Positions 1-64,000 of a stretch of 64,000 bases of DNA are shown here, piece after piece. The notes below the pieces were generated by a model, which saw nothing but the letters and a program-made list of their open reading frames with translations, did not search any database and was not told the origin of the DNA. The DNA is taken from contig NC_053042.1 of NCBI RefSeq assembly GCF_003473485.1, positions 5,355,501-5,419,500 of the forward strand, given 5' to 3'. How positions within the stretch are numbered: position 1 is the first letter of the stretch; every line of letters starts with the position of its first letter. The translations under genes were made by a program, and so were the position numbers. This stretch comes from Medicago truncatula (taxonomy: Eukaryota > Streptophyta > Magnoliopsida > Fabales > Fabaceae).

Positions 1-474
1 CTATACCATGCTTAATGCGTGGACTTTGAATTTGATGCAACTTTTTGGATGCGCACGTTTTCTAATTCTAGTTAATTCCTAGTAGTATATTATACGCCAA
101 TGATTTTCTACTCTTGAATATAATAAACAGATTATATCATGTCTTTTTTAAAATAAAAAAGGCCACGCCAAAAACGATAACATAAGAATTAAATTTGATG
201 CATTTCTTTATGAGAGCAATCAACCGCTACTTGATATAAATAATGTTTAGCAATGAAACTTAATCCATTTAAAAAACATGTAAAAAGTACTCATCATGAA
301 AATTAAGGGATAAAAAGGTTACATAACATTAACAGGTATACATGAAATAAAAACAAAGAATCAATGAAGCAAAGTCAGCATTTAATAATAAAAAAAATAC
401 AGACAAAAAAATTAGGGGAGTTTTAAAACGTTAGTCGAATTTATATATTTGTACAGAAGTTCTTGAACGTCAAA

Positions 475-478
475 GACG

Positions 479-549
<71 letters not shown>

Positions 550-554
550 CGTCA
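475..554 (+). tRNA. tRNA-Leu (anticodon UAG)
   Basis: An 80-nt class II (long variable arm) tRNA. The 7-bp acceptor stem GACGGTT/AGCCGTC, the D arm with TGGCCGAGTGG, the anticodon stem CCAGA/TCTGG with loop TTTAGGC (anticodon TAG, reads CUA) and the T arm GTGGGTTCAAATCCCAC all pair. The internal A and B boxes are intact. A CAA motif just upstream and a T-run just downstream fit plant Pol III initiation and termination. There is no intron, and CCA is not encoded, as expected for a nuclear gene. It appears functional. Confidence 0.96.
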
Positions 555-651
555 ATTTTTTTGTTTTCATCATATGATGCGATGCAGAACGGAAAAATTC
601 CCACGTTATATAGGCATCTAAAAAAGAATTCCCACAAGTCAATTATGAGTA

Positions 652-676
<25 letters not shown>
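652..676. repeat. poly-T tract
   Basis: An uninterrupted T run of more than 20 bases about 100 bp after the tRNA-Leu. Its origin is unclear; it may be the tail of a minus-strand retroinsertion. Confidence 0.6.
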
Positions 677-682
<6 letters not shown>

Positions 683-1001
683 TACAGGCATCTAAAAAAG
701 AATACCATTAATTTATAAAAAAAGAAGAAAAATACCAGTAATTTATCAAAAAAAATAAAATCATTGTGCATTATTTGAAAGAAAAAAATTATTTTCAAGT
801 GCACATATATTAATTAAAAATATCATTATTTAATGAACTAGATCATTAACTTTATCAAACACTTCCCTTCAAAAAGAAAAACATTATCAAACACAACTTA
901 TCTACCACCTACTACTATTTTTTATCAAACATTAGCCCAGATAATGGGAAAAATAAGTGGAAAAAAAAAAAAAGAATGGTGATTAAAAAAGATAGGAAGA
1001 T

Positions 1002-1325
1002 TTTAAACTATATTTTGGTTGGGAAGTTTGGGACTATCTCATGTGCACATAGAACTAGATTGTAAATTAGTGGTTGACAGCATAAGTGATAGGACTAAAA
1101 ATCAAGCCGAATTTTACAATATTATTACCGCATGTAGAATCCTATAACAACAATTTCCAAACTTTAAGATAAATTTTGTTAGAAGACAAGCGAATTCGGT
1201 CGCCCATTGCTTAGCAAGGGAGGCAAAATTGTGTGCTCGTCACCACGTTTTCAATTTGATTCCATCTTGTATTGCTACTATTTTAAGGAATAAAATAATA
1301 TGAGTTTTTGTTTGTAAAAAAAAAA
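1002..1325 (+). mobile_element. 5'-truncated L1-type LINE (RNase H tail) with TSD
   Basis: The plus strand reads as the end of a plant LINE RNase H-like domain, including HIELDCKLVVDSISDR and FVRRQANSVAHCLAREA. One in-frame TAA lies at about 1145, and a terminal TGA is followed by an A-run. The 11-bp direct repeat GATAGGAAGAT at 991-1001 and 1326-1336 flanks it and is read as the target-site duplication. It is a dead, severely truncated copy. Confidence 0.8.
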
Positions 1326-1439
1326 GATAGGAAGATAGAGAATCAAGTGACTCTTCTTCTCCAAAGTGAGACAATCCCTTACCTAGTGGAATTGTTTTTT
1401 ATAGGTATTTTTTTTAAGAAAATGTTTTTTTAAGATGAA

Positions 1440-1770
1440 ATATATATTAACATCGTTTCTGAAGCATAAGGTGTATCAAAAGAAGACGGTAATAGTTTAC
1501 AAACATAGAACCATAAAAAAAAATAGGCTAACCAATGTCGAGACAAGCAAGCGGGCATAACAATCAACTATGAACCCCTAACACATAAATGTCATTAGCC
1601 GATTTCATCCACCAATTCAAATGAATTTTTACTTTCTCCAACAATTGATGAATATTATTTTCCTTGTTGCTAAAAAACCTATTATTTCGTTCATTCCACA
1701 AAACTCAAACACATAGAAGCCAAAGGAGTTGCAGAAACGATCGGCGCAATGTTGAACCACCTGTTGAAAA
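1440..1770 (-). mobile_element. L1-type LINE fragment (C-terminal zf-RVT/tail region)
   Basis: The minus strand translates to WNERNNRFF, then NIHQLLEKVKIHLNWWMK and SANDIYVLGVHS, followed by a stop. This is the conserved tail of plant L1 elements after the zinc-binding RT-associated domain. The plus-strand fragment at 49.54-49.95 kb carries the same motif. No intact frame remains. Confidence 0.65.
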
Positions 1771-2000
1771 AGTGAAATGAACAAAATGATTAGAAATGCA
1801 ATACGGATCAGTCGCCAAAATTCTGACCGATCACGAACTAAGAAAACATTAACAAATGCTCCAAGGACATTGTTTAAGCATTTAAAAGAAACATTTTTTT
1901 TTTTTTTTATAGAAAATGATGTAATTACTACTTTGACAGATATTTGACTTATATTTTCAAGACAATTTTTGTTGAATATATTCCTTAAACAATGTCTTTA

Positions 2001-2330
2001 GAGCATCCACAATGGTGAGGTCTTCACAATAAGACCTTGTACCTAATAGGTACTCCATTGTGAAAAAAAAAAATTGGAGGTCTTAAAAGATACAAGGTCT
2101 AACTTAAGACCCCATTCTTAAATGGGCTCACATCACTTTTTATTAAAATAATAATTTTCATGGCTATTAAATAATATTTGTGGGACCCTATTAGACCTTT
2201 TGTTAGAGGATCTTCATTGGAGTAGTTGAGTACCTATTAAGTACTATTATTAAAAAAATATTAAAAAGTGATGTGTCCATATGAGACTCATTTAAAAACT
2301 CAAAGTTGAGGGTCTTCTTTGTGAATGCTC
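2001..2330. mobile_element. Tourist-like (PIF/Harbinger) MITE
   Basis: A 330-bp non-coding element. The left end GAGCATCCACAATGGTGAGG is inverted at the right end (TTTGTGAATGCTC). TTA on both sides (1998-2000, 2331-2333) matches the 3-bp TSD of PIF/Harbinger MITEs. The interior contains further inverted GGTCTT/AAGACC segments. Confidence 0.75.
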
Positions 2331-2333
2331 TTA

Positions 2334-5280
2334 TAGCACTTGTTAATATAATTTTTTTATCTATAAATAAATCGTACTCCATTTGCACTTGTTAGTATAA
2401 CTTTTTTTATCTATAAATAAATCGTACTACATTAAAATTTTGATACATCTGACTTGAGGTATGTGTTGATTGTAGTCCCTCTAACTTGTTTTTTATATGT
2501 GCCCCTTCAATTTTAAGTTATTTCAATTAAGACCCTTAAACTATTTTAAAATTTATTCACTTAAAACTCACCAATTAAATAAAATCTATGGAATCATATG
2601 GGTGTTGTGGCGTAGTTGTTGTCCACACAGTATAAGGTGGCATGAAGCTGAATTGCATGACATTTGGCTTCTTCAACAACAAACTTCTCACAAACACAAC
2701 ACACCTTTTGTTCAGTCCTCACACGTTCTCTGAGTGCCCATCTGTCTCCAAATCACGGTGTCATATGCTATATTTCCAAATTCCAACTCTCTCGTCTTTA
2801 CTCTTTACATCCACACACACCTTTCATCACCTCACTCACTTCACTTAGCCAGCTAGTTGAACAATTATGTGCATCTTTGGATTTACTTTTGGAATAACAA
2901 AAGATATTTCAAAGAATTAAAATTGTTTCTGGTGTATTTGTAGGTTTTTCATTATAATTGATTTTGATTTGGGGTTAAGATTTATAATTTTTGCATTCAA
3001 ACGTAATTTTTATTTTCCATTTTATTGTTTAATTTTTCTTTTGAAATTGAGTCGGATTTTTTTTTTTATCTAAACATAGATTAATTTAAACCTAAAACTA
3101 AACAAATACTATTAAAGAAAAGTGTGAATACGCTGGGTTGGAAATCAGATTTTTCTTGAATAGGATAGCCCTAATTTAAAAAAAAATTAAAGCATAATTC
3201 TAACATATTTGTCACAAAACCAGGGATAGATTGTTCAAGGGAGCAACGGGAGATAAATGCAAGATTCACTTGGAAATATAAGTAAATTTTCCAGCACACA
3301 CTAATTCCGACCAAGTTCCTCAGGGCATAGGAGAAGCTCGAGAACTACGCTTGAAGCTTCATTCAGATCAATTCCAGCCGCCGCTACCCATATCAATCTG
3401 TCATGGCTCGACCCTCATCCTTAACAGCTACGGATTCTCCGGGCAGCCATGTTACTCAATGTGTTTCTTTAAATTTGTCCTCACGTTTTTAAAAGTCTGA
3501 CCAGTTGTATTAACTTGTTTATTAGTTTGTTTTATGTTAATTGTTAAGGCTTTGAGGAATGTCTTGGACACTTTCTTTTTAACATTTCCTTTAACAATCA
3601 ATCTTTTATTGGATAATTGTAATAAAAAATAATTATTGGATGAAATTCATGTGAAGATCACATTTTAGAAATAGATATCACATATGGATTTCGTCCGATA
3701 AAATTTATAATTTTACCTTCAAACTGCATTTTATATTTTAATTTATTGTTCAATTATTTTCACATTAAGTAAAACCAAACTTTCTGTCCTACATAGATCA
3801 TTTTTTCTCTCAATTCAATTTTACAAAATTAATTATCGTCACGCTGAAACCAAACAAACATTAGAGTTTAAAACTCATTGCCATACTTTCATTTCTTTCA
3901 CCGCAAGAAAATCTTTGTTTTACGGCGGCAAAAAACGCTCGTAAACACAAAAGCTCAGTTGGAACAAACCAAATTCCTAAGGTTTTTTGATGGGTTCAAT
4001 GGCATCAAACACAAGTTAGTCAGAAACCATTTCTGACATATGAGTCAAGGTTGAGAACGTTGATACTATTTTTTTAAGGTTTTGCTAACCAGTGATAGAA
4101 AATTTTCATTAAAAACAACAATTTTTTAACTTTCATAAAGTTAAATATTTCATTTTTCACCGATTTCCAATGCATAATCTATGTATTAATCTTCTTAATA
4201 ATTAGAAAAAAGTTATAAGAAGCATAATTATCACTCAAAATTATTTGAAAAGACTGCATCACATGAAGATAGATGAATAACTTGTTTATCGTTGACAAAC
4301 AATAAAAAATGTGCATACTTGGACTTAATTTTCAACATTGTGTTTAGTTCCAAAACCTTAATACATGTGTATTGAAGAAACTTCTTTCCACAACGATTTT
4401 GAAAGTTAAAGTTGTTATATGCTCTTGTTGTGCTCAATTGTGGAGTGAGTGAGAGAAGTTACTAGAGATTGTGGTGAGTGTTGCCTTCGTGGGGCGTTAC
4501 AGGTCGAGGCTGTGAACTCCCCCAAGAGGGGAGAATGGGAAGAAGAAGGGGTGCGGAAGTGAGAACATTGATTTGAATATTGGATAGGAATCTATCAAGA
4601 AATAGAATATTTTAGTTTGAGATTTTTGAATAAGTTATAAAGTAAGCTTCAATGCATTGAATGTAAGCTAAAATGCACATTTGCCTCTCCCCAAATTTCC
4701 AACACTACCGAATTTAGTCCGTTATTTTGAAAATCGCACTTTTAGCCTCCACTTTTAACCACGTGTTACTCTATTTCTTTTTACTTGGTAAACAACTTTA
4801 TATCACTGTTAGGTTAGTAATACGTTGTTTTTTCCCCATAGAAATAGTATGTTTTTGTACACCAAAAACAAAACACTACTAACACGTGCTTGAGTTATCT
4901 TCAAGTGGAGATAAGTGGAAGTTCTACAGAACTAACAAAATAAGTGACTTACTAAGTATTATGCAAAATTACCAAATAGTATTAATTTTGATCTGATAAT
5001 TTCCTAGGTTACTATGTGTATCTTTTCTCGTGTATGATTGCCTCAACATGTTTATCGTTGAGAAGAACTTATTGTATTATGACATAGTAATAAAATCTTG
5101 CAGATAATTTCTTAGTTCAATAATTACACGCCTCAAGTTTATTGTCTTACGGTCATCTGCAATAACAAAAATTAAATCTATTGTTTTCCACCATTTATGC
5201 TAGTAGAGAATACTTTGTCTTATTTTGTAATAATTTCTAGGGGTCGTTTTTGCAAAAGGTTCAACACTCACAAAAAATCA
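2334..5280. other. Intergenic region without a recognisable gene
   Basis: AT-rich DNA with only short, unconvincing open frames. The stretch 3230-3460 is more GC-rich and could be a decayed gene or repeat piece, but I cannot identify it. Two loosely similar AT-rich segments near 2940-3110 and 3690-3830 may be old copies of one repeat. Confidence 0.5.
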
Positions 5281-5415
5281 ATACCCAAGAAAATATCTTG
5301 GGTATTAGTTTATTAATATTATTATTAGATAATATTAGTATTATTGCTATTATTAGTATTGGTTGTTAGGTAGTATTAATTTAAATATTTGTATTTATTA
5401 AAAAAAATAGGTAAG

Positions 5416-5560
5416 GAGATTATAAATTGTGTAAACAATCAAGTTAGTATTTGTTTCTATGCACTCAAACATTCTAAGAGATTATAAATATGAAATTGTG
5501 TAAACAATCAAGTTAGTATTTGTTTCTATGCACTCTCAAACATTCTAAGAGATTATAAAT
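5416..5560. repeat. Two-copy tandem duplication, period 69 bp
   Basis: The unit containing AATTGTGTAAACAATCAAG and TTTGTTTCTATGCACTC is repeated once with a shift of 69 bp, with small differences. It is non-coding. Confidence 0.8.
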
Positions 5561-6431
5561 ATTTCAAAAAAAATTATGACTTTATCGACCGTTACTCAAG
5601 TCCCATTGTCAACACTTGTTAGTTGATTTGGCAAGTTAAGTGCCAACGTGTAATTAATTTCTCACGAGTTGGTCCATATATTTGTCCAATTACTATCAAA
5701 TTGATCTCTTCCATAATGAAAAACATTTGATCCAACATAGTCAATACAATGTTATTGATTATGTCAACTTATGTAGCCACAAAAACATAATGTACCATGA
5801 TAAAATCACAACCATTTCATAAAAAGTTGATACATTCTTCATTCATTACCACAACATATACATTCATAAATGGATTCAATGAACAACAACAAACCAGAAA
5901 CTGTGCAAAATATGGTCCCTCCTAAATCCCAAAACACTTTCTCATTTGATCCTTCATAACAAGACAAGGTTGTCCTACTATCCTCACTTACAATTGAAAT
6001 ACAAGATAAAAACGAGCAAAGTAAAACTCATCAAAGTGACAAAATTTTAGCATTCTAAACTCAACTAAAACTCCTTCAAATTTGAGTATGACATCTATCC
6101 CCAAGACTCTCATTCTCTCCTTGTCTGATTGATCATTGTTATTCAATCCTCCCTCTCTTTGAAGGTGAGTATGACATCTATCCCCAAGTTATAGAGAGCT
6201 CAATCTAACATATCTTCGATTTGGAGTTTCAGATTTGGAATCTGCATGGACATTGGGAGCTCAGTTCAGTTCTAGATCTCAAAGTGTATAGGCATTGTTA
6301 CGCAAGCTTTGCTTTTCTCCTTCTTATCATCTAATTTGATTCCGATTTTGGGGAGACGGGTTAACATCACATTTCTTGTTCTTTGATGTGAGAAATGCCA
6401 TGCGGATATCGTTTTTTATGTTTAACACCAT
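5561..6431. other. Intergenic region without a recognisable gene
   Basis: No coding signal seen. The string GAGTATGACATCTATCCCCA occurs twice (near 6085 and 6165), a short local duplication. Confidence 0.5.
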
Positions 6432-6526
6432 ATTTATATAGAGTAGTGATATTTGAACAACCATTTCATACAATTTTTGGTGACAACTTTTTTTCTCTCT
6501 TTTCATTGATTAAAAACAATGGAGAG

Positions 6527-9500
6527 TCCATTAGAAGGATGAATGATGAGAACCAAAACGTGGGACACTCCCATGATACTCAAATGCAATTGAATTGATG
6601 TGGTTTTTACACATCAATTTCGTGTATCCTTTTATTTATTTTTTAATGATATTTATTTCTTGGAATTGTAGGGGTGCTCAAGGATTAAATTTTCGTAGAG
6701 CACTCAATAATTTTTGTCGAAAAAACAAAGTGGATGTTGTGGCTTTGCAGGAAACTAGGTGTAGCGGCAATGTTGTTCGGAAGGCAATCAAGAAACTTGG
6801 TTTTAAGAATTATATTGTTTCTGAAGCGCAAGGATTATCTGGTGGCATTTGGTTACTTTCGAATAGACAGGATATTCAATTTGAAGTGATTCAGAATAAT
6901 TTTCACTTCATCCACGTTCAAGTTAGAGAACAAGGTGTTGATCCTTGGCTTCTTACTGTGGTCTATGCGAGCCCTCGAGAGAATGAAAGAGATACAACGT
7001 GGTATCAATTAAGGGGACTTGCTACTAATATTCATGAACCTTGGATTATGATGGGGGACTTCAATGAGATTGCTAATCCTGATGAGAAAAAAGGTGGAGT
7101 TCAGCCGGACCTCAGAAAATGCCTAAAATTTTCCAATTGGATGAATGACTGTAGATTGATGGAGCTCACTACTATAGGAACCAAATTTACTTGGAGAGGC
7201 CCTAAATGGAATGGCCGTGACAGAGTTTTCAAAAAATTAGATCGTGTTCTTTGTAATGTGGAATGGAGATTAAAATATGATGAAGGTTTTGCTAAGATCC
7301 TTCCTAGAGTGCAGTCAGATCACCATCCTATTAAGGTTCTTTCGGAGGGGGAATTATCGAATGGGGGGGATCGCCCTTTCAGGTTCGAAGCGGTCTGGAT
7401 CACTCATGAGGATTTTAATAGGATGATGCATGAGAAATGGGATAGACGCTTTGATTTGCTTCATAATATTTCTAGCCTTACCCCCCCACCTAAAAGAGTG
7501 GAACACTAAAACTTTTGGAAATATCTTTAGAAGGAAGAATGAGCTTTTGGCCAGGTTAAACGGGATTCAGAATAGTCACAATTATGGGTACAGTAACTTC
7601 CTTGAGAACCTTGAGAAGGAGCTTCACGAGCAACTTGCTATAACCCTTTACCAAGAAGAGTGCCTTTGGTTCCAAAAGTCTCGTAGCAAGTGGATTGCAG
7701 ATGGTGATCGAAATACTAAGTATTATCATTCCAAAACAATCATTAGAAGGCGTAAAAATAAAATTTTGACTCTTTGTGATGACTCTAGTGATTGGATTGA
7801 TGACCCGAATATCTTAAAGAATCTTGTGCGGAATTTCTATACGGATTTATTTAAAGAGGATACTCCTAGTCGTGACTCTATTGTTTCCTGGACCACTTAT
7901 CCAAATGTTGTGGGGAAATATCATAACAAACTTATTTCTAATGTCCAGCTTAATGAGTGCAAAAGAGCTTTGTTTGATATGGGTCCGCATAAGGCATCTG
8001 GCGAAGATGGTTACCCTGCTATCTTCTTCCAACATTGTTGGGATAAGGTTGCTGATTCTTTGTTTAACTTTGTCAAACAGGTTTGGGTAAATCATTCTCT
8101 CATTTCTTTTATTAATAATATCCTTATTGTGATGATTCCTAAAATTGAGAAACCAGAATTTGTTTCTCAGTTTAGGCCTATTTCATTATGTAATGTTATT
8201 TATAAAATTATTTCTAAAGTGATTGTTAACAGGATTAAACCTTTGCTTGATCGTATTATTTCTCCATACCAGTCTAGTTTTATTCCAGGTCGTAACATAC
8301 ACCACAACATTATTGTGGCTCAAGAAATGGTGCACGCCATGTCTAAAATGAAAGGTAAAAAAGACTTCATGTCTATCAAAATTGATCTTTGAAAAAGCTT
8401 ATGATCGTCTTAACTGGAATTTTGTGGAGAAATGCTTAGAGGAGTGTAAGTTTCCCCCACAAATCATTCATCATTGCATTTCGTCCCCATCGTACAAAAT
8501 CATGTGGAATGGTGAAAAAACTGATACTTTTTATCCCACTAGAGGAATTAGGCAAGGAGACCCCCTTTCCCCTTATCTTTTTGTCATTTGTATGGATAAA
8601 TTGTCTCACATGATAGCTGATCAGGTAGAAGCAAAATATTGGATTCCTATGCACGCAGGCATGTATGGTCCACAAATATCTCATTTACTTTTTGCTGATG
8701 ATCTTCTTCTTTTTGCAGAGGCCTCAATTGAACATGCTCATTGTGTTTTGCACTGCCTTGATATTTTTTGTCAAGCCTCTGGTCAAAAGATAAATAGAAA
8801 TAAAACTTGTGTATATTTCTCCAAGAATGTTGATACCCAACTTCACGAGGATATTTTACATCACACAGGGTTTAATCAGGTCAATAGCTTGGGCATGTAT
8901 CTTGGGGCTAATCTTGCTCCTGGAATGAGTTTGAGAGGCAAGTTTAATAATATTGTTAACAAAATTCAGAGCAAGTTGAATGGTTGGAAGCAACAATGTT
9001 TAAGTTTGGCAGGTACGATCACTCTCGCTAAGTCTCTTATAAGCACAATTCCTTACTACCATATGCAATATGCTAAAATTCCCAAGACAATATGTGATGA
9101 GATTGATAAAATTCAGCGGGGTTTCATTTGGGGAGACTCTGATCAAGGTAGGAAAGCCCATCTTATTAGTTGGGATGTTTGTTGCCTGCCTAAAGCTGAT
9201 GGCGGTCTTGGATTTCGACAAACTCATAAGATGAATGAAGCTTTTCTCATGAAGATCCTTTGGAATTTGATTAAAAATCCAGAAGACCTTTGGTGTAGAG
9301 TTCTTCGCAGCAAATATGGTCGTACTGATGACCTCATTGCTAGCATTAGTGCGCAACCTTACGATTCTCCTCTTTGGAAAGCCTTGGTAAATATTTGGAA
9401 TGATTTTAAAGGTCATGTGGTGTGGAATATTGGGGATGGTCGTAATACTAACTTTTGGCTAGATAAGTGGGTTCCTAACAATGGATCACTTATGTCTATA

Positions 9501-10739
9501 GGTAACCAGACCTACATGGATATAACTCTATTGGTTAGGGATGTTCTTAGTCCTTCTAGAGATTGGAACATTGATTTCCGCATAAATAACTTGCCAACTG
9601 ACACTGTTAATCAAATTCTTGCGCTTCCAATCCCTAATGATGATGATGGTCCAGACACTATTGGGTGGGGTGGAACCAATACCCACCATTTCACAGTTCA
9701 AAGTGCTTATTCTTTGCAACATCAGGATTTTCCGATTTTGGAAGGTGACAGGAAAAGTATTTGGAAGGAGCAAATGGGGTGGTGGAATCTCTCCTACTTG
9801 CCCGTGTTGTGGAAATGAAGATGAAATTGTTCTTCATGTGCTTCGCGATTGCATCCACGCTACCCAGGTATGGCTTTACATCGTTCCATATGATTTTATA
9901 ACTAATTTCTTTTCTTTCGATTGCAGGGATTGGTTCTTCAATAACCTCATCAAGAAAGACATTGGGACGAACACTTTAAGTTGGAAGACAACTTTCATGA
10001 CAACATGTTGGTACTTGTGGAAGTGGAGGAATAAAACTATTTTTGAAGCTGATTTTATTAGGCCGAACAACCCAATTTCTTTAATTTGGAGATTTGTCCA
10101 AAATATTGAAGATTGTAACTTGGAGCATGTTCATATTGGTCGAAAGTTGAAGGAAATCATCTATATAGGTTGGAAGCGGCCTCGAGAAGGTTGGATCAAG
10201 CTTAATAGTGATGGTGCTTGCAAGGATATGGGGGTTATTGCTGGATGTGGCTGCCTTTTTCGTGATTCAAACGGTAGATGGATCAAAGGCTACACTAAGA
10301 AGATTGGAGCTTGTGATGCCTTACATGCTGAGATGTGGGGACTATATTTGGGTTTGGACATGGCTTGGAGGGAACATTACTCTCATCTTATAGTGGAAAG
10401 TGAATCAAAGATTTTGATCGACATGATTTCTGATAATTTCAAGTTCAATGGAAATATTCCTGTTTTAGTTTACCGTATCCGGAATCTGCTGAAGATGAGT
10501 TGGAATGTTCAACTCAACCATACTTGGCGTGAAGGAAATAGGAGTGCTGATTGGCTCGCTAATTTAAGCATTTCTACATATCATTTTAATTTTCTTGTGT
10601 TGGAGTCTCCTCCTTGTGAGGTCAAAAGAATCATTTTTGATGATTTATCCAGGACTTGCATGCCTAGGAATGTTCGATTAACTTCTTAATTTTGTTTACT
10701 TTTGGGCTTTGCCCTCTCTTGTATCAAAAAAAAAAAAAA
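6527..10739 (+). mobile_element. L1-type LINE with RNase H, 5'-truncated in ORF1
   Basis: A 4.2-kb non-LTR retrotransposon. It starts in the last ~24 codons of what looks like ORF1 (ending at 6597), carries ORF2, and ends in an A-run at 10725-10740. The 9-bp repeat AATGGAGAG at 6518-6526 and 10740-10748 is its probable TSD. That target lies inside the Mutator-type MITE, so the LINE is the younger insertion. Related decayed tails lie at 1.0, 23.2, 49.5 and 55.9 kb. Confidence 0.9.
6595..10689 (+). pseudogene. LINE ORF2: endonuclease, reverse transcriptase, zinc finger, RNase H (broken)
   Basis: The probable start is the Met before IFISWNCRGAQG (about 6649). Domains in order: APE-type endonuclease (ISWNCRG, LQETRC, MMGDFNE, SDHHPI); reverse transcriptase (RPISLCNVIYKIISK, IDL/EKAYDRLNW, RQGDPLSPYLF, catalytic FADD near 8693); zf-RVT (CPCCGNEDE then HVLRDC); and a C-terminal RNase H (SDGACK, HAEMWGLYLGL, WREGNRSADWLAN). 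Three lesions are visible: a frameshift at the seven-C run 7481-7487; an extra T at 8388-8390 that splits IDL from EKAYDRL; and a frame change with apparent loss of some 20-25 residues near 9755-9785, just before the zinc finger. The RNase H position usually Asp in VESDS reads VESES here. The copy cannot mobilise itself. Confidence 0.93.
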
Positions 10740-10842
10740 AATGGAGAGAAAAAAAGGAAGAGAGAGAATAAGATGATAATATGAGTCTGATAGAGGAAGT
10801 TGTCACAAAGTGGTTGTACAAATATCATTTCTCATTTATATA

Positions 10843-11341
10843 AGGTTTAGATACCACGTTAATTTTTTATTAATTTTTCTCTCTTCCAATCACAACAAAG
10901 AGTTGACACCATATTCCTACACCGTATAAAAATGTACAACTTGGTAACTTTTTCATGTAACTGAGAGGGGAAAAAACATTGTATCTAATCTAAACCATGT
11001 ACAAATACGTGTTAGACATGATATTTCTCTAATTAATAATACCTAATAAATACAACCAAAAAAATCAATTAACATGTAAAAAGCTAGACAGTTTATATAC
11101 ATCATATGACCATTAAAGGATGGATATAAGGACAAAAAACAAAAAAACTGTATGCAAACTTCCATTTGAAGAACGACAAATTCCAATCTTCACACTCTGC
11201 AATCCTCACTATGCTAATCAATCAAGACCGTTTCATGGATTGAATTCAGCACCAAACTAACTAACCACTCCTATGTTATACTCATGATGTTAGCACCCAA
11301 AAAAGGACAGGTCAGACAATATAGTTATTTACTTGTCAATT
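10843..11341. other. Intergenic / 3' region of the QWRF gene
   Basis: AT-rich DNA between the MITE and the stop codon of the minus-strand QWRF gene. It probably includes that gene's 3' UTR. No other feature seen. Confidence 0.5.
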
Positions 11342-14300
11342 TCATTGCTGACTTCTAGGTAAGCATTTCATCTGTATACTATGCGATATCAGGCTACTCT
11401 CTCTGACCTGCCAATAAAAACGAATTTTTTCAATGAGTTTAAAGTTAAGTTATATACCTGCCACAACAATATCATCCAATAAAATTCAAGATAAGTACTT
11501 TTAAACTTAAACACTTCTTTCCCGAATATAAAACTTACCTGCATAGTTCTAATAATTGACAAAAGATCTTGGCACTCATCAAGTAAACAACGCTCCTTTG
11601 CACTTATATTGACAACTTCAACTACCAGTGACTTTACATTTACAACCTATAAATGGAAAATGCTTTCAGATACTATGTTTAAATGCCAATTGCTGGTTAT
11701 CCGTAAGAAGAAAATATGTAAATTCCCAATCATAAAAAAATAAAATAAACAAGATTACGGAGCATATAAAGCAAACCACCTCTAAATAAATATGTGGTGT
11801 AAAAATGACCCTGCTAAGTTTGAAATCCCAAACTACAGTGATGAGAAGCAGTTTTAAGTATAGTTTCGGATGAATCTAAAAGCATAGGGTTTTATAATAT
11901 GTTAAGTAGATTTTATATATAGAGATGATATTATTGCTACAGAAAAGATGCATTTCTTAGTAGATGACAGGCATCATCCTTTTGTATCACACCAATTATT
12001 TTTTTGATAACTTAAAAATCTTAAAATCTTTTCTGTGATGGTGGTCTAAACTTGTAAGTCTCCAGTACAGAAGACAAGAGAATTTGAAGTGATTTAGATG
12101 TGAAGTTTAAGAAGCAAGACTTATACTTTAACAAAACAAAATCTAATGTCAATCCACTTGCTTGCATTGATTCTTATGCCTATATATGAACCATTAAAAC
12201 TTCCGTGCTTTTATTTTCTGGTTGCTTGGCAATACACGAATATGCATAGAATAACCTCAGTTGATTCTCTACCACAGTCATAATCTAGCCTGGGAAATAC
12301 AAAGACTATTGAAAAGCTGACATAAAATAACACTTATGTACCATCACTCCGTCACAAATATAATCGAGATCCAACATTCATTACGGCAGTATGGCAAAAG
12401 GATTATATACCTTTGGTAACAGTAGGCATATGGAGGATGCCATGGCCTGCATCACATCCATTGCAGAACAAATAGCCTCCTTTAAATTCAGTAGATCTAT
12501 CTGTAGCAAAATACAGTGGTTTCATGTTAATCCCCAGATATGCTAACAGTAACAGGTAATAGCAATTGAATTACTAAATGTCACTGACTAAAATAATTAA
12601 GAAATAAGGAAATAAACAAGAGAAAAGGAAAATACCTTGGCGCCACCAAAAACAGGAAGGCGTAGGGTGCTGGCCTTTAGCGCTTCAGTCGCTCCTGAGA
12701 GGGAACCAGAGTACACCCGATCCAGAATAGCCCAGTCTTCCAAATAGATCATCTGAGTAAAATAGTTTCTATTAAGAACTTACTATGAAAGCTGAACATA
12801 AAGTCAATGTAACCATATCCACCTAATCTCCAAGTGCAAGTAAATACCTCAAGCATATATGAAAAGAGAAAAGGATTATACATTTTGGCACAATTTCAAT
12901 TTGACAAAAATATTCCCAGTAACCTCTATCAGAGAACAAGACCCCACAAATGAGCGAAGCTAATGTGCCCAGAGATGATACAAATGGACAAGTAACAAAA
13001 CTATCTACATGAAGCCAAATGCCATGGAATGATTGTTGCTCTATGAAGGAGAAAATGACATGAATATCTACATGAAGCCAAATGCCATGGAATGATTGTT
13101 GCTCTATGAAGGAGAAAATTACATGAATATCTAAATAATGGAGAAATGATGAAAAATCATATCAGATCAAAACTAAAAATACAGCTGCAAATTCAGCACG
13201 TGTAGCTAAGAATCATACTTGCTCATTCAGGATGGATATTAGCTTTAAATGTTGCTTCAGCAACTGTAACATTATTCTTTTGGCGACAACAGATTCACGT
13301 AGTTTCGATGTAGCTACCCAAGCAGCATAGAGGCTTTTCTGATACAAGAAAGAATATTAGGAAAAAAATAAACCAACCAGACAACCAAAATGGAAAACAA
13401 AACATACTATATTGATAAGCTGTATGTAAGATCCTATATATGAATTGATCTTCACAATAATGTAACTCTCAGTCAACAAGATAGAAAAGAATTAACTAAA
13501 ACTAGAATCATAACAAAATACATTCACTGTCTTTCTCTTAACTTCAAATCAACATGAGACCCAATACAGCCAAAGTTTTAAATAATGTCTACAATATCAA
13601 GGACAAGGACGTAACTACGACTGCGCTGATGTAACTATGACTGCACTGCAATGTTTGCTACAATTTAAATTAAAACCTTAAATACAACTTCAAAGAGTAA
13701 TGCACATACCAGTAGACTATTAATAGCATACTAAAATTAAAATTAAAATCAAATAGCAAAAAATAAATAAACATAGAATTGTTCTCTGCTAAAATGGAAC
13801 TAAAATCTATTAACTATCTTTCCATTAACATCCATACAATTCACACAAAACTCAACACAATATCAAAGAGTAACTCACAAGCAATCACAACATTAATAAC
13901 ATAACATTTAAATACAAAACCAAATTTGAAATTTGAAAAAGAAAATATACCTCAGAATTCAATGTCTGCACAGAGAGGGAAGCATCTGCTCTAGCGTTCA
14001 CAAAACGCCATTGCATGAGCCTGTTATGTAGGAGTCTCAATGAATGCGCATCAATTACCCTGTTCTCTCCAATTTTCCCCCTCGGAACATCAACAGCAAA
14101 ACTCAAAACAGAAGGCTCATTAACAAATCTACTACTCAAACTACTAGCAACACCGTTTCTTCCACGGCAAGGACTCACACCACGCGAAGGGGACCTCGGT
14201 GATGGCGTCCCTAGCTTACTTGGAGAAGCAGGACGAACTGCAGAACGAATTGGCGAACCTTGCAACCGATTATTCACAATTCCTCGTGGAGACGATGCAG

Positions 14301-15315
14301 GACTATCGAACACTGATTTTTTCGGCACCAAAAGCTTCGGAGGAACGGTTGATCTGTTTCCAATTCCACCATTTCTCGAAGATGGATTAGTAGCCTCTTG
14401 CAAGAACCTCGCCGGAACAACAATCGCTCGAGCTGATCGTTGCGGTTTTCCACCTCCATAATCCAGTACTCCAGAAGAACTCCCAGAAGTAACACTTTCA
14501 TTATCAGAAGGAACAAGTTCAGGTTCAATTACCGGCTCAGATCCACCATTTTTGTTGCTTTCTGATCTCAATGTAGCACCATCGTGAGAAACTCGAGGAT
14601 CCAATAACGAATTCCGCAATGACCTAACCACATTGCTTCCAAATCCGTTCGAACTTCTCAACAAAACACCACAATCCAAGCTTCTATTCATGAAATTCGC
14701 TTGATTCTGTTGTGATTTCGCCGGCCATCGGTGCTGATCCCCTGACCTAGAAATCGAATTTTCTGTTTGATCAGAATTTCCGTTCACTCTTCCTCTTCCA
14801 ATTGTCGGTGTTGTGACCGTCGCCGGAACCTTCCTCCTCTCCGGCGTACTTCTCCTCAAACTCTGCGTCACCGTCGCCGATGGCGGTTTCGCTTTACTCA
14901 CCGGGATCGAAAACGATTCTCCCTGAAACGAAACAGATAAACTCCTCGCCGAAGTAAACAACATTTTCTGAGCAACCGGAGTCTCACCGTTCGGCCGAGG
15001 AGTTCCTTGACGTTGCCTCTGCCGCTCCGTCGACTGAGATCGCTTCACGAACGCCGCCGGAGTAACTGACGGCGTCGATTTCTGTTTCGTCGAATTCACC
15101 GTTCTATTCACCAACGGCGAGTTAGTTCTTCTCGGCGGCGACGAAAACGACGAAGAAGAAGAAGATGAATACATGTAACGAGAAGTAACTTCTCGCGCTT
15201 TCGGTTTTCGTACAATTGCATTGTCCGATTCAGAAGGTAACAACGGTGGCCTCGTTGGTGTTGGTGCTCTCTTCGTGTTTTTCGTCGTCGTGGTTGTTGA
15301 AATCGCAGTAACCAT
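11342..15315 (-). CDS. QWRF-motif protein (augmin subunit 8 / SCO3 / EDE1 family)
   Basis: A microtubule-associated protein of the plant QWRF (DUF566) family. Members include AUG8, which tethers the augmin complex to microtubules for branching nucleation, plus SCO3 and EDE1. Minus-strand exons with GT-AG borders: 15315-13951, 13338-13219, 12752-12636, 12500-12411, 11646-11539, 11407-11342. All introns are phase 0, giving 621 residues, normal for the family. The N-terminal two thirds are Ser/Pro/Arg-rich, low-complexity and basic (microtubule binding in the family). The signature MQWRF sits at residues 434-438 at the end of exon 1. Exons 2-5 give the conserved helical part (SLYAAWVATSKLRESVVAKR, MIYLEDWAILDRVYSGSLSG, MQAMASSICLLLPK, KERCLLDECQDLL). 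The ATG at 15315 is the first in frame; the codon at 15330 is TTG. No lesions seen. Which paralogue it is cannot be decided here. Confidence 0.94.
13002..13127. repeat. 63-bp tandem duplication inside QWRF intron 2
   Basis: The segment beginning TATCTACATGAAGCCAAATG (13002) recurs 63 bp later (13065) with one or two differences. It lies in the intron between exons 3 and 2 of the minus-strand gene, away from the splice sites. Confidence 0.9.
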
Positions 15316-16986
15316 TTTCTTTTCTTTCAAAAATCTAATACGAAATGTACGAAACGAAATTCATCACTCATCACGCTAGAAACATTACCAACCCTAGAAA
15401 TTTAACGTGGAGAGTAATGTAGCAGAGAAAAATTTGCGAGCGTGATTTTTTCGGTATGAATTAATGAAGAGGTTGAAAAATGAGAGCGAAAATTTGACCG
15501 TTACGTTGTTATGGTGTGAAGAGAAGAGTGTAACTGTAGTTCGTATTAGTGTGAGAGAGTCACACGCAGCGTGATTGTGGTTTTGGATTTGAGAAAAATT
15601 AACACCGAAAATGTGAAGGTGGAAGGTGAGGTACCAGAAAGAGTGATGTCAAAATTGTACACACGTACGCGCGTTGTTGATGAGAATTAATGCACTCGCC
15701 GTGACTTCAGTTCTTCTTTCTTTTTCTAGGGGTCAACAAGTTATCGAGGTTGGAGAGAGGGCCTAGCTAATAATTTTCAATTATTTGTAAATTTTAAAGC
15801 TTTTTTTTTTTATCATCAAAGCAAATTTTAATGTGTGACTTTTTTATTTGAATATTTGTCATTTTTCTTTGTTTGGTGTTAAGTTGGTGAAGGTAAATTC
15901 TCTTGAAAGAAAGTTGGAGCAGGTAAATCAAATATCGTCAATAATTATTAACTTAGAAATCGAATTTGCATTCTGATAAATGATTTGTCTTATTAAAAGC
16001 TTGATAATCATTTGATTCAGTCACTTATTTGCATATTTGTCCTTTTCATTTATATGAAAATTAATGGTAAATAAATTTGTTATTTTAGATTTAAAGTTAG
16101 GATTTTTGTCAATCTCTAACTCATGAGTATGAAAAATTATTTATCGGATGAGGTCAGCTCATTAATGAATTTAAATTTTTTGTGAGGATTATTATTTACG
16201 GTTACATACAGAAAATACTTTTGGTTTAAAAAAAAGTTTGAACTTTCGTAGTTTTATCTTAGTTTGATTCAATAAGAACATTCGATCTAACTTATGTTAA
16301 GATCATACTAGATTAATTTTTAAAACGATCAAATTCAAGCTAAAAGTAAATGTGTTAGGATTTATCCATCCATACCTTGAACTTTTTGACAAAGCTAGAC
16401 TTAGATCTTGTAAAATCTCACTCGGTCGGCTGTTAACTCTATTTCCATTAGAAATGAATTGGAGAAGGATAGATTGGTAATTTCAAACAAGTTTACGTCA
16501 TTTTGTTGTGGATTCGTGGGGCTTGACGCCTGTGCCTTAGGTGACACGCCATTATTATTATTATTTTTTTATCATGATAGAATAAAAATAAGTGTAGTAA
16601 ACGATGAAAACGACGTCGAGGAAGAGTGAAAGAGTATAAAGAACAAACCTTGAAGTTGGAAATGGGATATTTGCGCTTTGCCGATGGAATGAATCTTCGG
16701 TGAGACGTTACGCAAATGACACTGCTTGTGAATTTTGTAAAATCGTCGTTTATGAGAAAAATCAAAAGTAGCCGTTTCGCTTTTGATATTGGATCAATGT
16801 GCAAAAGTTAGAATGAACTTCATATTTTTTTTCTCTCAATAATAATACTACTATAGTCTCCAACATTACTTTATGATTATTAATTGAGTTTTGGAGCTTG
16901 CACGATTTTAAGGTTGCTTTGACACCGGTTGATTTTTAACCTCTTATGCTTTCTCAAAACTTGCGGTCCATTTTTTAAACTTGATA
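15316..16986. other. 5' flank of the QWRF gene and intergenic DNA
   Basis: The first ~350 bp upstream of the QWRF start (15316-15700) are less AT-rich and probably hold the 5' UTR and promoter. I see no clear TATA box. The rest, including a short Ala/Arg-type frame near 16.5-16.8 kb, shows no convincing gene. Confidence 0.5.
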
Positions 16987-16995
16987 TTTTTACAT

Positions 16996-17178
16996 GAGAA
17001 ATGATATTTGTACAACCTCTTTATTATAATTTTTTGACAACTTTCTCACTCATATTTACATTATATTTTTATTCTCTCTCTTCCTTTTTCTCTCTATATT
17101 GTTTTGAACCAATAAGAAAAGAGAAAATGAAAGTCGTCATCAAAGTTGTCTAAAATGGTTGTACATATAGCACTACTC
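16996..17178. mobile_element. Intact Mutator-type MITE with 9-bp TSD
   Basis: A 183-bp element. The left end GAGAAATGATATTTGTACAA and right end TTGTACATATAGCACTACTC form terminal inverted repeats. A perfect 9-bp TSD TTTTTACAT flanks it (16987-16995, 17179-17187). It belongs to the same family as the MITE split by the LINE at 6.4-10.8 kb. The interior is CT-rich and non-coding. Confidence 0.9.
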
Positions 17179-17340
17179 TTTTTACATAGCCCATGCTCCA
17201 AGAATTGCCAATAACAATTTTCTTTTACTTTGTGCCAATAACGACATTAGAAGCTTTATATATGGGATTGGTCCCCTCGGATAAGTCGATTCTTGGATCG
17301 GATACCGAGTTTTAAAAAAAAAAAGTTATATATATATATG

Positions 17341-17471
17341 TCTTTGTGAGCTTAGCTCATTTGATAGAACATAATGCATATTATATGCAGAGGTTGGGGT
17401 TCGAACCCCAAATACCTCATTTATTTATCTTTAAGGTAAATTTTCTTACCGCTAAGATACTTGAAAAAAAA
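17341..17471 (+). mobile_element. tRNA-derived SINE
   Basis: A tRNA-like head with A box (TAGCTCATTTGATAG) and B box (GGGGTTCGAACCCC) starts at GTGAGCTTAGCTC. It does not fold as a complete tRNA. A conserved non-tRNA body (TTTAAGGTAAATTTTCTTACC) and an A-run follow. This is the structure of common legume SINEs. Confidence 0.75.
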
Positions 17472-17578
17472 TAGTATAAGTATTAGGAGAAACTAAACTA
17501 GGTGAGAAAACAAGATGATCATGATTATCAAATCATATTTGGATTACTTTAATAATGCAACTGCATTCAATAAGTAAG

Positions 17579-18660
17579 CAGGGGCGTCTCTGAGGGGATG
17601 TAAACACCTCAAACGAGTTGGGCCTCAATTTTTTTTTCCTTCAATAAGAATTTTTTTTATTTCATTCCCTCACAAAAGTTGAAACGCGTTTCCTCGCTCT
17701 CATCACCGATTTTCTTCCATTCCATCACCGATTCACAACCACCATCACTGATCAATCATCAACTGATTCACATCATCAGGTTTTCCTTCTTCTTCTTCCT
17801 TCTTCACCAAATCATCACTGATTCTCAACTCTCAAGGTTTCAATCAGTTTTCCCCTTTCCAAAACAACACTGTTTGGTAAGTAAATAAACTCTCTTTCAT
17901 TAATTTGAATGTTGAAATTGCTAAAATAGAGATTGATATAAATTTGTTGAATGTTGAAAACAACACTGTTTCAAATTTCAATTGGTTTTCCCCTTTCCAA
18001 AATAACACCGTTTGTTGAATGTTGAAATTGCTAAAATAGAGATTGATAGAGATTTGGTTGATTATTAACAGAATTAGTAATAATTGATTTCTGCATATTT
18101 ACAGTTTTGGGAGTTTTTGTTAAAATTATTTAAATTTTGGTATATAATTGAATTTATACATCATATATTGCTAATTACTAATTATGGTTTAATTTTATTT
18201 TATGGTTGAATCTCAACATTGTATGTCTAATGATGTGGTTCAACTTCGACATTGCGGAATTGCTCAAGAACAGTGAAGAATTTCAAGTTCTTTATTATTA
18301 TTTTTTTAATCTTCCTCTATGCCTCCTAAATTGACTCCTCCTATATTGCCGCCTAAGATTTGAAAGTTTGAGTCTGGCGCTGAGAAGCGTAGGAAAAAGA
18401 AAAAAATTGTTGTCCTCTTGTTTTAGCCTTTTAGGATTATTAGAATTAGTTCCTCTTGATTTTGGTGTTAGGTGGGGGTTCCTCATGTATACGGTAGTCA
18501 TTTTCACCTCTGGGTGTACCGCATATATACGGCACCTTGTATTTATCTTTTAAAAAATATAAATAGAACATTGCTCTTTTAAAAAAAATACGTTTTGATT
18601 TTATCACTGACCTCTTTTCATTCCTAAGGTCGAGCCTCCAAATTCTCAGGGACGGCCCTG
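17579..18660. mobile_element. Non-autonomous hAT element with 8-bp TSD
   Basis: A 1,082-bp element. The left end CAGGGGCGTCTCTGAGGGG is inverted at the right end (TCTCAGGGACGGCCCTG). The perfect 8-bp TSD TAAGTAAG (17571-17578, 18661-18668) is diagnostic of the hAT superfamily. The interior has no transposase frame. A repeated block (GTTTTCCCCTTTCCAAAA, near 17.85 and 17.98 kb) and CCATCACCGATT-type repeats are visible. Confidence 0.92.
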
Positions 18661-18668
18661 TAAGTAAG

Positions 18669-19271
18669 TATCAAAGTCGATAGAAAAGTTTCCATATGGT
18701 TCTGAATTGAAAAGAATGCTTTGAAAATACGACAGTTTAGTATATTTGTTAAATTCTTTTATTAGAAGCTCTTCCCGTTAACAACACACCCAAAAATTTA
18801 CCAAGATCATGCATTTTCCTAAACCAGACAAATGTCAGTGTTTTCACTACTCCCCTCTTCACTAGACAATTTGCAAAACAACTCAAGAAATCTAGTAATA
18901 TAATATATTTGAGCCTCCGTAGCTTCACCAAACATAAGCAAGTCATCTTCAAACATCAAGTGCGACACCATAAGGCCATTTTTTCATGCACGAAGAGCCT
19001 TCTAATTACTACTTTCCACAACATGCAAGATAAGATGCTATAAGTTATCCAAACACAACATAAAAAAAAAAAAAGAGATGTTGGATCCCCCTAACGAATA
19101 CTGATAAATATTTGGCAGGGTCCTAAAATTATCAAAGTAATAATATTAAATTCGTTTCTATGATGACTATTGTTAATTTCTACTTAGTAGTTTCATCATT
19201 ATAAATGATGTACAAAATGGGGGGTTGTACAAGGCAAATAGTTTGATTTGATAACATTCAATGTGCTAAAA
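18669..19271. other. Intergenic, no gene seen
   Basis: AT-rich. A frame near 18.75-18.95 kb on the minus strand loosely resembles retroelement protein, but I cannot assign it. Confidence 0.4.
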
Positions 19272-19272
19272 A

Positions 19273-19555
19273 GTATTTCTTCCGTTTTAAAATGAGTGTC
19301 GTTTTAGGCAATAGTACATAGATTAAGGAATGAAATGAAATAATCATTAGACATAACACTTTTACTAAATTGCCCCTTATTTTATAAGAAAAAGACAAAC
19401 TTAAAGTTGCATTGAAAATTGTGGAGAGAAAAGTTGTAGTATTTATTGAGGGTAAAGTTGGAAGAAAAAAATTAAAGTTGTATTGAAATTGTAAAGTGAC
19501 ATTCATTTTGAAACAAATTTTGTTGGATAAAGTGACACTCATTTTGAAACGGAGT
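19273..19555. mobile_element. Stowaway-like (Mariner) MITE
   Basis: The left end TATTTCTTCCGTTTTAAAAT and right end CATTTTGAAACGGAGTA are inverted copies of the plant motif CTCCCTCCGTTTCAAAATGAG. TA flanks both ends. There is no coding capacity. Confidence 0.75.
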
Positions 19556-21728
19556 ACAATCAAAGTTAGTTGAAAATTAAGATTTAAAAATGATAAATCC
19601 CTTCCAATCCTCTCTATTTCTCGTTGTAAAGTAATTTGCACCTCTTTTCTATCATTGTTCACCTAGTTTTACGATGAATTAACAAAATAGTTTTGATCAA
19701 TCTCTTGAATCAAAACTTTTTCCTAAAATTATAATCTTTAAGTGAATCTCTAATCGTCAGAAGTTTTACTTGTCCGTTAATTCCTGAATAATAACTCAAC
19801 AATGATTTATCTCTAGCTTAATTTGTTAAGTTAAACATATTTCTAGGTCAGATTTAAAAGTTATGGCTAGTAGTCAATTATATTCTAAGATAAATTCATA
19901 TATTTAAACAAGAGGATTGTCCCGAAAGAATTTTTCAAGAAAGGATCACGAAAAATCATTATATCCAATTATAGTTTATGCTGGCCAGAATACACGGCAT
20001 CCTTGATGTTATTTAGTTTTTAATTAAATTTGATTGTTATTAGTTTATGATGAAGCGGTGGATTTTTTATTTTTTTTTATGAAGCAGTCAATCATATAAA
20101 ACTTAAGATCCAATGGTTGTTAATTTGCCAACTCTCTCGAGATGATTTCTGGAACACGCCTGTCGATGTATCTAGCATTATTCTTTAAACAATTAGGGCC
20201 ATAAGTCATTTAAAAACATACAAAAAACATCACACTCAAGCAAATATGAATAATACTAGGATTCTATTGATGTCAAAGAGGGTTCATACAAATCACATGA
20301 ATACAATTCACAATATATTCATCTCGTGACTTAGTCAAAAGAAGGTCAATTAAAATGATACAAAGGGTGAGAGTGATCAATTTATTGTCTCGCCATTGAA
20401 GTGTATGGTCAAAATTATGGGTCATCAAATGTTTTAAAATGAGGGACTAAAACCGCGCAATTAAAAAATGGGGAGTAAAATTGTGATTGGAAAATCGTAA
20501 ATCCAGCAAAGAAACCAATCACGAAGAAATATCGAATAGTTGTGATTGGTTACCGATCACGACTAGTCCACTACCTTGTGATTTTTGTAAATTATGAGAA
20601 TGAAGCCATTCAATCAATTTTGTTTCAAACACGCTCACGACATTTCTCAAAAAACAAATTTGGGATATATAGCAATGCTCTTTCACCAAAATAGGAGATC
20701 AAAATTGCAATTAAGCATACATTTTGTTTCAAAGGGAGTATGTATATCTTCCATTTTTGTGTACGTTATACCATTCGTGTAAGGTTTCACACACGGTAAA
20801 GTGAATGCCCTACATGGATGTTGGTTATGGGAGAGTGGGATAGCATGGGAGCCACTTAAATTTACAGAAATATTATGGACAGCTAGCTACACATGCATGC
20901 ATTCACTTTTAACGCAAAAAGATATATAAGAGCTAGCATGTATAATCTTTAGGACCACCCAAAAGCAAACTTCCTTCTTATGCACTCAATTTCATTATGG
21001 TTCATATCTTTTCCTTTGTACAAATTGACCAAAGCAGAATAAAAAAATTGTCAAGAAAATAATTTAATTCCCATAAATCATTGTAGATTCTAGTTGATAA
21101 AACTCCTCATTTCCAATTCTCTAGTTATAAACGAAATTACAAAAATAAAGAGAAAACGCATATTATTATTTCTTTATGTTTGTCATCAATAAAATGATTT
21201 CTATTTGTGACTTGGGGATGTTAGGGTTATTAAGTATTCATTTGTTTTGCTAAAAAAAACTCATTTTGGAAATCAGATTACAATTTGTTTGTGGTGGTTG
21301 TAAATGGGAATTTTTTTTAATTGATAAATGTAAGTTATATTTTACTCATTCTTCTTAATTTGAATCTAAGATCTCCAACTCATATTCTCTCAACTCAAAC
21401 ACAACGCTCTACATTAAGGAAATTAACGACGATACATTGATGGTCATTTATTAAAATCAAATGATCCATCTTTTAATTTGGAATTAATTTTTCTAAAATT
21501 AAAATACCAGTTATAAAATATGGATCATCCGACCATAATCCAATATAACAAATACATGAATGCAAGAATTTTTCGACCGCAAACAATCCGAGAATTCATC
21601 ATTTCACTGACCATTTTTCAAGGTCATAGATAATTGATGTTTTTTTTTAATTAGCAAAACTTATTGATCAATTTTGTTCTAAGCAAGATATGCAAAGAAT
21701 ACAACAAAAAGAGTACAACCATAATATT
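19556..21728. other. Intergenic, no gene seen
   Basis: Long AT-rich stretch with only short frames. I could not recognise protein homology, structural RNA or clear terminal repeats in it. Confidence 0.45.
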
Positions 21729-21925
21729 GTTGGGTCACGAAGGGAGCTTGGGGACCGTCTACATTGAGGCTAGAACAACCACATAAGCAAGAGAGACACT
21801 ACACTCTTACCCAAAACCTTAAGGCTATGAGTTTATGGGTCCTCTCACTTATAAGGTGTTCAACTTTTACTTTTCTATCCGATGTGGAACATATAACTCA
21901 CACTTGCATACAACAAATTATACAA
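21728..21925. mobile_element. TRIM/LTR-like repeat fragment
   Basis: Contains the widespread plant retroelement text CCCAAAACCTTAAGGCTATG, then CCTCTCACTTATAAGGTG and ATCCGATGTGGAAC. These are typical of short LTR-type (TRIM-like) repeats. Both ends are not clear, so it is probably a fragment. Confidence 0.55.
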
Positions 21926-22009
21926 TCTCAAAAGGATAATTGACGACTATGAATTTATTATTGATAAAAAAAATAGGATTGGTGGGTAAAGTTGGTCATT
22001 CTCTACCCA

Positions 22010-22430
22010 TAGAGGGCCATCATCTCCATGAGAAGAGTATTAATTAGAGATGAAGACAGCTTTCTAGAATGTTTTGTACATAATAATCATTTTGTCGATA
22101 GAGTAGTGAGAGAACAAGGAAAACAAATCTCCCAAAATAAAAGATATAGCTGCGGCTAAGATGGAAAAATGATGGAGAATTTAGCTTTGTTAATTCTAAT
22201 TCTGTACTAAATTCTGGCTATTTGTCTAATATTGAGAATGTTAATGATGGTGTTATCACTGTTTTATTGCAAATACAACAATCATTGTTTAACATGAATT
22301 GCGATTCTATTATGATCTTTATCCCAACAGAAAGAAGGAATAAGGTTTATTTGATATGATTTTGCTAGCTAATCAAAAAGCATATCACTTTTTAGGATGC
22401 TCCTACATGTAGTGTCTTTGTGTCATGCAC
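22010..22430 (+). other. Unrecognised decayed coding-like stretch
   Basis: From about 22165 the plus strand reads open as NDGEFSFVNSNSVLNSGYLS, then NVNDGVITVLLQIQQSL and MIFIPTERRNKVYLI, before stops. The composition looks like real protein. I do not recognise the family and see no start or splice sites. It may be a transposon or gene relic. Confidence 0.35.
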
Positions 22431-22617
22431 TTCTTTAAGTAGTAGGAATGTACAGCACAGTCTCTTACAATTTACTACCCATTCACATAATTTGGATCCT
22501 TTATGCCCAGGGCTGTCCTAATGTCTGAATCAGTAGGGTAAGGGCCTTATACCACCCTTTTACTTAATATTCTTAACTGTGTTTTCTCCTCTAAAGAAAA
22601 CTAAAAGAAAATAATGC

Positions 22618-22707
22618 CTCTTTTTTTTAGTGGTTGGGGTTTGAATTCTGACCTTACATATATTATGCATGTTCTTACCAACTGAGCTAAGCTCACAAGG
22701 ACAAAAA
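22618..22707 (-). mobile_element. tRNA-derived SINE fragment
   Basis: The minus strand reads GTGAGCTTAGCTCAGTTGGT (A box), then a decayed B-box region (GAATTCAAACCCCAAC) and an A-run. It is the same SINE family as at 17.34 kb, truncated after the tRNA-like head. Confidence 0.65.
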
Positions 22708-23004
22708 ATTATATAACTTATGAGTTCTGTGAAAGAGAAAGAAAACTTATGTCAGAGACATCATAGACACCATTAGTTCATAACAAGAAAAGTATCTTTA
22801 GCTGAAAACACTAACCATGTTGGATACTTCCAATTGTATTCAACAATTTTTTTTAGAAACAATTATTTGTTTTTTTTACCAATGCAATTTTTTATTATAA
22901 ATTTTTACTATATTAATATATACATATGATAATAGCATAAATAATATTTTGCTAAAAAAAGCATAAATAATTTGAGAATAATTTTTTATTATAAATTTTT
23001 ACTA

Positions 23005-23007
<3 letters not shown>

Positions 23008-23053
<46 letters not shown>
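23008..23053. repeat. (TA)n microsatellite
   Basis: More than 20 TA units. The flanking ~80 bp (ATTTTTTATTATAAATTTTT and GATAATAGCATAAATAATAT) is duplicated just upstream at about 22889-22980, so this is also a local tandem duplication. Confidence 0.9.
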
Positions 23054-23056
<3 letters not shown>

Positions 23057-23124
23057 AATAGCATAAATAATATTTTGTTAAAAAAAAGCATAAATAATTT
23101 GAGAATAATTTTCAAAGACCAACT

Positions 23125-23975
23125 AGTGTCGTCTATGCGTTTTCTATGACTAACGAAGATTGCACCATTGGTTGGAAGTGTTCTCATGAGAGATGCGTTA
23201 AACTCAGTTGTGATGGGCGTGCAAAGAGAATTTGGAAACCTGTGCGGGTTGTGGTGGTCTTCTTCGCGACACTGATGACAGATGGCTCAAAGGATTTGTA
23301 CGCAAGATTGGAGTTTGTGATGCTCTTCATGCAGAAATTTGAGGTTTGTATTAGGTTTGGAGCTAGCTTGAAGTGATGGAATTTCACATCTCTATGTGGA
23401 AAGTGACTCAAAATTGCTTATTGATATGGTTACAAATAATTGCAAGACTAATGGAACGACCCCTTCGTTGATTTGGCGTATCATAAATATCTTGGGCGTT
23501 GAGGTTCATCATACTTGACGTGAAGACAACAAAATTGCTTATTGGCTTGTTAATTTCAGCCCTACCATGAATTCTTGGAATTTTGGAGACCCCTCCCAGT
23601 GAGCTAATTAATCTATTCTTTGATGATATTTTTGAGGTTTGCATGCTTAGGAATGTTCATTTACTCCCTCCGTCCCTATGTCTAAACACCCATTTGATTT
23701 TATTTTTGTCCCTAAATGTAAACCCCTTTTCAAATTACTAGATACATTTATTATTTTTTTCCCTAAACATACCCCTAGTTAATACTACTATCTTGTCTTG
23801 AAATATGAAAAGTCAATTTTAATACATATACAAACAAATAACAATTTCGTAATATAAACACACAAAACAGACACATTAATTACATTGATAACTTTTCTTA
23901 AAAAATATGAAAAAGGCAATAGATGCCTACATTAAGGGACGGAGGGAGTAGTTGTTTAATTTTTTTTTCTTCTGA
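23125..23975 (+). mobile_element. L1-type LINE RNase H tail interrupted by a Stowaway MITE
   Basis: Multi-frame remnant of the same LINE family as at 6.5-10.7 kb. Recognisable pieces: VKLSCDG, RKIGVCDALHAEI, SHLYVESDSKLLIDMVTNN, and the terminal AC-LGMF-type tail. Several stops and frameshifts break it. Unlike the larger copy it keeps Asp in VESDS. The tail is split at 23662 by the MITE and resumes as GTTGTTTAATTTTTTTTTC at about 23951. Confidence 0.75.
23662..23950. mobile_element. Stowaway-like MITE
   Basis: The ends TACTCCCTCCGTCCC and GGGACGGAGGGAGTA are perfect inverted repeats with the TA target. It is about 289 bp, non-coding, and inserted in the LINE tail. Confidence 0.88.
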
Positions 23976-24059
23976 ACATTTGACCTCTTTTATATATATA
24001 TATATATATATATAACTTGTCCTCTTTTGTGCAAAAAAAAAATATACATATGATAATAA

Positions 24060-24260
24060 CATAAATAATATAATAATATTTTTGACAAGAGAATATCAAG
24101 ATTAAAATAATAAGAATATCATAATTAAAAAAATATTTTAGATGTATAATATAGAATATAAATGGCCCATGCAGGTCTCGAACCAACTGACCTAATGGGC
24201 CATGTATTCCTTTATTATTATTTTCAATTACTTGTGTTTTTAAAATAATTTTAAATTTGA
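24060..24260 (-). repeat. Repeat unit carrying a truncated tRNA-Ile; partner at 45.93-46.16 kb
   Basis: On both sides of the tRNA remnant the minus-strand sequence aligns with the flanks of the tRNA-Ile at 45988. Upstream it shares ATTATTTTAAAAA and CAAGTAATTGAAAA; downstream it shares TAATTATGAT and ATTCTCTTGTCAAAAATATT. The two loci are therefore copies of one segment in opposite orientation, diverged by substitutions and small indels. Confidence 0.75.
24163..24201 (-). pseudogene. Truncated tRNA-Ile pseudogene (39 nt)
   Basis: The minus strand begins GGCCCATTAGGTCAGTTGGT and ends GAGACCTGCATGGGCCA. The acceptor stem and the ends of the D and T arms are present, but the whole anticodon arm is missing. 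Compared with the 74-nt copy, 35 nt are deleted between the GGTT of the D loop and the GGTT of the T arm, which suggests a microhomology deletion. It cannot be functional. Confidence 0.85.
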
Positions 24261-24374
24261 GATTTGTACTATTTTCATTAATTTAAATTTGAGATTTGTA
24301 CTATTTTCAATCAATTTTAAATGATCACACTTTGATTGATTTGATTTTGTCGGTACAATCAAACATTCATCTCA

Positions 24375-24521
24375 TCCAGAAGTTCTAGCTCAACTGACAA
24401 AATGCTGAAATTGTTAGGCTGGATATCATGACCGGGGTTCGAACCCCGATACGTTCACTTGTGTGTGTAAGTGTATAATGGCTTTGCAATTTTGTTTATA
24501 TATAAATAAATAAAAATTAAA
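24375..24521 (+). mobile_element. tRNA-derived SINE with TSD
   Basis: The tRNA-like head has an A-box-like TCTAGCTCAACTGAC and a perfect B box (CCGGGGTTCGAACCCCG), then a TGTGTGTAAGTG body and an AT-rich tail. The near-perfect direct repeat AAACATTCATCTCA / AAACATTCGTCTCA (24361-24374, 24522-24535) is its TSD. Confidence 0.8.
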
Positions 24522-24535
24522 AAACATTCGTCTCA

Positions 24536-25595
24536 GCATATAATTTAATGACGTATGGATTGGATTCTAAGGGGGGATGAAATTTCTAAATACTGCCAGC
24601 CAACTATGGTATTATCAATTAACAAAAGCAGATAAACTTTCCATAAAGTACTAATATAATTTTCTCCTACACTTATCACCGATTCAAGTATATATTTTAG
24701 TTTAAGCAACACATCACTTTGCTACTTTCATAAACTTTGTCAGCTTGAAGGCATATCAATATGACTAGATTGCTAATTAACGAGAAAGTGAGTTTGAACA
24801 CATTTTAAGAAAAGGTAGTACAAAATCACAAAAGAAAGAAAAGTGTAATGTTTATACGGAATAGTTGGTTAAGTGGTCCGTTTAAAGCATGTGTTATGAT
24901 TAGTTAAAATCAATAACCAAACAAACAACCTGTACATGAATGAAATTACATTATTATAGATAGATTGATTAGATGATATGAAAGCATCATCACTTGACAA
25001 ACACTTCAAAGTTCAAACATTGATTTTTAGTTCCTAAATAAAGGCAAGTAACTTTCCATTGTCCTTAACGAACTATTGTTTATCACTTAAATTGATGGGT
25101 CTAAGATAAGGGGCAAGACTACTCCAATGTAGTGAATTAAATTCGAATCCAACTATATTTAGTGTCTCACACACTTTCAACCGAATTGTTTCAAGTTGGA
25201 GATTTTTTTAAAAGCAAATATAAATAAATTAAAGGGTCGCAGAGCTTCATCGAATGATGCTTTACTTGGTCCCATTGTTAATTTGTTATGAAATGGATAA
25301 GATGGCATGGGATAGTTAGGTTTGGAACAACGAGCTCCCTATAAATTTAGATTATATCTTAAGAAGACCAACTCAACAAGACTCTATAGAGAAAAGTTAA
25401 TGATAAAAAAAAAAAAAAAAAAAAAAAGAGGAACATTATGGCGGAAGTAGATTGATATTGTTGGGAGGGTCACTCCTCAATTTACCCTGCAGGTTCCACA
25501 CTAACTTAACTAGAAAACAAGAAGTGTTTTCATCCGCCAATTTTTCTATGACCTCCACACACACATAGCCAAATTTATTCATTTTGGATTTAAGT
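24536..25595. other. Intergenic, no gene seen
   Basis: AT-rich. It contains an A-run of about 24 bases at 25409-25432. No other feature recognised. Confidence 0.45.
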
Positions 25596-25602
25596 TTTGA
25601 GG

Positions 25603-25876
25603 ACATTCATTACTAGAAATCGACTAATTTGTCAAGGACGCGCCAAAAGCCTTGGCAAAACGACATTTGACAGGAATATTATGAGGGATGAAATTTCTTG
25701 CAAAACAGCTCGTTGCAAAATTAAAGCTATGAGCTTAGCCCCTATCAAGTTTGTGAGGGATGGATCCCTGGCAGAACCTCTGACAGAAGCCATATCTTAA
25801 CCCATGTCACTTGTTCTAGTTTATTGCATTTGTCTGGGGCTTTGTGAGGGACATGCCCATGTCAAACCATTTTCTT
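25603..25876. mobile_element. CACTA-like element remnant
   Basis: Starts with CATTACTAGAAATCGAC, close to the CACTA terminal motif CACTACTAGAAAT. Repeated CCTTGGCAAAAC- and GTCAAGG-type subterminal words follow. The open frame across it has no recognisable domain and is not taken as a gene. The other end is not identified. Confidence 0.4.
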
Positions 25877-26107
25877 GAGTAAATTACTCCACCCTCCCTT
25901 GAGAGTTGAAGATATTACACTCCCCTCCTCTCATGGTTTGAAACACATTTCCCCTCCCTTTATATTTACAAAATACTACTTTCTCACCATTTTATAACTT
26001 TTCCGTTAACTCTTTAGAATAATTATGTAAAAATATTTCTTTTAGTAAAATAACCTTTAATTGTTTATCAACACGACAACCATGTTGCCGAAAATTTCTC
26101 CATTGTT

Positions 26108-26616
26108 TTTTTTTTTGACAAAAACAAAATGTTATTCATTCATTTAAATCGAGAGATTACATCATTCAACATCGCTAAAAACGTAAAGCATGAATCTGCG
26201 AACAACTCACAACATCCAAGTTAATAGCATATAACGACATAATGCCTACAAAAATATATGATAAAATTAAAGTGACCGAAATATCCATGGCCCCCGGATC
26301 TGCAACGTTGACGCCCAAATCTTTGATTGAATAATCGATTTTTCAATATGAATCAAATGAACACCGCAAAAAGACGGGAAATCAAACAATACCGCACAAG
26401 ACGGCGAACAACAAACCACCACACTTAGATGATGAAATCACAAAGGAAAAACTTAAATTTACGTGAAAATCACTTATTTAGATTGAAATAGAGAGAAAAA
26501 GATGAAGAGAGGTGATTCCAGGTCAAGAATTGACCCAAAATCATCCCTCAATGAAGAAACTTGAAGAGAAAATCTAGAGAGAGAAAATTAGGGCTGACTT
26601 GTTGGAGAGATGAAAC
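26108..26616 (-). mobile_element. Retroinsertion (LINE-like tail) with 15-bp TSD
   Basis: A T-run at the left end (poly-A tail of a minus-strand insertion) and a perfect 15-bp direct repeat AATTTCTCCATTGTT (26093-26107 and 26617-26631) define the insertion. The 509-bp body has no clear domain; the AAATGAATGAATAACATTTTG-like tail resembles plant LINE ends. Confidence 0.8.
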
Positions 26617-26789
26617 AATTTCTCCATTGTTATGAGGGTTTTAGAAACCACCGATCCAACAATTTATCGTCTTGACCTTTGCACCCATTTCACTTTTCTC
26701 TTAAATATCAAACCCCTTTCTCCCACTTCCCCTGTTATTAACTTTCTCCCCCGCTTGCTATTGGGAAAAACTCTTCTCAAAAGTCTTAT

Positions 26790-26925
26790 TTATCCGATGT
26801 GGGACTTGAATTTTTCCCAATACACCCCCCTCACGCCCAGCACTCTTTGGCCTTGGTGCGTGAATAGGTTTAGACGGCCCTTGAATTCGATAAGCTCTGA
26901 TACCATGTTGTAATTTGGAGTCTAA
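26790..26925. mobile_element. TRIM/LTR-like repeat fragment
   Basis: Carries TATCCGATGTGGGACTTG, then a CACGCCCAGCA-type stretch and AAGCTCTGATACCATGTT. This combination is common in plant short LTR-type repeats. It is a fragment inside the 25.9-27.4 kb element. Confidence 0.5.
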
Positions 26926-27385
26926 CTCATCCTTACAAAACCGGCTTGTAAAAAAATAGAAACATGAGTAGACAGTGGTGTTTCTTGTGCAGTGAATATA
27001 TTTGGCTGATCTCATGAATTACTTGCAGAAAAATTCTAAAAAAAAGATATATTATTTGTAGTCGGTGCATTTTCTTAAAAAATTGTTGCAAATAAATTTT
27101 TGTAGCTGCAGTCAATTGATCAAGCAAGCATAGACAAAGCAATGATATGATTAAAAAAAATGTAAAGGTACCTTTTTCTGTATAATGAAAAACTTCTTGA
27201 CAATGGAAGTTAGAAAAGGTATTTATTTAACGGAAGTTAGAATATTTGACGGAAAATCTTAAATTGGATTAAATTGAACCAGTTTTTATTGAATAAGGGA
27301 GGGGATAGAGTATTTTAAAACATGAGGGGAGGGTAGTGTAATATTGGTATCTTTTAGGGGAGGTAGTGTATTTTACTCTTTTCTT

Positions 27386-28385
27386 TTTTATAAAAAAAAA
27401 TAAAAATTCAATAAAAAGTTTCTTATTAAATAATTTGATTTAAAAATTTGAATTATTTTTCTAATTCATTCATAAAAATTAAAACAAAATTAATATTTTA
27501 TTTCAAAAAAATAGAAACATAAGTAGCAAGTCTCAAAATAATCTACCATTACCCAAATTAACTTCAACAAAGTAGAAATACAAACCAGTAAAACCACAAT
27601 AAGATATAAACAATTAGTATAACATCATTTAATCATGAATAAAAACAAATTACTGATGATAGAGACATCATAAATATTCAAATCTTCTTATAAGATCACT
27701 ACAACACAAAATGTAAGGGGACTATAGGACTTCCTTGGTAAATAACAAAGTTGGTTTAATAATTGAAATAGCTACATAAAAATGAAGAAAATATTAACCC
27801 AAAATCCTTGAAAAATTATTGCCTTTGAATGTGTAGTAAATCAAGTGCTTCAATTCTTTGTGAGTGTTACATGATGCTAGTATTAATTCAAACTTTAGAA
27901 GCTTTGTATATAGTTAACAAATCATGGTGTGATTCTAGTTTATGTTTCTCTCATTATTCAAGAAATAGTACTTAACCAAAACAAAAAACCAAACATATGC
28001 TTCTCAACGAGGAGATAAAAGTCTATGTATTTGTTTGAATTTAGAAGAACAATTATCAACCATTAAATCAAAAGTAGATAGTTGGAATTAAAAAGTTTCA
28101 TTTAAACATATGGATCCCTTTTCGGTTTATCGTTTTTCATAAACATATTTTGCACTTTTATCTCCAACCTACAATCATCTCCAACATGTTTTCACAAAAC
28201 ACTTGAATCACCGTTAAGAAATCTAGAGAATAATCTTGCAAACAAATTCAACAAACAACAGGCACTCTAAATCCAAAAACATGAAAACCGTTTTCTTATT
28301 TCCTCACAAACTTAAACACAAAAAAAATACGTACTTGTTTGTGACATTTAAAATAGAACATTGAGAAAAAGAACAATATCACAGA
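27386..28385. other. Intergenic, no gene seen
   Basis: AT-rich DNA without a supportable gene. Confidence 0.45.
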
Positions 28386-28392
28386 CAAAATG

Positions 28393-28394
<2 letters not shown>

Positions 28395-28451
<57 letters not shown>
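28395..28451. repeat. (TA)n microsatellite
   Basis: About 28 uninterrupted TA units. Confidence 0.95.
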
Positions 28452-28455
<4 letters not shown>

Positions 28456-28617
28456 ACATTAAAGGTCAAATAAATGAATCAATTTTTCTAAAAATAAAAG
28501 AGTTAATCTTAATCATAAGGTAACTTTTAATACTTTTAATTTTTATTTAATTATATTAAGGTGTTCAATCTTAATTAATTTACACTACAAAGACTTATAA
28601 CAAATAAAATTTTACAT

Positions 28618-29335
28618 CAAATTTCTTTCATCCAGATGTCTTTAAATTCATCACTTACATTCATAAAATTTCTTTCATTCCGAAACCCCAACCGTGAGAA
28701 CCAAAACATCTCCTTCATTCAATTTTTTTCTTCTTTATTCTTTCCTATTGATCAATTTTTGTTTCTTTTTCCCATTTTGATTGTTCGATTTTGTCGTTTC
28801 AAACTGCTGCAGTTGCCAATTATAGTGAGAATTGTCGTTGTTTCTAGAACCGTGTCAGGTATCGTGACTTGATTTTTTTTTATTTAAGCAGCCAACCTAA
28901 TAAAATCTGCTGACACGCTTAGACCTGTCTCACTATCAGCCAAAACTTTTAAGTACAAACAAAAGAACAAAAGCCTCATGACATAACCATTTCAGCAGCA
29001 ACCCGAAAAAATGCTAGCAAACTCCACAACATCATAGTGACAACACCTGCTAGCAGTCCTCAAAGTACAACAGATGACTTACTCAATTGTTATAATTAAC
29101 TACCTCACAACCAAGAAAAATCAAAATCAAAAAGAAAAATCAAGTTACCATACTTGATGTGGTTCTGGAAATAACAACAATTCTCACAATATTTGGAATC
29201 AAACGAACGACGACGATTCTCATGAAAATTGAAAATTGTGTCAGCTTGGAACGACAAAATTGAACAATCAAAATGGGAAGAATAATTTTTTTGAATGTAA
29301 CTGATAAATGTAAGGACGTTCGGATGAAAGAAATT
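28618..29335. repeat. Large imperfect inverted repeat (foldback element)
   Basis: Arms of roughly 230 bp at 28618-28870 and 29145-29335 are inverse copies, sharing AAATTTCTTTCATCC, CCCATTTTGATTGTTC and AGAATTGTCGTTGTT-type segments. The two arms give look-alike open frames on opposite strands (ILIVRFCR / ILIVQFCR), so those frames are not genes. The loop is ~270 bp. No clean TSD seen. Confidence 0.75.
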
Positions 29336-29409
29336 TTAGGACATTCATTTTTTATTAAAAAATACATAATTTTATTAGGGGTCCTTTATCGGATGACATT
29401 TGTAATTTT

Positions 29410-29700
29410 TTGTTGGAAAATGTTAACTTGTGCCCTTAAGGCACAAGTTTAGAAGCTAAATGTAGAAATAATGCATTGGAATGCGTGCATTAAACTTAAT
29501 CTTTAATGTTTTAATGAAGGGAAATGTTAACTTGTGCCATTAGGGCACAAGTTTAAGAACCAAACATAAAAACTTTTTATTTGAAATTGTGCATTCAATA
29601 TATTAAAAGTTTGAAATTTTATCTTTTCAATACAAAAGTTACTTTTTAATTTCTTAACTTGTGCCCTTAGGACAGACCCTTTGATGAATTGAATGCACAA
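29410..29700. repeat. Repeats with TTAACTTGTGCCC / GGGCACAAGTT termini
   Basis: Three blocks carry TTAACTTGTGCCCTTAAGG-type near-palindromes (29417, 29525, 29657). They probably represent one or two small nested MITEs common in legumes. Exact borders are not resolved. Confidence 0.5.
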
Positions 29701-29804
29701 AGTTTAAGGTAATATTTCTTTTTTGTTAACACTGCCCTTTTTTGTTTGATGTGAAATTTGTAGTTTAAATTAATTATGATTGAACACCTAAATATAATTA
29801 AGGA

Positions 29805-30524
29805 AATATTACATTAAGGGTCATTTATCTTATTTATTTGTAACACTTTAGTCTTTTATCTTTATTGTTTCCCCATTTAGGTCTTTTATCTCTCTTAAAA
29901 GTAATGTTATTATATTCACATCAAATCTTCTTTTAAACACAAAAATCAAAACCTTAATTTCACAAATGTTGCAAGGCGAATGGTGGAGGCTTAGTCACTG
30001 GCGGAAGGGTTAGGCTTTACGAAAGTTAAGATTATTCTGAAAACAACAAAATTGATGTGCAAATCTGCAATCAATTTTTGGGTTAGTTTTATGTCGGGTT
30101 TGAATATTGAGTTAGAAAATAATAATAATATATGGTGCGAAAGTTTATATAACTATTTATTTATTTATTTATTTATTTTTTGTGATGAAACTAAATCTTT
30201 TTCTCTATAGGGTTTTGATTTTTGTGTTTAAAAGAAGATTTGAGGTGAATGTAACATTAATTCATGACAGTTGAAGATATATTTGTGTAGATTTTTTTTT
30301 GATTCAATGCAGATGATGAACATCTTCATCATATTTATGGGATTTTTTCATTTTTAATGAAAATATATTTTAAAAAATAAAATTATGTATTTTTTGTAAT
30401 AAAAAAATGAGAAAAATGATGTATATGTGCTTTTAGAGATAAAATACCTAAACGAAAAAAAAAATAAAGATAAAAGACTAAAGTGTTACAAGTAAATAAG
30501 ATAAATGACATCTAATGTAATATT
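29805..30524. mobile_element. Foldback/MITE element with ~150-bp inverted arms
   Basis: The left arm AATATTACATTAAGGGTCAT, CACTTTAGTCTTTTATC and CTTCTTTTAAACACAAAAAT is inverted in the right arm, which ends GACATCTAATGTAATATT. About 720 bp, non-coding, no clear TSD. Confidence 0.75.
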
Positions 30525-30737
30525 GTGTATAGTTAAATAAATATTAAAAGTATTAAAAGTTAGCTTATGATAATTGATTTTTTTAAGAAAAAATTGACTC
30601 ATTTATTTGACATTTAATGTTGTCAATGTATATTACATTTTGATTGATTGATATCATGAAGGGGTAAATGCCCCCTAAACAAGAGAGGGTAATCTAAAAA
30701 AAACTAAAATTAACAAGAAAAGAGAAAAATAGATAGA

Positions 30738-30839
30738 TACTCCCTCCGTTTTCAGAATGAACTTCGTTTAAGGTTTTTACATAATTAAGAAATGCATTAA
30801 TTAAACTAAAAAGTTAAATTTATCATTTTTTATTACTTT
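30738..30839. mobile_element. Stowaway-like MITE, left part only
   Basis: ACTCCCTCCGTTTTCAGAAT is a Stowaway-type end. The element is cut at 30839 by the foldback element, and its right terminus is not found beyond. Confidence 0.55.
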
Positions 30840-31933
30840 GAGTATTGTTGTTCACACATTTGGTTTGGCTGAGAAACACGAATAATTTACCCAAATACCA
30901 TTCAGCAGTTAACTGCCGAAATTTTAAAGAACCGGTTGCAGTTAACTGCCGAGGAATTTCGAATCTGAAATTAAATAAGGAAATACACCTAAATTTTCCC
31001 TTAATTAAATTAAATTCTTTAATACATGATTCTTTTAATAACGTTGTTGATTTCATTCATATAATTTTGTTGCCATAAATAAAGAAATATGAGATCCTAA
31101 AATTACATATTCGATCAAGTTTCTTACTAGTAATAGAAAAGAGAGTTTATTTCTACAAAAGAAAAAGAGGTTTTATTAATAGAATAATTACGAATATAAT
31201 TATTTGAAAGAGAAATGAATAATATCTAAAATATTATAAAGTAATAATAGGTTATTCAAACCTATCAATAATGACAAACATCAATGAAATTAATTACAAA
31301 TATAATTATTCTATCATTTATAATGTTTTTTGTTGTTGCATTTTTTTTATTGAATCTTCATTTTAGGTCCATTAATTACCGATGACAAACATTTTTTTTT
31401 TGTTGTTGCATTTTTATTTTTTGTTGTTGCGTTTTTCATGTTAATTAAAGTAACAATATCTGAAATATTAGTATAAAGTAATAATAAGTTAGTCAAACCT
31501 ATGAATAATGACAGACATCAATGAAATTAATTACTAATAATTACAAATATAATTATTCTATCATTTGTAACGTTTTTGTTGTTGCATTTTGTTTTCTTGA
31601 ATCATCATTTTAGACCATTAACTACCGATTGCACATATTATTCATCTCCCATATTTCTTTATTTATGGTAAGAAAATCATATGAATGAAATCATAAAAAT
31701 AATTATGTTTAATTCATTAAAAAGGATTAAAGAATTAAATTTAATTAAAAAAAATTTAGGTGTATTTCCTTATTTAATTTTAGGTTTGAAATTCATCGAC
31801 AGTTAACTGTCGAAGTTTTCCTCGGCAATTAACTGCAGCCAGTTCTTTAAAATTTCGATTGTTAACTGCCGAAGAATATTTGAGTAATTTACTCGTGTTT
31901 CTCAGCCAAACAAATGTGTCAAAAGGAATACTC
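30840..31933. mobile_element. Long-TIR foldback element, Mutator-like
   Basis: A 1,094-bp element. Arms of roughly 250-280 bp (30840-31095 and 31650-31933) share GGCTGAGAAACACGA, GCAGTTAACTGCCGA (several times), AATAAGGAAATACACCTAAA and CATAAATAAAGAAATATG in inverse orientation. The flanks TATTACTTT (30831-30839) and TATCACTTT (31934-31942) match at 8 of 9 positions, as expected for an aged 9-bp TSD. The loop holds a ~235-bp imperfect tandem duplication (31215-31395, 31448-31630). No transposase. Confidence 0.82.
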
Positions 31934-31962
31934 TATCACTTTTGATCATTGATCATGACAGG

Positions 31963-32161
31963 TTAAAAGCATAAGGAAAGACAAGTAACAAAGGACAAAA
32001 AAATAATCAAGATTTGTAGGAATCAAAAGAACAAATAATAAAAATGATGTACCTGTGCACCAATGGTCAGCGGCGGTAGCAACTGAAATGCAATAAATAT
32101 ATATAACTAGGTTTCTGCTGTTTTGGCGGGTTCCTGAAATAGAAAAAAAAGGTTTGGCGGG
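31963..32161. repeat. ~198-bp direct repeat, left copy (partner 35057-35254)
   Basis: Almost identical to 35057-35254, which lies just upstream of the minus-strand peptide gene start at 34943. This copy lies downstream of that gene and abuts the 2.97-kb duplicated unit. The pair looks like the junction of a former tandem array, not LTRs: the ends lack TG/CA and there is no primer-binding site or polypurine tract. Confidence 0.88.
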
Positions 32162-32203
32162 TTCCTGAGGAGGTAACTCTGTTTTGTGTTAATATATGTT
32201 TGG

Positions 32204-32485
32204 GTTAATAGGTTTTTACCCTATGTAATATAGGTCATTTTCAGTTTTCACCCCTGTAAAATTTTTATTTTGATTCACCCCCTGTAAAATATTTTTGTTT
32301 TGATTTATCCCCCTAATAGGCCAAACAAAAACGAAAATTTTTTGAAAAAAAAAAAATAATTGGTTTTTGTTTGGCCTATTAGGGGGGTAAATCAAAACAA
32401 AAATATTTTACAGGTGGTGAATCAAAATAAAAATTTTATAAGGGAAAAATCAGAAATGACCTATAATAGGGTAAAGACCTATTTG
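32204..32485. mobile_element. Palindromic MITE within the duplication
   Basis: The left half (AATAGGTTTTTACCCTATG, then AATAGGCCAAACAAAAACG) is inverted in the right half (TTTTTGTTTGGCCTATTAGG, then AGGGTAAAGACCTATT). It is present in both duplicate copies, so it predates the duplication. Confidence 0.75.
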
Positions 32486-33381
32486 CATGAAATGATCAAA
32501 ACTTGCATAAAAGATATTCTTCTTTCTTTTTGACAAAAAATTAAAACTACTTATAATTTGGGAGAAGAAATATCATAAAAATGATTAATTGTTTGTGGTT
32601 TGTGCTACTACTATTAAGGACAAAAATATTTAGGACAAAAAATGGGATAGTTACATTGGTGGTGATAACGATGATCCGACATTTAAAATAAATTCATCGG
32701 TAAACATTTTTTTATCGGAACTATAAAAGTGCAGTAAATGTTTGTATGGTAATTTGTAGTAATAACTTTTCACTTCAGCTAGATGAACATTGGAGGGAAT
32801 GATGCTAACAAAACAGTAAATTAATGCCTTAAACTTTAAGGAGTGTAAAAAAGAAGGATCAAAAGAAAAAAAGAAAGAAAAAAAAAATCATTGCTGAACT
32901 ACTAAAAACAGGACATTACATTACATACATTGGCCACTTTATAGGATGCGAAATAACAAATAATCTTGATGTTGATGACGTTGGTTTGAGATCTTGAAGT
33001 GTATTATTCTTAAGTCTCAAATTCGTGCCAAGTTAGGTGAGATAGTTTAACATTTAAAAAAAAAAAAAAAAGACAAATAATTAGTGGTACTATATTATTT
33101 TTCACAACCATAACACACATGAGAAACCATAGATTTCACAGCAAGATAACCATGAGATATTGTACAACAACCTATGCAAACTAAAGACAACACACGGTCT
33201 TCACTTTGAGCATGAGAAATGTCACCCAATAGACTCTTTTGAAGACTCTTTTTGACCCAACAACAATACATAAAGTGTTAAATAGTGTTCAAACTAATAG
33301 TGCTACTACATTAGTAGCATCATTACTACAATCTTTAGCATTGCTTCTAATAGCATTAAGAGAATTAAGAACAAGTTGTTC

Positions 33382-34943
33382 CTAATTATAATCGTCTTGT
33401 CCACGACTAGGAGGTGGAGGTTTTGGTATGTATGGATTAAGAGGAGTTCCATGTTCAATTGGTCCTGGATTCACATTCTTTGCACCAGAATCAGGCGATG
33501 GATCAATTGGACCGTAATCATCAAGACCTACATCAAGTTTTCTTTTGATACTATGGAAATTTTCCTAAAAATTCAAGGAATGGAACGCTTAAATGATACA
33601 ATTCGACCGCAAAAAATAAATAATGATTTAATCATCTAGTTTATGAAGTACTAACACGCACATGACACTGGAAATAATTTGTGAAATTAAATTAATAGAA
33701 TGTAACTACATGTGTTGCCATTGAATCCAAAGATGAAGAGTATGAATTTTGAAAAACAATCATACCTTCAGTTTCCTGCTTACTGCAATTGGTGTTGATT
33801 TATCACCACATCTTGTAGCAACAAAATCTGAGGTGACATCAATAAGTTATGCTGAATTGAATATATATATATATGCATGAAGGGTTCACATAAAATACTT
33901 AAACAATTTTTTAGGGAAATTAAAAAATTGGGTACACTCAATCACTCAAACAAATGATTTTTTTTAAGAGAAAATAATTTATGACGTGATTAATTTGTTT
34001 ATCATTTAATTTCTATCACTGTGTATCCAAATAATTTTATTTATGATGGTGTCCACGTAAGACTAGCTCGTCTCAACTATACTTGATGTGATAATCAACA
34101 CAATAATAGCACATGCCAACAATATGATGCAAGACATAAATAACCTTGACATCGTTGTCAAAGTTTTGGTAGAGACCATTTTTGAAATCTTGGCATGAAC
34201 CAACTATTTTTTAATATTTTTTTACTAATGAACTATCGTAGCTTCAACATGCAATATCGATGTTTATCATGTGCATATTTGTATTTGAGTTTGATAAAAT
34301 TTTAGTGGCCCCGGATTTTTTTTGAAGTTTCAAAGTGTTGTCAAAAACACATTGACATAAACTCAGTGTCAATCTAAACATACACTAAGTCTCTAAGAAA
34401 GCTTTAGGACCACAATTTCCATAGTGACCATGATTTCTTTAATATCACTAGGTTAACACAGCCGTTGTATGCACAAAACAATTTAAAACCATGGCACAAA
34501 ACCATGAAAAATTAATCAAGCTAAAAGGAATTAAACAATAGGTCGAAGAACTTTCCTTCAAAAAAAAAAAAATATATGGAAGAACTTGTTCAAAAAAACG
34601 ATAAATGGAAGAAAAAAAATAATATAAGAGATTGTGAATTGGAAGCTTTCATCACCAAATCACCAATGCATGCACTCTGCTCTTCTCACAGTCACAGATA
34701 ACATGAAAAGAAAAACCATATAAGCAAAAACAATGTTCAAAACATACAATCCTAATTTTTTAACCAAAAAGAACTTGTTCTTATAATAAAACAACAACAC
34801 ATTTTACAAAAAGTTCCATTATTGTAAGGGATACTAGAAGATTTACCTGGAAACCAAGGGGGAGCTGTGGTACTTTTGAAGCTAAAAAAGGTAAAAGCTG
34901 CCACAACCATCAAGAACAAAGTACAAAAGCCAGAAACCTTCAT
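33382..34943 (-). CDS. Small secreted Asp-Tyr/Pro-rich peptide precursor, copy 1
   Basis: Three minus-strand exons (34943-34847, 33827-33766, 33564-33382) with GT-AG borders give 113 residues. Residues 1-27 are a clear signal peptide (MKVSGF, then the hydrophobic core LFLMVVAAFTFFSF). Exon 2 is basic and ends SRKLK, a possible processing context. Exon 3 holds DDYGPIDPSPDSGAKN, then PGPIEHGTPLNPYIPKPPPP, and ends QDDYN. There is one Cys after the signal region (exon 2), so it is not a Cys-rich peptide. An acidic residue before Tyr and many prolines are features of post-translationally modified plant peptide hormones (PSY, RGF, CIF types), but I find no full match to those motifs. The function is unknown; an extracellular signal is an inference. 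Copy 2 at 51.1-52.7 kb differs by one residue. Confidence 0.78.
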
Positions 34944-35056
34944 GATGTCACTAAAACCTCAAAATGACCCTTCTTTCTAAACCCTAAACCAGAAAAAGAT
35001 AGTATTAAGATGTTGAAGAGAGGAGGAAGGTAACTGAAGGTATATTAGAAAGCATA

Positions 35057-35254
35057 TTAAAGGCATAAGGAAAGACAAGTAACAAAGGACAAAAAATAAT
35101 CAAGATTTGTAGGAATCAAAAGAACAAATAATAAAAATGATGTACCGGTGCACCAATGGTCAGCGGCGGTAGCAACTGAAATGCAATAAATATATATAAC
35201 TAGGTTTCTGCTGTTTTGGCGGGTTCCTGAAATAGAAAAAAAAGGTTTGGCGGG
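35057..35254. repeat. ~198-bp direct repeat, right copy (peptide gene upstream region)
   Basis: Starts 114 bp upstream of the copy 1 peptide ATG and therefore probably includes promoter or 5' leader. The first part (to 35144) is also in segmental copy 2 (to 52870). The partner is 31963-32161. Confidence 0.88.
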
Positions 35255-35278
35255 ATTTTGCAAAAAATAATAATAAAG

Positions 35279-35558
35279 ATTAATTAAGTTTTTAGTCCCT
35301 ATAAATATTTACATTTTTGTTTTTAGTCCCTACAAAATAAAATCGTAATTTTTAGTCCCTGTGACATTTTCCTTAAACATTTTAGGGACCAAAATTGTTG
35401 ATGAAAATTTTTTACAGGGATCAAAAATGCTGATGGACTTTAAAAAAAAAAGTGTTGATGGAAAATTTTATAAGGACTAAATAATGTGATTTTATTTTGT
35501 AGGGACTAAAAACAAAATTGTAAATATTTATAGAGATTAAAAACTTAATTAACCCTGA
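35279..35558. mobile_element. MITE with AAGTTTTTAGTCCCT termini
   Basis: The left end TTAATTAAGTTTTTAGTCCC and right end TTAAAAACTTAATTAA are inverted. Additional TTTTTAGTCCCTACAAAATA / TATTTTGTAGGGACTAAAAA segments lie inside. It is a common legume MITE type, non-coding. Confidence 0.8.
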
Positions 35559-36016
35559 TAATAAAAAAAGGAACATGTAGCATGTGCGAGAATCAAAGGT
35601 GCAGAAGCTGATATAAATGCTGAAAAGTTGTTCCAAAGTTCAATTTCACATCTTATTTTTAAAATCATTTTTGTTGGATTTCCTTCTTTACAAAAAAGTA
35701 ACTTATTTTATTAAGAGTTTTACTAAAATTATGTTTGGCTCCACTTCTCTTAGAAGTAAAAGATTAGTGAAAAATAAAGAGGACCAAACATACTATAAAT
35801 TCTATTTTTATATCCTTATTCAATGCCCTAAGTTAATGGTTAACTTATCGTAAAATTTAAAGCGGAAGGGTAGATCATAGAGGTTTTAGGAAAACACTAC
35901 CAAAAAAAGAAAGGATTTTGGAAAAATAAAGAAATAAAAAGATTGACGAGAACAGAAAAGGAAGCGAAATAGGATTAGAAGGAGAAGATTGCGATAATTT
36001 TGAAATCAAATCAACA

Positions 36017-36352
36017 ATGATAACTACTAAACACAGAATTTACGGCGATGAAACGAGGGTATTTGTTGATTCATTAGCGATCGGTTCAATTCAATTCCTA
36101 AAACCTGAATTGTGTGCTGCTGCTGTTGCGCTGCAATGGCATCATCATCATCATTGTCAGCGCCTAATGTGGTTTTGTTCGATGCTTTTTTCCGTCGTGC
36201 CGATTTGGATTGCGACGGTCGTATCAGCGGCGTCGAAGCCGTCTCCTTCTTCCAAGGTTCCGGTTTGCCCCAAAAAATCCTTGCTCAGGTCTCTCTCTCT
36301 CTCTCTCTTTCCTTACTTATCAATCTTAACTTCATTCATTCATTCACACTAG
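36017..36352 (+). other. Upstream ORF overlapping the EH gene start
   Basis: An ATG at 36017, 119 bp before the EH start codon, opens a 111-codon frame that overlaps exon 1 out of frame. If it lies in the leader it would reduce translation of the main frame. The transcript start is unknown. Confidence 0.3.
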
Positions 36353-39300
36353 TGTTGTAATGTAATATTAACAGTAGTAGTAGTTATAGACTTATTATTA
36401 GTATATAGCTGTTTGTCTAAATCAATCGCAAATCCAGATTTGGAAATTCGCAAACACAAATCAAAGTGGTTTCCTAGGTCGTGCAGAGTTCTACAATGCA
36501 CTTAAACTTGTCACAGTCGCACAGAGCAAGCGCGAACTCACTCCTGAATTAGTCAAGAATGCATTCTATGGTCCAGCCGCATCTATGATTCCTGCTCCTC
36601 AGATCAATTTCGCTGCCACTGTTACACCCCCCCGCCATTCGCACCCTTTGGACCACTTCCAAATCAAAACTACTTTCCTGCTGTTGCTGGACCTCACCCT
36701 GCAACTTCCTCTGCCTTCCCTGCTTATGGCAACATGATGGCTGGAGGACCTCTCCAACCACCGCACGTTGGAGGAACTCTTCCTACTGCTTCAACTCAGG
36801 AGGGGTTTGGTTTTGCAATTACATCATCTGCTTCAATTGTTGCACCCCCCACATGGCCTACACAATCAAAATATCCTACCTCTGTCAATGATGGTATTGT
36901 TGCTTCTGATTCATTTTTCAGAGGAGGGGATTTGTTCTCAACCACCTCATCTCAGCCCAACCAAGATTCTTCTCCACATGGATTTTCATCTGCCATTCTT
37001 CATGTATCTTGCTGGAACACCACCTCTGATTCTTTGCAGAGCTCACTTGCTACTCACTCTGTTCGTCCATATCTTCAGCAGAACCAGCATGCCTCCGTTC
37101 AGGCACCTAATATGCACAGTTCGCCTGGACTTCCAGTCAGATTGCAGGATTCTGCGTCAGGTCAGCCCCAACCTCCATGGCCAAGAATGACTCAGACTGA
37201 TAAACAGAAATATACGAATATATTCATGGAAGTAGACAAGGATAGAGATGGGAAAATCACAGGGGAACAGGCGAGGGACTTGTTTCTTAGTTGGGCACTA
37301 CCAAAAGGTATATTATCTACTTCATTTCCTTTTGTTTGGACCATGGTTAAATTTTTTTCTCTGTTTTTGTACTTTTCTAGTGTTCTGCTTGAACTTTCAA
37401 TGCCTAGCTAATTCGCTGATCATTTTTTGCATGCCATGTTTTATGTTTTCCAGATGTTTTGAAGCAGGTTTGCGACCTATCCGATCAAGATAATGATAGC
37501 ATGCTTTCTCTCAACGAGTTTTGTATTGCACTGCACCTAATGGAGCGACACAGGGAAGGACATGCTCTTCCAGCTGTACTTCCGAATAACATTCTTCTTG
37601 ATTTACCGACTAGTGGTCAACCTGCCAATCTCCTTAGTCCTGTAACTTGGGGAAATCAGTCAGGTTTGTACCGAAGAACTACCATGCTTTTTTGGGTTAT
37701 TATGGAAACTATTTTGTTCTATAATTTCTTATCTCTTCCTCCTTTTATCTTCGAAAGGTGTTCAACAACAGCAAATGATGACTGGATCTGGGGCTCAACA
37801 TCTCAACCCTACTGCAGGTTGGCCACCAAGGCCGGCTGCTGTCCCTCCATCTGATGAAGGACCTCAGAGCAAGCAGCAGAAATCCAAAATTCCAGTCTTG
37901 GAGAAGCATCTCACAAATCAACTGAGTTCAGATGAGCAAAATTCAATTAACTTGAAGTTTCAAGAAGCTACAGAAGCCAATAAGATGGTAACTACTGTAT
38001 ATTTATTTCTTTGCGGCATTATGTTGTGCCTTAAATATGCCACATTCAATCACTTAATTTTTTTTATTATTGGGGTACATTAGAAGGTTCTAGCACCTTT
38101 GTTGAGGATTGAACCTCCCTCTGACACAATCACCGTACTCAATCTTAAAAGACTTAGGATAGTGACAATCAAGCTATAACCCAACAGTACCACCTCAATG
38201 GATGGCATGTTTATTTGTTCATCTTTTTCCGCTAACATAGCTGCTGGTTTTTGTTTTATTCTGACTGTAAAGCTCACATATTTGCATGTGTTTCCTAAAC
38301 GGTTTGCTTATCTATTGGCTAACTGCGAAACACTACTTTGATTGGTTTGAAGTTTCATAGTAAGCAACTCTTTTTGGGGTCATATATGCCATATACATAC
38401 TGTGTATGGTCATCTTTTAAAGTTGATTAGTTTGAGGATATGGTGGAACATCAGTGTAAGTATGCTTTCTTTGCTTCATACCTTTGTACAGTGTATCTTG
38501 ATTTGCAGGCTGGACTTTTGTGAACCCAAGCTGGACTCTTGTGTATTTATACAATAGAATCTAGGATACCTAGAAGAGAAAAACCCATAAAAGCTGCCTT
38601 TCTTGCGCTGCATATGGTTAAAAATGTCATGTCAACACTCCTTTCTTTTATTTTCCCCTTTTTTAAACAAATTTTTCGTTTTTCTGCCTGCAAAAGGTTA
38701 AATACAATAGCAGATGCGACAATCGTCTTAACGAGACCACAGAAAGGATATCTGCGGATAAACATGAGGTATTATTCTTTAGCATTGCATTTATCTTTAT
38801 TAGACCTATAAGGTTAACTTTTATAATTGGCTCAATATATGAATTTCAGGTAGAGATTCTAGCAAAGAAATATGAAGATAAATATAAGCAAGTTGGAGAT
38901 GTATCATCCAAGTTGACAACCGAAGAAGCCACATTCTGTGACATACAGGTCCAATAAAACATGGCTTATTTCTTAACTCATAGAATATATGCTGACACGT
39001 TGTTTTGTTGTCGCATTTTGCATCGCTATATCACATTATTTTATTGTATGTATAGGGAAAAAAATTTGAATTATATCAATGGATTGTCAAGTTGGAACAG
39101 GATGTAAATACTGATGACACAGTACAGGTGTGTTTGAATATGATATGTTCTGCACATCCATCATGATTTCTTTTTCCATATCTGATCTTGTCAAATACAA
39201 TTTTCAGGTCCGTGCTGATCGAATCAATTTTGTCCTTGATGAACTGGTGAAGTCTCTAAATGAACAGTGCAAGAAGTATGGATTGCGTGCAAAACTCACG

Positions 39301-40485
39301 ACATTATTGGAGCTACCCTTCGGTAATTTCAAATTTATAGTTGTTGCTATATCCTTTCAAGCGTTTTCTATTTACTATTCCTTTCAAGTGTTATCAAGTC
39401 TTTTCATGTCTTCAACTTTATTATATGATATTTTTTGCATTAGTGTTGTTGATATTTAGTTTGAGGAAGTAGCCTTCAATTGCTGAACTACTGGTTTTGT
39501 ATCAGCATGAAAACTTTTTGAGCCTGCACAACTTGATATTAGTTTCCTGATCAAGTGGCATGGCATTTAACACACGCAGTTTAATGATTTTCTTATGTGA
39601 CCTTTGAACTACTTTGCGGCACAATTCTGTATGGAAAGGCTCTATATAATCTTATATAACTATTGTTGCTGCTTATCACAAATGTTTTCTCATGGCATTA
39701 TTTTTTAAGGAGTCCATTTAAAGCAAAATATGATAATGGATTGCGATTGACACTAAATTAGCTATACGGTTCTTCGTAATAGGGACTACTATAATTGTTA
39801 TCAAATGTTGTATTAGTGATTTGGTTGTATGAAAAGATATGAAACTGGCCGATGTTTCTGAGAATAGTGTACAAGATACACTACATATTTGATCCAAATA
39901 AAAATCCTTTTGTTGCATTTGACATTTTACTACTTTTATTTTAATTAAGCTCAGAAAACTCTTCCTTGCCTACAAATTGACTCTCCTTTTTTGTTAAATG
40001 GATCTGCTTTATTGTTTTTCACATGCTAGGTTCATTGTTGGCCTCTTGATTCAGTTATCACCTTCTCTTATTTTGCTTGTTTTAGTTGTGTTATGCCATT
40101 TCTCTTTGCTTTGTTGTACCCTGCTCACCAGTCTCACGAGTCATGTGCTCCCCTCCAATATATTTTATATTTTAATAATGTAGTCGTTACATCATTACAT
40201 ATATATATATTCTTTTATTATATGGCCTCACTCAAATTAATCCTTTAGGCTGGCAACCTGGTATCCAAGAAGGAGCTGCTGATTGGGATGAGGATTGGGA
40301 TGAGCTTGAAGATAAAGGTACTAATTAGATCTGATATTCTATCAATTACTAAAAACAAAAAACAAATGATGTGCAAATTGTGTGGTATCTGCCATAAATT
40401 TTGAGGATTTTTTGCAAAAGGTTACGAAACCACATTGACATACATGGACGCTTGGATAATTATCATTTTATTTGGGCGATTAGTT

Positions 40486-40795
40486 GATATATGACTCTCA
40501 TATTGGATGTCGTAGCACCTATAGTAGAAAAGATGGTGGAAACTGAGCTTAGGTGGTTTGGGCATGCAGAGAGAAGACCTGTAGATGCTTTAGTAAGGAG
40601 AGTAGATCAGATGGAGGATATTCAGATCACTAGAGGCAGAAGTAGACCTAGAAAAACTATAAGAGAAAGATCTAGAGATTAATGAGTTGGATCGAAATGT
40701 GATTTATTATAGAACATTATGGCGTAATTTGATCCATGTAGCCAACCTCACTTAGTGAGATAAGGCTCGGTTGTTGTTGTTGTTGTTGTTGCATT
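40486..40795 (+). mobile_element. RTE-type LINE 3' fragment in an EH-gene intron
   Basis: The translation contains LRWFGHAERRPVDALVRRVD and TRGRSRPRKTIRE, the conserved C-terminal tail of plant RTE-clade LINEs. It is followed by ACCTCACTTAGTGAGATAAG and a (GTT)n tail at 40770-40790. It is heavily 5'-truncated. No clear TSD found. Confidence 0.85.
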
Positions 40796-41570
40796 TTTGG
40801 TTTCGATAAGAATATTCTATCACTACTCTTATAATTTAGGCAGCACGGTTTATCGTAAAACAAAGCTCGTTTGTGAAGCATTAAAGTGTGCATTATTTTC
40901 TTCTTTTGTTTTGTCTTTTTGTTTAGTTCGCTTGGTATATTTTTATTTTTCCTAGCTGTATTTACCCCTCTCTATTAGGATTGAATGCGTATGTACATGT
41001 GATGCACAATTTAAGGCTTTGTCAATTTTCACCTGTACCCCAAGATTAGGAAATAGAATTAACTCTAAAAGAGAAACTAGAAAAGAAAGAATCTCGCAGG
41101 GAAACTGAAAAATGTGTGTTAACAGGATTATGGAAGGTTAACTGAAACGTTATCCTACCCATCCCTCCTTGAAAAATCTCACAAAAAGAGCTTTCACTGA
41201 AACTTTCATGTTCTGTATCTCCAGATACACCCTTTTAACTTAACGGTTGAATCAGAGCCCTCATAAGAGCTCTGATATCATAAACAGATGATTCATAGAA
41301 CGTTTTTGTAAATTTGATGTACAAAGCCTTCTATATTTAGGACGCATTTATGATCTCAAATGAGATTTCAAATCCCCCCTTAATTGATGACAATAATTGA
41401 CATATACAAATAAGGAAACAATTGCGGATACATATCTCTTCAGATCAGAGAAGAAATTGCAACATCGAGGGAATACTGAATTTCAAGCCATGTCTGCCTA
41501 CTCACGACACATGCATTTTATCAGCTGAAAATGATAATAACAGAAGACTAAGCAAACTGGTCAATCCGAT

Positions 41571-41591
41571 CACACACACACACACACACAC
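41571..41591. repeat. (CA)n microsatellite
   Basis: About ten CA units in the intron between 40317 and 42080. Confidence 0.85.
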
Positions 41592-44500
41592 CTCATGATA
41601 TTAGTAAAAATATAATTAATGGATGAGCCAATGAAGAAATAGTATACTCAGTTGAATATTGCAATTGGGAGCTGCATCAGTAGAACATGAAGAAGCTGGC
41701 CAGTCTTATCTTTAAGGATATCATTATTCTTATCTATATGCTCAGTTCCTAGCTTTTCTCACTTACCCTGCCTGCATATACACCTCTCTTGCATCTGTAG
41801 TTCTGTATTTCTTTTACACACCCCGTTGCTAGCTGATGAACTATACTTCTTTGTGCTATAGTATGTATTCATTTTCTAAGCTTACTTGTTTGTCTAATTT
41901 AAGAGTTTGATCATTTTGAATAGTTTAGGAGAAATGATATTATATGATATTGGTGAGATTAAAATAATGGGTAACTGTAATTTCTTTATTTTTTGGTCTC
42001 TATCCGTTCTCTTTTGGAGAATGTTGGAAATATATGCATAATTTCTTGGTTATTTACCATGCTTTCTTTCTTCTAGCAGAATTTGCTCTTGTCAAAGAAT
42101 ACACTCTTGATGTGCAAAACACCATAGCGCATCCAAACCAAAAGCAACCAAAGGCTGTGAGCACAAAAGCTTTGGATATTAACAGTCCAAAATTTGTAGT
42201 GTCGCCTAAGAGTGATGATAAGTCAGAAAAACCTCAGACTACAAATGAACAGGGAGTAGGTAATGGATCTGTTTTTGATAAAAGCAATGATGGGTCTGAA
42301 AAAAGTGCTCCTAATAGTCCATTTGCAAGCAGTACTATCGGAAGGCCACATAGGGACTTTGTTGATTCTGACATTCGAAAGACTTCTGGTGAAAATAGCT
42401 CACCCCGTAATCAAAATGACACGCAAGAAACCCAAAGGTATAGATTTTAAGATTCACACACTAGTTTTCCTAATCATGGTCAAGTTTTGCTCATTTGGAT
42501 TTTACCGATCATCTATATTCTCTGTGCCTTTTTGAAGTTTGTGGTGATCATAATGATTGTCATTGTATAAAATGGTGATTATTTGTATTGGAAATGGATC
42601 CCCTCCTGCCTTTTATTATCCTGCGAAGTCTCCTTTGCAATTATGTGCCGTTGGATTAATCCAATGGTTTAGTGATAAAAAGAGAAAAATGTCATAATAA
42701 GAGGAGAGAGAAAAGTATCTAAAGTTCACTTTCTTCATTTTCGTGGGTTTTCTTCTTCGCATGTTGTTGTTCTCTTGAGTGTTTTACAATACAAAAATGG
42801 TGATTTCAGTCACCCAAAATAGAAATAAATCGAATCAATCTTTACCACTGTCAGACAAAACTGAGAAACAACATCTGGTTATAGGAAAAGAACAAGAGAG
42901 GAGAAACAAGCTGGAAATACCTAGAAAACTTAAATAGCCACAAAGTATATTGTGAACTGGTTATAGTATGCGTTAAAAACTCTTTGACGGATTAGAAAAT
43001 AGTGTTAGATTAGATTGATGTGACTTTTACAAGCATGTGCATGATATAGAGTTGAGGTTTGGTTGTTATTGTTATGCATGATTGGAAAGGTTATTTATTT
43101 GTTGTTTTGGTTCACGGTTACCAACATATGCTTCATTTTTTTTTTGGGGTATTAGATAGATCTTGTGATCTTGTAAAATAATTGTTTGGTATATAATCTT
43201 GCATATGCAGCGATCATGGTGGTGAGAAGTCTGTGTTTTCTGAAGAACGAGTTTTTGATGAACCTAATTGGGGAACCTTCGACACAAATGATGATATCGA
43301 TTCAGTTTGGGGATTCAATGCCAGTAGCAAAGAGGTACGCAAGCTCTTGCGTGTAAAGTATTTTTTCAGTAAAATCCTTTCTTTTGAAGGACACATATCT
43401 ATTTGAATTTCTCCTGCTATATTCACTTGTCAGCACCATTGTTGGTGGTTTAATTACTGCATTTCTCCTGCTTTATTGTAACTTGATAGATATATTATTG
43501 TAATATTTTGGAAACACTAACCTGATAGTAGTTTAGCACACCACTGACCACACCTATGTATACCAGTGGTCTAGGAATAGTCGCCAAACTAGTACCATTA
43601 CTCAATATGATAAGACCCCTAACAGAAAAATTATAATATGATATTCTAACCTTCTCCTCAAATTGAAGAATTACCAAGGTCTCAGCTTGTTAAAAAGTTT
43701 TGTCAAGAAAAAGCTAGTTACGAATAAACCCACACGACAACAAAAAAAGCACAATTTAAAAACTTAGTAACTTTAAGATAACAAAAAATACAATTTTAAT
43801 AGCCTTCCCAAAAAAGGGCTCTCAAATAATGTTTGAAAAAAAGAGCACTGTTAGAGCCAACACTGTGTCGGATGGTTGGGATAATTCACATGTAGAGGAG
43901 TTAGTCAAAGCATTCATAGCTATGGGCAAAAAGACAATGTTGGACTGATGCTTACCAGGAATAGGTCACCGATCAGATCTGTCAGCACCAGGGTTGTCTT
44001 ATCTAGTTGATTCATACACTCGTATGAGTTGAAGACTCTAGTTATCAAGTTGGGTTAACTCACGGGTTAGAGGGACGATTGAGCAAGTCTACAACAAATC
44101 AACTATTTTTGCAAAAATGCCTAAAATGACAGTGGTGCCGTGTTTTTCCCCCCTTTCAATTCCACATATGCAGCTGATATCCCAATACGAGCTAATCTGC
44201 AAAGGAGGTGATCGATGTTGTATTGAGTCTCAACTCGTTTTGTAAGGTTCAAGAGACCTCGACAGTTACACGATACTTATGACTGATACGAGTTCATGGT
44301 TATTTGGTTTTTAAGAATTAATAGCTTTTATAAGATTTTATGATTGTGCCTGGTATCAAAGGGTTAGATGTCATTCTCTTATTTATTTTTATTTTTTTGG
44401 TAGATAGATGTCATTCTCTTATACTCTTAGCAGTATACTGATTGCTTTTGGAAATTTGTTTATACTTTTTATAGGAGAGAGAGCTGGATGGAGCTGGAGA

Positions 44501-44999
44501 CAACTATTTCTTTAGTTCTGGAGACCTGGGCCTCAACCGCATTAAAACATCTTCACCACAGGCTGGTGATCTCTTCCTGAAGACCAGTGGATGATTCTGT
44601 TCCAAGAACCCCACTTTTCAGCTCAAGCAGCTCCCCGCAAAGGCCTAAAGACTGGTTGGAAAACACTTTTGACTTTTCAAGATTTGATTCATTTAGCACA
44701 CACGATAGCGTATCTTTACCTGCTCGGGAAGCACAACCACCAGTAAGATTTGATTATGTCCGCAGCAGTGCGGGTTTTGATCATGGTTTTCCTGCTTTTG
44801 ATGACTTGGATCCCTTTGGCTCTGGGCCTTTTAGGACTTCATCAGAAAGTCAAACTCCTAGAAAAGGATATGATAATTGGAGTGCTTTTTAGTTTTGTAA
44901 CTAACATCTCTGTTGAGATTAGGTGTAGTTGGTTAGAAATTTGATGTAAATACTTGGTGTGACTAGTTATATATAAATTCTATTTCGCTATATCAATTT

Positions 45000-45925
45000 C
45001 TATTCTCACAATACTTTGTCGATTTGGAATTCAAAATTGATCTTTTGGTTAGGGAGTGCTAGACATAGACTTGTTATTCAAAGGACATGGAATAAGGGTA
45101 TTTGTAGATGTTAGTTGTGAGATATCAAGTTAGGTGTACAATCGCGCGCACACACACACACAACATTGGAACATATTGTTATTCTATCACCTAACTGATC
45201 GAGACATCATAAGTGAGAGGATATAATAGATTTCTCATTATCTACAAGATATCGACATGTCCGAAAGACGATACGTGAAGGCATAATTGAGATATGCGGA
45301 GTTATAATCGATCAAGGAATGAAATTAGAGGACTAACTAACAAAGCTTAACCCCATCACAACTTTACATCCAATAGTCTTATCCCCTATTATAATTTGTC
45401 AATCAACCAACCATATTCAAATAGTTGAATGTTTGTTGTACCATTCTCTATGGATCAATAATTATAAATAGTTTGATACTATAAATCGCATTTATCGTGC
45501 AACTTTCCAGCTTTCTCTCTTCTACCTTTTTTGTTTGACGCGTTTTTGAGCCTCTTCTCCCCTTTCTTTTTTGTCTCTTTGATAATTTTCTCGGGGAAAT
45601 TGTGTCCCTTCAAGGAAATAGTTGTTCCTTTAGTTTAAGAATGGTCCTAGTATTCCATTTGAATGATCATAATACCATTGCCTCTTTGATTTAAGAGTGA
45701 CCATAATATCATATTGCAGTGGTTCTAGTATCATATTAGTGTGATCATGACATCATACAAGAGTAGTCTTATTCTCATATTGAAAGATCTTAACATCATA
45801 TTTGAAGTTGTATTTTAGAACGAATCATGTAGTGCAATAGGACTTCGATACAATTATAGTTGTGTCGTTTTATCCCGAAGACGTTGTGGTTAACAATTTG
45901 CTTGCATAATTATGGATAGTATAAA
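45000..45925. other. Intergenic, with imperfect short repeats
   Basis: Downstream of the EH locus. It contains a (CA)n tract at about 45148-45161. The stretch 45630-45800 repeats words such as GTATCATATT and TGATCAT at irregular spacing, probably an old decayed repeat. No gene seen. Confidence 0.45.
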
Positions 45926-45929
45926 TATC

Positions 45930-46160
45930 AAATTAATAAAATTATTTTAAAAAGACAAGTAATTGAAAACAATAAATAAGCTAACATGGCCCATTAACTT
46001 AGTGGGTTAGAGCGTCGTGCTAATAACGCGAAGGTTGCAGGTTCGAGACCTGCATGGGCCATTTATTTTCAATATTTTACAGCTAAAATATTATTTTAAC
46101 TATTATGATTCAAATTTTAATTATGATGATATTCTCTTGTCAAAAATATTATACATTTCT
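45930..46160 (+). repeat. Repeat unit carrying tRNA-Ile; partner at 24.06-24.26 kb
   Basis: Both flanks of the tRNA-Ile here are homologous to the flanks of the truncated tRNA-Ile at 24163-24201 (opposite strand). The conserved segment is thus larger than the tRNA itself. Confidence 0.75.
45988..46061 (+). tRNA. tRNA-Ile (anticodon AAU), degenerate D arm
   Basis: 74 nt. The acceptor stem GGCCCAT/ATGGGCC, anticodon arm TCGTG-CTAATAA-CGCGA (anticodon AAT) and T arm GCAGGTTCGAGACCTGC are intact. The D arm reads AACTTAGTGGGTTAGAGC where the usual plant sequence is AGCTCAGTTGGTTAGAGC. This breaks one D-stem pair and alters the A box. The following T stretch is short (ATTTATTTTC). It could be a functional variant or an early pseudogene. 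Confidence 0.75.
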
Positions 46161-46207
46161 AGGCATATAAGCCTCGAAAATATAAATAAAGAGAAGATTA
46201 TCAAGCC

Positions 46208-46322
46208 AATCAACACTTCTCTTAGTGGTGGAAGCTCCATTCTCTAAGGCATACTTGCTGAAATTAGCAAGCTAATCAACACTTCTCTGAGTGGTGGAAG
46301 CTCCATTCTCTAAGGCATACTT
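46208..46322 (-). repeat. 66-bp tandem duplication with an in-frame peptide repeat
   Basis: Two units with period 66 bp. On the minus strand both read KYALENGASTT(Q/K)RSVD. The second continues WLDNL, the other hits a stop. A period divisible by three, with the same frame preserved in both units, suggests former coding sequence. I do not recognise the motif. It lies just downstream of the broken peptide gene. Confidence 0.7.
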
Positions 46323-47084
46323 CAATTGATATTAAAAATGAAAAAATTGTTCAATTGGTCCTGCATGAGCATTCTTTGCATCACCTAATGATGGATCAAT
46401 TGGATTGTAACCTTAACGATGTTGAATTGGTCCTGAATGAGTTTTCCCAACACCTGGTGCATGTTCATCTGAACTGTAATCATCAAGATTTACGCGATTT
46501 ATAATACTATGACCATTTTCCTGAAAATTCAATGAAAGGAACCCTTAAAAATACACAATTTCACATTTTTTTTTACTTGGTCATCTAGTTTATGAAGCAC
46601 TAACATGACACTAGTAATAATTTATAAAAGTGAAATAATATAATGTAACTGCATGTGTTGGTATTGATTCAAGAGCGGAAGAGAATGAATTTTAAAAAAC
46701 ATTCATACCTTCAATTTCCTGCTTTCTGCAATTGGTGTTGTTGTACCAGCCAAATCTGATCAGTTAGCAACAAAAAAGTGTGTTTAGTTGAATATATACT
46801 TGAAAGGTTCATATAAAATACTTGTATGATTTCAAAAAACTCAAGTTTTGAGGGAAATTATCAAGTCTCGACTATGCTTGATGTTAGAATCAACTCATAA
46901 CTATGTTTTCAAATGAAATTGCAGAAAATTGCAATCCAATATGATACAACTGCAATTACAGCTGTAACAATATGATGCAGCAAGGACCATAAAAATCTTC
47001 ACATTGTTGTCAAAATTATAATAGAGAAGCCTTTTTCATAATCTTGTTATGAACCAAGGATTAAGTGTAGTTGCTACATCACAT

Positions 47085-47186
47085 CAAGGTTCGTTAATGT
47101 TTCACATCGGTTAAGAGATGACCTGAATAAATGTTTATAAACGAGGGCAATCTTTACCCTGTAAAGTGATTTTGTTGGGTTGTATC
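47085..47186. mobile_element. TRIM/LTR-like repeat fragment
   Basis: ACATCGGTTAAGAGATGACC, then TGTTTATAAACGAGGGCAAT and TTTTGTTGGGTT. This text is widespread in plant short LTR-type repeats. Fragment only. Confidence 0.5.
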
Positions 47187-47467
47187 TGTTGAAATATAAT
47201 TCTAACTCTTGTATATGTTTTTGATCTGTAATATGTTAGTTAGTTAAGCAACTACTTGTAACTGCTTCTCCTAGTTTCTAGCAAGTTAGTTAGATCTAAG
47301 GCATTACTTGTTTCGCAAGCAATAGAGAAAACAAGTTGTATATATACTTTATTCAATGTGAATAAAGCCTATGCCTCATTCTATTACTTCTAATCTCTTT
47401 CTCTCATATTCAATCTGTTATCCTTCTCTCTCAATTACACAAACAAAGATCAATTTGTTCACCAACA
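47187..47467. mobile_element. Copia-like solo LTR
   Basis: 281 bp starting TGTTGAAATATAATTC and ending TTCACCAACA (TG...CA). It has a TATA-like TTGTATATATAC and AATAAAG near the middle. The 5-bp flanks GTATC / GTATT (47182-47186, 47468-47472) are a one-mismatch TSD. No internal retroelement region remains. Confidence 0.75.
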
Positions 47468-47769
47468 GTATTTAACCTAACCATGTTTGAATAGACAGGA
47501 ACAAAAAAGGAATTAATGCATGTAAGAAAAAACATCCAATGCTATTTTTTTAGCAAAAAAAAAAAAGGTTCTTATAATAACACAACAACACATTTTACAA
47601 AAAAAAAAAAAAAAATCATCATTGCAAGATATTTTCTACCAATAAATAATAGAGGGGTAGAAGATTTACCTGGAAATTTAGAGGCGTCTGTGGTATTTAA
47701 GAAGCTAAAAAACATAAAAAGTTGTCACAACCATCAAGAACAAAGCACAAGAAGCCTTCATGGTGTTGG

Positions 47770-48740
47770 AACTCAAATGAACCACCTAATAAAAAGGTAG
47801 GTAGGTTATTTGAGTCTCTTGTTGCCGGTTCTCGAACCGAGTTCCTCAAAGTTGAAGAGAGAAACTCTCAACCAAGTGACTTCTCGGGAGACAAGTAGTT
47901 TATTTGAGTCTAACTACATTTGGAAGCTCTGAGCCCTTATAAAGAAAATACCAGATGATAGTTTACTAAATCTTCTAGGATGAAGAATTAGTTATGCTAT
48001 TTTAGGAAAAGGGACACAGACATAGGTTTGTGGATGGCCTGAAAGTATGACCGAACTGGCTGGTCAAATATAAATATGACCTTTTCTCTGCTTATTTTGA
48101 CAAAACATCATGCTATATACTCCACGGTAAAGATTTAATTTGGAAAATGCATATCACCCCTAAGATCAGATGCATCACAAACTTGTGTCCTTGTTGGGCA
48201 AAACTAAACATGTCAGAGAAATAGCAAAGTTAGTCATGTTATTTAAGAAAAACAGGGTAACCACCTATGTTGGGAGATTAAGAATGTAAGTTGAATGTGA
48301 TCAATTATTTTTATTAATAATATGTGTAATTTGGCCAAATTATGTTTATATTTTATTTTAAAGTGTTAGTTTTGGTTTTCCAAACTTTTGTATTTGAATT
48401 TTCAAATTTTATTTTAAAAGAGAATATCGAAGTTGGTTACTAGGTTGAGTTACAATCAGGTCGTTCTCTTTAAAACGTTTTGTGGCACTGTCCAAATTTG
48501 TACAATACAGACTATCAATCACGCCGCCTCCAAGATGAAACAAGTTCAGCTACAACTATGCAATTAAATACTACAATGTAGAAATAAGAACAAGAATGGG
48601 GAGAAGGAGAGGAAGAGAGAGAAGAATTATATTATTATCTTATGATCTCATCATATTAGGTTACATGTGAACTCTATTTATACATAAAACAATGACTTGA
48701 AAAACCAGCATCAATGATTTGAGGAACAAACATAATAGTA
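47770..48740. other. Intergenic, no gene seen
   Basis: AT-rich. The segment 48530-48690 resembles the end of a retroelement but cannot be assigned. Confidence 0.4.
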
Positions 48741-48890
48741 TACTTCCTCTGGTCACATTTATAAGCAAAAAATGTCTTTTTAGATACATTGAATAATTAA
48801 TGTATCCATTCACATTTATATATTAGATATATTAATTATTCAATGTTCCTAAAAAGTCATTTTTTTTAATAAATATGACCGAAGGGAGTA
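48741..48890. mobile_element. Stowaway-like MITE
   Basis: TACTTCCTCTGGTCACATTT and its inverse (AAATATGACCGAAGGGAGTA) close a ~150-bp element with an internal ATTGAATAATTAATGT / ATATTAATTATTCAAT palindrome. TA flanks both ends. Confidence 0.82.
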
Positions 48891-48899
48891 TATGATCTA

Positions 48900-49110
48900 G
48901 GGCTCGTTTGGATTAGCTTATTTTAGAGCTTATATAAAATAACTTATGCAAATAAATACATTTTTATGTATTATTTATAAGTTTTTAAGGTAGTTTATGA
49001 AAAAATGGGTTATGAAAATACAATTTTCGTTAATCAGAACTTATAGATTAAAATAAAAGCTTATTTATTTACATAAGCTATTTTTCATAAGCTCAAACCA
49101 AACGGGGTCT
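48900..49110. mobile_element. Harbinger/Tourist-like MITE
   Basis: The left end GGGCTCGTTTGGATTAGCTT and right end AAGCTCAAACCAAACGGGGTC are inverted repeats of a Tourist/Harbinger type, about 211 bp. It directly adjoins the Stowaway element. Confidence 0.7.
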
Positions 49111-49539
49111 TAGTAGTATGCTTTTATAATATTTATAACAAAATCTTTATTGTTTGCCTTCATAACATTATCAATGTGGTGCGACTAAAATTCAAATTCA
49201 TTTAGTGTACTCCCATTCCCATTCTCTCTAATTATAAAATCATTTTCAAACTTTTCTTTGTCCCTTAATATATAAGACAACTTAGTGGGGAGAACTACTT
49301 CCCGAACCTCAACATGCATTCTTCCACGGAGATAGAGGTGAGTCTCTGCGACATCCACCGCCATAATCACATTTTTTAAAACACATAATATTAATTTTAC
49401 CATTGAAATCAACATGATCAATTATATTTTTAAAAATCGTATGCAAATTCTAAACGACTATTATTTTGAGATGGACAAAGTTAATATTTCCCTAATATTT
49501 TTTTCTCTTGTACCATTTTTAGAGAGTTATGACATTTAG

Positions 49540-49950
49540 TTCGTGCTTGGGTTGGTGTTTATAGGATTGACCCGTTTAGCATTGATGACCATTTCCTTTA
49601 ATTTACTTATTCATCAGGGGGTTCGATCACCAGAAGATCTTTTATGCAATTCATTTGGCTCGTTTGTTTTTGAGTTTTATGGAACGAACGTAATAATAGG
49701 CTATTTAACAAGGAAACTCATATGTGTAACATGTTGGAAAAAGTTAAAAGCCACTCATATTAGTGGATGAAGGCAACAAATGTTTAATGTTTTAGATGTT
49801 CACAGTTGGTTGGTATGTCCGCTCGATTGTTTGGGTATTGGCTAACCATGTCGGTTTTCTGTTTGAAATATGTTTGTGAACTATAGTCGTCTCTTTGGCA
49901 TGTCTTGTGCTGAGGAGGTAACCTTGTTTGGTGTTAATATATGTTTGGGT
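49540..49950 (+). mobile_element. L1-type LINE 3' fragment at the duplication border
   Basis: Translated pieces: LWNERNNRLFNKET, MLEKVKSHSY, DVHSWLVCPLDCLGIG. They match the minus-strand LINE fragment at 1.44-1.77 kb. The tail (TGAGGAGGTAACCTTG onwards) is shared with the left end of segmental copy 1 at 32166, where the rest of the LINE is absent. Confidence 0.7.
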
Positions 49951-50213
49951 TAATAGGTCTTTACCCTCTGTAATATAGGTCATTTCCGATTGTCACCCCT
50001 GTAAAATATTTTTGTTTTGATTTATCCCCCTTAATAGGCCAAACAAAAACGAAAATTTCTTGAAAAAAAAAATAAATTGGTTTTTGTTTGGCCTATTAGG
50101 GGGGTAAATCAAAACAAAAATATTTTACAGGTGGTGAATCAAAATAAAAAATTTATAAGGGGAAAATCAGAAATGACCTATATTATAGGGTAAAGACCTA
50201 TTTGCATGAAATG
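49948..50213. mobile_element. Palindromic MITE within the duplication (copy 2)
   Basis: Same element as 32204-32485, with a slightly shorter centre. Confidence 0.75.
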
Positions 50214-51098
50214 ATCAAAACTTGCATAAAAGATATTCTTCTTTCTTTTTGACAAAAAAAATTAAAACTACTTATAATTTGGGAGAAGAAATATCATAAA
50301 AATGATTAATTGTTTGTGTTTTGCGCTACTACTATTAAGGACAAAAATATTTAGGACAAAAAATGGGATAGTTACATTGGTGGTGATAACGATGATCCGA
50401 CATTTAAAATAAATTCATCGGTAAACATTTTTTTTATCGGAACTATAAAAGTGCAGTAAATGTTTGTATGGTAATTTGTAGTAATAACTTTTCACTTCAG
50501 CTAGATGAACATTGGAGGGAATGATGCCAACAAAACAGTAAATTAATGCCTTAAACTTTAAGGAGTGTAAAAAAGAAGGATCAAAAGAAAAAAAGAAAGA
50601 AAAAAAAAATCATTGCTAAACTAAAACAGGACATTACATTACATACATTGGCCACTTTATAGGATGCGAAATAACAAATAATTTTGATGTTGATGACGTT
50701 GGTTTGAGATCTTGAAGTGTATTATTCTTAAGTCTCAAATTCGTGCCAAGTTAGGTGAGATAGTTTAACATTTAAAAAAAAAAAAAAAGACAAATAATTA
50801 GTGGTACTATATTATTTTTCACAACCATAACACACATGAGAAACCATAGATTACACAGCAAGATAACCATGAGATATTGTACAACAACCTATACAAACTA
50901 AAGACAACACACGGTCTTCACTTTGAGCATGAGAAATGTCACCCAATAGACTCTTTTGAAGACTCTTTTTGACCCAACAACAATACATAAAGTGTTAAAT
51001 AGTGTTCAAACTAATAGTGCTACTACATTAGTAGCATCATTATTACAATCTTTAGCATTGCTTCTAGTAGCATTAAGAGAATTAAGAACAAGTTGTTC

Positions 51099-51571
51099 CT
51101 AATTATAATCGTCTTGTCCACGACTAGGAGGTGGAGGTTTTGGTATGTATGGATTAAGAGGAGTTCCATGTTCAATTGGTCCTGGATTCACATTCTTTGC
51201 ACCAGAATCAGGCGATGGATCAATTGGACTGTAATCATCAAGACCTACATCAAGTTTTCTTTTGATACTATGGAAATTTTCCTGAAAATTCAAGGAATGG
51301 AACGCTTAAATGATACAATTCGACTGCAAAAAATAAATAATGATTTAATCATCTAGTTTATGAAGTACTAACATGCATATGACACTGGAAATAATTTGTG
51401 AAATTAAATTAATAGAATGTAACTACATGTGTTGCCATTGAATCCAAAGATGAAGAGTATGAATTTTGAAAAACAATCATACCTTCAGTTTCCTGCTTAC
51501 TGCAATTGGTGTTGATTTATCACCACATCTTGTAGCAACAAAATCTGAGGTGACATCAATAAGTTATGCTG

Positions 51572-51622
<51 letters not shown>

Positions 51623-52669
51623 TGAAGGGTTCACATAAAATACTTAAACAATTTTTTAGGGAAATTAAAAAATTGGGTACACTCAATCACTCAAACAAAT
51701 GATTTTTTTTAAGAGAAAATAATTTATGACGTGATTAATTTGTTTATCATTTAATTTCTATCACTGTGTATCCAAATAATTTTATTTATGATAGTATCCA
51801 CGTAAGACTAGCTCGTCTCAACTATACTTGATGTGATAATCAACACAATAATAGCACATGCCAACAATATGATGCAAGACATAAATAACCTTGACATCGT
51901 TGTCAAAGTTTTGGTAGAGACCATTTTTGAAATCTTGGCATGAACCAACTATTTTTTAATATTTTTTTACTAATGAACTATCGTAGCTTCAACATGCAAT
52001 ATCGATGTTTATCATGTGCATATTTGTATATTTGTATTTGAGTTTGATAAAATTTTAGTGGCCCCGGATTTTTTTTGAAGTTTCAAAGTGTTGTCAAAAA
52101 CACATTGACATAAACTCAGTGTCAATCTAAACATACACTAAGTCTCTAAGATAGCTTTAGGACCACAATTTCCATGGTGACCATGATTTCTTTAATATCA
52201 CTAGGTTAACACAGCCGTTGTATGCACAAAACAATTTAAAACCATGGCACAAAACCATGAAAAATTAATCAAGCTAAAAGGAATTAAACAATAGGTCGAA
52301 GAACTTTCCTTAAAAAAAAAAAAAAAATAGATGGAAGAAAAAAAATAATCTAAGAGATTGTGAATTGGAAGCTTTCATCACCAAATCACCAATGCATGCA
52401 CTCTGCTCTTCTCACAATCACAGATAACATGAAAAGAAAAACCATATAAGCAAAAACAATGTTCAAAACATACAATCCTAATTTTTTAACCAAAAAGAAC
52501 TTGTTCTTATAATAAAACAACAACACATTTTACAAAAAGTTCCATTATTGTAAGGGATACTAGAAGATTTACCTGGAAACCAAGGGGGAGCTGTGGTACT
52601 TTTGAAGCTAAAAAAGGTAAAAGCTGCCACAACCATCAAGAACAAAGTACAAAAGCCAGAAACCTTCAT
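51099..52669 (-). CDS. Small secreted Asp-Tyr/Pro-rich peptide precursor, copy 2
   Basis: Three exons (52669-52573, 51544-51483, 51281-51099), 113 residues, GT-AG borders, all intact. The signal peptide and exon 2 are identical to copy 1. The only residue change is Gly to Ser directly after the Asp-Asp-Tyr (DDYSPIDPSP here, DDYGPIDPSP in copy 1; codon 51228-51230). The rest of exon 3 (SGAKNVNPGPIEHG, PYIPKPPPPSRG, QDDYN end) is the same. An extracellular signalling role is inferred from the signal peptide, small size and acidic-Tyr/Pro motif. I do not recognise a named family. Confidence 0.78.
51577..51620. repeat. (TA)n microsatellite in intron 1 of peptide gene copy 2
   Basis: About 21 TA units where copy 1 has about six (33861-33873). 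It is the largest length difference between the two duplicates. Confidence 0.92.
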
Positions 52670-52870
52670 GATGTCACTAAAACCTCAAAATGACCCTTCT
52701 TTCTAAACCCTAAACCAGAAAAAGATAGTATTAAGATGTTGAAGAGAGGAGGAAGGTAACTGAAGGTATATTAGAAAGCATATTAAAGGCATAAGGAAAG
52801 ACAAGTAACAAAGGACAAAAAATAATCAAGATTTGTAGGAATCAAAAGAACAAATAATAAAAATGATGTA

Positions 52871-53620
52871 TCCGGTCCGTTCACTGCTAAAAACCGCCAA
52901 GTAAAAACCGCCAAGTAAATGAACCGGTCAAAAACCGGCCTAAAACCGGCGGTTTAGTCGGTTTTATGGGTTGAACCGTATCTTAATTTTTGTAGAGAAA
53001 ATAAGGGAAGAAATCGGTGTAGAAGGAATCAGGAAAGATGCTAGATTTCATATTCTTCCATCTCAGTTTTAATATAGCAGAGAAATGAAAATATAAAGTA
53101 GAAGCATTGTTATTTGGGCTTGTGCTGGCAGAAGCTAGAACCAAGATGCAGTACACAATGAGACAACAGATAGGCAGCCGCACAAACTATAATGAGAATA
53201 TGGAATTAGGGTTATGTATTAGTATGAATAAGAGGGATTTGGGCTTGGAGCATATTGACCCGTTATATTTTTCTAATATAGGCTTGGAGCATAGTTTTTT
53301 TTATCTTTTTTCTTTTTAAAGAGCTAATAAGAATATAATAATTTACATTCATTAATTTATATATAATTATTAATAAGTATCTTTATACACTTATTTTTAT
53401 AATTTTACTTATTAAATAATCTATTAAATTTGAGTGATGTTTAAATTTTAGTAGTATAAAATACGAAATTATTTAATTTTTGTGTAAAATAGTTTGATAT
53501 ATAAAAATAAAAAAAACATGTATTTAATTATTACCGGTTGAACCCCGGTCCGACCTCTAAACCTTGAACCCATAAGTTCACCGGTTCAATGTCCGATTCG
53601 GTTTTGATTACCTTGGTTTT
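52871..53620. mobile_element. CCGGTT-rich repeat element with inverted end motifs
   Basis: The left part has AACCGCCAAGTAAAAACCGCC, AACCGGTCAAAAACCGGCC and GGGTTGAACCG. The right part has the complementary ACCGGTTGAACC, GGTCCGACC and CACCGGTTC. Between them is AT-rich non-coding DNA. It resembles plant elements with CGGTT-rich termini, but I cannot name the family. Its left end coincides with the breakpoint of segmental copy 2. Confidence 0.5.
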
Positions 53621-55401
53621 TAGTTTATTTTATGTGTATATTTACCAACTTTTTTATTAAGTTGCTTTTTTTTGTGTCAGGAGTAATAACGTGCTTTGGG
53701 GCTCGCATTCCACAACAAATGCATTTAAGACTTGATCAGAAGAAGATTCTTCATTGTTGTGTCTGCATGATCAATTAACACTTTTACAGTCATAGCAATG
53801 AATGAGAATGAAACTCCCATGCCAAACCCTTAAATACTTGTACTTACCACATTCATTCATAGAATTGAGGAACGTGCTCTCTAATCCTACCTTGTTTCTC
53901 TGTTTATAAATTCTTTCACACTTTTTACATAGATTTAACAAAGTTGTTAACAAAGAGGAAATATTAATTTGGACTAAGAGAAGCACAAATGATTTGGACT
54001 TGGACAGTAATAAATTATTTTTTCTTTCATTTTTTATTTTATTTTTATCATTTGTGTGCGTTTAAGTCCAAATTTATCTGGGTTTGTGTAGATAGAAGTC
54101 TTGCTCTATAATTAATGTGCACTCCCAATAGAAAAAAATGATTGATTTTTGTTTTAATAATGTGTTCAATATTGACTTTAACATGTGCTAATAAAGTTAT
54201 AAAGGAATAAAAAAATACTCTCTCCATCCCACAATATAATTGATCTATTTCACACGAATTAAAAACAAAATTGTATAAATTGAAGAGAGAATAATACATT
54301 TTTTGCAACATTACTCTCATCAAGTAGTATTTGTGTATTGAACAGATTGTACAATTAAAAATTGGAAAATGTTAACTAGTTATATAAATTGAAAGTGTCA
54401 AGTACTATAATTTTGGAACAATCATTTTTTTTTTTCTTCTTATGTCAATTACTGTAAATCTGTGAAATAATAATTATTTTTTGTTGAAAATTACAATTTT
54501 AAACTGTAAAAAATCAAATAAATGATTTTCTCCTTAAAAAAACATGATTTTCAATACAAGATTGTTATATTTGATTCTTTAACAAGTGTTTCAAACTTAG
54601 AGCTCTTATTAACATTTGTTTTAAACTAAGGTTTATGAAAAACTCTTTGTTTTTCTACAAAAAAAAAATTGTTTTTCAAAACTTAGATTTTTATAACAGA
54701 TGAAATATTTTAAAAAAATCTTAAATAAACACTTTAAAATAAAAATAGTGATTTTTTTATTTAAAAAAATCTAAAACAATTGCAACAATAATTTTTTTAG
54801 ACTCTAATTTTTTGTAAAACAATTGCAACAAACGGATGAAAATTTCTGAAAGTGATTATTTTGTTAATTTTTTTTTATTTTTCATTAAAAATGTTGTCGA
54901 AAAGGGCTTGAAGATGTTTTATTTTTACAAGATTGTTTAGAATAGAGTATTTCTACTCATTGCAATAAAAATTAGAATTTATAAAACAGCTAATGATAAA
55001 AATATGGGTAATTTGTTATACTTCAAGTAAATAATTTCTTGAGTAAGTATATATCCTAAACTATCCAAGAACGTGGAGTTGTTTTTCTTATGCTAGCTAT
55101 ATTTGAAATATGTGACTTTATTTTCTACTACTTTTTATTTGTTAGTTAAAATTTGAATTAGTCATATTCTTTTGTCAATGAATCTTACTAATGCCTTCCA
55201 AAAAATATATCTTATTAAATTATATGCATTCATAATTTCGATTTGAAAACTTTTGTGTTAAAATATCATTGCTGGTTGAAAAGGTTAATGAACTTCATCA
55301 AAAGAAGAATCGTTCGGAATAATTAAATTTCAATTTTTAGGTGAATAATTTTTGATCATATACCGAACTTTAAATTACTTGAACCCCTTAGGAACTAGAT
55401 T

Positions 55402-55434
<33 letters not shown>

Positions 55435-55880
55435 CATGAATGACTCATTGATGAATGGCATGCAAATTGGATTTTTTTTTTTTTTTTTTTGTGTTAAAAT
55501 ATCATATTTCATTTGTCTCTAATTATAAGATACTAATTTGTTTGTCCTTTATATAAGATTATTAACAAATTTTGAAATACACTTGGTATTTCTTTTTGAA
55601 TATACCCAATATTAATACTATCAATTCACTTTAAAATATATAAAAAATTAAAGATTGAATATATTTATATACAACGATAATATGGTACATCATACAGACA
55701 CAAATTTTACATATTAATCACACTACTAATTTTTATTAATATACATAAATAAAAAGTGTTCAAGAGTTGTGTATTTAAGTTAAGTATAGAGGAAGCATAT
55801 TGTGACAAAGGTAAGTACGGAGTATTAAGGATTTATTGAAATTTGATTTGATTAGAACATTGGATTATTGGAAATTGTCC
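53621..55880. other. Intergenic, AT-rich, no gene seen
   Basis: Only short frames. A partial Stowaway-like sequence (TACTCTCTCCATCCCACAAT) occurs at about 54217. T- and A-runs are noted separately. Confidence 0.45.
55400..55433. repeat. T-run followed directly by A-run
   Basis: About 22 T then about 12 A, a perfect potential hairpin. Another 18-T run follows at 55471-55489. Confidence 0.85.
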
Positions 55881-55884
55881 ATAT

Positions 55885-56090
55885 TTTCCTTGGGGGTAAT
55901 CACTAATCAGAACCTTGCAAACTTCCTTGCTAAACTTGGCTTCATCATTGAAGATAAGTTTGAATCTATTGGAGGCAGATACGTTTAGGGTTGGGCTCTT
56001 GAGACACTATTAGTAGTTTTGCTCCTCTTTGGTATATTTTGTTTTCTTTTTGTTTGTGTTTTCGTATTGTATCAAAAACGAAACATTTAA
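55885..56090 (+). mobile_element. L1-type LINE 3' tail fragment
   Basis: Reads TNQNLANFLAKLGF, then FESIGGRYV and a stop, the end of the LINE RNase H domain. A T-rich 3' region and GTATTGTATCAAAAAC, similar to the tail of the 6.5-10.7 kb element, follow. Confidence 0.6.
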
Positions 56091-56998
56091 AGCTTAGTTC
56101 AAAACAACAACTACCTAATAATACCTGATTTAATACCTACATTTGCTAGTTGCCAAGTGGATAAACTATGTGGCAATCTGCTAAATTGACACATGATGCC
56201 AATTTAATAACGGTGAGGTGGATTTAACATAGCCAATTAGATATAAAAAAAGTGATAATCAAGCCTTAAATAACATCTGACATATATAGGGATCCAAGGT
56301 TAAACAAGTCAACACATTCTAGGTATACAAATTTTACACTCTTTCCAGCTATTTTCTGCTCGAGATTTTTCGTGAGTCTCTACTAGTTTTCTTTCCTCTT
56401 TCATTACAATTGTTAGACAAATTAACGACATAAACTCGGTTACTCAAATGGCCATTTCTCGAGCTTCCGTACCGGCCAAACAAACACTAAAGTGCCAATA
56501 GAACTAGTTTAGCACACTTCATATATATAACTTACAACTTTTAATCATGTCCCCTAAAAAAACTTTTAATCATGTGGTCCATGGCATATTGGGTCATGCT
56601 AACAAATATATATATATATATTTTTTTTTTAAAGAATGCTAACAAATGTTTTTAGAACCCTAAAGATATTCGTTAAGGAATAAAAAAAATGAAGTTGTGT
56701 TGAAAATATTTTTTTTAGAATGGATGGATAACAAACTCGAAACTTCAATCCTTAAAAGCATCTACCGTTTGGTATCGAACTAAATAATTTCAATTTGGTT
56801 AGTCCAAGGGTCAAGCAACTTAAGTTAGGGTTTTAGACCAAAAAAATCCCTAAAAATTTAATTCAATAATAGATATATAATGTAATAGATTAATCATGGA
56901 TGTTTATCCAACTCAATTCTTCAACTTGAGGGCTTAAATCGTTCTTCACCAGGTTCGATTCTAGGAATTAGCCAAACGTAATTTTTATTTAATTAATT
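56091..56998. other. Intergenic, no gene seen
   Basis: AT-rich DNA without recognisable features. Confidence 0.45.
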
Positions 56999-57008
56999 TT
57001 ACAAGTAT

Positions 57009-57706
57009 GAGAAATGATAAATGAACACAAAATATTTGACACAAATACAACACCATGGATAGTTTAGCCATTTTAACCATAAAACAGGGGGTAGTTTTGT
57101 AAAATCCCAACAATCCATCTTCTTCTCTCATCTTCTCTGCCCTCAGTTTCTCCTCACCACCACTTTCCTCTTCACAACCACTGTCCTCCTCCGTCGTCCA
57201 TCCTCCTCACCACCATTGTCCTCCTCCGTCATCGCCCTCACCACCATACCCTCTATCCTCAACCACCATCGTCCTCATCGCCATCGATCTGTTCGATCTT
57301 CTCTCCCTCACACCGTGGCCGACGACATCCACTTCTCCCTCACACCACCAGCGATTCGTTCAGATCAGAACAATCACGCCGATGACAACCTTCTCAGCAA
57401 CATCGCCTCCTTAATCTTTTGTGCAGATCGGCAAATAACGACGCCGGTGAGACGACTGATGACCGGATCTGAGACGAAGGAAGACCATCGGAGTGAGAAA
57501 CCAGAAGGTGACGGTTGTGGTGTTATTGTTGCAGTTGGAGCATGAATGACAGGAAGAAGAAAAAAAAAGTGTCTTGTACAGAGGGAGATGGTGGTGCAAG
57601 GAAGAGAAGAAAAGGAATTAAAATAAATAAATGTATTAAGCAACAATAGAATACACATATGGTGTCGTATATGTGTCCAGTTTTTTGTGTCTATTTATCA
57701 TATTTG
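57009..57706. mobile_element. Pack-MULE-like non-autonomous Mutator element
   Basis: 698 bp. The left end GAGAAATGATAAATGAACAC (continuing to CAACACCAT) and right end GTGTCTATTTATCATATTTG form ~45-bp inverted repeats. The flanks are a perfect 10-bp direct repeat TTACAAGTAT (56999-57008, 57707-57716), in the Mutator TSD range. The interior (57110-57545) is strikingly GC-rich and Pro/Ser/His-coding-like, unlike the surroundings, as expected for captured gene sequence. The long open frame there starts at TTG, so a functional protein is not supported. Confidence 0.78.
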
Positions 57707-57872
57707 TTACAAGTATTTTGTTATTTTTTTTCTTTTTTTTAATTGTCTTGACCTAAGCATAAAATTTACTTTAGGCATCCAAAGATATTGGGTCAGCTAT
57801 CTTAGATAGTCTAATTGTAAAGTAAAAATATAGGTGCCTGTAATATATAGAAGGATGGCCAAGGGCAGAGCT

Positions 57873-58134
57873 CAGTGGCGGATCTAGGATTATATTTTAA
57901 GTCTGGCTAAACAATTACGTAGCGACCAATCTTTAAAATTTTATACTTTAGTGACCGAAATTTCAGTCACATTTCAATCATTAAACATATCAACGAACGA
58001 TTTTTAATATTCAATACTTTAACGATTGACTTTTTGATCACTAATTCAGTCGCTAAACCTATTAGCGACCATTTTTATACTTTATAGACCAAAATTTCTA
58101 TCAGAAACCATGCCATATGGTGGATTCGCCCCTG
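57873..58134. mobile_element. hAT-type MITE
   Basis: The left end CAGTGGCGGATCTAGG and right end GGTGGATTCGCCCCTG are inverted repeats. The 8-bp flanks GCAGAGCT / GTGGAGCT match at 6 of 8 positions. The interior repeats AGCGACCA and GTGACCGAAATTTCAGTC words. About 262 bp, non-coding. Confidence 0.75.
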
Positions 58135-58500
58135 GTGGAGCTTTCCAAGTGTACAGGTGGGCCACAATCCATCCGAAAAAATCATTCTTATGTTTTAAAA
58201 CATTTCAAAATGTTGTCTAAAGTAAAACAAATATTTTTTTTGTGACAACAATTTCTGAATCGATTTCTGCTTCGATCGCATCATCAATTTGTGCCGCTCC
58301 TACACCACTGGGAGCAGAAGCTTCATTTTTTTTCGTGCTGCTATATCAGCTGGAGCAACCTCTTTCGATAACATATGTTGAAATGAAGGACAACCTCGAA
58401 ATTTTTATGTTAGACGAAAGCACTGCTCAAGTTGAAGGAAAAACAGTATTTAGACAAGTGTTAGAGTTGGATTGTAAGAGTAATGAACCACTATTATAAG

Positions 58501-59823
58501 TGTTAGAAAGTGTTAAATCCATGATGTATATTAAGCACTTTTGATTACTTGTTTTACAAGTTATTTGAGGAAAAGGCATGAAATAGTAAGAAAATGCCTA
58601 ATTATGCTTTTTATATGTTACTTAACCCATTTTGTGTAGAAAAGAAGTGATCAAGACTTGAACAAATGAAAGGAACATAAAAGGAGCAACTCGCCATGGC
58701 CACAACCTGTCGCTTTGGCGAGAAAAGACAAACATAACCTATGTTTTCAAGACCAAATGTCGCCATGGCCACAACCTGCCGCCCTGGCGAGAATGGACAA
58801 ACAGAACCTATGTTTTTGGAGATCAGATGCCGCCATGGCGACCAATGCCTTGTCTAGCGAAGAAAGGCGGTTTGAGGCAAGTGGATGATGACGTGGCAGA
58901 AACCCACTGGCAAAGAAATGTGCTGTCGCCATAGCGACATATGGCCTGCCTGGCTAGATGTGAAAATTATGCAGCAAGTATAAAAGCCCATTTCCTTCAT
59001 TTCATATATTATCTTATTACATTTTTAGAGAGAGAATAGCGCGAAAACTCAAACATTGTTTTGATAGAGCAAGAGTGTTTGAGTGTTAATTCATCAAGAT
59101 TCTTTGAGAAATCAAGTTCTTGGCATGAATTCTCAACTTTCCTTCCACTTCTGTAATGTTCACATGACAATGATGAACTAATTCTCCTTAGTTGGGGTTA
59201 GAGGTACTTGTTTAAGCTTAGAATGTAATCCTTTGATCTTGTAATATATGATTCTAGCAATTTACATGATATTGAAGTTATTCTTGCAATTCATTTCTTA
59301 TCTTTGATTTAATTGCTATTGAAAAGTAATTTTGAATCCAGGTTTAGAATATTCATCTATCAAAACAATGATTCTAGACATAGGATTGATGTTTTGATAA
59401 TCACACAAAGTATTGGAACTTAAAGCTTTCGGATCGTTGAATAGATTGAGAAATTGTCGATTAAACGATACGGTCGACTATTGAATTGTTTAATAGTTTG
59501 GGAAATCAACGATTGAACAATACAATTGATCTCACAAGATTATTTGGACACGAATAATCTTGTTGAGCGATACGTGATAATATTGGGAAAATGCTAGAAT
59601 CCATATATGTGATTATTAGGTTATGTTTGACGCTTAATCAAGGAACTCTAATTCCAACGTTTTTACGCTTTATTACTCTCAACTTTTAAACTTTGCAAAT
59701 TAGTTTTTATAGCTACAAACAACCAAACTATTCTTTAACTTAAAATGGTAATTGATGTTGAATGGTCCCTGATATCGCACTAGTCCCTGAGGAGACGATA
59801 TATAAATACTTACTTTTAATCGT
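58501..59823 (+). mobile_element. Probable solo LTR of a large LTR retrotransposon
   Basis: Starts TGTTAGAAAGTGTTAAATC. It has a good TATA box (GCAAGTATAAAAGCCC, 58976-58991) about a third of the way in, a long AT-rich R/U5-like part, and TCCCTGAGGAGACGATAT near the end. This word is common near the 3' end of plant gypsy LTRs. There is no coding region after it and no clean TSD, so the right end is uncertain. Confidence 0.5.
58690..58940. repeat. CGCCATGG minisatellite in the LTR-like sequence
   Basis: Units of 69-70 bp start with CGCCATGGCCACAACCTG at 58692 and 58761. A diverged unit (CGCCATGGCGACC) lies at 58831 and a partial one (CGCCATAGCGAC) at 58927. The self-complementary CGCCATGGCG core and the GC content contrast with the surroundings. 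Confidence 0.85.
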
Positions 59824-60980
59824 TGTAGAATACTACATCACAATACACAAATAAATTTAGCATTGCAAATATGAGAATGTTGCGTTGTGTTGCGTTGCGT
59901 TGGATGTGTGGTAAAATTATTGTTTGTGTTTTTATGTTTATCTTGTTATACTTTATTTTTTGCTTGTGTTTTATTATTATTTCTAGTTTGTTTAGAGAGG
60001 CTATTACTAAATATAACACTCTCTAAGTCTTACAAATGACTTATCAACATGTGGTAAAGTTGGTTATGTGAGAGATCGCATAATGTTGAGACGAGCGAAC
60101 ACTAGCAAATATATTTTTCTCTTAGACATATAAGATAAAAAAAACCCGGATCTTGCATTTTTTTTTTTTTACTATCAACAATGTGTTGAAGAAATTTGTT
60201 TGGTTGTTAGCATTAAACTTTTGGTTTTTAATTTCTTGTTGGCTTCTTAAATGTTTAGCGTGTTTTTGTCTTTCTTAATCACTAGTATTGATTTTGAATA
60301 TCTCAGCTCATGGTCAATTTGATTGAACGGTCTTTATGATATCATTTGAATGAAACTTATTTTGTATCAAAATAATAATAATAAAAAAAAAATTGATTAA
60401 ATTGTACAACCAATTCTATTTGATTTGATAACCAATATTATAAAATAATGAAAAAAATGGTTTTTTTTACACTAATTTATACAATATTTTACGGACCTTA
60501 AAAATCAAACATGTCAGCCTTACAAATTCTGAAATTCAAAATGTAATCAACAAAATTAAAATCTCTAATTTTCATTAGTCTTTACCATCCTCCATACGTA
60601 TGTGGGCCAAGGCCCAAATCCTTCATTATCTCAAGGCCATATCCGACAAAACTCTTTCCTTACATCGGGTTATTATCTCCGACTTGTAGCGTGGTTAGTA
60701 ACGTCTCCTGGAAGTTTTCTAATTTAAGCATTGATTAATGTCATTTGTAATGGCTACTCCATCAATCTCCAACTGCTCATCTTCGTCGTCTGTTGATATA
60801 ATCTTTATGACTTGAGCATTAGAGTGTTTGCTTGCTACTCAGAATCAATTGCAAGGACTTGATGTGCCTCCAAAAATTCTGGTTGTATATGATTTCAATA
60901 GCCTCTCCCTAATTGAACATGAAGAATTAAAATATGAAATATTAGCATCACATCACATTTAATTATAGGTAATTATAGGT
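59824..60980. other. Intergenic; one unrecognised coding-like segment
   Basis: Mostly AT-rich. From 60819 to 60961 the plus strand reads open, ALECLLATQNQLQGLDVPPK then LVVYDFNSLSLIEHEELKYE, ending in TAA. It is preceded by an ATG-led Ser-rich stretch (MATPSISNCSSSSSVDIIF, about 60749) in a frame closed by TGA. It could be a decayed or partial gene. Family not recognised. Confidence 0.35.
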
Positions 60981-61264
60981 TACTCCCTCCCTTCCTCCGT
61001 CCCAGTTTAACTGAGTTAGTTGAGCTTTTCACACAGATTAAGAAAAGTGTATAAATAAAAGAGAGAGAAAAATGATTTTGAGTATCTGTATCAAATATTG
61101 GTGCATTCTTGTAAAGTAGAATATATTGATTTGAGAGTGGTGAAAGTAATATTAATTAGAATTATAATTGAAAAAAGTAATTAATGTTGTATTGAAAACT
61201 GAAATGGGGAGAATATTTTTTAAAAAATGGCTCAATTATTACTTATTATGGGATGGAGGGAGTA
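60981..61264. mobile_element. Stowaway-like MITE
   Basis: TACTCCCTCCCTTCCTCCGT and CAGTTTAACTGAG on the left pair with ATGGGATGGAGGGAGTA on the right. About 284 bp, non-coding. Confidence 0.75.
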
Positions 61265-61990
61265 CGAGATTGATACCAGAGGCCAAAGGGACTCCATGCA
61301 ATTAGAGTCGCAAAAGGGTTAGTGTAACGGGGAACACTTATTTATTGCGACTTGCGAGTATCTTTTAGGACGAAGAATTGAATTTTGAGAAAATGGTTTT
61401 CAAAGAATGAGTGTGTGGAAATCTTGTGCAACCTCATTATCTTCTAAGCTGTGATGATACTTTTTACATCAATTCGTTATCATGCAATACAAAGATGAAT
61501 TAACTTATATATGTTGGAGATCGGAGACATCTTTGAAATTGTAGAAGGAAAAAGTTCATGTAGTTTATATAAAATAACTTGATTTAGATTTAAATATACT
61601 GAATTGGTTTGATGTAATTGTGTTATGTTAATGTGACAGAAGAAGTAACAAGTCTTTTTTGCGATGTGGATTTACATTTGTTCATGGATCCGCCACCGCT
61701 TGTAAAAGATATACAATGTTGCAGTGACGTTAAAAGACATTCACTATTCTCCATTCTTCTTCTTGTTGTATAACCACAGATCTCACGGAACGCCGGCATA
61801 CGAGACCTCTTTTATGCGCTTTTCCGTTACGGCACGTCGGTGACTCATTCATCCGTGTCTTATACAATGGGACCCACACTACCCTACCTAAAACCAAAAT
61901 GTTATCCAAACAACTTTTATATACTTTTTTATGATGTCTTAACATAATATTTTTTTTATGTGATTTTCGGTGATTTCATGGTTTTTATGT
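61265..61990. other. Intergenic, no gene seen
   Basis: A less AT-rich patch at 61740-61890 has no recognisable protein. GGATCCGCCACCG near 61687 resembles a hAT terminal sequence without a partner. Confidence 0.4.
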
Positions 61991-61992
61991 GG

Positions 61993-62398
61993 GGGAGCTT
62001 CTACGGTACACCTCACAAATTGAGGTGTATCAATACTCTGCTTCATAAATTTATAAATTAAAGATTATTTTATGAAATAAGTTGTTATTTGTTATTATTT
62101 ATATTTTAAAAAACACGATCTCATGAGAAAAAAAACATCATTTCATTGTTTATATGAATTATATTAAATTTTTAACATTTTCTCATAAAAAATAATCAAT
62201 ATTCTTCATTATGAGCAATAAAAATTTAAAAAAAGTAAATTTTATTTCATCGACGCTTTTGCTAAATAAGATTTAATTATTATAGTTGTCAATGATAGAA
62301 AGTAATTATTTTTTCTTCAAAAAACAATCAATTTAATTATTAATTTAATGTTTGGTGTACCGGTACACTCAAAATGTTGGGTGTACCATAGAATTTGC
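61993..62398. mobile_element. MITE with TTCTACGGTACACC-type termini
   Basis: The left GCTTCTACGGTACACCTCAC is inverted at the right (GGTGTACCATAGAATTTGCC). Further GTACACC/GGTGTA motifs lie at both ends. The interior is AT-rich and non-coding. Exact TSD not resolved. Confidence 0.65.
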
Positions 62399-62585
62399 CT
62401 TTTATGTGGGTTATTTTATTTCTTTTATTGGTTCTCATCTTATTGCATGGTCATTTGATTGACATTAACAGATCAATTAATAAATTCAATGAAGACATTT
62501 TTTTTCTTCCATTTTTTGTAGGTACATTCCATGATTGAATGTTGATTTTATGTATGTTTTCAACTCTCATTCAATCAGTTTGATC

Positions 62586-62593
62586 ATATAAAT
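62586..62593 (+). promoter_or_regulatory. Candidate TATA box of the ACBP gene
   Basis: CATATAAATAC lies ~265 bp upstream of the ACBP start codon and is followed by a long CT-rich leader-like stretch (62690-62800), typical of plant core promoters. Position inferred only. Confidence 0.4.
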
Positions 62594-62854
62594 ACGATTT
62601 TTTTTACTAAAAACAAAATGTGCGTAACTATTCCAAAGCATAAAGCAAAAAACCCTTCAGAATATGCTTTACTCTGTTTATACAGAAAGTTTATCCCTTC
62701 CTCTTTTTTCTCACATCTTTTTCTTCTGTTCCTTCCTTCTAATCATTTCCTTCCTAAATTCTCCCTCCACCTTTTAACTCTTCCTTCTCACTTTAGATTT
62801 AGATTTTGATCTCATTTCACTAACAAAAATAAATAAAAGAAATTCCAAAGTGTT

Positions 62855-63534
62855 ATGGAGCTTAAAACCTTTATGGATCTTTACCTCACTGCAATTATAA
62901 CACTTCTTGTTTCTTACATCGTTGCAAAACTTGTTTCCTTAGCAACCACCGACACTCAAACAACTACCAAACATCATGTCCACCACCAACCAGTCGGTCC
63001 GGTTCTTCAACAATTCACGGTTCAAACATCTCAAACTGAAAGCCGAGTCGGTTTTATTAAACCGGTTCAAGTGTCAACAGCAACAAATATAGAAACAGAA
63101 CATAACACAACTGATGCTACGGTTGTTTCCAGTTCCAACGTCGCCGCCGAGTCGCCACCGACAAACTCAGACGTAGCTGTAGCAGATGCTGAGGTTGAAT
63201 ACGGTTCCAATTTTGTTGAGGAAACTGTTACAAAAGGTGATGATTCTGTGCAACAGAGGAACGAGGAGTGTGTGGAAGAAATCATGGAAGAAAGCTTAAC
63301 GGAGAAGGAAGATGAGGAGAAGAGTGATGAAGAATGGGAATGGGAAGGGATAGAGAGAAGTGAGGTGGAGAAGATGTTTATGACGGCTACAGAATATGTT
63401 GGTGAGAAAGGGTATATTGGTAATTGTGATGGTGATTTGGAGATGGAGTTGTATGGACTTCATAAGGTTGCTATGGAAGGACCTTGTTGTGAATCTCAAC
63501 CAATGCCGCTTAAACTCGCCGCACGTGCGAAATG
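62855..63534 (+). CDS. Acyl-CoA-binding protein, membrane-anchored class III type (first exon, partial)
   Basis: Binds acyl-CoA esters; class III plant ACBPs (AtACBP3-like) have an N-terminal membrane or signal segment and a C-terminal ACB domain. Residues ~8-30 are hydrophobic (LYLTAIITLLVSYIVAKLVS). A long low-complexity acidic linker follows (Thr/Ser/Val, then EE-rich, ending DEEWEWEGIE). The ACB domain starts at about residue 165 (RSEVEKMFMTATEYV) with the ligand-binding ELYGLHKVAMEG and PLKLAARAKW. Exon 1 ends at 63534 in AAATG, followed by GTATCA. The Trp codon TGG must be completed by the next exon, which would start with the AW.RLG part of the domain. That exon is not found before 64000, so the gene runs off the window. 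Reading through the donor gives only a short artificial tail (YQFINIVIY). Confidence 0.9.
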
Positions 63535-64000
63535 GTATCAATTTATCAACATTGTTATATATTAGAAATTTATGTTTTGTTTTATGCTTTTAACTAACAT
63601 TCATTGTACCTTGTTTTTGGGGTGAATGTTGTTGTTTTGGACTATGCTGCTTTGAATATAACAATGCTACATAAATTTAGTACTTAAATATTGTCACATG
63701 ATTAGGATAAGAAGAGAGGATTATTAATAATAAAGTGAAGTGAAATGTATGTTAAATGTTATTGCAAAAGTAACTCTTTACCCTGATTACGTTGGCTCTC
63801 ATTGTGGAATGTTTGGATGTGCAGCTTAATTGAGCACTGTATGATATGAAAATTTATGTATAAGTTGTTTCTACAATCAAATTAGAAATGAGGTTTGGAT
63901 ATATTAGCTTAATTGAGCCCTTTTTGTATGAAAACTGTGTATAGGGTGTTTCTAGATTCGAGTTGGAACTGAAAGTAGGTTCTGCTTAAGTTCAAAAGAG
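63535..64000 (+). other. ACBP intron 1 (incomplete)
   Basis: Starts with the GT donor after 63534. No acceptor plus ACB-domain coding sequence is visible up to the window end. Confidence 0.65.

Follow-up and report, generated by a model that had tools for sequence, protein, structure and literature searches.

The window, which is the whole stretch of 64,000 nt of Medicago truncatula DNA that was analyzed (NC_053042.1, positions 5,355,501-5,419,500), contains two predicted genes for TWISTED SEED1 (TWS1)-type precursors, A and B, each within one of two paired duplicated segments, and a decayed paralog, copy C. All coordinates are window positions, and the features are as follows.

34943-33382, minus strand: gene A, TWS1-type precursor with three exons (34943-34847, 33827-33766, 33564-33382) and Gly71
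33451..33519, minus strand: residues 69-91 of precursor A (DY...PIEH), predicted as the mature 23-residue peptide by homology to TWS1 DYNFPVDPTPTTKASIKPGPIEH, with coordinates derived from the exon 3 model
52669-51099, minus strand: gene B, TWS1-type precursor with three exons (52669-52573, 51544-51483, 51281-51099) and Ser71
51168..51236, minus strand: residues 69-91 of precursor B, predicted as the mature 23-residue peptide on the same basis as the A peptide
47761 to about 46347, minus strand: copy C, decayed paralog with exon 1-, exon 2-, and exon 3-like parts
32275..35149, no strand assigned: duplicated segment carrying A, from self-BLAST, paired with 49993-52876
49993..52876, no strand assigned: duplicated segment carrying B, from self-BLAST, paired with the A segment
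31963..32161, no strand assigned: stray direct copy of the upstream region of A (35057-35254), 98.5% identical over 199 bp, just past the 3' end of the A segment

The coding sequences of A and B both comprise 342 nt for 113 amino acids plus the stop codon, and all four introns of the two genes show GT-AG borders; the splicing pattern as modeled is a prediction from sequence and homology. The N terminus of the precursors is strongly hydrophobic, with a 15-residue Kyte-Doolittle mean of 2.44 from residue 6, and is a probable signal peptide as judged from simple hydropathy alone. A single one of the 342 exon nucleotides differs between A and B (window positions 33513 and 51230), and this exchange changes Gly71 into Ser directly after Asp-Asp-Tyr. 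The original prediction of two three-exon genes at these coordinates, of 113-residue precursors with a strong signal peptide, and of Gly/Ser as the only residue difference between them agrees with these data. Both precursors end with ...PIEHGTPLNPYIPKPPPPSRGQDDYN.

TWS1 helps in Arabidopsis to check the sealing of the waxy surface of the embryo and belongs to the CIF family of tyrosine-sulfated peptides. The Arabidopsis sequences used for the comparison with TWS1 were peptide stretches taken from two reviews (PMC11534595, text of its Table 1; PMC13082318), which give TWS1 with mapped cuts, indicated here by slashes, as MKVGLE/DYNFPVDPTPTTKASIKPGPIEH/GTPLNP. The window peptide with its flanks is LDVGLD/DYGPIDPSPDSGAKNVNPGPIEH/GTPLNP. 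A local alignment of the window protein with the Arabidopsis stretch reached a score of 117, compared to a maximum of 50 in 5,000 shuffles of the window protein. Both cores have a length of 23 residues, 8 of which are identical without gaps, and the region between DY and GPIEH shows no more than a loose likeness. The context of the C-terminal cut, PGPIEH/GTPLNP, is the same in AtTWS1, A, and B at 12 of 12 residues, and at the N-terminal cut, LDVGLD/DYG in the window corresponds to MKVGLE/DYN in AtTWS1, with an acidic residue preceding DY in each case. When the 35-residue AtTWS1 stretch was searched against the whole 430-Mb genome at E <= 10, at least two matches with 67% identity were obtained, B (E = 4.7e-7) and A (E = 7.3e-7), and none of the matches listed was a better TWS1 locus than these two. 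The codon pattern for GPIEHGTP occurred twice in the 430 Mb, namely, in A and B, and 0 times in the reversed control.

The original prediction had assigned the DDY/Pro-rich secreted peptides to a possibly undescribed family. A Pfam-A scan named no family at E <= 10 and a PDB sequence search yielded two weak unrelated matches only (E 0.23 and 0.32), and A and B therefore looked new. Against this stands the direct match to published TWS1 across the mature peptide and both mapped protease sites, which leaves an undescribed family with hardly any probability. The TWS1 family is already described, A and B are recently duplicated members of it and no new kind of peptide, and the supposed new family is removed from the list. 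The match is to a known peptide hormone and not to the end of a known non-peptide protein, and the prediction of a secreted, DY-starting product of the tyrosine-sulfated type is well supported by this homology. A and B are very probably recently duplicated co-orthologs of Arabidopsis TWS1, a CIF-family peptide hormone, and would act by the mechanism outlined below.

Features in common with Arabidopsis TWS1 (AT5G01075) are the 23-residue core DY...PGPIEH, the PGPIEH/GTPLNP site, VGL plus an acidic residue before DY, and a small secreted precursor that extends beyond the C terminus of the peptide. In contrast to AtTWS1, the precursor has 113 instead of 81 amino acids, and DY is located at residue 69, not 32, which indicates that the middle part of the A/B precursor, with a basic stretch including SRKLK, is longer; moreover, the center of the peptide is divergent, Asp and not Glu precedes DY, and two copies are present. 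TWS-type genes in multiple copies are also described for Pogostemon cablin (PMC11855783), and the range of 84 to 118 amino acids given there for 12 family precursors includes 113, a comparison based on the description of these genes.

Core-only alignments with DY kept fixed (2,000 shuffles) resulted in z values of 7.9 for TWS1, 4.9 for CIF4, 4.2 for CIF3, 1.95 for CIF2, 0.75 for CIF1, 0.47 for PSY1, and -0.18 for RGF1. Arabidopsis CIF3 and CIF4 share with the window peptides the DYG start, a proline pair (TP/SP), a C-terminal His, and a C-terminal extension, which is cut at His-Gly in the case of CIF4 (PMC13082318), but their alignment is weaker than that of TWS1 and they are without PIEHGTPLNP. 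The DYG start is also present in CIF1, CIF2, and an open frame of the CIF1/2 type on contig C8 of this genome, and the C8 peptide DYGRYDPSPTFSKPPFKLIPN has DPSP in common with the window peptides; all these end, however, with PPFKLIPN without a C-terminal extension, and this ending is absent from A and B. The codon pattern for the CIF1/2 motif PPFKLIPN matched once in the same genome, on contig C8, which indicates that this genome, like that of Arabidopsis, has separate genes of the TWS1 type and of the CIF1/2 type.

Membership in PSY or RGF/GLV, other DY-starting sulfated peptides, would account for the Asp-Tyr start and the prolines in common, but PSY1 and RGF1, the one member compared per family, aligned no better than shuffled sequences, and such an assignment is extremely improbable. 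Position 8 of the predicted core is Ser and not the Asn found at residue 8 of PSY peptides (PMC9369194). RGF/GLV cores are given as short, in most cases 13 residues, with Asn at the end (PMC11534595), compared to 23 residues ending with IEH in the predicted core. A DYxFxVDP-type pattern matched once in the genome and twice in the reversed control and was therefore taken as chance.

With the 60-residue exon 3 product as query, 63 pattern stretches in prokaryote genome contigs and 4 in viral contigs were retrieved, none of which was confirmed as a relative; a lack of such relatives is expected for a plant gene. In the literature search for legume TWS/CIF gene names, MtTWS1, GmTWS1, and LjCIF did not occur among the matches listed. 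To judge by their titles, the papers with GmCIF, MtCIF, and LjTWS are apparently unrelated, and the main one for GmCIF deals with invertase inhibitors. GmXAP3 is named CIF1/2-like in a soybean xylem-sap paper, the main text of which does not contain the word TWS.

If A and B function like TWS1, their precursor would enter the secretory pathway, a tyrosylprotein sulfotransferase would sulfate Tyr70 in its Asp-Asp-Tyr context, and prolines of the peptide could become hydroxylated. Cleavage would follow in the apoplast, by an SBT1.8-like subtilase between Asp68 and Asp69 and by an ALE1/SBT1.8-like subtilase between His91 and Gly92, the latter site being placed by homology. The predicted mature form is DY(G/S)PIDPSPDSGAKNVNPGPIEH with His91 as C-terminal residue. 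Since the mature peptide would end at His91, the Pro-rich tail should be removed from it. The position of this C-terminal cut had not been part of the original prediction. The 23-residue peptide may activate GSO1/GSO2-type receptor kinases with SERK coreceptors, and the signal would indicate where an apoplastic barrier, most likely that formed by the embryo cuticle, is incomplete. That A and B are expressed, and how their products are modified, processed, and perceived in the service of such a barrier, is inferred from homology. A and B are the likely TWS1 genes of this legume and would allow the embryo-endosperm cuticle checkpoint to be examined in it. When solved structures were searched with the CIF2 peptide, a single chain was retrieved, 6s6q_C, which is CIF2 itself and presumably belongs to a receptor complex.

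In the noncoding part of the duplicated segment, 26 of 2,484 aligned sites differ (1.05%, gap columns excluded), and upstream of the ATG, A and B have about 206 bp in common. This indicates that the duplication was very recent and that the distal promoters differ. The 1 of 342 difference in the exons is not significantly lower than the noncoding value (binomial P = 0.13, Fisher P = 0.14). The near-identical exons were expected to reveal purifying selection, but the signal for it did not reach significance, and near-identity of A and B alone is therefore no evidence of constraint. The recent duplication, the exon constraint that could not be demonstrated, the short common upstream region, and the decay of the adjacent copy C would also agree with a TWS1-derived pair of which at least one gene, A or B, is a non-functional fresh duplicate heading the way of copy C, while the other may still fit the TWS1 reading. 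A and B have nevertheless kept their reading frames, every splice site, and the two cleavage motifs intact despite the 26 noncoding substitutions plus indels, and this possibility is considered unlikely, albeit not negligible.

Returning to A and B as TWS1 co-orthologs, the Gly/Ser change is probably minor because CIF peptides carry different residues directly after DY, Gly in CIF1-4 and Asn in TWS1 (PMC11534595), and the weight originally placed on this site is thus not supported. The pair, with one residue changed beside the predicted sulfated tyrosine and with different upstream DNA, offers a ready natural comparison.

Copy C, a third copy missed in the original prediction, begins at 47761 with an exon 1-like part containing a frameshift and an early stop, followed by an exon 2-like match at about 46741-46709 and an exon 3-like part from 46520. 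The latter contains two peptide modules, 46484-46416 and 46412-46347, with an in-frame stop between them, which suggests a route by which repeated peptide modules could arise in the TWS1 family. The locus might even be an active birth-and-death nursery of TWS1 peptides, with A and B under different distal promoters, their ligands differing only beside the sulfated Tyr so as to signal in separate tissues or to differ in receptor strength, and copy C as a past two-module precursor, but this is a rather improbable and speculative scenario. The stray direct copy at 31963..32161 is perhaps the debris of a further tandem copy.

The sequence bore out the two three-exon models, and both genes, A and B, are present:

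Gene A exons, read in the sequence: 34943-34847, 33827-33766 and 33564-33382, minus strand
Gene B exons, read in the sequence: 52669-52573, 51544-51483 and 51281-51099, minus strand

GT-AG borders flank all introns (4/4), and both genes contain a coding sequence of 342 nt for a protein of 113 residues, with a single nucleotide difference that changes Gly71 to Ser immediately past Asp-Asp-Tyr. The stretch from DY to PIEH covers residues 69-91, and protein A reads LDVGLD/DYGPIDPSPDSGAKNVNPGPIEH/GTPLNP. In the basic middle of the precursor, SRKLK at residues 49-53 forms the end of exon 2 and presumably fits the R-X-L-X form of SBT6.1 (S1P) sites as a putative site.

Arabidopsis TWS1 (TWISTED SEED1, AT5G01075, 81 amino acids) has the peptide DYNFPVDPTPTTKASIKPGPIEH according to Table 1 of PMC11534595. 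Excerpts of PMC13082318 map its N-terminal cut, MKVGLE/DYNFPV, to SBT1.8, with tyrosine sulfation needed for the specificity of this cut, and its C-terminal cut, PGPIEH/GTPLNP, to ALE1 and SBT1.8. Local alignment of the window protein with TWS1 scored 117, whereas the best of 5000 shuffled versions of that protein reached 50. On the 23-residue core, using 2000 shuffles with DY kept fixed, the z-scores were 7.9 for TWS1, 4.9 for CIF4, 4.2 for CIF3, 1.95 for CIF2, 0.75 for CIF1, 0.47 for PSY1, and −0.18 for RGF1; the ungapped core identity to TWS1 was only 8 of 23 residues. The original prediction of a possibly undescribed DDY/Pro-rich family was wrong because the window proteins match the published TWS1 core and both cut contexts. 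Judged by sequence, A and B are TWS1-type genes, additional members of an already described kind; the predicted peptide chemistry, Tyr sulfation and Pro hydroxylation, is plausible.

With DY at residue 69, the precursor middle is longer than that of Arabidopsis TWS1, in which the cut precedes residue 32 (excerpt of PMC13082318), and it is basic. A length of 113 amino acids is not unusual because 12 Pogostemon precursors of the family span 84 to 118 amino acids (PMC11855783, section 2.1). The same section reports, without sequences, two CIF homologues in M. truncatula, which may or may not be A and B. The sole peptide string found in the literature searched was GPIEH, there in Arabidopsis TWS1 (excerpts of PMC11534595 and PMC13082318); the string PIDPSPDSG of the A and B peptides was not found in this literature, and legume TWS/CIF gene names gave no relevant title among the matches listed.

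By homology to TWS1, from which we infer all functional steps, the secreted precursor would be sulfated at Tyr70, and subtilases would cleave it between Asp68 and Asp69 and between His91 and Gly92. The mature peptide may then activate GSO1/GSO2 with SERKs, as reviews describe for TWS1, and would thereby signal that the embryo cuticle has gaps. Both the Pro-rich tail, PYIPKPPPP, and the DDYN at the protein end follow the predicted His91-Gly92 cut and, given this cut, would be absent from the mature peptide.

The genome (429.9 Mb, 42 contigs) was searched, with match counts as lower bounds. The 35-residue Arabidopsis stretch had at least two matches at E ≤ 10, B (E 4.7e-7) and A (7.3e-7), with 67% identity. 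The full window protein had at least six at E ≤ 0.001, each on an A or B exon and two extending into intron sequence; copy C, a decayed third paralogue, was not among them. The codon pattern of GPIEHGTP occurred twice in the whole genome, at A and B (reversed control, 0), and that of PPFKLIPN, the CIF1/2 ending, once (control, 0), on another contig:

Contig C8, locus L009, 1498-1626, minus strand: CIF1/2-type open frame ending DYGRYDPSPTFSKPPFKLIPN, with the PPFKLIPN pattern at the frame end

Gly directly follows DY in this frame. At this position CIF1-4 have Gly and TWS1 has Asn (excerpt of PMC11534595). Ser is likely tolerated there because the position is variable, and a single change across 342 nt gives no statistical support for selection on the Gly/Ser site.

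The genes lie in duplicated segments, accompanied by further copies:

32275-35149 (A) and 49993-52876 (B): duplicated segment pair
31963-32161: 199-bp stray copy of the A upstream region, 98.5% identical to 35057-35254
47761 to about 46347, minus strand, between A and B: copy C, a third TWS1-type copy

The segments differ at 26 of 2,484 aligned noncoding sites (1.05%, gap columns excluded), and the exon divergence of 1/342 is not significantly below this rate (P = 0.13). At a substitution rate of about 1e-8 per site per year, the duplication, or a conversion, would date to roughly half a million years ago. The distal promoters differ because similarity ends some 206 bp before the ATG. Such gene pairs are not unique to M. 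truncatula since Liriodendron chinense is reported to have tandem CIF genes whose expression diverges (excerpt of PMC13074997). The stray copy may be debris of another tandem copy. Self-complementary stretches at or beside the A segment ends, 32207-32483 (86%) and 35280-35552 (77%), may be hairpin-type (MITE-like) elements that aided the duplication.

Copy C keeps SRKLK. In its exon 1 a frameshift produces a premature stop, and its exon 3 contains two peptide modules, DDYSSDEHAPGVGKTHSGPIQHR and GYNPIDPSLGDAKNAHAGPIEQ, with a stop codon in between; the modules are akin at the DNA level (score 49; shuffle maximum 32, 0/5000 reaching 49). Copy C is most plausibly a pseudogene in which a module was duplicated internally. 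Alternatively, the frameshift could be an assembly error. Just beyond the 3' end of copy C is a tRNA-Ile (aat) gene (45987-46062, plus strand), whose surroundings (45916-46152) match 24073-24272, inverted, in two blocks.

Between A and C, plus-strand open frames at 36734-37411 and on to 44892 may together form one multi-exon gene. In the first of these frames, an EF-hand-like match scores 20.4 bits, below the Pfam cut-off of 25.4; an EH-domain protein is our guess. A QWRF family gene (PF04484, E 3.2e-39) is located at 15330-13885 on the minus strand. At 7430-9818 on the plus strand, an RVT_1 reverse transcriptase domain is divided between two open frames of a broken retroelement, LINE-like by our reading.
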